64,000 nucleotides of DNA from Siphonodentalium dalli. Its lineage: Eukaryota > Mollusca > Scaphopoda > Gadilida > Siphonodentaliidae. The stretch is from NCBI GenBank assembly GCA_032622095.1, contig CP136062.1, positions 228,112,578-228,176,577 on the forward strand, read 5' to 3'. Positions within the stretch are counted from its first letter, which is position 1. Every line of letters begins with the position of its first letter. Below are positions 1 through 64,000 of the stretch, in pieces. Made by a program: the position numbers and the translations under genes. A model generated the notes under the pieces. It had not been told where the DNA came from. It worked only from the letters and a program-made list of their open reading frames with translations, and did not search any database.

Positions 1-147
1 TAGGTCACCTCGCATATATAAGAGAATGCATTGGCCTAACATATATTTTTTTTTTGTTGACAATTTTAATAATTTATTCTTATATTCTTTAACAAACTTA
101 TTTTGTAGATTTAGGGTCGATGAGATCGGTCCCTGGCACTCAAAGGG
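1..147. mobile_element. TTAA-flanked miniature element, right part
   Basis: Right part of the element seen complete at 32706-32940. It carries the half-core GCATATATAAGAGAATGCAT, a T-rich spacer, the hairpin-like GATGAGATCGGTCCC, and the end GGCACTCAAAGGG followed by TTAA (148-151). The left part lies outside the window. Confidence 0.8.
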
Positions 148-380
148 TTAAGGTATCAATTGAAATGGTCTATTATTCATCTGGAGGGATGATCATAAAA
201 TATAAGCAGACGACAGACAAAAAACATTATAATACAAGTGCAGAAGGATTCTTATACAAACGACATGGCATTTGTTGCACTTACATTAGTATCTGACCAG
301 TTCATATGGGATAACTATCAATGAGTATTTGTTATAGAAAGGGGTAATATGCTAATTGTTGATTACCGGTAATGTTTCAG

Positions 381-686
381 GTTGGGTTTATTGTCCGAAC
401 AAGAACAAAAAGAAGGAAGAAGGGACTCATTCGATGCTCTGGGCACGATATAACAACAACGCCATATCTACCTATCAGACAACTATTCAAACAACGCCGC
501 TGACTCCAGCTGGCAATGCCGGTACTAGATTCATGCCGCTTCCGTCTGGAAGTTTAACTCCAACAACGCCGGTTGCCAATGGAAATCTTACGTCAATGGT
601 AAATGCAGCTACACTCAAGAAATTGGCTGCAAAAAGGTTCTCGCCACAACCTATTCGACCCAAGATCGAGCTTTTACAAAATAAAC
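381..686 (+). CDS. Unknown gene, exon A (first in window)
   Basis: Acceptor AATGTTTCAG before 381, donor GTGAGA after 686. It is 306 nt and starts and ends in phase 1. It encodes low-complexity T/P/N-rich sequence beginning GWVYCPNKNKKK and ending KIELLQNK. The open frame runs on to 745, but only a splice at 686 joins in frame to the next exon. Confidence 0.65.
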
Positions 687-3600
687 GTGAGATAATCCAC
701 ATTATATCATTCAGACCACAGTATCAACTTCCGACGATCGTTTGAATTGGGCCAATATTCTTATTTGGCCAAAAAGAACACACAGGGAACAATGTACACT
801 GTCATGTAGATGGCGTCCTTCCGATTCAGCATTGAATAATTTTTAATTTAGGCTCTTTCGCGGTCTGCGTGTCATCTGCGATTTCCTCATCTGATGCAAT
901 ATCAATATAATTGGGTCCCTTTGCTGTGCCCCGGAACAAAAGGAACGCAAAGCAATGACTGCATGGTTCGCTGATACAGCTTGCATCTTTTACTGAATTA
1001 GAACAAATTAAAATCATTGAACAAAAATAAAAACCTTCAATACATTCATTCAATTATAGATCCAATAAAACTGTGATAAAATGGAATTTGAATATTTACT
1101 AATGCATATTAAGCATAATTCAAGGCAGTGTTGAAATTAGAGTTATTCTTGGTGTGTTAGTCATTATGACTAACCCAGAGTTAGTCATATAGTGACTCAC
1201 TGAAAGGTGTGGGTTAGTCAAAGTGACCCCAAATTGCTTGACAAACCATAAGTTAGTCATATTGATCTGATTGTTTTCTCAGTTTGGTCCAAAGTGATTT
1301 AGGTTATGGGCTGTATATTATCAATACACAATTTAGTTGATAAAATTACAACATCACAAAAATTTTCTTTTTGCAGCACGAGTGGTGACAGTTGAATCTA
1401 TTACAAGAAACAGATCCCAAACGAACAACCCTGCTTCGGCGGCAACAGAGGCGAATGGTGGAGACAGATCGGGAGCTCAACAAAATGGAATCGGTGAAGC
1501 CAAAGAGTAGGTTTTCGTAACTTCGCATAATGGACTAAGTACTACTGATAATGATTGCGAGTACGGTACTATATACGTCACTATAATTTGTGTTATTTCT
1601 ATTGTTGTCATTTTTCATGCATACCCCTATCTATAGTTATGATTACGGTTTTGAGAAGTTAAGCAGGGACACGCTAGCTTTGCATGCAACAACCATTGAG
1701 CCTACCACTGACTATGACCTTTTAACAACAAAATTGGACCAAATATTTATGGCACAGAACCACATCACCTTACTGCGAGTGGCAATATTTTTATTATGAA
1801 CGGCACTATATTTTTTCACAAACGCACTCTATAGTTATCAGTTCAGCAAACATATTTTTGGACCAGCCGAAAAAATTACAACATCTATTATATAGCTGTT
1901 CGTAATTGTTATCAGTAGTAGTTCATTAATGGAAAGGTGCTGTTCATGATCAATTAATATATATGTTACCATGGTACTAAATATCTGTGTAAAGCTGCGC
2001 AAAGTTTAACAAAATTTACCTAAAAATGTAGGAATAAAATCTCGGACAAAGGTATACCCATGTATCGAAAAAAATTTGAAGTGTTCGAAAAAAGGGGGGA
2101 ATAACTCCACAAAACAAAAGTCAAACAGACCTCAGGTGCACAGGTTCCCTTGGTACTATATCTGTGACAAGTTTTAAGATAATTGACAGAAAAATGTAGG
2201 AATAAAAGCTCGGACAAAATTATGTTGAAAAAGGGGGATAACTTCAGATGGACCTCATAATCGCAGGTGCACAGGTTCCCATGGTACTAAATATCTGTGC
2301 CAAGTTTAAAATAAATTGACCTGAAAATGTAGGAATAAAACCTCGGACAAAATTACATCCACGGATGGACGAGCTGATTCCAGTATAAGAGAAATCTCTG
2401 AATAGCCCATGTGCGAAAATCAGGACCCATTTTTATACCCCTCACAACGAGTTGTGGGGGGGGGGGGGGGGGTATAATGAAAGTGTCAATGACTTAGGTA
2501 GGGGAATAATTTAATAGTTGACTGTAAATGGAGGAATAGGAAAGGTGCTATAATTGAAATGTCTAAGTAAGACAAGATGTACATGTCAATATCAACATTC
2601 ATGACAGGTTTCATAATGATCGGATCAGGGATGTGGTGATTATGGTGTGCCAAAGGATTTAGTGATGCAAAGAGTAAATTATAAAATGGCCACCGGCAGC
2701 CAGGTTTTTTTCCGAATTACCCCGAAATGACTTGTTCCCATCTACAACCTTTACAAATCTCATAATGATCTGACCAAAGGTACGACCTGTAGCCTGTACC
2801 AAAGGATTTAGTCATGCAAAGAGTGAAATCCAATATGGCTGCTGGCGGCCATGTTTCTTAGCCAAACGACCCTAAAATGACTCGTTCCCCATCTACATGT
2901 CAATGTCAACAGCCTTTACAAATCCCATCTACATGTCATTGTTAACATCCATGACAAATTTCATGAAGATCCGATCAACGCTACGACCTGTAGCCCGCGC
3001 CAAAGGATTTAGTCATGTATAGAGTAAAATCCAAGATGCCTGCTGGCGGCCAATATTAACATCCAGCCTGGATGATCCAGGACAAATTTCATGATGATCA
3101 GACGAATAGTACGACCTGTATTCCGCACCAATGGATTTAATTTTGAAATCTAAGATGGCCACCAGCATGACCCCAAAATGACTCGTTCCCTTCTACATGT
3201 CATTGTTAACATCTATGACTAATCTCATGAAGATCTGACCAAAGCTACGACCTGTAGCCCGCGCCAAAGGATTTAGTCATGCAAAGAGTAAAATCCAAGA
3301 TGGCTTCTGGCGGCCATGATTTTTGGCCGAATGACCGCAAAGTGACTCGTTCCCATCTACATGTCAATATTAACATCCATGACAAATTTTATGAAGATTA
3401 GACCAAAGGTACGACCTGTAGCCCGCACCAAAGGATTTAATCATGCAAAGAGTAAATTCCAAGATGGCTGCTGGCGGCCATGTTTTTTGGCCGAAAGACC
3501 CAAATGATTCGTTCCCATCTACATGTCACTGTTAACATCCATGACAAATTTCATGAAGTTCCGACCAAAGCTACGACCTGTAGCCCGCGCCAAAGGATTT

Positions 3601-6600
3601 AGTCATGCAAAGAGTAAAATCCAAGATGGCTGCTGGTGGCCATGTTTTTGGCCGAATGACCCCAAAATCATTCGTTCCCATCTACATGTCACTATTAACA
3701 TCCATGACAAATTTCATGATGATCAGACAAACAGTACGACCTGTAGCCCGCACCAATGGATTGAATTTTGAAATCCAAGATGGCCACCAGCGGCCATGTT
3801 TCTTGACCGAATGACCCCAAAATGACTCGTTCCCATCTACATGTCAACATTCATGTCAAATTTCATAAAGATCAGACCAAAGGTACGACCTGTAGCTCGC
3901 GCCAAAGGATTTAGTCATGCAAAGAGTAAAATCCAAGATGGCTGCTGGTGGCCATGTTTTTTGGCCGAACGACCCAAAAATGACTCGTTCCCATCTACAT
4001 CTCATTGTTAACATCCATGACAAATTTCAAAAAGTTCCGACCAAAGCTACGACCTGTAGCCCGCGCCAAAGGATTTAGTCATGCAAAGAGTAAAATCCAA
4101 GATGGCTGCTGGCGGCCATATTTTTTTTTGGCCGAACAACCCCAAAATCACTCGTTCCCATCTACATGTCAATATTAAGATCCATGACAAATTACATGAT
4201 GATCAGACGAACAGTACGACCTGTAGCCCGCGCCAATGGATTGTATTTTGAAATCCAAGATGGCTGCCAGTGGCCATGTTTTTTGACCGAATGAGCCCAA
4301 AATTACTCGTTCCCATCTACATGTCAATGTCAACATTCATGACAAATTTCATAAAGATTAGACCAAAGGTACGACCTGTAGTCCGCGCCAAAGGAAATTG
4401 TTGACGGACACACAGACGACGGACGCCAAACCATGGCAATAGCTCAAACTTACAAAGTAAGTTGAGCTAAAAATGGGTCCTGATTTTCGCACATGGGCTA
4501 TTCAGCGATGTATGTAATAGGTCATGGGCAATTCCAGTGTCAGAAGTACACGTCAGAGAGAAAAGTATACTCTAATGGGCAACTATAAGGCTGTTCTGCA
4601 TTTATTTTCAGATTCAATAGCTTCCACTTCATTTCCTTTTTCAAAACCATGTAGGTGCAGATCATGAGATAATGCAATTTTTTATCACCAATGCAGTAAA
4701 CAGCAGTGTCGAACGTACTCAGAGAAATTGAAAATTGGACCCCTGTTCACTTCAAACTGAGATTTCTCTTAAATGCCCTTGTCCAGCAGGACCATTTACT
4801 AGAACTTTAAACTGAAAATAAACCGTTTGACAATATTTGTTATGAAAATCCAGGACTTTAGCTTTGATAGCTCCTCCACCCATCCAGAAAATCCATCTGT
4901 GTTAGACATAAAGATGTTGGTGTTGGACCTACATCTGTGAATTTTCAAAAGATGATAACCGCTTTGGTCGCAGATGAATTCAACAGACATATGTTAAAAT
5001 TATGTTTAATGTCTGAATATCTCCGTTATTTTGTCGCTATAATAATTCCAAAAGGAATTTAGTCAAACATCACGTGGCACATGTTATTCATGTTGAATAC
5101 CATTATACATCCCAAATCGTGAACCCCGATTAGATATTGGCCATTTGATTTTAGGTATCTCCGGACAGAAGATAACGACTTGGTGGATTTGGATAAAATC
5201 ATGGAGTTAGTGAAGTGCATGTGGCCATTCCCATTCCCTATCACAGACAGTCCAGAAAAGGAATACCGACCAATATCTCCACCCTTCCACACAGTTCCAG
5301 ACTTATACTCGGGTAGGGTTAATATAAATATGTAAAATTTCCAATTTCATCAGCTGATCTCATATACCGTATCTGAAGGAGCGAATTGATGCCAGATTGA
5401 CTGGAGAAACACGCACCATAGTACGATGGAATAGAAGATATGCTGCCTTATACATGTATATGGTGCAATTTAGTGACATAATAATTACTATGCCATAGTT
5501 AGCTATGTCACCCATCGATTTTCTCGTACAATGAGTCTACTTGGACCAATTAACCCTTTGGAGAGTATCTGTAATGTCATATACATGATGTCATGAGTAA
5601 ATTTAACGTCATAGCAATAATTATTAACAAGTTTGGGTCAAAAGTGTCCAATAATTCGTTTTAATTCATGTGCATTTTTTGTTAACGTGTGTTATCATAA
5701 TCATTTGCACTTATATATTCGGGACATTATATTAATCAAAACAAGTCCTATACAAATCATTTATAAATCATATGATTTATTGAAGTTATGTCTACATAAA
5801 ATAACACTTCCTGAAACGACATATATGTCGTTCTACTCCTCAACCGATAGACGACATATACGTCGTTCTACTCGCCAAAGGGTTAACCCATTGTGTTGCA
5901 TGGAGATTGATCTCTATTCAACACGCGGCAACATTGTATTCTTCTTATAGATATAGTTAAGACGATGACTCGGAAGTTTGCTCGACCGGGGCAATCCACA
6001 ACATAGAGAAGTTAAGCTCATTCACTCATACAGTAACGCCCTTAGTAATCGACCTCTTAACCACAGCAGAATTATGGGTAACTTTTCAGGATTTAGTCGG
6101 AAATATGGCTTGTTGCCATTCATCGGAAAGCTCTCGGGGAGAGCTTTCCGATGAATAGCAACAAGCCATATTTCCGACTAAATCCTGAAAAGTTACCCAT
6201 AATTCTGCTGTGGTTAAGAGGTCGATTACTTCGGGCATTACTGTACATAGTCTGTTTTATTGATATGAATTCAATTCATGTTTATCTGCTTACATTTATT
6301 TCATGTGTATTAAGACAGTTCCCCCCCCCCCAAGTACAATTTTATGTGAGCATGAAAAAATAAGACTGCATGTTGATTAAAGATCAACTGTCTCGATACC
6401 TTCAAGTGTGCATGTAGATCAACTGTCTCGATACCTTCAAGTGTGCATGTAGATCAATTTGAGAGAGGATTGACAACGATGCTGGTAGATCTTGGTAGAC
6501 TCATTGTGCTGGAAAAATGACGGGTGACATAACTATGGCATAGTAAGTATGACGACCACTTGTCACCAAATGTAAGGAAACATACCTACTATGCCATCGT

Positions 6601-9600
6601 ACTCTGATATGTATCTCCAGGTTGTATGCTGCAATGTGGGCAGGTACCAAAATACCTGAATGTGACAACAATGATTCTCTTACTTGATTTCCGGCTATGT
6701 AGTAGGTGTAGTAGGTGTACATATGAATATAGCAGTCACATGTCAACATGGGGAGAGAGGCTTTGGGTAAAATTTACAACCATAGAAAATGTTGCCTCAT
6801 ACAAGTTGGAATATCAAAATTCTTGCACAATAACAAAGATGGAGGAGTGAAAATGAGATTTGATAAGTTTGAAATTAGTCTGGTTTAAAGATTTATTCAG
6901 GGTTCCAGACGTCCTGTTACAACAACATAAACACATCTAATTTAACATCATTTTCTATATTATTCTCAAGTTGTTCTGTGGAAAAAAATGTTGAAATGCA
7001 AATAAGACATAAAATTAGACCTATTAATGCCTACGAGTATCATTTTGTTAGTGAAAAATTAACAAAATAATTTTCATTCCCAGGTTTTTAACTGGTGGAG
7101 TATGATCTCTGCTGGGGTTAGTCACAGTAGAGATTCATGGCATTCATTCATGTATAAAGTATGTGTTTTTTTTACTTGAGCAGACTTTTACAACAAGAAC
7201 CACAGTATTGAAGAGTTGCTCACAGAGTTGGATGGACTCGATCCTTATGATTGCTTCTCTTTTGAAAACGAATTTGAAGATTGCGAGAAAGAAATACCGG
7301 TCGATCTTATCAGGTATACCAGTACTAGTATAACTCTAGTTTCGAGAGGGGTAGATTGACTTAAAGGCATGGATAGCCTTCTTTACAGGTTATAATTTAG
7401 GAACAAAAGTTACCAAATTATAAAAATTTCCTCAAGAATATACTAAGTCTAAGACTATATAGTATAATGATAGTATGAATACGTCATTATACATAAAACA
7501 CACTTTATGTGAGCCTCGAGTTTATGTATAGCACGTTAATAGTGAGCGATAAGCAATACACTCAACACTGTTGCAATTATTATAGGAGAGTGAATCACTG
7601 TGAAACATTCAACACCGAAATCTTGAGAGGCAGGGATTAGCAAATGCTATATCGGTATGTTGTAAACAACTTGGTGCCATTTCTAACTAAAGTTCAATTA
7701 GTGGGGCCCCCTGGCGAGTGTATTGCCTATCGAATACTCTTTCCGTACTTTTTGTTTACATAACATGTCATTTGTTTACATAACACAGAGTACTAACATG
7801 GTAATAACAAGCAATTTACGAGATAATCATTTGGTGTATGACGTAATTGCCACAGGTTAGGAGAAAATAATAACTGGATTGAAAAATATTCATCTCTTTG
7901 CAACAACAATTATATTATGTACACGTTTTGTCTGATCATTTCCTAATCATGAAGTAACATGGATTGGCTTGATTTTGACTAGAGCGGGTAGGATGGGTCG
8001 GATAAATATTTTTTTTGGTGTGATTCGAATGCGATTGTTGATGGCACTAATAATTAGATCTTCACCTTCCAAAACATTTTCGTTGGACGATCCGATAGTT
8101 CCGAGCGTTTGTCTATAAACAAATGCAGGGTTTCTGCTAGGGGGTAGGGGAATGGGGCCGGTAGCCGTCAAGGGGAAAAATCCAGGTAAAAGTAGCCTGT
8201 TTTAGCACTGGTTGAACTACTTTCGTTATATCGGCCAATAGAATCGTGTGAGAGTAGAAATGGCAGATTGTTTTGTTCCATTTCTGCCAAGCTATCAAAC
8301 CTTATACATGTACCTGTAACTTTAAAACTAGTAAATTTATTAGATATAAATTAATTTACGAAGTACAGAACACCAGTAATTTTGATCCCGAGTTAAACGT
8401 GCTCGTTAATGTTAAAAGACTCACTGTGGAAGACCCAGCAGATATTTCGGATGCATAACGTAATCGGAATATATTTTAGCAGCTGCAGTGTAAATATTGA
8501 AGGCTGATTACATATCTGGCCGATGAGTATTCTTTGTGGGCAGTGGTAAGATGCCTTGATGCCCAGTGCGGCTACTCCCACATTTCTCTCTCGCTCTATT
8601 ACAAAGTGAACAGTATATTTTGCGGTATAAAACATGACAGGTACGATTAAAATACTGCTCTTTTGCATAACATAACTGGGTACTAACCGCAACGTAACTA
8701 ACCAGCCTCAAAGGCATAGCTTCTAGCGATGTCAGTTCCGATCACTTCCTGTTTCAATTTTCTGTATAACAACACGTTTAGAGTGTGTACACTCACAAGA
8801 TATAAAATAAATTCACCTTTTAAAATTCCTTAGTACTATTCCAACAAAATTCAGAAGTTTTAAACATCTTTATACCTTTATAGACATGCAGTATGTCCTG
8901 GGGTATGGCAGGAGGGGAAAACTTGGCGAGGGGAACGGGGCCGTCAAGGGGACCCCCTGCCGGTATAGCGGAAACCCTGACAAATGGTTCTGTTACGTTT
9001 TTGATGTTTGTTTACATAACAAAGCATACAAACGTGACAATAACATGAAATGTACGTGATATAAATTGGTATCAGAACAAAATTTTAATTCCACAATGTT
9101 GTAGGCTAACAAAACGGGTCTGAGGTTCCCGCGCTTTCCATTTGTTGTGTGTTCGATATCCAATACTCTGACCACCAAGGACGTGTCTCCAAACAATTAA
9201 AATAGTTGTACGATATTTTGGTAAAACAAAAGTCACCCAACCAAAATTAAATTGTACAATATTTTTGAAATAACAACTCAATAATATGGGAAAAAGTATT
9301 TTCCAGATGACTAAGGGGCACATACTCTAAATATATTGTGTAAATTGACACGTAAAATCTGATAATGCAAAAAAGTTGACGATATTCTATCAATAATGAT
9401 GGGAGAATCCATTCAGTAAAGAAACGGCATAATGCAAAAAAGTTGACGATATTCTATCAATAATGATGGGAGAATCCATTCAGTTAAGAAACGGCAAACA
9501 ATCATTCTCGACTCAGCCACTTCTGATTTGCTTGGAAATAACATGTTCCATAAATAGACACCATATCTTTCTATTACGTGATTGATTATGTCCATACTAC

Positions 9601-11239
9601 CGGGAAGTACGTCTGTTGACTGGGGACATCGCCTGTCAAACTTGAACTAATTATTGCTATTTATTACTATTTATCACTATTTAATGCACAATCAAGTTTT
9701 TGTGGAAGAGGTTATTTCTGAGCGAAGCGGAAATGGCCAAGTAATTGAGAATGGTACATAGCACTGACCCCTGGAAATAGTGTGTCTGACATTTGCAGAT
9801 TGAGGTCCACAGACGGTGAATTAATTTAATGATGCTATCCCACACATCCGGGCTAGCATAACCAAATTCACCTTCTGGGGACCTCATTCTGCTTAGTCCT
9901 CATCTGGGAAGTAACTATAGTCTCAAATTAACATTGTTTTTAGTCACACTTTCCCTTTTGTTCACTCTCTTTATCCCCATATTTGCAGAAGATAAAATGC
10001 AATAAGATAGAATCCAATAACAGTTGAGACCTAAGCAGAATGAGGTTCCCAGAGGGTGAATTTGGTGATGCTAGCCCGCTATGTGGGATAGCGTCACTAA
10101 ATTCACCCTCTGGGGATCTCATTATGAAAATGACAGACACACTATTACAAGACTTGGTTGAGAATGGGTAAACATTAAGCATTAGTTAACCCTTTCATGA
10201 GGGGAGCTTCCTGAATTTTTGCGAAGACCCTGTGCCAATGCATTCTCATATATATGCGAGTCGACCATATAAGAGAATGCATTGGCCTAACAAATTTTAT
10301 ATCATTTTTTATAATTGTTAAAGAATGTAAGAAAAAATGAAAAAAATGATAAAAAATTGTTAAAGAATGTAAGAAAAAATGATAAAAATTGTTAAAGAAT
10401 GTAAGAAAAAATTATAAAAATTGTTAAAAGAATGTAATAAAAATTGATAAAAAATGATAAACAATTGTCAGGTCAATGCATTCTCTTATATGCATATATC
10501 AGAGAATTCATTGGCACAGGGTCTGTAATGTTGCGCTAATGCAGCTCCCATCATGAAAGGATTAAGCGCCATTACAAGGTTTGGTTGAGAGTAAGTACAT
10601 TTTTATTTCAGCTGGCAGAGTTATCTCAAAAGTAACGTCTCCCCGAGCATCAGTTTGGAAAAGTGTTTCAATGAATCCCCCCTTACAGAGGACAAAAACA
10701 TAAAAATCAGCCCAATACCTGTATCAAAGACGCTCAACAGAGAGGCATTAAATATTAAAGCGACAGCCAGTCTCCAAAAGGAGAAGGAAAGCTCTGAAGT
10801 TCAGGATGAGGAAGCAGTTAATCTATCGGTCGGGGCTTACGAGGAGATCGAATGCAGCGATGATTCATCGGGGAGTGATACAGAGTCGGTCAGCAGCGAA
10901 TATGAGGCTGATGCTTCTCCCAACAGAGGTCATAGGTCAGATCCAGAAAATATAATAGTGACGTCACCGATTAATCGATCATGTGACAGACACAAGACTG
11001 AAAGTGGCCAACTTCCTTCATTGGGTAAAAGTGTTCAAGAAGAGAAAGATAGAACTATAAATCTTTTGCGTGCTGATGATGACGACACAGATGACGAAGC
11101 GGATGCCGGCAGAATGAGAAAAAGTCTGAGGAGTAATTCAAAACTCTCTCCAGTCAAAAATCCACCATGCTCTCCGAACAAGAAGAAAAGAGAATTCTTC
11201 GGTAGAATGAAAAACAAGCCAAAAATGGCACAACTGTGA
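381..11239 (+). CDS. Unrecognised host gene, 3' part (seven coding exons)
   Basis: Exons 381-686, 1377-1506, 1637-1778, 4854-4936, 5155-5312, 7184-7313 and 10612-11239 join in one frame through matching splice phases (1,1; 1,2; 2,0; 0,2; 2,1; 1,2; 2,stop). They give 524 residues plus stop; the 5' part is left of the window. I do not recognise the family. The first ~150 residues are low-complexity and rich in T, P, N and A. The middle (exons 3-6) looks folded, with patterns such as VLDIKMLVLDLHLYL and SIEELLTELDGLDPYDC. The last exon is disordered and acidic (runs of S, D, E; DDDDTDDEAD) and ends in basic, possibly nuclear-targeting sequence (NKKKREFFGRMKNKPK). No signal peptide or membrane segment is visible in this part. 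It converges on UNG, whose stop is 3.3 kb away. The exon model is inferred from splice signals and frame only. Confidence 0.75.
687..1376 (+). other. Intron, no gene
   Basis: Intron between exons A and B. The only visible feature is a cluster of TTAGTCA motifs at 1155-1260, including the palindrome GTTAGTCATTATGACTAAC. Confidence 0.5.
1377..1506 (+). CDS. Unknown gene, exon B
   Basis: Strong acceptor TTTTCTTTTTGCAG; donor GTAGGT at 1507. It is 130 nt, phase 1 to phase 2. It encodes RVVTVESITRNRSQTNN and an A/G/Q-rich stretch. Without the splice the frame stops at once (TAG at 1508-1510). Confidence 0.7.
1637..1778 (+). CDS. Unknown gene, exon C
   Basis: Acceptor CCCCTATCTATAG; donor GTGGCA (weak). 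It is 142 nt, phase 2 to phase 0. It encodes YDYGFEKLSRDTLALHATT and continues to ITLLR. The donor is the least certain junction in the model; it is chosen because it puts exon D in frame. Confidence 0.65.
2004..2365 (+). repeat. Diverged tandem repeat, about three units
   Basis: Three diverged units of roughly 100-140 bp, each with AAAATGTAGGAATAAAA, CTCGGACAAA, and GGTGCACAGGTTCCC followed by TGGTACTA. It lies in the intron between exons C and D. Confidence 0.7.
2391..4507 (+). mobile_element. 160-bp-repeat element, copy 1, with outer inverted repeats
   Basis: A degenerate tandem array of about 160-bp units (hallmarks AAATCCAAGATGG, GGCCATGTTTTTTGG, ACTCGTTCCCATCTACATGT). It ends in a GGACGGACG-type stretch and AAGTTGAGCTAAAA. 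The block is bounded by a roughly 38-bp inverted repeat: GAATAGCCCATGTGCGAAAA near 2399-2440 and its complement at 4471-4507. A 17-G run is at 2456-2472. Small open frames within it are repeat artefacts. Confidence 0.8.
4854..4936 (+). CDS. Unknown gene, exon D
   Basis: Acceptor AAAATCCAG; donor GTGAAT. It is 83 nt, phase 0 to phase 2. It encodes DFSFDSSSTHPENPSVLD, then a hydrophobic IKMLVLDLH stretch that continues across the splice into exon E as LYLRTEDND. Confidence 0.65.
5155..5312 (+). CDS. Unknown gene, exon E
   Basis: Acceptor TTTGATTTTAG; donor GTAGGG. It is 158 nt, phase 2 to phase 1. It encodes LVDLDKIMELVKCMWPFPFP followed by a proline-rich segment (YRPISPPFHTVPDLYS). The other two frames contain stops. 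Confidence 0.75.
5554..5882. mobile_element. TTAA-flanked miniature element
   Basis: Flanked by TTAA at 5550-5553 and 5883-5886. Terminal inverted repeats are CCCTTTGGAGAGTA on the left and the complement of CCCTTTGGCGAGTAG on the right. It contains two palindromic motifs near the right end (ACGACATATATGTCGT, and ACGACATATACGTCGT). Confidence 0.65.
6031..6243. repeat. Long near-perfect hairpin (fold-back)
   Basis: Two arms of about 105 bp meet near 6136. The left arm starts CAGTAACGCCCTTAGTAATC; the right arm is its complement, ending at CATTACTG. Most of the length pairs exactly, and the centre is CTCGGGGAGAG. Confidence 0.9.
6369..6455 (+). repeat. 42-bp direct duplication
   Basis: Two exact tandem copies of the unit containing AGATCAACTGTCTCGATACC and TTCAAGTGTGCATGT. 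Confidence 0.85.
7184..7313 (+). CDS. Unknown gene, exon F
   Basis: Acceptor TTTTTTTACTTGAGCAG; donor CAG/GTATAC. It is 130 nt, phase 1 to phase 2. It encodes FYNKNHSIEELLTELDGLD and then an acidic CFSFENEFEDCEKEIPVDLI. The only fully open frame is the one that matches both neighbouring exons. Confidence 0.75.
8126..8979. mobile_element. Terminal-inverted-repeat element, CAGGGTTTC family
   Basis: Begins CAGGGTTTCTGCTAGG and ends with the complement (GGTATAGCGGAAACCCTG). It is flanked by the 7-bp direct repeat ACAAATG (8119-8125 and 8980-8986). There is no transposase frame, so it is non-autonomous. The same termini occur at 37029-38634 and 48830-50061. Confidence 0.75.
9363..9496 (+). repeat. 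67-bp direct duplication
   Basis: Two near-identical tandem copies starting TAATGCAAAAAAGTTGACGA at 9363 and 9430, so the duplication is recent. Confidence 0.85.
9780..9912. mobile_element. GAGGTCCCC hairpin element, diverged copy
   Basis: Arms CAGATTGAGGTCCACAGACG and complement (CACCTTCTGGGGACCTCATT), centred on the GCTATCCC/GGGCTAGC loop. It belongs to a family with copies at 10028, 14215, 16462, 23577, 43981, 45424 and 47443. Confidence 0.75.
10028..10144. mobile_element. GAGGTCCCC hairpin element
   Basis: Arms GCAGAATGAGGTTCCCAGAG and complement (CACCCTCTGGGGATCTCATT), with the loop CTAGCCCGCTATGTGGGATAG. The outer sequence GACAGACACACTATT is shared with other copies. Confidence 0.85.
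10190..10561. mobile_element. TTAA-flanked miniature element (CCCTTTCATGA ends)
   Basis: Flanked by TTAA at 10186-10189 and 10562-10565. Ends are CCCTTTCATGAGGGGAGC and the complement of CAGCTCCCATCATGAAAGG. It carries the shared core arms (CTGTGCCAATGCATTCTC) and an internal A-rich repeat of the motif TTGTTAAAGAATGTAAGAAA. Confidence 0.8.
10612..11239 (+). CDS. Unknown gene, terminal exon G
   Basis: Acceptor TTTTTATTTCAG; 628 nt, phase 2 to a TGA stop. It encodes about 208 residues beginning WQSYLKSNVSPSISLEKCF. It is acidic and serine-rich in the middle and basic at the C-terminus (KNPPCSPNKKKREFF). The stop lies only 22 bp before a TTAA-flanked miniature element, so that insert is probably in the 3' UTR. 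Confidence 0.8.
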
Positions 11240-11260
11240 TAGATTTAATATATAGTTTAA

Positions 11261-11512
11261 CCCTTCCATGACGGATGCTACGCTGGAACAGCGTTAAAGA
11301 TCCTGTGCCAGTGCATTCTCTTATATATGCGAGTCTCCCATAGCGAACCTTCCATATAAAAGCGAATACACTGGCTTACAAGGTCAATATTGTTACGCCA
11401 TTGCATTTTATTATATATGCGAGGCTCCCTATGGGAGAATCGCATGGCATATATAAGAGAATGCATGGCACAGGATTTTTGCAAATTCCAGAAAGCTCCA
11501 GTCATTGATGGG
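11261..11512. mobile_element. TTAA-flanked miniature element in 3' UTR
   Basis: TTAA at 11257-11260 and 11513-11516. Ends are CCCTTCCATGACGGATGC and a diverged complement (CCAGTCATTGATGGG), with the ATGCATTCTCTTATATATGCGA core. It starts 22 bp after the stop codon of the plus-strand gene. Confidence 0.75.
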
Positions 11513-11601
11513 TTAATTTGGAGCTAGACTTTGTAATGTTCAAGTTTTAGCCCGATGTACAACCTCACCATGGACTCATCTCATAAATTCATCATTCTCT
11601 T

Positions 11602-11607
11602 AATAAA
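11602..11607 (+). terminator. Candidate polyadenylation signal
   Basis: AATAAA 363 bp after the stop of the plus-strand gene and past the inserted miniature element. It is plausible as the poly(A) signal but not proven. Confidence 0.4.
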
Positions 11608-11619
11608 GTAAATATCCCT

Positions 11620-12397
11620 TTCATGATGGGAGCTGCGCTGATCATGTGCCAGTGCATTCCCAAAGAGAATGTATTAAAGATGCATAATCCCATTAAATAT
11701 CAATCAATTAATATTTATTTGGCTTCGGGGTTAAAAAATATTTGATTCTAGTCGAGGAACCCACCCATCAAAGCTCAGAGTTATTAGATATCAATTTGTG
11801 AAATCTATTATTTTTTACCATCAAGACTTATTTGTGGCCAGATAAAAATTTGAAGAATTATCAGTGGCCCAGTAAACAGTCGACGAACCGATGGACTCGG
11901 ACCAAATTGCGGATGAAGATGGATAACTCTAAAATCAAGTGGCTTTGGGTTGAACAAAATGCTGATAAATAACAAGGTTTAGGCAATTTTATACTATATA
12001 GTTGACTGTGGTTAGTATTATTTTTGGGCACTGATAACTAAAGCGGAATTTCCAAAAAAGTCGTTGTATTTGGAATCTGATGATATGGGGAACATTGAAT
12101 GGAATTGAGTACCTTTAATACAAGGCTTAATATAAGGTCAAGGTAAATATTGTTAAGACAGCGCATTCTATTATTTATGCGAGGTTCCCTATGGGAAACT
12201 CACATATATAAGAGAATGCAGTGTCACAAGGTTTTCACTAAATTCCAGGAAGCTCCAGTCATTTTAGCCCGATGTAGAACCTCATCATGGACTCATCTCA
12301 TAAGGTTCCCTATGGGAAACTCACATATATAAGAGAATGCAATGGCACAGTGTTTTCACAAAATTCCAGGAAGTTCCAGTCATTGACGGGTTAATTT
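11620..12397. repeat. Decayed TTAA-element relics
   Basis: Fragments of the same families: CCCTTTCATGATGGGAGCTG near 11626 and TTATGCGAGGTTCCCTATGGG near 12174, with a second similar piece at 12300-12395 ending TTGACGGGTTAA. Terminal structure is no longer complete. Confidence 0.55.
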
Positions 12398-13350
12398 GGA
12401 GCTAGCCGTTTTCATAAATTTTTAGCTTGATGTAGAACCTCACCATGGACTCATCAAGTTCATCATTCTCTTAGTATATGTAAATATATCTTCACATCCC
12501 ATTAAAAGCATCATCAGCTATTTATTAATTTATGTGATCTTTTCATCAACTATTCAAGTACATTTTCCCCTCTTTATTCACAACGTATATGTATATATAC
12601 ACTATCATATAGACTCCACCCCACTTCACCTGATGATTATTAAAGATGCAGAATCTGATTCGATGGTCCTCGTATCACCCAGTAACAACAACGGAATTTC
12701 ACCAAAAGCCGATTTAGTTATCCAAATTAGTTCATGACCAATAAATACTCGATCACATCATTACCAAGCACGATATTAAATTTACCGAAAAATATTTTTT
12801 TCCTCTTTTGCCAGTTTGGTCTATGAGCGAGCGTGCATGGTTTACAATTTAATACATATGGTGATGCCTAGTTCAGTTTGTGTCATCACACATGTTGACA
12901 AACATCTATTTCCATGGTGTTCACAAAATCTGCTGAGCAGCACATTAAGTCAGCCCAATATAATATTTCCAAGCACTTAGCAATGATAACATGCATATGA
13001 TCGATATAAATAACTGGCTTCAGATGGAATTCGGCTGAACTTTTAAAAATACGCCCAATATACTGCTTACTTCGCGAGCACCGATGCTTGTTGACAAATC
13101 ATTGTAACAGTTTGTTTAAATAACAATTGTTTCAACACACGAGATTTTGTTATTGAGGAGCTATCAATAATGTATATAAGAACACTGGTTATCTATTTCC
13201 CAATGTTCTTCTTCATGGTGACGTTTTACTTTTTATTTGATTTAAACATATACCCACTGCGATTGCCTTGAATCTCATTAACGCGATCACATGCTTATGA
13301 ATCAATCTTTTGGGAGATAACTCCAGTCTATCGGCTTCAAGTCTGGATTT
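12398..13350. other. Intergenic, nothing recognised
   Basis: AT-rich DNA between the converging genes. I see no open frame with splice logic and no clear repeat. Confidence 0.4.
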
Positions 13351-13351
13351 A

Positions 13352-13397
13352 ATGTGCCTGACATTTGCATAATGAGGTCCCCAGAGGGTGAATTCAA
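13352..13397. repeat. GAGGTCCCC hairpin element, half copy
   Basis: Only one arm is present (GTGCCTGACATTTGCATAATGAGGTCCCCAGAGGG region). The other arm is absent, so this is a truncated copy. Confidence 0.6.
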
Positions 13398-13459
13398 TCC
13401 GATGGGCCAAACCGTTTTTGCATTGGATGGCAAATATTCTCACAAACCAGTGACACAAA

Positions 13460-13825
13460 TGTCGTATCTCCAGAGATCTTCACAATTATTCATGCTATAA
13501 GGTCGTATGTCCAACAGCAGCCAATCGGATGCTTCAGGTTGTCCACGTGACTTCTGTTTTGTGTTTGTAAATTCTCAACTGTGTGCTATATGGTCGTATC
13601 TCCATGTTAGTCACGTGCTCATTAGGTGATTTAAATTTTGTGACTGTTCCACAAATTTCTGTATGATGATGTACATGAGTGCATATTCATAATGTAGAAT
13701 AGGCACTTTTTAGTTCATAGACACATGGGATTGCCACCATATTTAGCTTAATCTGTATTTATTAGCACAACTTCCTTATAGCATGGAAACCAATAGTCAT
13801 TGACGTACGTAAAAGGTCGTATCTC
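13460..13825 (+). repeat. Dispersed GGTCGTATCTCC motif cluster
   Basis: The motif GTCGTATCTCC or a one-base variant recurs four times (near 13460, 13500, 13592 and 13812) at irregular spacing of about 40-220 bp, separated by otherwise non-repetitive sequence. Significance unknown. Confidence 0.5.
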
Positions 13826-14214
13826 TAAACAAGTTATTGCTTTTTAAAAGAAAACGAGGGAGTAAATAGAATAGAAAAAATATGTGGTTCAATGGACAGC
13901 TAATGCCAGTTTTCATTGGGATAAATACAACAATACGTCACGCTTTGTCAACATTATGAGAAATGTTGTCTGAAAACTTCAACCTTCATGTTCTTGGAAA
14001 GTTGAAAATATGAGTTACGACATTATAGCTCTGAGGCGACGTACTATGGGAGATCTAGGATCAGATTGAAGTTCCCCAGTTGAAGTTGGTGATGTTTACC
14101 CATTATTACATCGATTATGCATTTTATCTTATGCAAATTAGGGGATATAAAAACTTCACAGAAGGGAAAAAGTAACCAAAAACAATGTTAATTTGAGATT
14201 ATAGATACTTCCCA

Positions 14215-14343
14215 GAAAATGAGGCCTAAACAGAATGAGATTCCCAGATGGTGAATTTAGTGATGCTAGCCCACTGTACAGGATGGCGTCACTAAATTCA
14301 CCCTCTGGGGCCTCATACTGCAAATGTCAGACACACTATTTCC
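14215..14343. mobile_element. GAGGTCCCC hairpin element
   Basis: Arms GCAGAATGAGATTCCCAGATG and complement (CACCCTCTGGGGCCTCATAC), ending GTCAGACACACTATTTCCAG. It lies just downstream of the UNG stop codon. Confidence 0.8.
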
Positions 14344-14382
14344 AGTCTTGAGTCTATCGGTTTCTAGCCAACATGTTTAGAT

Positions 14383-14614
14383 ACTCGTTCATTTGGAAGA
14401 TCACTCCAGTCAATCGGCTTCTTGCACGATATCTTTAGAAACTCATTCTGTCGGGAGATCACTCCTGTCTATCGGCTTCTTGCACAATATCTTTAGAAAG
14501 TCATTCTGTCGGGAGATCACTCCAGTCTATCGGCTTCTTGCACGATATCTTTAGAAACTCATTCTGTCGGGAGATCACTCCAGTCTATCGGCTTCTTGCC
14601 CGACATCTTTAGAA
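14383..14614 (-). repeat. 58-bp tandem duplication of the UNG 3' coding end
   Basis: Four units of exactly 58 bp start at 14383, 14441, 14499 and 14557; a more diverged partial unit extends to about 14345. Read on the minus strand, each unit copies the end of the last UNG exon (AAGAAGCCGATAGACTGGAG, coding KKPIDW). Because 58 is not a multiple of three, the frame shifts at the first junction, where the UNG TGA now lies. Confidence 0.95.
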
Positions 14615-14708
14615 ACTCATTACATTGTGAGAAGTGTTTACAGCCGAAGAATCCTTTGTTAGCTGACAGAGGTGATGGATGGACTCCTCGAAGGATGTGG
14701 TGTTTCTT
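14559..14708 (-). CDS. UNG: UNG exon 9 (terminal)
   Basis: Acceptor TTGTCTATTTCAG; 150 nt including stop. It encodes [20 protein letters not shown], then [12 protein letters not shown] and [12 protein letters not shown]. It contains the catalytic His of HPSPLS and the DNA-intercalation loop. The last residues (SDLPTE) and TGA come from a 58-bp tandem duplication, so the C-terminus differs from the family's usual short KKPIDWxxL ending. Confidence 0.97.
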
Positions 14709-17700
14709 CTGAAATAGACAAACACAAACCATTTGATTGTCAATCGAAACTCTCAAAAACTTGTTATAGAACAAGAGCATCGCCAGGGCATGGAAAATAC
14801 GCCTGTGTTAATTTCAACAACAAGGGCCATAACTCTGGAGAAAATTGGTGGGCTGAACCCAAATTCAAACTTGACCTGTATTTTTGGCTAGTAAACTCAC
14901 ATACCAAATTTGATTTCATTCAGTTGAACAGACTTTCTAAAGTTATCATCTACAAAGCAAAATGAGTGCAAATTCCAACTAAAATTTGACCTATATTTTG
15001 TGCTAAACCCACATACCAAATTTCATTCCATTCAGTTCAGACTTTCTAAAGTTATCATCCGGAAATGAAAAAGGCAAACAAATGGACGGACGGCGGGGCG
15101 CCCCGACGGACGGACGGACCAATAACATAATACTTCCCCTTTTTTTCCAATGTATAAAAAGCATTACACAAAAACACACTGTCCAATCGGCTCGCGGAAT
15201 ACCAGTGTGAACGTCAGAATACCAGTGCTCCACAGGAGAATATCAGTGTTTTTAAGCGATATAATGGTATCATAATTAGAACCGGACGGCTAAATAATGA
15301 CACAAAAGACAATGGAAAGGTATATACGATCAATTTTGAATTTACCCAGTGGAGGGGTCACCTAGTAATGTTCTGTTCGACTCTGGGTGATCTGGCCTTT
15401 GTTTAAAGCAGAAAAATAGGGTGTACAAACTCGTAGGAGGAGGTCAAATTTTGCCCTAATCGGTATTCTAGTGCGTTTTGTTTAATTCCTGAGTATAACT
15501 ATAAAATTCCGACAGCGGAATCTATTGGCAATACAAGCACATCGAAATCACTGGCGTTTATCAGTTGGAAATACATGAAAATAAATCAAAACGAGGGGTG
15601 GTGATCACAGAAAATGGCACGGCGAACTACCAGTGCATGCCAACGAGGGCTACCAGTGCCAAATTTTCTTTATATGGTAAGTTATATCGGGTATATGTTG
15701 GGGGACGTTTTAGATTCGGTTTATGCTACCAGGAATGTCTCATCCCCTCATCAAATTTGGACACAATCAATCTAGAATGGTACATGTGTGGGTCTAAGAT
15801 ATGAAAGTTTGAAATTTTAATTACGGCGATACTCAACATTGGTGGAACATAAAGTAACAATTTAGTTGACAAGAGTATAAATTTCCCTTTATTCGGTATT
15901 GGCACTGAGTTAGTTCCATGTCAATTGGATTCAAACTAATGTTCACCATTTGCAAATACGTCTATCATTAAATAGGGAAGGTGAATATTGTTCTTGTTTC
16001 ATGGTAGTGTATACGATTTCTCAAGACGTTCTAATTCTAATGGAATGATGTTTCTAATTATCCCAGCAAATGTTGCATATATTGGGTGGACTTGTTCCCA
16101 AAATTTAGAAAGTAATTGATATTGGGGCATGCATATGTTTGCCTATATGTTGAGTTCTTCGTTGATTTTAAGGCGTTAACGTATGTATGCATGCAGGGAT
16201 CTGGGTGTGTCATTATTTGATGGATTGGATGTCTTAACTAAAGATGAATGAGTTATATATATAACTGAAAACATGTATAAAACGATTTAAATCGGTGAAC
16301 ATTCACACCAAATTTAATGGAGATCCAACAACCTGTCTGCTCAGACAGACAAAAAAACATTTCCAGATAAACAAAGATGAATAACTCTAGAACGGAAAAC
16401 CCAAACAGAATGACTGAACACTCCATTTAACTTCAATCAGATCCTAGATCCCATAGCAGTTGATGCCTGAGCAGAATGAGGTTCCCTGAGGGTGAATTTT
16501 GTGAAGCTAGCCGCCATGCAGGATAGTGTCACTAAATTCACCTTCTGGGGACCTCATTCTGCAAATGACAGACACATTATTTGCTTTATACACAGTGTAG
16601 GGAGTGGAAGTGTCACAATTACTCACCTTATCAATGAAAGCTCCTTTCTTTTGAGCGTAGGCTCCCCATAGTATGAAGATGAGTCCCGAGTAATTTTTAT
16701 TCAGCCATGAGATAACGGCATCTGTGAACTTTTCCCAACCTTTATCTTTGTGTGAGTTTGCTTCGCTGGCTCTTACCGTTAGAACAGCATTTAATAGCAG
16801 AACACCTGCAAGGATAAAAAGAAGGCATCCCATAAAAGAATTTTCAAAAAATCTCAATTTCAAACTATCAATTTGAAGGAAAAAAGCATTATCCCTTGTA
16901 ACCAAGGTATGCTATAGTATTATAACAACAATACCTTCACAATATGAGAGATAATTTCCAACTATGTAAAAAATGAAAGTGTCAATGACACTGTAGCTCA
17001 ACTTAGGTAGGGGAATAATTTAATAGTTGACAGTAAATGGAGGAATAGGAAAGGTGCTAATTGAAATGTCTAACCTGCGCCAAAGGATTTAGTGATGCAA
17101 AGAGTAAAATACAAGATGGCTGCTGGTGGCCATTTTTTTTGGCCAATTGACCCCAAAAGGACTCGTTCCCATCTACGTATAATTGTTAACATCCATGACA
17201 AATTTTATGAAGATCTGACCAAAGCTACGACCTACAAATTTCATGATGATCAGACGAACAGTACGACCTGTAGACCGCGCCAATGGATTGAATTTTGAAA
17301 TCCAAGATGGCAGCTGGCAGCCATGTTTTTTGGCCGAATGACCCCACAATGATTCGTTCCCATCTACATGTCAATGTCAACATTCATGACAAATTTCATA
17401 AAGATTAGACCAAAGGTACAACCTGTAGCCCGTGCCAAAGGATTTAGTCATGCAAAGAGTAAAATCCAAGATGGCCATGTTTTTTGACCGAATGACCCCA
17501 AAACGACTCGTTCCCATCTACATGTCATTGTTATAATTCATGACAAATTTCATGACCAACTGACCAAAGCTACGACCTGTAGCCCGCACCAAAGGATTTA
17601 GTCATGCAAAGAGTAAAATCCAAGATGGCTGCTGGCGGCCATGTTTTTTGACCGAATGACCCCAAAACGACTCGATCCCATCTACATGTCATTGTTATCA

Positions 17701-20700
17701 TTCATGACAAATTTCATGATGATCAGACGAACAGTACGACCTGTAGCCCGTGCCAATGGATTGAATTTTGAAATCCAAGATGGCCGCCAGCGGCCATGTT
17801 TTATGGCCGAATGACCCCACAATGATTCGTTCCCATCTACATGTCAATGTCAACGTTCATGACAAATTTTATAAAGATTAGACCAAAGGCAACCTATAGC
17901 CCGCGCCAAAGGATTTAGTCATGCAAAGAGTAAAATCCAAGATGGCTGCTGGCGGCCATGTTTTTTGGCCGAACGACTCCAAAATCACTCGTTCCCATCT
18001 ACATGTCAGTGTTAACATCCATGACAAATTTCATAAACTTCCGACCAACACAACGACCTGTAGCCTGCGCCAAAGGATTTAGTCATGCAAAGAGTAAAAT
18101 CCAAGATGGGTGCTGGCAGCCATGTTTTTTGGTCGAACGACCCCAAAATCACTTTTTCCCATCTACATGTCATTATTAACATCCATGACAAATTTCATGA
18201 TGATCAGGCGAACAGTACGATCTGTAGCCCGTGCCAATGGATTGAATCTTGAAATCCAAGATGGCTGCCAGCGGCCATGTTTTTTGGCCGAATGACCCCA
18301 AAATGACTCGTTCCCATCTACATGTCAATGTCAACATCCATGACAAATTTCATGATGTTCCGATCGAAGCTACGACCTGTAGCCCGCGCCAAAGGATTTA
18401 GTCATGCAAAGAGTAAAATCCAAGATGGCTGCTGGCGGCCATGTTTATTGGCCGAACAACCCCAAAATGACTTGTTCCCATCTACATGTCAATATTAACA
18501 TCCATGACAAATTTCATGTTGATCAGACGAACAGTAGGACCTGTAGCCCGCGCCAATGGATTGAATTTTGAAATCTAAGATGGCCACCAGCGGCCATGTT
18601 TTTTGGCCGAATGACCCCACAATGATTCGTTCCCATCTACATGTCAATGTCAACATTCATGACAAATTTCATAAAGATTAGACCAAAGGTACAACCTGTA
18701 GCCCGCGCCAAAGGATTTAGTCATGCAAAGAGTAAAATCCAAGATGGCTGCTGGCGGCCATGTTTTTTGGCCGAACAACTCCAAAATCACTCGTTCCCAT
18801 CTACATGACAGTGTTAACATCCATGACAAATTTCATAAACTTCCGACCAAAACAACGACCTGTAGCCCGCACCAAAGGATTTAGTCATGCAAAGAGTAAA
18901 ATCCAAGATGGCTGCTGGCAGCCATGTTTTTTGGCCGAACGACCCCAAAATCACTCGTTCCCATCTACATGTCATTATTAACATCAATGACAAAATTCAT
19001 GATGATCAGACAAACAGTACGACCTGTAGGCCGCGCCAATGGATTGAATCTTGAAATCCAAGATGGCTGCCAGCGGCCATGTTTTTTGGCCGAATGACCC
19101 CAAAATGACTTGTTCCTATCTACATGTCAATGTCAACATTCATGACAAATTTCAAAAAGATCAGACCAAAGGTACGACCTGTAGCCCGCGCCAAAGGAAA
19201 TTGTTGACGGACCCACGGACGACGGACGCCAAACCATGGCAATAGCTCAAACTTACAAAAGTAAGTTGAGCTAAAAAAGTGATTTAACTATTTTTAAAAC
19301 CCACTTGCGCGTCTACCTATTGTTGTTGCTTGAGCATTATCCCGACGAATGTCTTCCAGAGAAGACGCCGAGGTGTTAGCTCGCCGAGGTGGCAATTATT
19401 TTGCGAGTCATTATAAGCTCAACTGTGCATTATCTAAATAATGACCAGCAAAATAATTACCACATCGAGAGGAATAAACATTCCTGGTTAAGTGGTCCTG
19501 CTTTTATGCTGATGGGTGCTACTATGAATTATTATGATGTTGGTAGAGCAAAGTGATGCTGAACTGAATTCCAAATTTGCGAAAAATGTCAGACAAGGAC
19601 AAGATTGAGATGGTTTGACGCGAAACTTTTATCAAAATGTTCAATAGTTGGAAACATCAATGAGTCAATGACACATCAATTGTTTAAATAACAATAAGTT
19701 TACATTTATCTAATGTTAAAATTAAAATCGTTCTTACATTTGCTGAAAATTTGTACTAAAAGTGTCATAATTTGGAAAAATTACCACCATAGCGGATGTT
19801 TGGCAAGATATATATACAACATTTGGAGAGCGTGAGCTATACCAGTTGCATAAACTAAAAGAAAGTTCTATGAATAATAGAATGTGAAGAACGATAATTA
19901 TGGGTTTCAAGATGTAATCGCGTCTACTCTAAAATAACGATTAAAACGCACCAACATCAAACATAAAATGGACGGGCAAAACAGAAAACAAGAAATCCAG
20001 TAGAAGAATGCTAAGTTGATAACCCGAAAAGGGATGCAGGACAGTTTGCAAAATGGAGGGGGTGAAATTAAAATTTCGTAACCACGTCCCTTCTTTGACC
20101 AAATGGGGATTATTGAAATTCAAGATAGTAATCGCTCAACAAATAACGATTGAATATGAAATCATATAAGAAATGAAAGTGTCAATGACACTGTAGCTCA
20201 ACTTAGGTAGGGGAATAATTTAATGGTTGACAGTAAATGGAGGAATAGGAAAGGTGCTAATTGAAATGTCTAACCTGTGCCAAAGGATTTAGTCATGCAA
20301 AGAGTAAAATCCAAGATGGCTGCTGGTGGCCATGTTTTTTTGGCCAATTGACCCCAAAAGGACTCGTTCCCAGCTACGTGTCATTGTTAACATCCATGAC
20401 AAATTTCATGAAGATCTGACCAAAGCTATGACCTGTAGCCCGCGCCAAAGGATATAGTCATGCAAAGAGTAAAATCCAAGATGGCTGCTGGCGGCCATGT
20501 TTATTGGCCGAACAACCCCAAAATGACTTGTTCCCATCTACATGTCAATATTAACATCCATGTTTTTCAGCCGAATGACCCCAAAATGACTCGTTCCCAT
20601 CTACATGTCATTGTTAACAACCATGACAAGTTTCATGAAGAGCCGACCAAAGCTACGATCTGTAGCCCGCGCCAAAGGATTTAGTCATGCAAAGAGTAAA

Positions 20701-23700
20701 ATCCAAGACGGCTGCTGGTGGCCATTTATTTTGGCCGAACGACCCCAAAATGACTCGTTCCCATCTACATGTCAATATTAACATTTATGACATATTTTAT
20801 GATGATCAGACGAACAGTACGACCTGTAGCCCACACCAATGGATTGAATTTTGAAATCCAAGATGGCCACCAGCGGCCATGTTTTTCGGCCGAACGACCC
20901 CAAAATGACTCGTTCCCATCTACATGTCATTGTTAATAACCATGACAAATTTAATGAAGTTCCGACCAAAGCTACAACTTGTAGCCCGTGCCAAAGGATT
21001 TAGTCATGCAAAGAGTAAAATCCAAGATGGCTGCTGGCGGCCATGTTTTTTGGCCGAACGATATTAACATCTATGACATATTTCATGATGATGAGATGAA
21101 CAGTACGACCTGTAGCCCGCGCCAATGACAAATGACAAATTTAATGAAGTTCCGACCAAAGCTACAACTTGTAGCCCGTGCCAAAGGATTGAGTCATGCA
21201 AAGAGTAAAATCCAAGATGGCTGCTGGCAGCCATGTTTTTCGGCCGAACGACACCAAAATGACTCGTTCCCATCTACATCTCATTGTTAACATCCATGAC
21301 AAATTTCAAGAAGTTCCGACCAAAGCGACAACCTGTAGCCCGCGCCAAAGGATTTAGTCATGCAAAGAGTAAAATCCAAGATGGCTGCTGGCAGCCATAT
21401 TTTTTGGCCGAACGACCCCAAGATCACTCGTTCCCATCTACATGTCAATATTAACATCCATGACAAATTTCATGATGATCAGACGAACAGTACGACCTGT
21501 AGCCCGCGCCAATGGATTGCATTTTGAAATCCAAGATGGCTGCCAGCGGCCATGTTTTTTGGCCGAATGAGACCAAAATGACTCGTTCCCATCTACATGT
21601 CAATGTCAACATTCATGACAAATCTCATAAAGATCAGACCAAAGGTACGACCTGTAGCCCGCGCCAAAGGAAATTGTTGACGGACACACGGACGACAGAC
21701 GCCAAACCATGGCAATAGCTGAAAATTACAAAGTAAGTTGAGCTAAAAATGAAAAAAGTTATCTCACATGCATACTGTGACACGAGAGCATGACTCTCTT
21801 TACTTGCGGGTCTGGATTCTGAATGGGGAAGCCAGTCCATAAGTACAAGGTGGCGAACAATACGGTACTTTTTCGTGATTAATGATAACTCGCATTCAGC
21901 CGAAATGTGATGACTACAGCTTGTGTTAAGATATCACACGCACAGTTGCCAACCGCTCGCTGTCAGATCAGCGATGTATAGGCCAAACCAATAACATTAT
22001 TGGATTGTAGGTTCTAATGACCGTTCAGCAAAGCGGCGCATTGGCCATCATGACCATTCAGCTTATACATTAATACACATTCGAAAGACCACTGTGTTCA
22101 CAACACAGTGTCCGAATACCAATATGCCATGGTGTGCACATGGGCGTGTGGGTTTTAAGCCAGATAATGACCCTGTGAAGTGTCTGAGACCAAATAATCA
22201 CACGCGGCCGCGGGTGATTATTTGGCCTCAGACACTCGGCACAATCGTTTTGACGATTCTGCGACCAATTTCACGATCCTGCGGCTTGACAACCATATCA
22301 TGGAGCTACGCCAGGTTAATGATTCTGCGACCTTATTATACGTGATATTTTATGATAAACTTAGATAAAGGTTTTTTTTTACTCATTTGGGACGACAAAA
22401 GTGGGCTTCTTCTTGTTTTCATTGTATAGAGTAGACTTTGCAAGTCCACCAGGTTGACTCATGGAATACATATCAGGATGAGATCTATATATAAAATGAG
22501 TCACAATCGGCTCGATCAAATCGGGACCATCAGATCAAACCACAAACGGTTTGCAAAAAGTCATTTCTTGGGCTACAAAGGGACATTAACTGTGCGAAAA
22601 ATAACATCCAACGTAAGCTTTCATAAGCATAAATGTAGGATTTGTCAAATTCGTACCTCAGTTGATGCAATATTCGATTAAACTCGGCACAGAAATGCAG
22701 TAACATTGTCAACTATTTGGCAACGCCTGGGTTCGACCATGACAACGACGATTGTGCGATTCGTTGAACGGTAATTTTCATTTGTATACGACGTATCTGA
22801 CACTGATTTGGCAGCTTAGTTCTACATGTAAGCCCATGTATGCTGCTTTAATAATGTTAGGCACCGTGCCTTCGTTGTAATGAACAGATCACATGGATTC
22901 AATGCAGTACTGTGTATATATTGATCCCCACATGTGATGCCATAGAGACCAAGTTACATATGAGATGTCCACCTGTCGCAGAATCGTTAAACTGCCGTAG
23001 CACCATGGTTTTCAAGCCACAGAATCATGAAATTGGTCGCAGAATTGTCAAAACGATTGTGGTGTGTGACATAGATTGTGGGTCTATATGGTTAATTTGG
23101 TGTATCTCAGGTATCATTAGGTATAATTTTTATCAAACTCCACAGGTGAGTGGACATATGGTTGGGCCACATGTAGCCGCTTTGCCCACCCTATGCAGGG
23201 ATGTTGCATTTTATCCGTCGCTACATTTTATGGTGTTATGTTCAGGTACGAATACCACAATACCTATATGCACCATGATTTGCCATAATGCGCCATGGTC
23301 ACCCAGAAAATCCATATGAAGTTTGGTGATGATCTGATGAGAGATGTGGCCTGTTGGGTGTGCCACATGATTTAGTCATACAAAGAGTAAATTCCAAGAT
23401 GGCCACTGGCGGCCATGTTTAAAAAAAAGTTTCAGTCAAAATAGGAGGCTCCCATCTAGAGGTCTCCCCGAAGATTCATCTGAAGTTTGGTGATGATCGG
23501 ATGAGGGATGTGGTCTCTAGGGTGTGCTATGTGAAGAAGTTTCAATAGAAATTTGATAATAAAGAAACTTTCCAAAGATGAGGCCTGAGCAGAATGAGGT
23601 CCCCAGTCGGTGAATTTAGTGATGCTAGCCCACTATGTGGGATAGCGTCACTAAATTCACCCTCTGGGGACCTCATTCTGAAAATGACAGGTACCATACT

Positions 23701-26700
23701 TTCAGGCCTGACTGTAATTTACTTTTGCCAACTATTTTGCCAAATGAAAATAATTTTGGCGAAATTCTTTTAGAAGTTGCCAAATGCTGTCATGTTTCTG
23801 CAACGTTGAGTCTTATATTTCTACAATTGCTGTTTGAACGACTTAAAAGGTCGATCGGAAAGCACTCAATTTATTAATAATTTTCTCCCCTCTACAAAGA
23901 GAATTAGCAACATGTATGTAAACACCACCACCATACATACTAGTCGATATTAATGCTATAAGATTAACTGCATCACGACATGTGTTTTTTCCTAACCTTA
24001 TAAAAACACCACTAATAAAATTCTTGCAGAAGTTTTCTGAAATGAATGGTATTGTTTGAACAAATTTGATATGTAAATTTGCCAAATGAAATTATGTTTG
24101 TCAAATTTGAATTAGTTTTGCATGAACGCTGATGTCAACACAACAACAAGTTTTATCGTGATATAATAATAATAAAAGTAATGTTACTCAGCTTACTCTA
24201 CCGATTCATGAGGATTTAGCAATTATCCTGCCACACATTGGTACATGTAGGTGCACAGGATAGTATGACAGTGTTAATTTCTATATGGTGTGGGGGATAA
24301 TGATACTTATCAAACTGCCAATGTTTTTATAAACAATTTGCATCAGAGCATATAATAAACAGCTAGATTAGATAAAATAGAACGACTGATGGATTACCTA
24401 TTATGCCGCACCATTGACCTGAGGCACATCTTTCATCGAATGATTTGCGGATGACGCATGGATATATTTTGCGAAAGAGGAGCTCGAGCGAAGTGTAACT
24501 ATGAGCCGCCCGCAACGAGTTTGATAAAATATTCAAGATTATGATGCAAGTTGTGTTTTGTATTTATTGTACACCGTTGTATCAGATAAATGAATACAAT
24601 AATAAACGTATGCAATAATATGTATTCAATGGCTGGGATACCATTGAATACATTTGCCTCACATCAATGGGTGTTGAATAAAATAGAATCCCATCCATTG
24701 AATACATATTATTAAACTATTTTTGTTGACATCGGCTAGAAAGATGACATACATTACATCAACGATCTGCTTCGGGTGATGCCCCGATCTTTATTGGTTA
24801 ATCATCAGACTTAAATCACAATAAAGGTAGATATAGTATCAATGAAGGTGACAGTCATGGATTGAAATTATCTGACAACAGTGTAGAATAAATACAGAAA
24901 ACAACTTGCATCATAATTTCATTTTTTTATCGAACTCATTGCAGATGGCACATAGTTACATTTCGCTCGAGATACACTCTCGCGAATTATATCCATGTGC
25001 CATCCGCAACTCATTCGGTTTTAAGAATCTCGATTAAAATGCGCATTGTGTTCTATCTAAAAACATTACATAATAATAGAATAATTGCAATTTTAAATAA
25101 TAAACAATCGGCAGATGTTTAACCCATACCTTGGCGATAGCGATTAGCTATTTTTATAAATTTTATAAATCCTTACACCAACCTTTTCATGGGTGCAAAA
25201 GTTTCAACAATTCACACTTAATATAGTGATCGTGTGAAAAATATTTAGTTATCACTTTGTGTCAACAGGATTGGTGTAGGATGTTAATATTTTTAAGCAA
25301 ATAAACCAAATGACCCTCACTATGCAGGTTAGGGGTGTGTTCCCGTCAACTATGCCAAGAACTACATGTATAAACATAATCAATGGAAATATTTGAGTTA
25401 TCAAATCGGATAGAATGGGGTTAATTTTACCCAAACTAATGAACTGATAAACACACAATAGTCTATAAAAAGCATGTCATTGGATTTAGAAACCCATACA
25501 ATAAGTCAGTCTCAAGAATACAAGCACCATTAATATTACCCTGGAACCCAAATGCAATTGAGGGAATTTCAAAATAAGACATTTCCTCTAATGATGTATA
25601 TTCAATTGGTGATTTATTGAAACCCTTACTGAACCTGGATCAAAGGGATAATATTATATCTGTTTATCGCATAATATGTGTCTATGGAATGGTTTAATTT
25701 TAATCCCAAATCCATGCAAATCAAAAGTGGATCACCATCAATCTGGACATAATATAGGAAAATGATCAAATGAAAAGCATCAAAACCATATGATGTGCGG
25801 AAAGGGTTAATCATTTTCAATGACATCATATCATGGAACTAAGGAATGTGTGGATTGATTTTTGTCTAAGATAAGACAACAGTGTCTGTAAACAACAATG
25901 TCTGTAAAACATCCCTACAAAGTAACAATGGACTGTTCCAATTTAATATTTTAGAATAGGTGTCCTATAGTGTGTACATTAACTAATGTAATGAACCTGT
26001 TTCAACAAAGGGGTTAACTTAATATTGCACAGAAAACAGAACTCCACCAGATAGCCATCAATCAATTTGACATTATTATAAACAAATTTGCAGCCAGTGG
26101 TACCACTATCAGGCTTTATAGCATGCCATATCTAATGTCCAAAGTGATAATTAACTCATTTCAATAACACACATGGTCTGTGAGATATCGTCTCTTCAAA
26201 TTCCCAGCAGTAATTACTTGAATTATAAAGGGTCATAACTCTGTTAAAATATATCGGATCAAACCCATATTCGAACTCAAACTGTGGTTAGGGGTGATAA
26301 ATTCATATACCAAATTTGGTGTTGATCAGATGAAAAATGTTTTGAGTCATAGCAGCTTGGGTGAATTCTAAGTAAACATAATAGTGAAATGGTTAATTAA
26401 ACAATACCAAAAACCATACAGATGAAGAACGTGCTAAGAAAAACCTAGGTAAGAAATATGAGGCAGATCAGAAGAAATATGTTCAACTTATTGCATTGGA
26501 TAGCATGTGTGTAAAGGGTTAATTATTTTCTAAACCGATCAACCAATCAATACTAAAAACTATACAGATGAGGGGTGTGTCATCATAAACCAAAATATCA
26601 AATATGAACACAATCGGACAAAAAATACTTTGGTTATAGCATCGGATTTGTTTTTTTAATTTTTTTTTTTATAAAAGGGTCATAACTCCTTTAAAGTAAA

Positions 26701-29700
26701 TCGGATCAAACCCATATTCGAACTCGATCTGTATTTTGGGCTCTGAAACTCGCATACCAAATATGGTTCCGATCAGATAAAAATTGTTTGAGTTATGACA
26801 GCATGCGTGAATTCGAAGTCGAAAAAGGGCCATAACTCCGTAAAAAAAACTCGGATCAAACCCATATTCGAACTCGATCTGTATTTTGCTCTGAGAAACT
26901 CATATACAAAATTTAGTTCCGATCGGATAGAAAATATTTGAGTTATCGCACCATGCGTAAAGTGTCTACGGACAGACAGACGGACGGACAGACGGACGCA
27001 CGACGAGTGGTCAATCCGGATGTCGACATTATGTTTACCATACTATGGTATGGGTAAACATAAAAATTATTGTCCAATATAAGCATTATAACACAAGGGT
27101 TAGTTCAATTGTACGATAGTAATCATGAGAGTTCTGTCACGTTACATACCCTGTCGTGCCCATCCCACCAAGTAACCGTGCCCTGGATGCTCAAATCCCT
27201 CATGGTCGTTCTTCAACTCCTTGTACATATTCAACAAGCTGAAATGATCAATTAATTTCAGATTTAAAATAACAATTATCTAATATCGATAATATATAGA
27301 CAAATTATTAATTTGATTCGAAGATTGTCTTCTGTAAACATTCAGGTTAACAGGTTATCTTAAAATCAAATTTTAATAATTTAATATAAATTTACCTCAT
27401 GGCACAAGCCGCAAACTAAAATACGAATTTCCATGTACAAGATGTATTCAAATTAACCCTTTACCCAACAAACCGGCCAAAACCGGCCAAATAAAGCTTC
27501 AACAGCCTAAAATATCTTCGGTCTGTCTCAATAGAACCATACAAATATGGATATCATTGGAACCGGCTCATTGACCACATTGTGATAGTTACAGTTATGC
27601 CCTGTGCCAATGCATTCTCTTATTTATGCGAGTCGACCATAGGTCGCCTCGCATATATAAGAGAATGCATTGGCACAGGGCCCTTCTGTTGGGTAAAGGG
27701 TTAAGAGACGAGAGGCCGATCATGATCGGCAGATGTTTAACCCATACCTTGGCAATAGCGATTAGCTATAACTGATAGTTTGTCAAAGATATGATCACAG
27801 GAATCCATATATCAGATCCCAACTTGAAATCAAAAGCTCAAATAATCTGTCTTAAGATGGGTTAAAGTATTTGGGGTGGGGGAGGACTAGTTTTAAATCT
27901 CTTAACTCTGTCCCTATTCACCCAAGGACCTCTCACTGTGAGATCCAACGGTTTAGTGATTTCAGAGGATTATGTTTAGTTATGTTAAGTTAACTTATTG
28001 GAAGTAAAAGTGTTAAATCCATATCTCTGCCACTTTTGACATGCCAGATATTCAAAATTTATTCACTTCTAAAGAGAAATTATATTTTGTTGACAAGCCA
28101 GACAGCTTAGAACAACATACATGTAGGGGATTCCATCTCATATTTAAATGGTATTTTAATTACCCCCCCCCCCTTCCCCCATTCTCCCCAGTTATTTGTT
28201 TATCAGATCTGACCTGTGTACTAAATAAGATTAAGTGTTTCATAACAGGGGTGTATGGTTTTCAAAAATATATGTAGTTTATACAATTCAAAAGTATGAT
28301 CTATATAATGTTAAACAGACATAATATGATGAGGATGCTGGCCCCTATGACCCCTAAATCGTAACAGATTACCAATAAAAGAAAGTAAGTAGCCCTCAAT
28401 TAAATGGTTTCACACATTACAATGTTTTACAAGTAGCTTGGATACTAAAAGCTACAACCTTCATTGTTATCCTCCTCCCTATAGGCCCATGTGCTGTCAC
28501 GTGCCGGGCGACAAATCACACTGTCGCCTGCTGACCCGGGAGACATTGTTTTTGCCGCCCGCCTGATGTTATATTGCAAGAATATCTCCAAACACACACT
28601 GCAGTAACTCATCTATTTCACATCACTACAACGTACTATAAATTCATAGATCTTATATACCCCACAGGTTCGCAAAACACACCAGTTGTGGTGTTTGCTA
28701 ATTTGCATATATTTAGTGAACACTAATATTCAAACTTTTAAGTTGATACTTTTATCGGACAAGCGTTATTATTTACTTTTTACATCGAAACATCTCGGTG
28801 ATTCAATTTGTTCATGTCGACATTGTGATGCAAGAGAGATCCCTTGAGGTTGGTTGGTTATAAATGTTCGCTGGTAGACAACGTAATGCATACGTTTGTC
28901 GTGAATGAATGGTACTGTACGATGCGATGTCTGCAATGTGATCATAGAAGTATTTTATGTGAGGATCGCCATGAGCACTGACACATATGAATGTACATTA
29001 ATGAAATTGACAACTTCCCAATAGCTTTCGGGGAAGACCGTTATGAAATGAACATTGCGTGCACAAGACATTGAATATGCCACATTGCAGAAGACGAGAA
29101 CATACCTATATGGCTTATTGGTTTACATTGCATGGACCCATATTGACGATTTGACCACCAAAATGATCGTAAATAAACGCGGATTATCAAACGCTTAACA
29201 GCTTGAGTATCGTTTATGGAACAGAAATCCTATGGGACGATAAGTAGTTACTGAAAATATACATAATCGGGAAAGAAAGCACTCGTGACTCAGTGCAACA
29301 TCGTCATCGTGCGTGTGGATGGCAAGGATATTTTCTGTGGTATAAATCAGATAACAAAACAGTTGTTGCCCTTCTTCTCGGGAGACATTGAGATTTGTCA
29401 CCCGCTCAAGAACGGAATGTGTCCCTCGACAACGGGCGACAACTGTATAATGTTAATCTTCTAAGTACTCTGTGGCCCCCTAAAATTCAATCAACAATGA
29501 CAATATAAACAAATGGGAAAATAAGGTTCCTGGAAATATTAACATCTACCATCTTGATTTTCAAAACAAGGCATCACCTACAATAGTCATGTAGATTTAT
29601 CTGCCTGTTATCCATTGCATAGATAAATAATGGCTATCAGCCATTATTTTAATTTCAAATTGAAAGCATTTGTCTGAAGGGTTAATATATTTTTCAAAAA

Positions 29701-30132
29701 TCAATTAATCAGTCAATACCAAAATTGATAGAAGTGAATAGTGTGCAATGATAACCAATAGATAAGAGATATGAGGATGAAACCATGCAGAGGCGGACTG
29801 GCCGATCGGGAGACCGGGGAAAATTCCCGATGGGCCGGAAGCCGGAAAAAATTCTGATTCCACGTGATTTTCTATCAAGCGAGAATCCAAGGTATTTGTT
29901 TTACGTCTGAGATTGTCCTGATTGTAACCATATGAGGAAACCGTCACTAAACAAGAATATATTGATTCGGAAATTATTCCACATGGTAAAATGTTTTTAC
30001 TTCGGATAATGTGTACTGCCAATATATATATATAAATATATATCACACGAGAAGCGGAAAACCGGCGAGGAATGTCAGAAGTTACCTAAATTGGGAGTTT
30101 GCAGGTTCCCCATGTGAGTATAATGTGACGTT

Positions 30133-30166
<34 letters not shown>

Positions 30167-33100
30167 ACCATCAGATGCATACATAATCACAATATGGCGT
30201 TCGCAGTAACTCCCAGCTGTAAATCCAGATTCTCCCTTCCCTTTAAAGAGTGGTCTAATAATTCCATTTCTCCAGTATTCGGGAAATTCCGGTGTTTAAA
30301 CTCAAACTAAAATATTTTTTAATCGTTATTCCAAATATATCAAGAGCAAAAATCGCAGATATATCTAGTATCGCTAGGGTTTGTTGGGTTCAGAATTTTT
30401 TCTAGAATCTTAAAAGATTCAGACGAATTTTGTGCAATAGGGGCAGAATTAATGTTTAGTTTGTTCAATAAAACATCACGTTGTTGAACATATTTTATGC
30501 AGTGTAGAAAAATTTGTCAGTGTAGAAAAAATTTGTCAGTGTACAAAAAAATTTGTCAGTGTGGAAAACATTTGTCAGTGTACAAAAAAAATTCTCGGCG
30601 CTTCGAGCCTCGGCAACTGCGGTATTATATTCATTTCCCGGGCCGGTTTTTTGGCCCAGTCCGCCTCTGAAACCATGTACATTATAGCATGTGTCTATGC
30701 GAACCTTGGAAAGGGTTAATTATTTTTGAAGCAGATTAATGGAATATAGAAGACACTTTATAGGTGAGGGGACCATATCTCACCCTGTAATGAAATTTCA
30801 ATAAGCGAAAACACCAGTCTTACGCTGCCATTAATCAATTTGACAGATAGAATAAACAATTAGCCAGCCACCAGTGTTGTTTATCTTTGACTTCATCTAA
30901 CAACCAACCAGAGCTCTGTATCATATGTCATCACTCATTTCATAACAGATTTCACTTGGAATGACAACGTCTATAAAATGTACTCTCATATACTCTGGAT
31001 ATTGGAAGTTCACATGGTAATTTATTGATATCATTTTATTACATGCAATTATTGCAATAAAATCTTCATATATTCAAAACAGGAGACCACACCTAATTAA
31101 GCTTATAAAACTAAAATAAACGAAAGTGTCAATGACAAATATTTTTTAAAATATTTGTTTTTTTTAAATTGAGCAAGGAGTTAATCTAAAAAAATCTAAT
31201 TTTCTTTGTTTGTTTTTGTTTGAAAAAGGGTCATACTCCTTTAAACAAAATCGGATCAAACCCATATTCAAACTCGATCTGTATTTTGGGCTGAGAAACC
31301 TACATACCAATTTTTTTCCAATCAAATAAAAGCTGTTTGAGTTATGGCTGCATGAATTCTAGTCGAAAAAGGGCCATAACTCTTTCACAAAAACTCGGAT
31401 CAAACCCAAATTCGATCTGTATTTTGGGCTGAGAAACCCATATAAAATATTTGGTTCTGATCGGATTGAAAATGTTTGAGTTATCGCATTACACGTAAAG
31501 TGTCTACAGATGGACAGACGGATGGACGGCTAGACAGATGGATGGACAAATGACGAGTGGTCAATCCGGACGTCGACACTATGTGTACCATACTATGGTA
31601 TGGGTACACATAAAAATCAACACTTCTGGTCAGCTGATCTTGCAGGAAATTTTCAACTAAGAATAATAGAAGAACAAGAATATATTGGCATTTAAAGGGA
31701 GCCAAGGCACTCGCAGTGGGTAAATGTAACCCATAGAGAGCCCCACACAGACTGGAGCAGACGACTCTCCGTAGTGCATGCTTCCATCTGTGTGAGGTTC
31801 GCAGCGGGTAAATGTAACCCATAGAGAGCCCCACATAGGCTGGAGCACAAGACACTCCATAGTGCATGCTTCCATCTGTGTGAGGTTCACAGTGGGTAAA
31901 TGTAACCCATAGAGAGCCCCACACAGACTGGAGCAGATGACTCTCCATAGTGCATGCTTCCATCTGTGTGAGGCTCACAGTGGGTAAATGTAACCCATAG
32001 AGAGCCCCACACAGACTGGAGCAGATGACTCTCCATAGTGCATGCTTCCATCTGTGTGAGGTTCACAGTGGGTAAATGTGCAAAAAGGTATATATAATTC
32101 TGTAAAAACATCACAACCAAGAAGAACAGGGAGAACTTTTTTCTTATATTCCTTATTGATAGCTATCTGATAATGACATTTCGTGTGTTGAAACCATTGT
32201 TTTGTAAACAAAACAAAACAAATTGTCCAAAAAAAATGCTAATCTTGTATTCATGTAGTAAATTCAAATATTTTAGTCTGAATAATTCAGTCCTTTCCAG
32301 TAGATGGGAGTGATTGCTCTCGCACCCGTATGCACTTTAATTCACGGGTGCTAAAATTCACATTCGTCCATCTTGTCAAAATGTTCATGGTCAATGTAAT
32401 CGTTGATTTAATATTGAACTATTGGAAGGTATATTTAGAACCTTTCCATGATCCATCTCAGTTAAATTATGGACATGTGAAAGTAAATTAATAGATATAG
32501 ATCTATCCCACGATGACATTTTGTTTGAGAAACACCCGACTTATGATTATATTACGGCCCAATTTCACCTGTATTCTGAATTGCAAGAGCAAATACGGTA
32601 AGTGCTCTCGCTGTGTTTTCCTCGTGGGAAGGAATGGAATATGATTTTCAGAATATTTTTCATTGCTTAGACCTTTTCCAATGTTTACTGTTAAGTTTTG
32701 ATTAACCCTTTGAGTGCCAGGTGCGATTTTTGTATCGACCCATATACCCTGTGCCAATGCATTCTCTTATATATTCGAGTCGACCATAGGTCGCCTCGCA
32801 TATATAAGAGAATGCATTGGCTTAACAATTTTTTTGTTTTTTACAATTTTTTACAATTTTAATAATTTATTCTTATATTCTTTAACAGACTTATTTTGTA
32901 GGTTTAGGGCCGATGAGATCGGCCCCTGGCACTCAAAGGGTTAAACTTATCTTATTGGTTTAATTGGACTTTTATTGGCAATTCTGCTGTAAAACTACTG
33001 TTTACATAGAATGGTTTACATAGAATGGTTTACATAGAATGGTTTACATAGAATGGTTTCATAGAATGGTTTCATAGAATGGTTTACATAGAATGGTTTA

Positions 33101-36100
33101 CATAGAATGGTTTACATAGAATGGTTTACATAGAATGGTTTGACATGCAAAATCTCATCAGTGGACATTTATTAACCCTTTACCCAACAGAACGGCCCTG
33201 TGCCAATGCATTCTCTTATATATGTGAGTCGACCATAGGTCGCCTCGCATATATAAGAGAATACATTGATTAACACATATTAAAAATGATCAAATTGTCA
33301 AAGAATGTAGAAAATATTATAAGAAAACATGGTAAAAAGTGTTAAAAAAAGATTTTGTTTAGGCCAATGCATTCTCTTATATATGCGAGGCGACCTATGG
33401 TCGACTCGCATATATAAGAGAATGCATTGGCACATGGCATAACTGTAACCATCACAATGTGGTCAATGAACCGGTTCCAATGATATCCATATTTGTATGG
33501 TGTTATTGAGACAGACCGAAGATATTTTAGGATGTTGAAGCTTTATTTGGGCGTTTTTGGCTGGTTTGTTGGGTAAAGGGTTAATAATGAAAATAAGAAC
33601 GAAATCTATCTAATTTTACATGTACTTGATGATGGTTACAGTCTTTTATTTTATTTTGCATGAACCCTCTTCAAAGACCTTGAGTCCCTTTAAAGTCACG
33701 TACCTTGGTGGAGGCCGCACTCCGATCTTCACACTGAAGCACAACCCTACAATGAAAACAGGGTACTGTACAAGCTGGGAACATATGGTTCTCGTTTTAC
33801 CATCATGTCACAACAAACTCGTACAATAACGTTAACCAGTTCACACACTTGTGCCGTTCTTATATATTTATTTGTTCTGAGTCTAATTGGCTGTATAGCA
33901 AAAAAATAAATTAGTTATAATAATATCGAAAATCAAGAAGGCCAGGATATCATCAATAAAACAATCTCTGATTGGCTGTAATTGAGATTTAACCTCATAA
34001 AAATTCCCTTTTTCACCAGTTTTCACCAATCATAAGGAGCCTTTGTGAATAATTGCAGCACTAGCATACTCTGGCAGAATAATAACATACATGTACACCC
34101 TAACGGCCTTCTTTAAAGTATGGTAATACTACCAATAAGAATACTACCAATAAGATTTCAATTATTATGAACTATTAAAGTATGGTAACATGAAAAATTA
34201 AATAGACACCAGAATAATCAGTAAATTTTAAGTCTATATGTGAAGTTATCATCCGGGAACCAAAATAATCAGTAAATTTTAAGTCTATATGTGAAGTTAT
34301 CATCCGGGAACCAAAATAATCATATTCTAAGCTGACGGCACCCATATTCTAAGCTGACAGCACTCATATTCTAAGCTGACGGCACCCATATTCGAACTTG
34401 ACCTGTGTATGTTATGTGATTATTCCATATACTAGTACCAAGATTTGAATACAATCAGATGACCAACTCTAAAGTTATCATCCGGAAACCAAAATGGGAC
34501 ATTTTTTATGCTGAAATGGAGCTTGAAACGAGTGACGGTAGCGGGAGTCATGTTGGCGCTGAATTAGCCAGTGTCCATACTTGTCTACATGTATATTATT
34601 ATTAACATAATAGTATGGTACATGTATGTGTATTTAATGGCAAATTTTCATAAGAAATTCAAACTACTATATATATTAGTACCCACCATGAGCTTGGTTT
34701 GGACCATGATATATATCTTAGTACCCACCATGAGCTTGGTTTGGACCATGATATATATATTAGTACCCACCATGAGCTTGGTTTGGGCCATGATATATAT
34801 CTTAGTACCCACCATGAGCTTGGTTTGGGCCATGATCTATATATTAGTACCCACCATGAGCTTGGTTTGGACCATGATATATATATATTAGTACCCACCA
34901 TGAGCTTGGTTTGGACCATGATATATATATATTAGTACCCACCATGAGCTTGGTTTGGACCATGATATATATATTAGTACCCACCATGAGCTTGGTTTAT
35001 ATATATTAGTACCCACCATGAGCTTGGTTTGTATATCTTAGTACCCACCATGAGCTTGGTTTATATATATTAGTACCCAACATGAGCTTGGTTTGGACCA
35101 TGATATATATATTAGTAGCCACCATGAGCTTGGTTTGGACCATGATATATATATTAGTACCCACCATGAGCTTGGTTTGGGCCATGATATATATCTTAGT
35201 ACCCACCATGAGCTTGGTTTGGGCCATGATATATATATTAGTACCCACCATGAGCTTGGTTTGGACCATGATATATATATATTAGTACCAACCATGAGCT
35301 TGGTTTGGACCATGATATATATATATTAGTACCCACCATGAGCTTGGTTTGGACCATGATATATATATTAGTACCCACCATGAGCTTGGTTTATATATAT
35401 TAGTACCCACCATGAGCTTGGTTTGTATATCTTAGTACCCACCATGAGCTTGGTTTATATATATTAGTACCCACCATGAGCTTGGTTTGGACCTAGTCCA
35501 AGTCTTCTTGTACTAAAACCAGCTAAGATATTGGGATGGCGATGCTGGCGTTTAGTCCAAGCCCGCTTGCATACCAATCCTACCACATGAGTTACGCCCA
35601 CGATCTGTGGCGGGAATTTGTGGTGTATTTTACTCGATTTACCTAGCAAATCAATACATGATGCTATATACATCGGAAAGGCTTACATCTAATGGTCATA
35701 ATGGTGTATAATAATCTAACTTTAATGTTAAATTACACATAGAATATTCCGGTTGATTGCCACAAACATCGATTTGTTTCTTTGTTTGTTTACGTTTTAA
35801 CCGAAAGCCGAAGTGGTCCGAATAAGTTCGGCATAATCCGCTGTTTGTTCTGGGAATTCTACTTTCCGTTTCTATATATAGCGCGGGTTTTCCGAACAAA
35901 AATGTGGAAAACCGATCGCCCGAAAGTCCAGTTTTCTATGTGCTTTCAGAACAATTTCCGCAATAAAAACTTAATGACATAATGGAGGATCAGAACGGTA
36001 GTTTTGTTGACAATTATCGCAAGCAACTTGTCAAAATTGGAGCAAATTAGATCTCTTGTGTCTGACTTACCATGCGTGTGGTGTGCATTTTGACATCTGT

Positions 36101-39100
36101 GTTGATAAAATAATCGGAGAACCGAATCACACAGTTTCGAAATATAGTTCTTCCGTTTTAGTGGGACTTTTCAAACTTAAGGTTCATTTATTTAGTGTAT
36201 TACATTTATATCTCCAATGTTTAATTAATCTATTTATTATTTTATTTATTGACACACATAATTACGATTACAATGGAGAATTCATCGTAATTTGCGTTGT
36301 TGTCCAAAATCTACGGAATATTTTCAACGGAAAATGCCGAACACAGTTCGCGAGGTCAACCGAGTTCGCATACTTTTAAAAAATAGTAAACATTGAGGTA
36401 AATGTCTCTTTTCGCATTAAATTACCGTTTTAAATTCACAACTGATGTGGGTTTCAGATAAAATAGCATGTCTTCTGCGGAAAATATCCGTTTATTGTCG
36501 CAATTGTGATATTTTATTTCATATAATTGTGGTTTTATTTGAGCGGGTCACTAACGCTTAAGCCGTGTCATAAGCGAGCATATAGGGCGGTCTTGGACTA
36601 AACGCCAGCATCGCCATCCCAATATCTTAGCTGGTTTTAGTACAAGAAGACTTGGACTAGGTTTGGACCATGATATATATATTAGTAGCCACCATGAGCT
36701 TGGTTTGGACCATGATATATATCTTAGTACCCACCATGAGCTTGGTTTGGACCATGATATATATATCTTAGTACCCACAATGAGCTTGGTTTGGACCATG
36801 ATATATATATCTTAGTACCCACAATGAGCTTGGTTTGGACCATGATATATATATCTTAGTACCCACAATGAGCTTGGTTTGGGCCATGATATATATATTA
36901 GTACCCACCATGAGCTTGGTTTGGACCATGATATATATATTAGTACCCACCATGAGCTTGGTTTGGACCATGATATATATATTAGTACCCACCATGAGCT
37001 TGGTTTGGACCATGATATATATCTTAGTCAGGGTTTCCGCCAGGAGGAAGTTAATGAGTCCGTATTGGGGAAACACATAACGCGACGGGACGACCATGGT
37101 TCGTCCTGTCGGGCGAAAATTTTGTTATTTGACACCGAAAACTAGCAATTTCCTTGCACCTAAGAGTCCCACAAAGCAACCTAAAGCTACGTATATATTA
37201 CGCAAGTCAATCATTTCCGTGGGTGCTTTAACCCTTTGAGTGCCAGGGGCCAATCTCATCGGCCCTAAACCTACAAAATAAGTCTGTTAAAGAATAAATT
37301 ATTAAAATTGTAAAAAAAAAAAAATGTTAGGCCAATGCATTCTCTTATATATGCAAGGCGACTTATGGTCGACTCGTATATATAAGAGAATGCATTGGCA
37401 CAGGGTATATGGGTTGATACAAAAATCGACCTGGCACTCAAAGGGTTAATTCTGTTGATGGTGTCCAGATAATCAATCAATTAGTTACGCACGTAAGACT
37501 ACCGTCTGATTGAAGACTATATATTAATGAACAAGCTGCGAGTTAGTGTTTACAAATTTATACAATAATATTCCGACATGAATCTAAACATTACAAAGCA
37601 TCTATGCATTGACCAATAATAGATAGCAAGGAGAATTGAATAAAGTATTTCCTAGAATTTCAAGCAGCTTCTGTGAAAATGAAACTAACAGCTAGGATAT
37701 ACGCTGTCAATCGTAAAACTATTTGTGCGCTGTGATGTCATACTGCAGGGTTTGTCTGCAGGAGATATTTATAGCGGCGGAATACGAATGGTAGCGACAT
37801 CTTTCATTCGGAATGCGTAGCTTGTTCAATAGTCTCTATTAGTCCATAAACTGATGACCGCAATTGCTTATTATGCGTATATTGCCATGCATAGTCAACA
37901 AAATCCCAAAGTGATTTATTTCACAATAATACGGAACCTGTCCCGAAATCAGTCTTTATAGTGGGAATTCATAGTGACAAGTTAACAACACCATTCATTT
38001 GATCCATATTACATACATGGAGGATAAAGACAAACACATACCCCCTCCCCAACATGGAGATAAAGTCAAAGTACGGTAAATAATAGTTGCGTTGTCCCGC
38101 CTGGGTCCCCAAGCACAATCAACGACGCACATGTTCACATTTCCCGCCAAAATTATATTTTATAACACGCTGGCTAAAACTCTGTTCTGTACCTCATGGA
38201 CTCTGCAGAGGGACCCATTAATTATGTACCGTACGATAGCACGGGATCTCGGAGAAGGAGTAGTTTCATCCATGAAAATCCCGTGCATAAAAATGTCCCG
38301 ACTAAGAAATTCGGCATTCTTTGATCAAATTATGTAATAGTAGGATATCACTGGATTTTCGAGCATGAGTAGTTTCATTCCGTGCACAAAAATATACATA
38401 TTCAGCAGTCCAGCATTCTTTGATGTTACCGTAACATGCATGACGCTGTATCTAACGTCGCTATTTGACCCGCATTTCACTAGTATTCTGTTTAACCCCC
38501 GATCTCCCGTTGCAACCAAATTTTTTTTACGACATATTGCGACTGACATTTCGTATATGTATGAACCAAACAGATAATCTGCGAGGGGAATGAGGCCGTC
38601 CTACGGACGCTGAGCCGTACTAACGGAAACCCTGTCTTAGTACCCACCATGAGCTTGTTTTGGACCATGATATATATCTTAGTACCCACCATGAGCTTGG
38701 TTTGGACCATGATATATATCTTAGTACCCACCATGAGCTTGGTTTGGACCATGATATATATCTTAGTACCCACCAGGAGCTTGGTTTGGACCATGATATA
38801 TATCTTAGTACCCACCATGAGCTTGGTTTGGACCATGATATATATCTTAGTACCCACCATGAGCTTGGTTTGGACCATGATATATATATTAGTACCCACC
38901 ATGATATATATTTTAGTACCCACCATGAGCTTGGTTTGGGCCATGATATGGATCTTGTCCCAAAATAACCACTTTGACCTGGAAACAAAATGAAGCACTA
39001 TGTTATAATGGGGCTGATTTTTAATGCAATCAGATTGTTATAAAATACACATTTCTGTGAAGGCAACAGATATTAATTAAAGGGACCCAAGGCAATCGCA

Positions 39101-42100
39101 ATGATTAAGGCGTTTCCATGCCTGAGCTATGTCAAGGGACCCAAGGCAAAAGCAGTGGTTAAGGGGTTTTTATGCCTGAGCTATGTCAGGAGGTGAAATT
39201 TTTAGATGGATCTATACAGAAAACTACGTAACTGTTAAGGTAAAACACCACATGAAGGAATCAATGCTATCTGAAGACTATATCAAGCATATTATATAAC
39301 AATAATGAAAGTGTCAATGACACTGTAGCTCAACTTAGGTAGGGGAATAATTTAATGGTTTACAGTAAATGGAGAAATAGGAAAGATGCTGATTGAAATG
39401 TCTTACCTGTGCCAAAGGATTTAGTCTACATGTCATTATTAACATCCATGACAAATTTTATGAAGATCAGACCAAAGCTACAACCTGTAGCCTACTCCAA
39501 AGGATTTAGTCATGCAAAGAGTAAAATCCAAGATGGTTGCTGGCGGCCATGTTTTTTGGCCGAACGACCCCAAAATGACTCGTTCCGATCTACATGTCAA
39601 TATTAACATCCATGACAAATTTCATGATTATCAGACGAATAGTATGACATGTAGCCCGGCCGCGTCAATGGATTTAATTTTGAAATCCAAGATGGCCACA
39701 TGCTGATTGAAATGTCTTACCTGTGCCAAAGGATTTAGTCTACATGTCATTATTAACATCCATGACAAATTTTATGAAGATCAGACCAAAGCTACAACCT
39801 GTAGCCTACTCCAAAGGATTTAGTCATGCAAATAGTAAAATCCAAGATGGCTGCTGGTGGCCATGTTTTTTGGTCGAATGACCCCAAAATGACTCGTTCC
39901 CATCTACATGTCAATGTCAACAGCCATGACAAATTTCATGAAGATCCTACCAAAGGTACGACCTGCAGCCCACGGGAAAGGATTTAGTCATGCAAATAGT
40001 AAACTCCAAGATGGCTGCTGGCGGCCATGTTTTTTGGCCGAACGACCCCAAAATCACTCGTTCCCGTCTACATGTTAATATTAACATCCATGATAAATTT
40101 CATGATGATCAGACTAACAGTACAACCTGTAGCCCTCGCCAATGGATTTAATTTTGAAATCCAAGATGACCACCAGCGGCGATTTTTTTTGGCCGAATGA
40201 CCCCAAAATCACTCGTTCCCATCTACATGTCAATGTCAACATTCATGATAAATTGCATAAAGATCAGACAAAAGGTACGACCTGTAGCCCGCGCCAAAGG
40301 ATTTAGTCATGCAAAGAGTAAAATCCAAGATGGCTGCTGGTGGCCATGTTTTTTGGCTGAACGACCCCAAAATGACTCGTTCCCATCTACATGTCATTGT
40401 TAACACCCATGACAAATTTTATGAAGTTCCGATCAAAGCTACGACCTGTAGCCCACGGGGAAGGATTTAGTCATGCAAAGAGTAAAATCCAAGATGGCTG
40501 CTGGCGGCCATTTGTTTTGGCCGAACGACCCCAAAATCACTCGTTCTCATCCACATGTCAATATTAACATCCATGACAAATTTCATGATGATCAGACTAA
40601 CAGTACGACCTGTAGCCTGTGCTAATGGATTGAATTTTGAAATCAAAGATGGCCGCTGGCGACAATGTTTTTCGGCCGAATGACCCCAAAATGATTCGTT
40701 CCCATCCACATGCCATTGTTAACATCCATGACACATTTTATGATAATCAGACTAAAGGTACGAACTTTAGCCCGTGCTAAAGGATTTAGTCATACAAAGA
40801 GTAAAATCCAAGATCGCTGCTGGCGGCCTTTTTTTTTGGCCGAATGACCCCAAAATGACCCGTTCCCATCTACATGTCATTATTAACTTTCATGACAAAT
40901 TTTATGATGATCAGACTAAAGGTACGACCTGAAGCCTGTGCTAAAGGATGTAGTCATACAAAGAGTAAAATCCAAGATGGCTGCTGGCGGCCATGTTTTT
41001 CAGCTGAATAACCCCAAAATTATTCGTTCCCATCTACATGTCATTGTTAACATTTGATGACAAATTTTATGATGATAAGACTAAAGGTACGACCTGAAGC
41101 CCGTGCTAAAGGATTTAGTCATACAAAGAGTAAAATCCAAGATGGCTGCTGGCGGCCATGTTTTTTGGCCGAATGACCCCAAAATTACTCGTTCCCATCT
41201 ACATGTCAATATTAATATCCATGACAAATTTCATGATGATAAGACGAACAGTACGACCTGTGGCCCGTGCTGATGAATTAAATTTTGAAATCAAAGATGG
41301 CTGCTGGCGGCCATGTTTTTTGTCGGAATGACCCCGAAATGACTCGTTCCCATCTACATGCCATTGTTAACATCCATGACAAATTTTATGATTATCAGAC
41401 TAAGGGTACGAACTGTAGCCCGTGCTAAAGGATTTAGTCATACAAAGAGTAAAATCCAAGATGGCTGCTGGCGGCCATGTTTTTTGGCTGAATGACCCCA
41501 AAATGACTCGTTCCCATCTACATGTCATTATTAACACTCATGACAAGTTTTATGACGATCAGACTAAAGGTACGACCTGAAGCCCGTGCTAAAGTATTTA
41601 GTCATACAAAGAGTAAAATCCAAGATGGCTGCTGGTGGCCATTTGTTTTGGCCGAATGACCCCAAAATGACCCGTTCCCATCTACATGTCATTATTAACT
41701 TTCATGACAAATTTTATGATGATCAGACTAAAGGTACGACCTGAAGCCTGTGCTAAAGGATGTAGTCATACAAAGAGTAAAATCCAAGATGGCTGCTGGC
41801 GGCCATGTTTTTCAGCTGAATAACCCCAAAATTACTCGTTCCCATCTACATGTCATTGTTAACATTTGAAGACAAATTTTATGATGATAAGACTAAAGGT
41901 ACGACCTGAAGCCCGTGCTAAAGGATTTAGTCATACAAAGAGTAAAATCCAAGATGGCTGCTGGCGGCCATGTTTTTTGGCCGAATGACCCCAAAATTAC
42001 TCGTTCCCATCTACATGTCAATATTAACATCCATGACAAATTTCATGATGATCAGACGAACAGTATGACCTGTGGCCCATGCTAATGAATTAAATTTTGA

Positions 42101-45100
42101 AATCAAAGATGGCTGCTGGCGGCCATGTTTTTTGGCCGATTGACCCCAAAATGACTCGTTCCCATCTACATGCCATTGTTAACATCCATGAGAAATTTTA
42201 TGATGATAATACTAAAGGTACGAACTGTAGCCCGTGCTAAACGATTTAGTCATACAAAGAGTAAAATCCAAGATGGCTGCTGGCAGCCATGTTTTTTGGC
42301 CGAATGACCCCAAAATGACTCGTTCCCATCTACATGTCATTATTAACATTCATGACAAATTTTATGATGATCAGACTAAAAGTACGACCTGAAGCCCGTG
42401 CTAAAGGATTTAGTCATACAAAGAGTAAAATTCAAGATGGCTGCTGGCGACCATGTTTTTTGGCCGAATGACCCCAAAATGACTCGTTCCCATCTACATG
42501 TCATTGTTAACATTCATGACAGATTTTATGATGATCCGACTAAAGGTACGACCTGTAGCCTGTGCTAAAGAATTTAGTCATACAAAGAGTAAAATCCAAG
42601 ATGGCTTCTGGCGGCCATGTTTTCTGCCCGAATGACCCCAAAATGACTGGTTCCCATCTACATGTCAATATTAATATCCATGACAAATTTCATGATGATA
42701 AGACGAACAGTACGACCTGTGGCCCGTGCTGATGAATTAAATTTTGAAATCAAAGATGGCTGCTGGCGGCCATGTTTTTTGTCGGAATGACCCCAAAATG
42801 ACTCGTTCCCATCTACATGCCATTGTTAACATCCATGACAAATTTTATGATTATCAGACTAAGGGTACGAACTGTAGCCCGTGCTAAAGGATTTAGTCAT
42901 ACAAAGAGTAAAATCCAAGATGGCTGCTGGCGGCCATGTTTTTTTGGCGGAATGACCCCAAAATGACTCGTTCCCATCTACATGTCATTATTAACACTCA
43001 TGACAAGTTTTATGACGATCAGACTAAAGGTACGACCTGGAGCCCGTGCTAAAGGATTTAGTCATACAAAGAGTAAAATCCAAGATGGCTGCTGGCGGCC
43101 ATGTTTTTTGGCCGAATGACCCCAAAATGACTCGTTCCCATCTACATGTCATTGTTAACATTCTTGACAAATTTCATGACAATAAGACGAACAGTACAAC
43201 CTGTAGCCCGTGCTAATGGATTGAATTTTGAAATCCAAGATGGCCGATGGCAGCCATGTTTTTTTTCCGAATGACCCCAAAATGACTCGTTCCCATCTAC
43301 ATGTCAATGTCAACATCCATGAAAAATTTCATAATAATCGGACCAAAGGTACGAACTGTAGCCCGTGCTAAAGGAAATTGTTGACGCATCACGCACACAC
43401 ACACACGCACACACGGACGACGGATACCAAGCCATGGCAATAGCTCAAACTTTACAAAGTAAAGTTGAGCTAAAAATGTCAAAAAAAAGACTTTAATCAT
43501 AGTTTTAGAAAGGAACTGTGTTCTCAGAAAGTTTACAAATTGAGTGGAAATGAACAACTGCCATAAAAAGTACATGATCTTAAAGTGATGTGAAACACGC
43601 CTAATAGGGTAGTCAAATAGAAATGGAGAATAATCTTGTTCAAAGTAGTTATTTTTGGGAATATTAATCAAAATTTACAACACACACACCGTAATTCTGA
43701 TATTAATTAAATGAAATGACTCTCGATGATAAAATGATTTGTGTTTGTTTATTGCTGATAGTAGTGTCCCAAATCCAGATTTAAATATTTACAATTGAGT
43801 GCAGTTTGGACCTCATTCTGCTTAGGCCTCGTCTTCTCTGGAAAGTATCTTTATAATCAAATTAACAGGAGTTTTAGTTTCTTTTTGAGTTTAATTTAGG
43901 AGATGACACAATGCATAATCATGTGCACAATGGGTGCACGTCACCATTTGGGAACTTAAATCTGAGTCTAGGTCTCCCATAGCAGAATGAGGTCCCCAGA
44001 GGGTGAATTTAGAATGCTAGCCCGCTGTGCAGGGTAGAGTCACTAAATTTAGTTTCTGGGGACCTTATTCTGCAAATCGGACCTCCTATTTACCGAGAAC
44101 AACCGAGAACAACCGAGAACAAGTCCAAAATTAATAAATAAGTCATAATAATGTCCAAGTATAGTGTACATATCACTCTTTTAGATATTGTACCATATTT
44201 GACCATTTAAATGACATATATGTAGTTATTTTACGTATACCGAGAACTTGAAACGTCGCCGCCATGTTCTCGGCTGGCGGGTAACACAAAGGCATGAGTC
44301 ATGCCTAAGTGTTAATCTAAAAAAGACCGACAATGACGAGACTGTGCAAAAAGTAATCAATAAAGTTTTCAATACAAAGACTGGATTTCTGACAATTGAC
44401 AATGACAGACATACGATGAGACAGAAGCTGACATACTTACGCAAAACAGACGATATTTGACAAATTCATTCATGCCGAGATTACGAACTAAAATATTTGA
44501 TGCTCGAAAGCAAAATAAAACATTCCTAAATTTTGGACTAATAACAATTGTGAATCAATGAATACTATTATTAAATTACCAACCGATTGGAAAATATTAA
44601 AACTCCCCGAAAAAAAAGTCCCAAAGGGCAATGTCACACACTCCCCTTAGATGGGGTAAATGTGCCGAGTCTCAAATGGTGGAGCTTGAGTGCTGTAATA
44701 AGTGAAACATCACAAGCACTTTAAACAAAACATTGGGGCACGTTGTCTGCCGGTCCAAAGCCCGGATAAAAGCTGATGGAAGTTTAAATTCGTGTCAAAC
44801 CGAGAAGACACTACAAACCGAGAACAAGCTTAATTATCAAACCGAGAAGACACTACAAACCGAGAACAAGCTTAATTAATTAAGCCGATACGCTGTATGT
44901 TAAACGAGATCGTCGCTCGGTGGCGCTTACAATTTGTTAACAATATGTCGGTTAAATGCATAAAAGTAAACATTTTAATGAAAATATTGATGTCTACTGT
45001 AGATATTTCAAATAAAACACTATATAAAAGTATATTTAATGTATATAAGGCATTTTAAACCTTGTTCTCGGTTGTTCTCGGTAAATAGGGTGACCCCTGC

Positions 45101-48100
45101 AAATGTCCAACACCACATTTTGAGGCCTTCTTGTAAATAGTCCAAACATATGTTGAAAATATAAAAATCTTACATCGTTTATATCACAGAAGTTTGTCCA
45201 TGAGAATACTTCATTAGCGGGAGGATAAATTGTACGCCGCTGTCGTTCTGCTTCAACAAATTTGCCAAGCTGAAAAAGAAAGAATTTCGACACAGAAATT
45301 TAATTTATAGACAGAATACAATGCGCTTTTAAATCAAGAATCTTTTATCGAATGAGTTGCAGACAACTCAAGGAAACATTTCACAAAAACCAAGCTTGAG
45401 TGACATGTGACTGTGCCAGGCCTGAGAATAAGGGCGTCATTTGCAGAATGAGGTCCCCAGAGGGTGAATTTAGTGATGCTATCCCGCACAGTGGACTAGC
45501 CAATCATTAAATTCACCCTCTGGGGACCTCATTCTGCTTAGGCATCATCTTCTCTGGAAAGTTACTTTATTATAAAATTTCTATAGAAACTTTTTGACAT
45601 AGATTCTATTTCTTTTTAGTTTAGTTTCTCTATATTGCAAAATTGGCAGACGACACATTAATTTGGGTACACCGGGCCGATTAAGATGAATTTTCCATGA
45701 GAAAAAAATGTCAAAAACTTTTGCTTGCTCATCTGGAAATTGGCCGAAATCATTGTCATTTGTGCTTTAGTGTGTAACTAGTTGCATCTTTAATTTTATG
45801 CTATTTTGCCTGTTGTTCGTGGTCTAACTGTTGTACTCATTATTTTTCATCAAATATTGGACATAGTTTTGTAATGTTATGAGTTTTTAAACATACAAAA
45901 TGAAAAAACTCAAAATTGGGACCGCAACACCTGTGAAATGTACTCCTCGGTGATTATTTCTACCACCCGCCGCTAACCTTTATTCTAGCTCTATTTAGCA
46001 TCATTTGCTGACAAAAATCACACCTTCAGATGAGCGTATTCGGGCACAATTCTGTATTTTGGGCACATTGTTTACTGGGTCTAATTTAAATTTGGGGAAA
46101 TTTAAAGGTCTGATTTGAACAAATATGAATCCCAAAATGCACCACGATGCTAAATATGTGGCTGGGATATTTGGCAGTTAAAAGACAAAACCATTTTATT
46201 TTCAAATGTTGAATGACAATCACACAAATGGACTATCAAATGATAGAAATTTAATTGTAATTCAAGTTGAATATTTGTTGCTGATACAGGCATTCTGATT
46301 GGCCGAAAGCTGCTAACGTTAGTTTTCGATTCACCAACATCGGTCGCTGAAGTGAGCACTGTGTCATTGACAACACACGTAAAATATGTCACTGCGCTGC
46401 CAGTCGCAGTAGGAGTAGCATAATCGTGTCAACGGTGAACCTGAACTTTGTTAACAGGATTTTGTTCTGGTGCTGTTACAAATAACCACATGGAACATAT
46501 CCATAGATTTTGCAATAAATTAGAGAAAAAAAGGATTGAATAATCTGAAATATTTTATTTTCCAGCAATGTATGCAGCTGGAATAAATGTAAATAAACAG
46601 TAATTGAACCGGATATTTAGCTCTGTTTGTTGTTATTAAACATGCTTGTTACGAAACAATATTAGAAACGCAAATATGCTCATCCCATTAAATGTGACAA
46701 CAGGTGATAAAATGTTAGTAGACTGGTCCATCTACAATGTTGAGAACAATCTTATTTATGGTCATTCTTTATAGTGGAATACATTAGTTTATATCAAAAC
46801 AATGTTCTCCTTACATTTTCTTAACCTGGGAAGGTATAATAACCCATGCTAACTATGGGCATTATCCCCATAACAAAAATAAAAAATAAAACTAAAACCC
46901 TCGCTCCCTCATCGATTCTCAAAAAAACTTGCCCGAGAATCAAAACACTTTTTTTTTTTGGCCTTATGGTCATTCTTTATAGTGGAATACATTAGTTTAT
47001 ATCAAAACAATGTTCTACTTACATTTCTTAACCTGGGAAGGTATAATAACCCATGCTAACTATGGGCATTATCCCCATAACAAAAATAAAAAATAAAAAT
47101 AAAACCCTCGCTCCCTCATCGATTCTCAAAAAATATTGCCCGAGAATCAAATTTTTTTTTTTTTGGCCTTAGTTACAGATTTTGCAACAAATTAAAACAG
47201 AATAACATTCTGGATTATTAATCTGGATTATTCTAGAATATTCTTACAATTGTAATATTCCGGCTTTATATTACAGTTTAACTAATAACATTCTGGATTA
47301 TTAATCTGGATTATTCTAGAATATTCTTACAATTGTAATATTCCGGCTTTATATTACAGTTTAACTCTTCTATAATGTTTGTGTTTAATCTATCCAAATT
47401 TAATATATTCTAGTTTATTCATGGTACCATCAAGCCTGAGTTTAGTGTGCCTGTCATTTGCAGAATGAGGTCCCCAGAGGGTGAATTTAGTGTGACACTA
47501 TCCTGCTATGCTAAATTCACCCTCTGGGGACCTCATTCTGCTTAGGCCTCATCTTCTCTGGAAAGTTTCTTTATTATAAAAACTTCTTCACATAGATTCT
47601 ATTTCTTTTTTAGTTTAGTTTCTCTATATCCCCAAATTGACAGACGACACATTGCATAATCAAGGTTCCCATTTGCGGCATAGCATCACTAAATCCACCC
47701 TCTGGGGACCTCATTCTGCAAATGACAGGCACACTGAACTCAGGCTTGGGTGCCATATACCATTCTAGAATAGTTTCCTGGTCAGGATGATAGCAGTGAA
47801 TCCTTACTTTTTCAAAGTATTCTTTGGAGAATTCATTCTGTAAAGCATTGAACCATGACTGGCCAAAGTCACAAAGCAAACCATGAGATTTGGTCACTGA
47901 CAATCGTTTCTCCGCAGCGGCATTGCTTGTAGTCATCCTGTCCTTAAGATATGATAAATTTGAGTTAAAAGTCAGAGGGAATAACAGTATACAAACACAA
48001 GCTCTGAAGAGCTTTTGACCAACTGTAAAACAAATACATACATGTATATAAATTAACCCTTTACCCAACAGAACGGCCCTGTGCCAATGCATTCTCTTAT

Positions 48101-51100
48101 ATATGCGAGTCGATCATAGGTCGCCTCGCATATATAAGAGAATGCATTGGCTTAACACATTAAAAATTATAAAATTGTTAAAGAATGTAAGAAAAAATGG
48201 TAAAAAGTTTTTTTTAGGCCAATGCATTCTCTTATATATGCGAGGCGACCTATGGTCGACTCGCATATATAAGAGAATGCATTGGCACAGGGCATAACTG
48301 TAACCATCACAATGTGGTCAATGAGTCGGTTCCAATGATATCCATATTTGTATGGTTTTATTGAGACAGACCCAAGATAATTTAGGCTGTTGCAGCTTTA
48401 TTTGGCCGTTTTTGGCCGGTTTGTTGGGCATAAAGGGTTAAACAAATACACAATACCATATAAATTTTATACGAGTTAGAATAAGTTATCCTAGTTAAAA
48501 TACAATGATAATTTTGATGTATCGAGTAATAAAAATTACCATTTAATTTATAAAACGAAAGGCTGATCACGATCAGCAGATGTTAACCCATCCCTTGAGC
48601 TTAAATTAAAAGATTGATTGTTTGCCCACTCGAGACCGACCCGAAAAAACGGCCCGACTCTGCCCGACTGGGAATTTTTTATCGCCGTATTGAATGGTAA
48701 TTTTTTTCCCCTGGAAAATCGGCTCATGTTCGTTCCGTTATGTGGTGATAACCTTTTGTTACAATGCCGTGATACGGTTGTATTTGTAAGTAGTACACAG
48801 TAATCGTGTAACTAACGGGAATTATATATCAGGGTTTCCGCTAGGGGTCGGGGGAATGGGTCCGGTAGCTGCTATGGGGGAAACCAGTAAATAATTAAAT
48901 ATATGAAGACCCATTTATCTGTAATTTCGCCATTTACAGTACCGGCCGGTGTACGGTATATATAAGTCGCAATTTTCTAACCCAATTTCCCTTATTAAAA
49001 ACTTCCTGCGACTTATGGATCGGTATGTCATGAGGGGCATTTTTCATCAGGATTTTGAGAAACAGACGGCGATCACAGGTAAGCAACAAGACAAAATGCC
49101 GGCGCAAACTAAATCTAAAAAGATGATAAATCCGATATAAAAAAAAGAAATAAACAAACCCATTCTCACTGTGTCTGTGTGTCTTTATTTTATTCCCTGT
49201 CTCACACATTTATATCAAATTATATGTATTAGTATCTGATAATTCAACTGCAAAAGAGCAGCAAAACATTGGGCGTCCTTGACCTGACTAATAATTGTGG
49301 ACATGTGCATGATGTTCAATGACTGCAGTATAATAGCTTTTATTATCTCTATTATTGTGACACAGTTAACTGCACGTGTCTGCAAACTTCTACTGGATGA
49401 CGTCACATCGGAATGAGGGCACGCATGTTCAGCGTGTTATTATTTAATGGGGCATTAACACGAAGCCGCGAACTTGTGTATGTTGCACAAAGATTCTTTT
49501 ATGATGATCGCCATTAGCCCAAGCGTTTTCATGCTTCAGTTCGCGACAATAAGCCAAGTCGCAATTTTATATTACTATAAATGATACGATATTTGTGTGT
49601 TTCCTCATGCCTCAAACTATACACATGTTTTATACAATTTAGAATAATGATGAATAAATTAGTCCAAACGCCTCGTCAATATTCACGTCAAGATAATAAA
49701 TGAGGCAGTTTTTATGATCCACATTCCCATACTCTGAAGTAAATTGAACCAATGATATCTCCCTTGATAGGGCATTCCCCACCAATCACGTGGGGGAATC
49801 CCGTGGAACTATTTGTGGGGTGTCACTATTTATGGTTTGTTCATGCTGTTATTATATTTTTCCTGAAGATGGACTGTGTCAATTCCATTTGGTCATTATT
49901 AATGAAAATAAGGTTAAATATCATATATAGCCTGCCGAGACAGACAAGACTAAGTTTTTAATAACGTCATTTATTTGTGTATGAGCGGGATTTCATGGCA
50001 AAGGTCGGCAGGGGGAATGGGTCCGTGCGACGGACCCCCAGCCAGCCTGGCAGAAACCCTGTTAATATATACAAGTATACATGGTTGGAAACTAAAGCAG
50101 GTATGGCTAGGTGTTGTTACCGGTAATACATACTAGTAAGTGAGCTGACACCATCGCCATTTTCAAAATTCAAAACATGAATCATTATGTTGTAATTAAA
50201 TTCTCTATTATTTTATAGAGCGTCATGCTATTACTAAAATCCATAAAAGCTTCAGATTTGATAAAATGTATGTTGAGAGGCATTTGCATTCCATATATAG
50301 ACGTCATGCAATAAACAACCGAAAATGCACATGGGCACACCACGTGTTACAAATGGAAACCCCAAAGATAACTGTCTCATGGGGGTCCCCACGGAATTCC
50401 CTCAAGTCGCAACCTCTCTAAACAATTAACCTATCGATCATATCGCAATTGAAAATGAGGTATCACAGTCAGACAAACTAAGTCAGTTGTATATACCAAC
50501 AGCCGTGTATGGCAGGGTAACTTTCATAACTTTAAAAGACGTTTACTTTTGATGTCATGTTTATCCATTTCGAATTTGAAGAAAATGAAATTAGAAAGCA
50601 CAATGTCATTTGAAATTGAATATTTTCGTGTACACGGTTCGCGCTATTGCTTAAGTAAATATGAGGACAGGTTGTTGGGGTTTGTATTATGCTCATTTCT
50701 GGGCTTTAAAAAACATCATTCCGATGTGACGTCATCCGGTAGAAATTATAAGTTGCAAACACGTGCAGTTATCTATATCGCACAATAGATACACCAAAGG
50801 GATTATGCAGCAGTCATTGAATGTGGCAATGTGGGTCTATCATGCACGTGTCCATGCAGTGAGTCAGGTCAAGGACGCGCACAGTCTACAGTACAACGTG
50901 ACCTATACTATCGTTCTTATATAATTATGTCAAGTTTTCAAATACTAATAAATATTTTCGGATAAATAATTTGTTTAAATATCTGGGGCAGAGAATAAAA
51001 TAAAGACACAATGTGAGGTGGTGTTTAGTTCTTTATATCGGATTTTATTATCACGTTGGAGTTGCAAGTACATGTAGCTTGTGTCGTCATATTTGGAATT

Positions 51101-54100
51101 GAATTTGCAGATTCTGTCACCTTGGCTTACCTGTGGTCACGTTTATTCTGAAAAATTCCGCTAAAAACTCGCTATCCAAATATTCTAGCTGGTTTATGTA
51201 CGAACAGACTTGGAAATATGCCTGAATATAGATCCGAGCACATTATCACCTATTTGCACGTGCAGTATGCCGGTTAGCAGTGACTTCAAAGGAGTTACAC
51301 GGGGACGTCGGAAGCCGAGAGGTAGCGTACTAGTCTCTCGTGATAGCGGACCGGGGATCGCAATCTGATCAGGGTATTCTGACAAAATTCAGAACTCGGT
51401 CAGATACCAAGATTGTCAGGCTGAAAAGTCTCATTCGAGATCACTGAATAAAGATCCGAATGCAAAATGCTGACTTCCCCCCATTACAATACTTGTCCAG
51501 ATATGTTGTCGTGGGTGCAGTACGCTGTCCGATCGGGCGCGGACATTAATGGCTGACCCGTGTACACGCCTCGGTGTGTGCACGTTAATAAAGAATGCTA
51601 CTGGAGTCACCATAGGGTTATAAAGTTACTCGGCTGTGGTAGCACCTGGACCAGTGCGTCTACAACCAGAATTGGTTCCTGCACTGTAATATCTACAGAT
51701 ACTGATAATGATTAAAGACATTAGTACTCTAAAATAAATTTAGTTTCATGCGAGTACCGGTAATGTACGTAAGCTTCAGTTTCTTCATATATTATCGCAA
51801 ATTATAAGCCAACTTGAACAAGAGATTGAAAATTGTCGTTATATCTTACTCAGCCTTGAGTCTTCAAAAAACAACAGTGAAAATTATTCTTATCGGCAGA
51901 TTTTTCTATCGCGGTTGACACGGGAAATGACCGCGGTGTAAGGCGGTCGCGGAAAATACTACCGCGGTGTACGCCGGTAAACAGACTAGATTACCGCGGT
52001 GGACTTTCAACACGACCATGGTCAGATACCACGGGTCACCGCGAATGGACGCGGGGCTACCGCTTGACCACAGTGTAGTGGCGGTATGACCGCGGTCATT
52101 ACCGGCCCATAGCCTCGTTAAAGGGGTCGATTAATTAAGAGCATAGGTCGAATTACATCACAACAATTATTGGAATTTATGGGTCACTCGCATTTATATA
52201 AGAGAATGCACTGGTACAGGATCTGTAATGCTGCACCACCACAATTCTACCAACAATATAGATCAAGATAAGCCACCTCACTGCTGACCCAATAATATCA
52301 ATTATATAGCAGAGCTGTCAATAAATCACAGGAATTGTTTATGTTGAAAGCTGGCATCTCTATTAAACCAATAACATTTATAATGACCTCAGATCATCTG
52401 TAGAGTGATATCTTCAGCTGTGCAAGGCAGCACAGATGTTCAATCTACTGTTAATATCATGTGATGTGTATTGTTGAATCTTTATTTTAAATTAGATACC
52501 ATAGCTTTCTTCATCAGATTATCTGCACATTGGCATAAGAGACATCAGAACATAATATAGCCTTATCAATAGCTAAGTAGTCCAAAGGCATGGGATGCAA
52601 TTTGTGAATTGGATTTAATGTCGCTCCAAACAAATTTACCAGTACATAACACAAGATTTTGGACTGATTTAAACAAATTTGGTGTGGTGACTCGGGGTAC
52701 CCTTGGCAGGGTTATAATGGTGTTAGTTTTTCAAATTTTGTTAAATTAAAAAAACAAATTGGTTTTTAATTATTTTAAAAAAAAAAAAATTATTTAGGCC
52801 AAAAAAAAAAAGTGTTTTGGTTCTCGGGCAATTTTTTTCTTCAAATCAATGAGGGAGGGAGAGTTTTATTTTTATTTTTTATTTGTTTCTGCGCATAGTA
52901 AGCATGGACAAAGATACCTTCCTCTGTCTAGTAATAACCAGAAAGGTAGAGGGAACTGTTATGCATATAAACTCATTTAGTCTTATATAAAAATGACATT
53001 GTACTACCAGTGTATGACTGGGATTACCTAACAATATATAATGCCCCTGACATTAACTACTGTTATTGTTGTCTAAAAACTGATACCTCCCCATTCTAAT
53101 ATGTGATCCTGAATTTAGTCCTGTGCCATTCAATTGTATAAAGTTACAATTAGTGTAAGTTGTTCACAATGACTAATTGTAAGAAACGCATGAGGATCAG
53201 CTAATCATTTTCTTAATTGTAGTCATCTACTTCATGTTGTAAGCCTGCAAGTCACTTTTTAACACATTACATGTTAGAGCTCAATGCACACTAATATTCA
53301 ACACATATCTGCTATGGACATGTTGATAAAATCCCCGAAAAAAACAAATTTTTTTTTTTTTATTTTTTTCAAATTTATTTTTTCGTAAGTTTTTTTGTCA
53401 TAACATCAGGCATTGCAATAAAAAGGCCTAATGCGGCCCTTTTTATTAAATGCTGCAGGGCCTGAGAACCAAAACCTTTTTTTTTTGGCCTTATATATAT
53501 TTTTTGTTTATTTATTTATTTTATTTAATTTTTTGTTAAATTGAGCAAGGAATTCAATCTAATTTTTTTTTTAAGAGTGAATATTTTTTTGAAAAAGGGC
53601 CATAACTCAGTTAAAAATAGTCGGATCAAACCCATATTCGAACTCGATCTGTCTTTTGTGCTGAGAAATTCATATAAAAAATTTGGTTCTGATCAGATAG
53701 AAAATATTTGAGTTATCGCACCATGCGTAAAGTGTGTACAGACAGTCAAACAGACAGACAGACGGACAGACTAACGACGAGTGGTCAATCCGGACAATGA
53801 TACTATGTTTTCCATACTATGATATGGGTAAACATAAAAAACACCAGAAAAAAAACATCAGTATAATTGAATTTGCGGACTTCCGGTAAAATGGCGGCGA
53901 GGTAAAACGTGTTTGGAACTCCGCGAATTAAAAATGAAATAATAATCTCCTCTTCAAGATTATATCCCCGCAAATAAGCTGAAATTGAAGAAAGATGTAC
54001 GTAAAGCGATCCAAATGATTGGCATGTGTTCAAAAAGTACTCAGAAGTGAAAAAAAATACAGTTTCTTCACTACACGGAATAAGGAGACTCAATCAGCGA

Positions 54101-57100
54101 TGACAGCGGTCATGGAAACGAGGCAGTCGAAAGACAAACAGGTTGAACAAAATGAAAAACTAGAAAACCTCTATAAATGCAAAGACTTTAGCGATATATC
54201 TAAATGTTTTGTGCAGCTACACCAATCTATAGGCGGCCGGCTTGACTGTGTAGAAAAGACAGTGGTAGAACTTCAAAAAAAAATGGAAGATGTGGAAAAA
54301 ACATCCAAGAATTCTGCGGAGTCTGTAAAATCTCTACGAGATGATACTAACGCGGTAGAAGAGAAAGTTGCTAAACAGGAAGAAACACTTGATGAACTGA
54401 AGGTCAGCATAGACTTTGTACATGAAGACTTGAAGGAAAAAATAAAAGAATGTGGCTCCGAGTCAATAAGTGCATTGGAAGATAAAGTAAATTCATTTTC
54501 GGAGAAACTCAATAATCTGGAAATAGCCCATACGAAACTCGACCTATGGGGACGAAAATGGAACCTGGTGTTGAGAGGGATTAAAGGATCGAGGTCTGAA
54601 ACTCCCAGAATTACGTCAGGGAAAGCTTTGGACTTCTTCTCGTCTGAACTCCATATTCAGGAAGAACAATTAAGAGACATGTTCCTCGGTGCTTGCCATC
54701 GTTTACCATCAGGTAGGGATTCCTGCCCTGATATTATGATCAGGTTCCTATCTCTGCCAGACAGAGACATGGTCTTGAATAGCGCCAAAAAACTGCCACC
54801 AGGATCGTCAGCAGGTGTGTCCATAGATCTACCTCCATCTGTTTCTAAATTCAGAGGCGAACTTTTGAGAGAAAGAGCTGCACTACCAGAGAAAGAGAAG
54901 AAGCAGACAAAACTAGTATACATGAAACAAGAACCCTTCTTGAAGCTAGTAACAAAAAAATAAACTGTTTCATGAATAAATAAAATTGTACACCCATATA
55001 TATATATATATATTTATGTTTATTAAACAATACAGGTACACATACCTGATAAGCTACAAGAAAATCTTGGGAAGAAAATAAAGCTCTATATCTGCCTTGG
55101 AGGTATTGTGTGGAGTTTTGTTTTCCCCCTAAATTTCCAAACTACTGGTACTTAGTCATTGGACCAATAGTATTCCGTGAGTAAATTTGCACAATTTTAG
55201 CCCTTCTGGGAGTCTGCAAGAGATATACTTCCTGTTTTCTCACACATCATGACATTGTTACCTGTATGCACTTTTCCTTTCATTAATACCGGTACTTAAC
55301 TTCCAAGTACCTAAGACAATTTAACAATGTTTTGGGACGGTTTTCAAGTATTAACAAGCAAAATCTCACTATATCTATAATAAACAGTTAACAATGAGGC
55401 GTGACAACATCATTAACAAGATTTAACTGTTGGACCAATTGTTTATCATCGAAAGGTAGTTTTAAGTACTGGTCAGCCCCCTAGAATAGCAAAATGGAAA
55501 TAAGGATAATTATGAATGTCTGAAATGTTGTTCACACGGAAGCACGTTGTAAATTATATATGTATATATATATATGTATGGCAATGTATATGGTTGTATC
55601 ACGCGGGGAAAATATATTTATGTTGTTGTATGTATCAAAAAATGTTAAACATGTGAGAAAACAAATTGTTACTCACAATAGTATACTCATTTATTTATGT
55701 TAATGGGGAAAAGCACAAGGCAAAACTTGTTGCTTCCAATGGTTCACTTTGTCAAAGGAGGAAATTTTTTTTTTTTTTTTTTTACATGAGGTACATTTTA
55801 AACCAAAACAATGTACCTCAAGAGTAGGTGATTATTGTGGCTGAATTGCTCTCTGCGCAGAGATATACATGGAAATGATTCTTGTGCCCAGAGAGTGAAC
55901 CAGCCAAGGTCATCACTGCGGGTCGGAGAACTTGACAAAATATATATTCAAGTTTTTTTGAAAATGAACCAAAAAATAAAAATAAATAAACTGAAAAATT
56001 TAAATACGATAATAAATATTGAATGTAATTAACCAAACAGTAAGTTACTCATACAAATTGAGGAGATCATTATAAAGACACAAAAAAAACATCACAAAAT
56101 TGGAGCCCATGTACCGTAAAAGGAAATGAGAAATATTGGATATCTACAAATACATATTGAAGGTAAAACCACTTAAAGCCTTCATGACTGTTGTTGTTGC
56201 ATATCCAGATGTATTTACCTTTTATAATACATACACTGTCAAACACCAGAAGTCCGTTGTTATTGTTGATAAAAAAACTAAGATCATGCATACATTTCAT
56301 CGTTCATTACTTTTTTATTTGAACTCTTATACATGTTACAATATAAAAAATGAAAGCAGATATTTAAGACGGATAATCAATGATATGATTGTTATCTTAT
56401 TGAATATTGAAAATGGCTAATATATCAATTGGAGCCATGAACTGTCGTGGGTTGTCGTCTGACCATGTAAAGCGTAGAGATTTATTTAATAGATGTAGAG
56501 CTAGGTACGATATTTCTTTGTTAATTGATACGCATTCAAGTAAAGAAACAGAAAAAAGATGGAGGATGGAATGGGGTTATGAAGCCATTTTTTCTTCATT
56601 TTCCAGTGCTAAAAGAGGGGTGGCCATTATTTTTAAAAATTCAATCCAGTATGAAATACACGAAATAGTGGCTGATGACGGTGGAAATTACATCATTCTT
56701 GATATTACAATCCAACATCAGAGACTTAGCCTATGTGCTGTATATGGGCCGAACGAGGACAGCCCAATGTTTTTTGAAAAACTTTTTAACAAAATTGACA
56801 AATTGGAAAACTCCTCTATAATAATTGCAGGAGACTGGAATGTACCTCAAGACTATTCAATAGATACAATACATTATAAACAGAAAAACAACACAAAATC
56901 AAATGAAAAAATGAAGTTCTGGCAAATGAGGTTAGATTTACACGATACATGGAGGCTTCATAACCCAGGCATTAAACGATACAGTTGGAGGGGCCCAGGA
57001 AGTAAAATGGCTAGGCTCGACTACTTCCTGGTCTCCTCTGATCTTCAGTCTTTCATAAAAAAATCTGATATACATATTAGTTATAAATCAGACCATTCTC

Positions 57101-60100
57101 CAGTGAGCTTAACTATACAATTTGTGAGTCATCCCAGGGGCAGAGGGACATGGAAATTTAACAACAGTTTATTGAGAGACAAAAAGTATATAGAATTAGT
57201 TAAAACTATAATTGCTGAGGTAGTAGACCAATATGTGAATAATAACACTGAAAATATACGCATTGGGGAGGAAAATCTTTTTAAAATCAATGATCAACTA
57301 TTTTGGGAAACCCTAAAAATTATGATTCGTGGCCCAACTATTGCATACTCTTCAAATTTGAAAAAGGGAAGAAATGAATCTGAAAATAAACTTGAGACAG
57401 AAATTTCAAGGCTTTCGGAAATACTCGACAATGGTGATGAATCGGTCGCTGCAAAAATAGATAAATTAAAATCAGAGCTAATCGAATTAAGAGACAAGAA
57501 AATACAGGGAATAATTCTGAGAACAAAAGCAAAATGGAAAGTAGAAGGGGAAAAATCAACCAAATACTTTTGCAATTTAGAAAAAAGAAGCTACACTGAA
57601 AAAACTATTGCCAAACTAATTAAAAGTGATGGATCTGAAATAACCGAACTTTCTGACATAATTGAAGAACAACACAATTTTTACAAAAATCTATATGAAT
57701 CAAAGATTGAACCAACAGCTGGAGATGAAGAAAATAATTTTCTTGATGTTGAAAACCCTTTTCTGAATTTCTTGGATACGCAAGAAACTGAATCCTTGGA
57801 GGGACAACTAACTGAATACGAATGCACAGCATCATTAAAAAAGATAAAAAATGAAAAATCCCCAGGATCAGATGGATATACAGCAGAATTCTACAAATTT
57901 TTCTGGAAAGATCTGGGGCAATTTGTTGTTAACTCATTGAACTATGGTTTTCGTACACAAAAATTATCAGTCACGCAAAGATGTGGAATTATAACATGTC
58001 TGCCAAAACCCAATAAACCTAAAGAATACATTAAAAATTGGAGGCCTATTTCGCTTCTCAATGTTGATGTTAAAATTGGATCAACAGTTATTGCTAATCG
58101 GGTAAAGAAAGTCCTCCCAAAACTTATTTCAGATTCACAACTTGGATTTCTAGCAGGGCGTTACATTGGGGAATCAACAAGGCTTACATTTGATTTATTA
58201 GAAAAGTGCGAGCAAAGAGATATACCTGGATTACTAGTACTACTTGATTTTGAAAAAGCTTTTGACTCCTTAGAATGGAGTTATTTAGAAAATTGTTTAA
58301 AATTTTACAAATTTGGACCAGATATCATCGGTTGGGTAAAAACCTTTTATTCAGATATTTTCAGCTATATTGTCAATAACGGAAACCTATCTAACAAGAT
58401 AGATATACATAGAGGGGTAAGACAAGGTGACCCACTTTCTCCTTACCTGTTTATTTTAGCGGTAGAAACTCTTAGCGCATCTTTAAAAAATAATATAGAT
58501 ATAAACGGGATAAAAATTAACAAAACTGAATACATGGTCTCACAATATGCAGATGACATGAACCTCTTCCTCAGGAATGACTCACACTCATTAAACGAAG
58601 CCCTTAATACAGTCCGAAATTTCGCAAAGATAACAGGACTAAAAGCAAACTTCCAAAAAACTCAAGTCTTATGGATTGGATCGAAACGGGGCTGTGGTGA
58701 AGAAATTCCAACAGAAGAAAATATACTATGGAATCACTCAAATTCGGTCACTATACTTGGTATTGAATTCAACCTCTTCAATGACGACTACATTGAAAAT
58801 AATTACAAGACAAAAATAAAAAAGCTAGAAAATCTACTGAATGACTGGTCCTTCAGACAACTAAGTCTTACTGGAAAAACAACAGTAATAAAGACTCTTG
58901 CACTTCCAATGTTAATTCACTGTCTATCAGTACTACCTCCCCCTTCAAAAGACACATCTCTAAAAATCCAACAAATCTTTTATCGCTTTTTATGGTCTGG
59001 AAAAAAAGATAAAATTAAACGTAATGTTATAATAAATGAAATTGAAAACGGAGGCTTGAAGTTTCCACATATTGACTCGTTTGCAAATGCATTAAAAATG
59101 ACCTGGATACAAAAATTGCTAGACACTTCCAATAATGCCAGCTGGAAAAATATAATTTTAGATGACTTGGAGCCCTTTGGTGGTCCAAAAGTTTGGTTCT
59201 TTCAAAATGAAGCACTGACTATTATGGCAAATAAAGTTAATCCATTTTGGAAAAGCGTTATACAGGCTTGGAGTTTGGTAGATCAAGATATCAGCACAGC
59301 CCCACAAGACATCCAATCCCAATCCATTTATTGGAATAAATATATAAAAATAGACAATCATATGCTCTTAAACACTAAATGGATAAAGCAGGGTGTATTT
59401 TTTATAAATGACTTGATGAAAGACGATGGTGGACTCTTAGATTATCCATCATTCTGTAGCACTTATAATTTACAAATTCCTTTCACACACTATCAAGGAC
59501 TGTTGAATGCGATACCATCCCAATGGAGAGCATGTTTGAGAAATAGTGAGAAACTTGAATCAATTAAAAAAGAAAAAATAGAAATTCTCGGGAATGCCTT
59601 AACACCATGTAAGATTTTTTACCCAATTATTCTTAGACAATATGCTGAAACACCTTCCCACATACAAAAAAAATGGTCTAATAGACTTGGAATAGCTTTA
59701 TGTGATTTGGATTGGAAACAAATATATAGGAACCCATATCATATCACAGATGATACTGGCCTGATAAGTTTTCAATACAAAATTAATCAAGACATACTTT
59801 ATACAAATTCAAAATTATTCAAGTGTAAACTGTCAGAAACAGAATTATGCTCTTTTTGTGGGAACACGAAAGAAACAGTTATACATCTCTTTTGGGATTG
59901 CCCCATTTCAAAATCAGTTCTACTTCAACTCCAACATAAGTTAAAAGAAAAGTGTGATATTACATTCGAATTAAAACCAGAGTATACTGTCCTAGGTATG
60001 CATGGAGATATACATCCCAATGATACCCTTGATATCTGTACAATGCTGTATAGAAAATTTATATACTCATGTAAGATGAGGGCTACCAACCCAACTATAA

Positions 60101-63100
60101 ATGGACTTCTTGAATTTTTTAAATATTATAAAAGAATTGAAACTCTAAACACATATTCCTTGAATGATAGAAGTAAAAAATATGGGGAAAGATGGGAAGC
60201 TCTGGAAGCAATTCTTAGCAATTGAAAACAAGGCAATATCTACTTCTCAGTGAAGCTATTACTCAAACATGCTCATAATATGGATTAAATAACTTCCCCC
60301 CACGACAGTTCAGAAATAAGCGATCATAAGTATCCACGTTTCACAAATACACTGATTATCCACAAAAAACAAAAAAAAATTTACTTTTTTATATTTTGTT
60401 ACTTTATATCTACAAATTACATGCAATCATATATACATGTATGTTCATATATACCTTAAAATATTTGAAAATGTTATACAATACTGAATAAGACTAATGT
60501 CACATGATGAAATTTAAAAAATGATCTGAATAAAAAAATATTAAAACAAAAAAAAAATAATTGAATTTGCCACTTCCAGTAATAAAAGAGAAAAGTAAAT
60601 TAGAATTTGTTTGAATTTTGTGTTTCTGAGGTTTTGGAATGCTTTCAACAGTTAGCCAAAGATGATAATCTCCCATAATAACAATATAGATAAAATATTA
60701 GTGGTTGTATTATTTACCTTTTTTTTTAAATTTATAGTGAAAATGGGCTGGTTTGGGGTGTCAATGGGCTCTGCAATGCTTTCATTGACTTCTTTGTCAC
60801 CAACTTAAACCCAGTAGTCCAGAGATTCCCCAAACCCCCTGATAGCATATAGTATATGTCAGACAAGTGCACTACCAGGCGTGGCTTAATATGCCCATTT
60901 GCAAAGTAAATAGCTACTATCAAAGAAAATTGGCTATCAGGTACCTAACCCCAATTTAAATTTGACCTGTATTGTAAGGTAATACACTATCATACAAAAT
61001 AGGAGTCCAATAGAATAATGCAAAATATCATCTGGAAACCAAGTTGAAAAGGCCCACAACTCCAGAAAAAAATCATTGAACCAAACCCAATTTCGAACTT
61101 GGCCTGTATTTTGGTATGACTGAGCCACATACCAAGTTTAGTTGAGATCAAATAATCCAAACTCAAGTTAATATTCGGAAACCAAAATGTTGATGGACAG
61201 ACAGACAGATGTATGGACAGACAGATTACATGTACATAATACAGACTGTTTTTCAAACAGGCGTATACAAAATGACAAATATGCCACTACCTTCTGTTCT
61301 GGTGAAAGCGCCAAGTCACTGTCCCCAGAGCAGGAAGTGCCTCCATTCTTCTTCTCCGGAGTCAAAGAGTCAATGTGATTATTTTTTTCTTTCTGAACGG
61401 AGTGGGCATCGCCTCTTTCGTTTCCGTTGCTTATAACAGTAGAGCTATTCAGATGTATCTGTTTTGGAGAATCACCCTCAGAAGACAGTTTCACTCGCTT
61501 GTTAGAATCAATCTGCAAACATAACATTATCAAAAGAGTTTATTATTTTCAAAATAACAATTCTGCAATAAATGAGGGCTGCAGGGTGTGCTGATGGATT
61601 CAAATTTGAAATCCAAGATGGCTGCTGGTGGCCATGTTTTAATGAAAATCGGAGTAATTTTTTGGCTGCCATCTAGAAGTCACCCTGAATATCCATATGA
61701 TGTTTGGTGACAATTGAATGAGGGATGTTGCCTGTAGGGTGTGCCAAATGATATAATCATGCTAAGAGTAAAATCCAAGATGGCCACTGGTGGCCATGTT
61801 TTTAAATTAGGAAAAAGTTGATGGCTCCCATCTAGTGATCATCAAAAATATCCCCATGAAGTTTGGTGACGATGGAGTCAAAGAGTCAATGTAATTTTTA
61901 TCGCCTTTCGTTTCCATTGCTTATAACTTTCCGATGAAAAAGACACGTTAAGTTGAAAGAGACACCTGTCGCTCAAAACTGGTGCTCATCGAGTGATATG
62001 AAATCACGTCAGAAGTTCAGCGTTTTTGATTGGCTACATTCTTAACTTATCAGGTGCTGGGCAGCTGCATATTTGCATGTGGGATTGATGTATTCAATCG
62101 CGGGTGACACAAACCTGTGTTGGTTTTAATTTCAGTGTTCACTTCTTTGCAATGTTCAATCATATTGAATATCTGGTTACTTGTGCACTGAATAAGTGAA
62201 TATTAGAATCTAGTACAGTTATTGTCAATACACTATTACAGTCATATCCGAAGGAATTATGATGCAACACCGAAATTTCATTAAAATCGTAGGTGGTATC
62301 GGAACAGTTTTCTTGTACATTTTTTAGGCACACGGCATGACGTGGTCACTCGACGCTGCTGTCATTTCTGTAGATCCATTGGAACTTAGTAGCATGGCTT
62401 AAGCTTACATTAAGTTCATCAAGTCAGGTCTGACTATCATTTCTGGACTATCATTTCTGGAGCAGGGAAATAACTTGGAATAGCTAAATGCGTGACAAGT
62501 TGACAACCAATGGTTTTAAAGTATTTATTTGTGGATTGACAGCTTATGATTAAATTCTACAGCCTTACCTTTCACAAAATGTTTAGAACAGATTTTCATT
62601 GTCTTCGTGGGCACAAATTCTTTGCGATCAATCCTAGAAAACCATAATTTTCTTCTTTCTGATTTTATTCTTCACGTTTCATTACCTTGATCTTCAACAA
62701 TAGTCGGGAATATGGGAGGCCAAATTCACATTTATTAATAATTGTGCTTCAGCGCAATTCAATTGCGCTTCACTGCTAGTCCAATTCAATTGCGCTTCAG
62801 CGCAATTGAAAATTAATTGCACTTCAGCGCAATTAATTTTATATATATGGCTAAACCCCCCAGTTAAATTAATGAATAAATCCAATAGAAAATTAATTGC
62901 GCTGAAGCGCAATTATTTTCCCATATATGGGAACCCCCAGTTTATTAATGGAATAACCTATCTATTCAGGGGTGTAAGCTTGTAGCAATAATTGCGCTTT
63001 AGCGCAATTGAATTGCGCTTCAGCGCAATTAATACGAATCATGCTGGATTGCGCTTCAGCGAACAGCGCAATTATTAATAAATGTGAATTTGGCCTCCCA

Positions 63101-63486
63101 TACGGGAAAACATGCATACTTCGCTTGGGGTGTGTTTTATCATCGGCGCGATACTTACAGCCGCGAATGACACATGTATTAACCATTGTTGTCTTTACGT
63201 TTTCTGATTTCGAACAATAGAATGTTTGACCCAAGCAGTGTCGAGTGCGTTTTAGTGAATCAGAATTCCATCAGTCTCCACATTCATCAGACCCCCACCC
63301 TAGACCCTGGAGCTACCCCACCCCCCCCCCCCCCCCCGCACTGGCCGGCAGTTCAACCTGACAATGATCACTCATTCACTGGGTTGCCTTGACTAGATTA
63401 ATTAAAAGTATCACCTCATGATCAAGACAACTTTTCTTTTTCTTCGGCTGTTGAAAAAATTGCGAGATTTTAGCTTGATTACTCAT
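14559..63486 (-). CDS. UNG: Uracil-DNA glycosylase, nine exons
   Basis: Base-excision-repair enzyme that removes uracil from DNA. Exons, 5' to 3': 63486-63415, 61512-61291, 47942-47808, 45269-45174, 38978-38924, 33746-33704, 27238-27150, 16805-16627 and 14708-14559. All introns are GT-AG and phases agree; total 1041 nt, 346 residues. Residues 4-11 (QAKISQFF) form a PCNA-interacting motif as in nuclear UNG2. Residues ~95-117 align with the RPA-binding helix region. The catalytic GQDPYH is residues 182-187 (general-base Asp184) and HPSPLS is 307-312 (His307). [13 protein letters not shown] and KKPIDW are also typical of family 1. The length is slightly above that of vertebrate UNG2, mainly in the variable linker at residues 20-95. 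Identification is from motif and sequence recall; the gene looks intact. Introns carry most of the mobile DNA in the window. Confidence 0.97.
14818..15125 (-). repeat. Interspersed repeat relic (GGCCATAACTCTGGA type)
   Basis: GGGCCATAACTCTGGAGAAAA, then AACCCAAATTCAAACTTGACC, ACATACCAAATTTGATTTCA, and TTATCATC before a GGACGGACGG run. The same skeleton appears at 26220, 31200, 53570 and 60955. It lies in UNG intron 8. Confidence 0.65.
15126..16461 (-). other. UNG intron 8, nothing recognised
   Basis: AT-rich intron. A loose ACCAGTG motif recurs (15203, 15217, 15631, 15652). No supported gene; the open frame at 15565-15804 shows no domain or splice context. Confidence 0.4.
16462..16582. mobile_element. 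GAGGTCCCC hairpin element
   Basis: Arms GAGCAGAATGAGGTTCCCTG and complement (CACCTTCTGGGGACCTCATT). It lies 45 bp beyond the UNG exon 8 donor, and extends the apparent open frame of that exon. Confidence 0.85.
16627..16805 (-). CDS. UNG: UNG exon 8
   Basis: Acceptor CTTTTTATCCTTGCAG, donor GTGAGT; 179 nt, phase 1 to 0. It encodes [20 protein letters not shown] through [17 protein letters not shown], with the Asn-containing LLLN uracil-recognition strand. Downstream of the donor the open frame runs into a hairpin element and is not coding. Confidence 0.98.
16971..19277 (+). mobile_element. 160-bp-repeat element, copy 2
   Basis: Begins AAATGAAAGTGTCAATGACA then CTGTAGCTCAACTTAGGTAG, and ends AAGTAAGTTGAGCTAAAAAA; the ends contain the short inverted repeat TAGCTCAACTTA. 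The interior alternates two monomer types: one with CAAAGGATTTAGTCATGCAA, the other with CAATGGATTGAATTTTGAAA. Intron 7 of UNG. Confidence 0.85.
19278..20170 (-). other. UNG intron 7, nothing recognised
   Basis: AT-rich single-copy-looking sequence between two 160-bp-repeat elements. No supported gene. Confidence 0.4.
20171..21750 (+). mobile_element. 160-bp-repeat element, copy 3
   Basis: Same ends and monomers as copy 2. Some monomers are truncated or fused (near 20560 and 21060-21130), showing internal deletion by unequal exchange. Confidence 0.85.
22179..22236. repeat. Perfect-stem hairpin with GCGGCCGC centre
   Basis: Arms AGTGTCTGAGACCAAATAATC and the near-exact complement GATTATTTGGCCTCAGACACT around the GC-only centre CGCGGCCGCGG. 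Confidence 0.9.
22237..23330 (-). other. UNG intron 7, nothing recognised
   Basis: No repeat or gene supported. The open frame at 22912-23319 has no recognisable domain and is in the antisense direction to UNG. Confidence 0.35.
23331..23560 (+). repeat. Diverged relative of the 160-bp repeat
   Basis: Two diverged units with TTTGGTGATGATCTGATGAG, GTGGCCTGTTGGGTGTGCCA and TTCCAAGATGGCCACTGG. A similar relic is at 61577-61870. Confidence 0.65.
23577..23692. mobile_element. GAGGTCCCC hairpin element
   Basis: Clean copy. Arms GCAGAATGAGGTCCCCAGTC and complement, loop GATGCTAGCCCACTATGTGG. Confidence 0.9.
24425..25025. mobile_element. Fold-back element with ~150-bp arms
   Basis: The left arm (24434-24600; GAATGATTTGCGGATGACGC, later GATTATGATGCAAGTTGTGT) pairs imperfectly with the right arm (24870-25015; complement of GAATGAGTTGCGGATGGCAC). 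The centre is about 270 bp. No open frame. Confidence 0.8.
25107..27062. mobile_element. Possible large element with ATGTTTACCCATACC ends
   Basis: Starts near GCAGATGTTTAACCCATACC and ends CATACTATGGTATGGGTAAACAT. The interior has repeated GGGTTAATTATTTT pieces and a right-hand part with GATCAAACCCATATTCGAAC, a GACGGACGGACAG stretch and GAGTGGTCAATCCGG. Similar right ends occur at 31200-31612 and 53570-53840. The left boundary is tentative. Confidence 0.5.
27150..27238 (-). CDS. UNG: UNG exon 7
   Basis: Acceptor TTGATCATTTCAG, donor GTATGT; 89 nt, phase 2 to 1. It encodes [20 protein letters not shown] and GYLVGWARQ, equivalent to the family N-x-YKEL...PxHG-x-L-x-GWA-x-Q block. Confidence 0.96.
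27457..27700. mobile_element. TTAA-flanked miniature element (CCCTTTACCCAACA ends)
   Basis: TTAA at 27453-27456 and 27701-27704. Ends are CCCTTTACCCAACA and its complement TTGGGTAAAGGG. The core is the palindrome with CCCTGTGCCAATGCATTCTC arms. It also has a tandem AAAACCGGCC motif. UNG intron 6, 219 bp upstream of exon 7. Confidence 0.85.
28490..29460. mobile_element. Possible inverted-repeat element
   Basis: GCCGGGCGACAAATCACACTG and CCCGGGAGACATTG on the left resemble the complement of TCTCGGGAGACATTGAGATTTGTCACCCG on the right. The pairing is imperfect, the boundaries are uncertain and I see no target duplication. Confidence 0.35.
29788..30669. mobile_element. Non-autonomous hAT transposon
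   Basis: Terminal inverted repeats CAGAGGCGGACTGG and CCAGTCCGCCTCTG, flanked by a perfect 8-bp target duplication AAACCATG (29780-29787 and 30670-30677). An 8-bp duplication with CAGAGGCGG-type ends is characteristic of hAT elements. It is 882 bp with no transposase. It contains a 32-G run and a short tandem repeat at 30497-30590 (AAATTTGTCAGTGTA). Confidence 0.9.
30134..30165 (+). repeat. 32-base G homopolymer
   Basis: Uninterrupted G32 inside the hAT element. In the UNG pre-mRNA it would be a C32 run. The exact length may be an assembly estimate. Confidence 0.9.
31200..31612 (+). repeat. Interspersed repeat relic (GATCAAACCCATATTC type)
   Basis: Two units of AAAATCGGATCAAACCCATA and GATCTGTATTTTGGGCTGAG, a GGACAGACGGATGGACGG stretch, GTGGTCAATCCGGACGTCGA, and the palindromic end CCATACTATGGTATGGGT. 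Confidence 0.7.
31711..32080 (+). repeat. 89-bp tandem repeat, four units
   Basis: Units begin CAGTGGGTAAATGTAACCCA at about 31711, 31800, 31889 and 31978, with a partial start at 32067. They are nearly identical, so open frames across it on the minus strand are repeat artefacts. UNG intron 6. Confidence 0.95.
32706..32940. mobile_element. TTAA-flanked miniature element (CCCTTTGAGTGCCAGG ends)
   Basis: TTAA at 32702-32705 and 32941-32944. Ends are CCCTTTGAGTGCCAGG and complement. The core palindrome has arms CCAATGCATTCTCTTATATA, and GCCGATGAGATCGGC lies near the right end. This is the complete version of the copy cut by the window start. Confidence 0.92.
33001..33142 (+). repeat. 14-bp tandem repeat
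   Basis: About ten copies of TTTACATAGAATGG, two of them shortened by deletion of AC near 33060-33080. Confidence 0.95.
33176..33580. mobile_element. TTAA-flanked miniature element (CCCTTTACCCAACA ends)
   Basis: TTAA at 33172-33175 and 33581-33584. It contains two core palindromes in tandem, separated by an A-rich spacer. UNG exon 6 is 123 bp away. Confidence 0.88.
33704..33746 (-). CDS. UNG: UNG exon 6 (43-nt microexon)
   Basis: Acceptor TTCATTGTAG, donor GTACGT; 43 nt, phase 1 to 2. It encodes [13 protein letters not shown], matching the conserved LCFSV...PPPS segment that packs against the uracil pocket. Confidence 0.95.
33747..34214 (-). other. UNG intron 5, 3' end, nothing recognised
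   Basis: AT-rich intron sequence between exon 6 and the repeats; no gene or repeat supported. Confidence 0.4.
34215..34400 (+). repeat. Two short tandem duplications
   Basis: A roughly 59-bp duplication (CAGTAAATTTTAAGTCTATA to ATCCGGGAACCAAAATAAT), then about four copies of the 23-bp unit CATATTCTAAGCTGACGGCA. Confidence 0.85.
34676..35492 (-). repeat. UNG exon-5-derived 42-bp minisatellite, block 1
   Basis: About 20 units. On the minus strand each reads ATATATATCATGGTCC, AAACCAAGCTCATG, then GTGGGTACTAAG. The first part matches the 3' end of UNG exon 5 (coding YHGPNQAH) and the second is its splice donor plus intron start. Units vary from about 30 to 46 bp through TA-repeat length and internal deletions. 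Confidence 0.97.
35493..36660. mobile_element. hAT-like element inserted in the minisatellite
   Basis: Inverted repeats of about 70 bp start CTAGTCCAAGTCTTCTTGTA and end with the complement. The 8-bp target duplication GTTTGGAC (35485-35492, 36661-36668) is part of the minisatellite unit, so the insertion came after the array formed. No transposase frame in 1168 bp. Confidence 0.9.
36661..37028 (-). repeat. UNG exon-5-derived minisatellite, block 2
   Basis: About eight units in the same orientation as block 1, between two inserted transposons. Several carry ACAATGAG instead of ACCATGAG, a sub-variant confined to this block. Confidence 0.96.
37029..38634. mobile_element. CAGGGTTTCC inverted-repeat element inserted in the minisatellite
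   Basis: Starts CAGGGTTTCCGCCAGGAGG and ends TAACGGAAACCCTG. Flanked by the 7-bp direct repeat TCTTAGT (37022-37028, 38635-38641), which is minisatellite sequence. It contains a nested TTAA-flanked element at 37232-37445. No transposase frame in 1606 bp. Confidence 0.85.
37232..37445. mobile_element. TTAA-flanked miniature element, nested, inverted
   Basis: Reverse orientation of the 32706-32940 element. TTAA at 37228-37231 and 37446-37449, CCCTTTGAGTGCCAGG ends, core palindrome present. Order of events: minisatellite, then the CAGGG element, then this one. Confidence 0.92.
38635..38978 (-). repeat. UNG exon-5-derived minisatellite, block 3, ending in the real exon
   Basis: About seven units of 42 bp. 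The last, at the high-coordinate end, is the genuine exon 5 (38924-38978): it alone continues upstream into CAAGATCCATATCATGG and GTGGTTATTTTGG ([11 protein letters not shown]). This places the origin of the array at the exon. Confidence 0.97.
38924..38978 (-). CDS. UNG: UNG exon 5 (catalytic water-activating loop)
   Basis: Acceptor TTTTGTTTCCAG, donor GTGGGTAC; 55 nt, phase 0 to 1. It encodes [18 protein letters not shown] and the first base of the next glycine. It contains the general-base Asp. This small exon is the parent of the 42-bp minisatellite that begins immediately after it. Confidence 0.97.
39304..43477 (+). mobile_element. 160-bp-repeat element, copy 4 (longest)
   Basis: About 4.2 kb with the same AATGAAAGTGTCAATGACAC start and AAGTTGAGCTAAAAATG end. 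The right half is more homogeneous (CTAAAGGATTTAGTCATACA monomers), and larger blocks of several monomers are themselves duplicated (compare 41220-41580 with 42660-43030). A CACACACACAC run is at 43390-43414. UNG intron 4. Confidence 0.88.
43806..44078. mobile_element. GAGGTCCCC hairpin element, two partial copies
   Basis: A half copy (GACCTCATTCTGCTTAGGCC) at 43810-43850 and a fuller copy at 43981-44072 with arms GCAGAATGAGGTCCCCAGAG and a decayed complement. Confidence 0.7.
44070..45104. mobile_element. Inverted-repeat element with CCGAGAACAA termini
   Basis: CCTATTTACCGAGAACAACC at 44085 matches the complement at 45061-45090. The left end has one extra AACCGAGAAC. The 8-bp CTGCAAAT on both sides (44070 and near 45097) may be a target duplication in the adjoining hairpin element. 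Inside, a tandem direct repeat lies at 44795-44880, and a 70-codon open frame at 44248-44460 starts in the element and is not recognised. Confidence 0.7.
45174..45269 (-). CDS. UNG: UNG exon 4
   Basis: Acceptor CTTTCTTTTTCAG, donor GTAAGA; 96 nt, phase 0. It encodes [20 protein letters not shown] and [12 protein letters not shown], matching the YPP...VF.WT..CDI block before the catalytic loop. Confidence 0.97.
45424..45560. mobile_element. GAGGTCCCC hairpin element
   Basis: Arms GCAGAATGAGGTCCCCAGAG and near-exact complement, loop GATGCTATCCCGCACAGTGG. It lies 155 bp upstream of UNG exon 4. Confidence 0.9.
45561..46756 (-). other. UNG intron 3, nothing recognised
   Basis: AT-rich intron. 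The open frame at 46150-46392 has no splice support or recognisable domain. Confidence 0.4.
46757..47170 (+). repeat. Roughly 205-bp direct duplication
   Basis: Two tandem copies beginning TGGTCATTCTTTATAGTGGA, each ending in a T-run followed by TTGGCCTTA. Related inverted sequence occurs near 52790-52960. Confidence 0.9.
47205..47364 (+). repeat. 78-bp direct duplication
   Basis: Two copies of TAACATTCTGGATTATTAAT through TATTCCGGCTTTATATTACA. Confidence 0.9.
47443..47740. mobile_element. GAGGTCCCC hairpin element plus a partial second copy
   Basis: A complete copy at 47455-47560 followed by a half copy at 47666-47730 (CACCCTCTGGGGACCTCATT, GCAAATGACAGGCACACTG). They lie directly downstream of the UNG exon 3 donor. 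Confidence 0.85.
47808..47942 (-). CDS. UNG: UNG exon 3
   Basis: Acceptor ATATCTTAAG, donor GTAAGG; 135 nt, phase 0. It encodes [14 protein letters not shown] through [17 protein letters not shown], the helix leading into the catalytic domain. The surrounding open frame extends beyond both splice sites into repeats. Confidence 0.95.
48057..48437. mobile_element. TTAA-flanked miniature element (CCCTTTACCCAACA ends)
   Basis: TTAA at 48053-48056 and 48438-48441. Same structure as 33176-33580, with two core palindromes. It lies 115 bp upstream of UNG exon 3. Confidence 0.88.
48830..50061. mobile_element. CAGGGTTTCC inverted-repeat element, third copy
   Basis: Ends CAGGGTTTCCGCTAGGGG and GGCAGAAACCCTG. 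The flanks (TATATAT, TTAATAT) are too AT-rich to prove a target duplication. It may be two separate end fragments. Confidence 0.55.
49030..51170. repeat. Old ~2.1-kb imperfect inverted repeat
   Basis: About 400-bp arms: CACAGGTAAGCAACAAGACA, TGTCTTTATTTTATTCCCTG, GGATGACGTCACATCGG on the left, against complements of CACAGGTAAGCCAAGGTGAC, CAGAGAATAAAATAAAGACA and CCGATGTGACGTCATCC on the right. Just beyond the right arm, 51173-51216 resembles the end of the 35493-36660 element. Confidence 0.75.
51217..51900 (-). other. UNG intron 2, nothing recognised
   Basis: No supported gene or repeat. Confidence 0.35.
51905..52110. repeat. GC-rich block with ACCGCGGT palindromes
   Basis: A sharp GC-rich island in AT-rich DNA. 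ACCGCGGT occurs at 51930-51937, 51961-51968, 51993-52000 and 52089-52096, with further GCGGT/ACCGC pieces. The ends (AAATGACCGCGGTGTA and ATGACCGCGGTCATTACCGG) can pair with each other. Confidence 0.8.
52111..53569. other. UNG intron 2: relics and low complexity
   Basis: A decayed TTAA-element core lies at 52185-52240. An inverted relative of the 46757 duplication (GTTTTGGTTCTCGGGCAA) lies at 52790-52960, and A/T homopolymer-rich sequence at 53335-53560. No gene. Confidence 0.5.
53570..53840 (+). repeat. Interspersed repeat relic (GATCAAACCCATATTC type)
   Basis: GGCCATAACTCAGTTAAAAA, CGGATCAAACCCATATTCGA, a CAGACAGACAGACGGACAGA run, GAGTGGTCAATCCGGACAAT, and the palindromic end CCATACTATGATATGGGTAA. 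It directly precedes the LINE. Confidence 0.75.
53883..53900 (+). promoter_or_regulatory. YY1-like site at the LINE 5' end
   Basis: AAAATGGCGGC (53888-53898), preceded by ACTTCCGG, lies within 22 bp of the element start. A YY1 site at the extreme 5' end directs start-site choice in human L1; the same role here is inference. Confidence 0.5.
54019..54963 (+). CDS. LINE ORF1: L1-type nucleic-acid-binding protein
   Basis: 314 residues from the first ATG; a second ATG at 54100 (MTAVMETRQ) could also serve. Residues ~30-185 are rich in heptad-like E/K/L/V patterns and predict a long coiled coil that would trimerise. Residues ~186-270 ([18 protein letters not shown] through [20 protein letters not shown]) match the RRM-like domain of L1 ORF1 (Transposase_22 family), and the rest ([18 protein letters not shown]) matches its C-terminal domain. 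It would package the element's RNA. No frameshift or internal stop. Confidence 0.9.
   Translation: MACVQKVLRSEKKYSFFTTRNKETQSAMTAVMETRQSKDKQVEQNEKLENLYKCKDFSDISKCFVQLHQSIGGRLDCVEKTVVELQKKMEDVEKTSKNSAESVKSLRDDTNAVEEKVAKQEETLDELKVSIDFVHEDLKEKIKECGSESISALEDKVNSFSEKLNNLEIAHTKLDLWGRKWNLVLRGIKGSRSETPRITSGKALDFFSSELHIQEEQLRDMFLGACHRLPSGRDSCPDIMIRFLSLPDRDMVLNSAKKLPPGSSAGVSIDLPPSVSKFRGELLRERAALPEKEKKQTKLVYMKQEPFLKLVTKK
54964..56406 (+). other. Unusually long LINE inter-ORF spacer
   Basis: 1443 bp separate ORF1 from ORF2; most L1-like elements have tens of bases. It holds TA runs at 54996-55012 and 55557-55576 and a T20 run near 55767-55785. I see no third conserved ORF. The frames at 55835-56032 and 56136-56420 are short and lack motifs; the second slightly overlaps ORF2. 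Confidence 0.7.
56407..60225 (+). CDS. LINE ORF2: endonuclease and reverse transcriptase
   Basis: 1272 residues. The N-terminal AP-endonuclease-like domain has MNCRGLSS (residues 11-18), GDWNV (142-146), ARLDYFLVS (~203) and SDH (228-230), the metal-binding and catalytic residues. The reverse transcriptase has LLDFEKAFD (Asp614), [13 protein letters not shown] and the YADD active site (714-717). A C-terminal zinc knuckle CX2CX8HX4C lies at 1148-1165. Domain order and the RPISLLNVD and [10 protein letters not shown] signatures point to the L1/Tx1 group rather than RTE, CR1 or Jockey. The protein nicks DNA and reverse-transcribes the RNA at the nick. All catalytic residues are present. Confidence 0.96.
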   Translation: MKMANISIGAMNCRGLSSDHVKRRDLFNRCRARYDISLLIDTHSSKETEKRWRMEWGYEAIFSSFSSAKRGVAIIFKNSIQYEIHEIVADDGGNYIILDITIQHQRLSLCAVYGPNEDSPMFFEKLFNKIDKLENSSIIIAGDWNVPQDYSIDTIHYKQKNNTKSNEKMKFWQMRLDLHDTWRLHNPGIKRYSWRGPGSKMARLDYFLVSSDLQSFIKKSDIHISYKSDHSPVSLTIQFVSHPRGRGTWKFNNSLLRDKKYIELVKTIIAEVVDQYVNNNTENIRIGEENLFKINDQLFWETLKIMIRGPTIAYSSNLKKGRNESENKLETEISRLSEILDNGDESVAAKIDKLKSELIELRDKKIQGIILRTKAKWKVEGEKSTKYFCNLEKRSYTEKTIAKLIKSDGSEITELSDIIEEQHNFYKNLYESKIEPTAGDEENNFLDVENPFLNFLDTQETESLEGQLTEYECTASLKKIKNEKSPGSDGYTAEFYKFFWKDLGQFVVNSLNYGFRTQKLSVTQRCGIITCLPKPNKPKEYIKNWRPISLLNVDVKIGSTVIANRVKKVLPKLISDSQLGFLAGRYIGESTRLTFDLLEKCEQRDIPGLLVLLDFEKAFDSLEWSYLENCLKFYKFGPDIIGWVKTFYSDIFSYIVNNGNLSNKIDIHRGVRQGDPLSPYLFILAVETLSASLKNNIDINGIKINKTEYMVSQYADDMNLFLRNDSHSLNEALNTVRNFAKITGLKANFQKTQVLWIGSKRGCGEEIPTEENILWNHSNSVTILGIEFNLFNDDYIENNYKTKIKKLENLLNDWSFRQLSLTGKTTVIKTLALPMLIHCLSVLPPPSKDTSLKIQQIFYRFLWSGKKDKIKRNVIINEIENGGLKFPHIDSFANALKMTWIQKLLDTSNNASWKNIILDDLEPFGGPKVWFFQNEALTIMANKVNPFWKSVIQAWSLVDQDISTAPQDIQSQSIYWNKYIKIDNHMLLNTKWIKQGVFFINDLMKDDGGLLDYPSFCSTYNLQIPFTHYQGLLNAIPSQWRACLRNSEKLESIKKEKIEILGNALTPCKIFYPIILRQYAETPSHIQKKWSNRLGIALCDLDWKQIYRNPYHITDDTGLISFQYKINQDILYTNSKLFKCKLSETELCSFCGNTKETVIHLFWDCPISKSVLLQLQHKLKEKCDITFELKPEYTVLGMHGDIHPNDTLDICTMLYRKFIYSCKMRATNPTINGLLEFFKYYKRIETLNTYSLNDRSKKYGERWEALEAILSN
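60571..60954 (-). other. UNG intron 2, nothing recognised
   Basis: LINE 3' flank; AT-rich, no gene or clear repeat. Confidence 0.4.
60955..61215 (+). repeat. Interspersed repeat relic (GGCCCACAACTCC type)
   Basis: TTTAAATTTGACCTGTATTG, AAAGGCCCACAACTCCAGAA, CGAACTTGGCCTGTATTTTG, CCACATACCAAGTTTAGTTG, then a GGACAGACAGACAGATG run. It is related to the 14818-15125 relic. Confidence 0.65.
61291..61512 (-). CDS. UNG: UNG exon 2 (disordered linker)
   Basis: Acceptor TTATGTTTGCAG, donor GTAGTG; 222 nt, phase 0 at both ends. It encodes 74 polar residues (S, N, E, K rich) from [11 protein letters not shown] to DLALSPEQK. The last residues start the RPA-binding helix region. Confidence 0.93.
61577..61870 (+). 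repeat. Diverged relative of the 160-bp repeat
   Basis: AAATCCAAGATGGCTGCTGG and GTAAAATCCAAGATGGCCAC with GGGTGTGCCAAATGAT, like 23331-23560. UNG intron 1. Confidence 0.65.
61890..62680 (-). other. UNG intron 1, nothing recognised
   Basis: AT-rich; no supported feature apart from the THAP-like exon that follows. Confidence 0.35.
62686..63186 (-). pseudogene. THAP-type zinc-finger exon, interrupted by a miniature element
   Basis: Minus strand, ATG at 63186. [17 protein letters not shown] then [11 protein letters not shown] fits the start of a THAP domain (C-x4-C, then the FHxFP-like HVFP). At 63101-63102 a 388-bp element interrupts it. After the element (62710 down) the frame resumes and reaches the donor AAG/GTAATG at 62685. 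THAP domains bind DNA as C2CH zinc fingers; the later C and H would lie in further exons, which I could not find. It sits in UNG intron 1 in the sense direction. It may be an independent gene remnant or an old transposase fragment. Confidence 0.55.
62713..63100. mobile_element. TA-flanked miniature element with GCGC palindromes
   Basis: Inverted ends TGGGAGGCCAAATTCACATT and complement, about 37 bp with two mismatches, flanked by TA on both sides (Tc1/mariner-like target). The interior has about seven copies of the palindrome AATTGCGCTGAAGCGCAATT or close variants, which read as CAEAQLN when translated. Confidence 0.85.
63321..63337 (+). repeat. 17-base C homopolymer
   Basis: C17 in UNG intron 1, about 80 bp from the exon 1 donor; G17 in the UNG pre-mRNA. 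Confidence 0.9.
63415..63486 (-). CDS. UNG: UNG exon 1 (start codon, PIP box)
   Basis: ATG at 63486; 24 residues [11 protein letters not shown] followed by [13 protein letters not shown]; donor GTGATA; phase 0. QxxIxxFF is a consensus PCNA-interacting motif and the KKKK cluster is a likely nuclear-localisation element. This is the nuclear form; no mitochondrial leader is visible here. Confidence 0.92.
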
Positions 63487-63543
63487 CCGGAGTATGAAAA
63501 TAAAGTTGTAACTGCTTTTCGTCAACTGCATGAACTAGCATTA

Positions 63544-63622
63544 CCCGCCAAAATTAAATTTACACGAGGGGAATTCCCTCGAAAACTCCGGGAATTTTCA
63601 TTGACTTCCGGTGACGTCCAAT
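63544..63622 (-). promoter_or_regulatory. UNG: UNG proximal promoter elements
   Basis: On the UNG strand, TTTGGCGGG (63544-63552), an E2F-type site, lies 58-66 bp upstream of the ATG. Further upstream, ACTTCCGG (ETS, 63604-63611), GTGACGTC (CRE-like, 63611-63618) and CCAAT (63618-63622, plus strand) are packed together. There is no TATA box. E2F control fits the known S-phase expression of nuclear UNG in mammals; its use here is inference. Confidence 0.6.
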
Positions 63623-63926
63623 CGGTGCGTCGATCGAGTCCACCGCTCTAATTGTCACCGTAAACAAATTAGAATAATTGGACTTCAATTTAATTGTATT
63701 TAACTCTCTTTACCAGATTGACGACAACACATAATCAGAGACTAAGCACCTAGATATTACAGCACCAACAACAGTTAAAACACAGGTGTCCTTAATCAGC
63801 AAGAAATGATTACGAAGTCAACAACAACAACATGTAACACATGAATTAATTCAAGATATGTAGATATTACAGTGCAGGAACAAATTCTAGTTGTAGATGC
63901 ACTGGTCCAGGTCACAGTTGTTGGCC

Positions 63927-64000
63927 ATTATATATAAGTAGTAGCCCTAGAGTAAGAATAATATATTATTCTTACTCTAGGGCTACTACTTATATATAAT
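63927..64000. repeat. Perfect 74-bp palindrome at the window edge
   Basis: 37-bp arms with no mismatch, centred between 63963 and 63964. The left arm starts ATTATATATAAGTAGTAGCC. It may continue past the window end. Confidence 0.95.

Follow-up and report, generated by a model that had tools for sequence, protein, structure and literature searches.

The window analysed here, 64,000 nucleotides in length, holds on its minus strand a UNG gene of which seven coding exons were found; all seven are open, and all six introns between them have GT-AG borders. The protein joined from these exons, with the first left out, matches the UDG fold (PF03167, E 3.6e-21), and on fold, motif, open exons and intron borders the gene can be assigned to UNG, i.e. 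family 1 uracil-DNA glycosylase. This speaks against the possibility, raised in the earlier note as one that would undermine its reading, that the copy is a pseudogene. A PF03167 profile search of the animal's own genome missed this gene, whose exons are short, and gave a single match elsewhere, on contig C7. The exon of interest, at 38924..38978 on the minus strand, is 55 nt long and its last base begins the codon split off at its end; it had been rightly identified as a UNG exon, although its number, and that of the intron after it, was given as five, whereas it is the third of the seven found. It encodes the active-site loop of this DNA-repair enzyme. The preceding exon lies at 45174..45269 (minus strand, limits read from exon searches) and the next at 33704..33746 (minus strand), with the acceptor CATTGTAG. 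The authentic donor, GTGGGT, runs on into TACTAA (38913..38923, minus strand), the TAA of which would stop translation in frame were the intron read through.

From this donor onwards the intron is occupied by a tandem array with 37 donor positions, counting the exon's own, the 36 further copies extending down to 34686. The unit consists of the last 26 nt of the exon followed by 16 nt of intron (42 bp in all), and is quasi-palindromic, with 36-nt arms that are 72% complementary. The analysis bore out where, and on which strand, the earlier note had placed the array, as well as its tandem nature, although the units are less uniform than the roughly 35 repeats of 42 bp that it reported: the 36 between-donor segments comprise 20 of 42 bp, seven of 44, six of 32 and one of 24, and two interrupted by insertions. 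Likewise, the part shared with the exon, put at 25 nt, is 26 nt in full units and less in the six 32-bp units, which retain just its end. Full units show zero to two differences from the exon (37 columns, 29 of the 37 rows compared), and in 13 of 34 segments the length class, not being a multiple of three, breaks the reading frame. A donor had been claimed for every unit; GT is indeed kept at 36/37 positions, but GTGGGT at only 33/37. The claim that TACTAAG occurs in each unit fails, since it follows 15 of the 37 donor positions, TACTAAT following 21 and TACTAAA one.

Nearest the exon, the block at 38635..38923 (minus strand) contains one shortened copy of 24 bp, six 42-bp copies and the start of an interrupted one. 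It is followed by a TE-like insertion at 37029..38634 with inverted ends (CAGGGTTTCCG / CGGAAACCCTG), which splits a unit and beside which TCTTAGT is repeated relative to the unit phase (limits and repeat both by eye). A second block (36660..37028, minus strand) mixes 42- and 44-bp copies, and a second TE-like insertion, inside a unit at 35494..36659, also has inverted ends (TAGTCCAAGTC / GACTTGGACTA; limits by eye); neither insertion is assigned to a strand. In the third block (34668..35493, minus strand) copies of 32, 42 and 44 bp form a higher-order repeat of 394 bp, present in 2.1 copies with 98% matches. At the distal end (34630..34686, minus strand) the last donor-position copy passes into unique intron (GTGGGTACTAATATATATAGTAGTTTG), from which the presumed single-copy junction follows. 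A 27-mer pattern taken from the unit had 52 matches in the 2.23-Gb genome, 36 of them in the UNG array (the exon's own included), and the same 27-mer read backwards had none, so that the match of the array is not due to chance. Minisatellites as such are common in this genome: 13 arrays with a period of 15-100 and at least three copies were counted in 100 kb drawn from ten arbitrary places, and UNG itself has two arrays that touch an exon. The 28 kinase loci cut out as a control for arrays overlapping exons all turned out to come from one amplified kinase cluster.

The claim that the array grew out of the exon can be judged by what a founding duplication should have produced. When the exon and the intron beyond the array are joined, they predict a 42-bp unit with no extra bases needed, and the unit at 35207..35248 (minus strand) equals that product base for base; the twenty 42-bp segments differ from it by zero to three bases. 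This prediction takes the 42-bp period as given, and a list of microhomologies of 4 bp or more offers periods of 24, 36, 38 and 40 but not 42. Together with the closeness of full units to the exon, the exact match strongly supports derivation of the array from the UNG exon, and the exon, as the note had it, stands at the end of the array and is the only unit with the preceding codons. The array probably arose by a local duplication in which intron just past the donor (TACTAATATAT) was joined to the exon (ATATCATGG...), with 3-4 bp of A/T homology at the joint. This would have created the unit of exon end, donor and 16 nt of intron, after which slippage and unequal exchange would have yielded the 36 extra copies, including the higher-order repeat; the two insertions split the array later. 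The array's exact 15-mer is absent from two 10-kb pieces of contig C8 with UNG-like paralogues, but these are only 38-57% identical and thus say little about the single-copy state.

Searches of the 2.23-Gb genome revealed one further array of the unit, on contig C4. In the animal's own genome, BLAST with C4 units, like the UNG-type 27-mer, found matches only in the UNG array and on C4, and a C4-type 25-mer matched C4 only. With two loci in 2.23 Gb (in searches of limited sensitivity, on a sequence that may contain N stretches), the unit is not a dispersed satellite family of many loci. The exon-intron-exon duplication junction is common to both arrays. C4 units differ from the exon at two to six positions (17 of 18 rows), on average at 3.9 as against 1.1 for units of the UNG array (on contig C2), and they differ more among themselves (2.9 vs. 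1.0), so that the C4 array may predate the UNG copies now present. In 20 kb of C4, tblastn with the UNG protein found no recognisable UNG exon, and outside the array units this search and a blastn with the whole window gave shared repeats and weak noise only; a decayed UNG pseudogene on C4 is therefore not supported. The C4 array is bordered on both sides by sequence that matches dispersed repeats; a first look at the two flanks gave 765 and 462 candidates, of which 40 were scored for each flank and ten places fetched. Two of these places, L009 and L010, show a short match to the left flank (20 bp, 90%) at 3 bases from the right-flank match, and L012 carries both flank matches, so that the two flanks may come from a single repeat family. 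An exact empty site was not found among the ten fetched places, since about 60 bp adjoining the array are missing from L009 and L010. The shared junction, the greater number of differences, the lack of UNG exons in 20 kb and the dispersed-repeat borders make it most likely that the C4 array is a daughter, i.e. that a piece of an array from UNG seeded C4. Thus, the second array that the earlier note would have held against its reading does exist, but it looks derived rather than independent. GTGGGT is kept at 7/18 donor positions on C4 and at 33/37 in UNG, a difference that might be a sign of maintenance in the gene, although such retention is no test of maintenance because the units share ancestry.

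What the extra donors could do to the transcript is constrained by a feature absent from the earlier note, namely that an in-frame TAA occurs no more than eleven bases from each donor position. Use of any of the 36 downstream positions would give an extension (...NQAHGGY*) directly followed by a stop. The authentic donor, nearest the acceptor of its exon, presumably serves in most cases, and occasional use of a downstream donor would give an immediate stop and a truncated or decayed mRNA. We also considered whether RNA structure hides the decoys. The first 301 nt of the array are predicted to fold better than 100 of 100 shuffles (z -6.35), but a repeated quasi-palindromic unit can give strong folding by itself. 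Local folding gives the true donor a predicted accessibility of 0.0002, as low as that of the copies (median 0.0005). Of the seven lengths at which folding was cut (6-120 nt downstream), five place the true donor below the median of the copies and two place it above; the true donor is thus not set apart by predicted structure, which was rejected as the basis of donor choice. At the presumed single-copy junction the true donor is predicted to be 2-3 times more accessible at 25-40 nt downstream, and 13-65 times at 60-120 nt, all values being very small. Since the donor is predicted to be less accessible with the array than without it, the array perhaps is not effect-free.

Taken together, we consider it very probable that the array is a neutral minisatellite born by slippage, the donors of which are decoys causing at most some poison-stop splicing; an array without selected function is, on the sequence evidence, the most likely case. 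One may also consider an alternative in which the 36 donors compete with the true one, so that the share of transcripts ending at a TAA tunes UNG dose and array length is the setting. The exon donor's exact 9-mer ATGGTGGGT recurs in 28 copies (at 29 of 37 positions, counting the exon's own), with predicted U1 pairing equal to that of the exon donor (-9.8 kcal/mol), the native exon is short and use of the first copies would extend its 55 nt to 79, 121 or 163 nt, and the predicted loss of true-donor accessibility points the same way. In human ABCA7 comparable donors are usable and a longer VNTR leads to more skipping of the next exon, but unit retention is about 2% and unaffected by VNTR size (PMC5954066), and we regard dose-setting by the UNG array as unlikely. 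A mobile form of this idea, with a second chromosome (C4) seeded in whole units, as from a circle, and the length of an array of decoy donors leading straight to a stop setting, through repeat instability, the dose of a repair enzyme that has its own effect on mutation, seems quite improbable.

A ten-residue insert in the active-site motif loop of UNG would probably disable the enzyme. It is what the units would supply if they served as 30-nt cassette exons, as had been proposed, and nine of 34 uninterrupted units could give an open in-frame insert or a one-residue variant of it (a tenth, interrupted by an insertion, was seen by eye and left out of this score). Variants of 32 and 20 nt shift the frame, the candidate AAG acceptors have no pyrimidine tract before them (by eye), TACTAAG is confined to the minority of positions given above, and TACTAA lies beside the supposed acceptor, too near to be its branch point, so that we give this reading hardly any credence. 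The same holds for the notion that the array is a landing strip for U1 snRNP, protecting a long AT-rich intron from premature polyadenylation: there are 36 donor positions in a 5.2-kb intron with eight AATAAA, but two other UNG introns, 6.5 and 10.3 kb long, contain eight and seven AATAAA without any match to the donor 27-mer, and the array donors are predicted to be buried in structure. That a pre-existing satellite, with C4 as its older member, invaded UNG and supplied the exon end would fit the existence of the more diverse C4 units, yet it appears highly improbable, as the shared part encodes a conserved UNG motif in frame, which together with the exon-intron-exon junction on C4 requires UNG as the source, and C2 units are nearer to the exon than C4 units.

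An array of this kind has known counterparts. The 25-bp VNTR in intron 18 of human ABCA7 holds the exon 18 donor, its first two bases being that GT, and resembles the UNG array in starting at an exon's donor, in its large copy numbers and in that splicing at the donor of the following unit leaves one unit in the transcript and brings in a premature stop (PMC5954066). That VNTR is described as intronic, whereas 26/42 nt of the UNG unit are exon, and splicing and polymorphism were measured there, the UNG array being known from the sequence of one assembly; the available part of the report mentions no copy on a second chromosome comparable to C4 (PMC5954066). The human CBS VNTR, c.1444_1467+7(16_21), has 16-21 copies of 31 bp with substitutions among units and by its coordinates joins the last 24 nt of an exon to 7 nt of intron, donor included; its intron part is shorter, its copies are fewer and the gene is another one, and the portions of the reports available to us mention no dispersed daughter array such as that on C4 (PMC2630376, PMC1395315). 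Internal tandem repeats found at exon-intron boundaries of human segmental duplications, averaging four 30-bp units, likewise indicate that minisatellite expansion at such a boundary can alter splicing, but they have far fewer copies on average and come from paralogue comparison with transcript support (PMC2812944). In other cases duplication across an exon-intron boundary also copies existing splice signals (PMC3443670); unlike these, the predicted 42-bp UNG unit has no AGGT (by eye) and no convincing new acceptor, and its copies lie inside an existing intron. Since the UNG array abuts the exon, its unit holds that exon's donor and the unit at 35248 equals the product predicted from the exon-intron boundary, it is a good new example of a donor-containing boundary VNTR of the ABCA7 and CBS kind, a phenomenon already known. 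Our literature search found no UNG minisatellite among the matches listed, which is not proof of absence.

At this locus the birth of a minisatellite is recorded with unusual clarity, one genome showing the founder exon, the predicted product of its duplication, a unit still identical to that product and, on another chromosome, a diverged array. The locus also amounts to a natural experiment on how the splicing machinery chooses between many nearly identical donors, a problem that has its medical counterpart in ABCA7. Should the decoys influence UNG dose, repeat length would, speculatively, feed back on DNA repair.

When human UNG was used as a tblastn query, seven coding exons were found in order on the minus strand of the window, which lies on contig C2 of a 2.23-Gb genome assembled in nine contigs. 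Their edges, read from the sequence, are approximately 47936-47808 (start uncertain), 45269-45174, 38978-38924 (55 nt, the founder of the array), 33746-33704 (the GLCFSV exon, with a tblastn E-value of 0.099 only), 27238-27150, 16805-16627 and 14708-14559. All six introns are GT-AG, the exon-joined protein (first exon omitted) matches PF03167 (E 3.6e-21), and a 33-residue piece with the UNG motif matches PDB uracil-DNA glycosylases (E <=0.001 for 40 distinct sequences). No marks of a pseudogene were found in these seven exons and six introns. The label "exon 5" of the earlier note is not established, the array-bearing exon being the third of those found. UNG also has a second exon-touching array (58-bp unit, 4.7 copies, 14351-14621, minus strand), made from the coding-sequence end and stop codon of the last exon; the stop codon lies at the first unit junction, and the repeat runs on as 3' UTR. 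On the strand opposite UNG, an open stretch at 32500-32600 (plus), inside a UNG intron, looks by eye like an exon and runs into GTAAGT. Elsewhere in the genome, another gene of UNG type is present as an inverted pair (C8:75349801-75359800 and C8:75396501-75406500); its matched pieces share 38-57% identity with the window UNG, and the motif reads GQDPYHAEGQ in one copy and GHEPYHVEGQ in the other. The sole PF03167 match in a Pfam search of the genome (C7:58046326-58046694, E 4.2e-5, one internal stop), where human UNG gave only weak tblastn pieces, is perhaps another UDG-superfamily gene.

Past the 55-nt exon there are 36 copies of its donor position, or 37 including its own. Donor-to-donor segments measure 42 bp (20 cases), 44 bp (seven), 32 bp (six) and 24 bp (one), and the remaining two segments, of 1655 and 1218 bp, each contain an insertion whose ends look inverted by eye; since these insertions split units, they postdate the start of expansion. 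The exon-adjacent 24-bp copy resembles, by eye, a 42-bp unit minus 18 bp between two CATGG words, and the distal block forms a 394-bp higher-order repeat (TRF; 2.1 copies, 98% matches). A splice donor had been thought to be kept in every unit: GT is indeed present at 36/37 positions, but GTGGGT at 33/37 and the 9-mer ATGGTGGGT at 29/37. Nor is TACTAAG universal, as TACTAA is followed by G at 15, T at 21 and A at one.

The intron past the last copy reads GTGGGTACTAATATATATAGTAGTTTG, and joining the exon to it gives the inferred single-copy junction. Duplicating 26 exon and the first 16 intron nt of this junction (lengths taken from the observed period) predicts GTGGGTACTAATATATATATCATGGCCCAAACCAAGCTCATG, to which the unit at 35248 is identical, which bears out the proposal that the array grew from the exon. 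The twenty 42-bp segments differ from this product at no position (one), one (11), two (six) or three (two), and no similar 42-mer (<=10 mismatches) occurs elsewhere in the window. The exact breakpoint is uncertain because A/T tract length varies between units; a list of microhomologies of >=4 bp contains ATAT for the periods 36, 38 and 40 plus, for 24, an unrelated CAAG, but has no entry for 42, where by our own reading the present-day flank offers 3 bp (ATA).

Minisatellites are dense in this genome, with 13 arrays (period 15-100, >=3 copies) in 100 kb of N-free sequence sampled as ten arbitrary 10-kb pieces; two of the 13 have >=13 copies. Chance alone will therefore bring some arrays into contact with exons. 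In the window, a 164-bp tandem repeat family occupies 39425-43375, 17234-19198 and 3167-4395, two blocks being in UNG introns. A palindromic element (CCAATGCATTCTCTTATATATGCGAG...) has many copies (32745-32830, 33195-33440, 37325-37405, 27600-27705, 48076-48295 and elsewhere, also on C4), some inside TE-like sequence with CCCTTTGAGTGCCAGG ends. Two long plus-strand open frames (54019-54963 and 56407-60225) look by eye like the ORF pair of a non-LTR retrotransposon; the 1272-aa product of the latter resembles an endonuclease-reverse transcriptase. Elsewhere on C2, 96 of the 135 protein-kinase matches listed (134/983 candidates scored) form one cluster (149.83-150.60 Mb), with many identical scores, open frames of ~280 codons and 2-3 kb spacing; at L029, within it, a 226-aa ORF with internal repeats adjoins a kinase ORF.

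A 27-mer searched in the genome with <=3 mismatches matched 52 places, 36 in the UNG array (exon's own included) and 16 at C4:119453546-119455167; a backwards control had no match in the genome. BLAST of the genome with C4 units gave 15 matches, at the UNG array and C4 loci, and a C4-type 25-mer was found at 11 places, on C4 only, though such absence elsewhere is not proof. The C4 array has 18 donor positions (GTGGGT at 7/18) in two blocks of period 42-43, its flanks match dispersed repeats, and no recognisable UNG exon lies in the surrounding 20 kb. Both edges fall, by eye, at TTCAT, as insertion of a whole number of units would produce. The exon-intron-exon junction is present in C4 units, which must therefore derive from a tandem of UNG units. 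C4 units differ from the exon by 3.9 on average versus 1.1 for UNG units (17/18 C4 copies and 29/37 C2 copies, the latter including the exon itself; those lacking the full exon part omitted), and among themselves by 2.9 versus 1.0. This greater diversity of C4 units counts against a simple story: the UNG copies seen today may have been re-homogenised recently.

The UNG array belongs with exon-boundary repeats of the ABCA7 and CBS kind. The 25-bp ABCA7 VNTR begins with the exon 18 donor, and splicing also uses a cryptic donor one repeat further along, so that a single unit is retained and a premature stop arises; retention (2 +/- 1%, our reading) is independent of VNTR size, and exon 19 skipping increases with VNTR length (PMC5954066). 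The CBS VNTR comprises, by its coordinates, 24 exon and 7 intron nt in 16-21 copies (PMC2630376), and boundary repeats that change splicing are described for human segmental duplications (PMC2812944). What is unusual here is the exact founder unit and the array on a second chromosome; among the papers listed in literature searches, none reports the UNG array.

If splicing used any one of the 36 later donor positions, the lengthened exon would run straight into a stop (...NQAHGGY, then stop), as was confirmed for all 36. Inclusion of a unit was expected to add ten in-frame residues; among 34 uninterrupted units, 14 have an AAG start, and nine of these would give an open in-frame 30-nt insert (ten residues or a variant), whereas the other five (20 or 32 nt) would shift frame and reach a stop. 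One interrupted copy, outside this count, also has ACTAAG plus 30 nt in its far half. No pyrimidine tract was seen by eye before the unit AAGs, and frame is not kept across units, 13/34 uninterrupted segments not being multiples of three. Predicted U1 pairing is -9.8 kcal/mol for exon donor and standard copies alike (full consensus -14.0); predicted RNA structure does not separate true donor from copies, though in these predictions the array leaves the true donor less accessible than the inferred single-copy junction does. None of these results shows a selected role in splicing, and the likely cost of the array is occasional mis-splicing into a stop.
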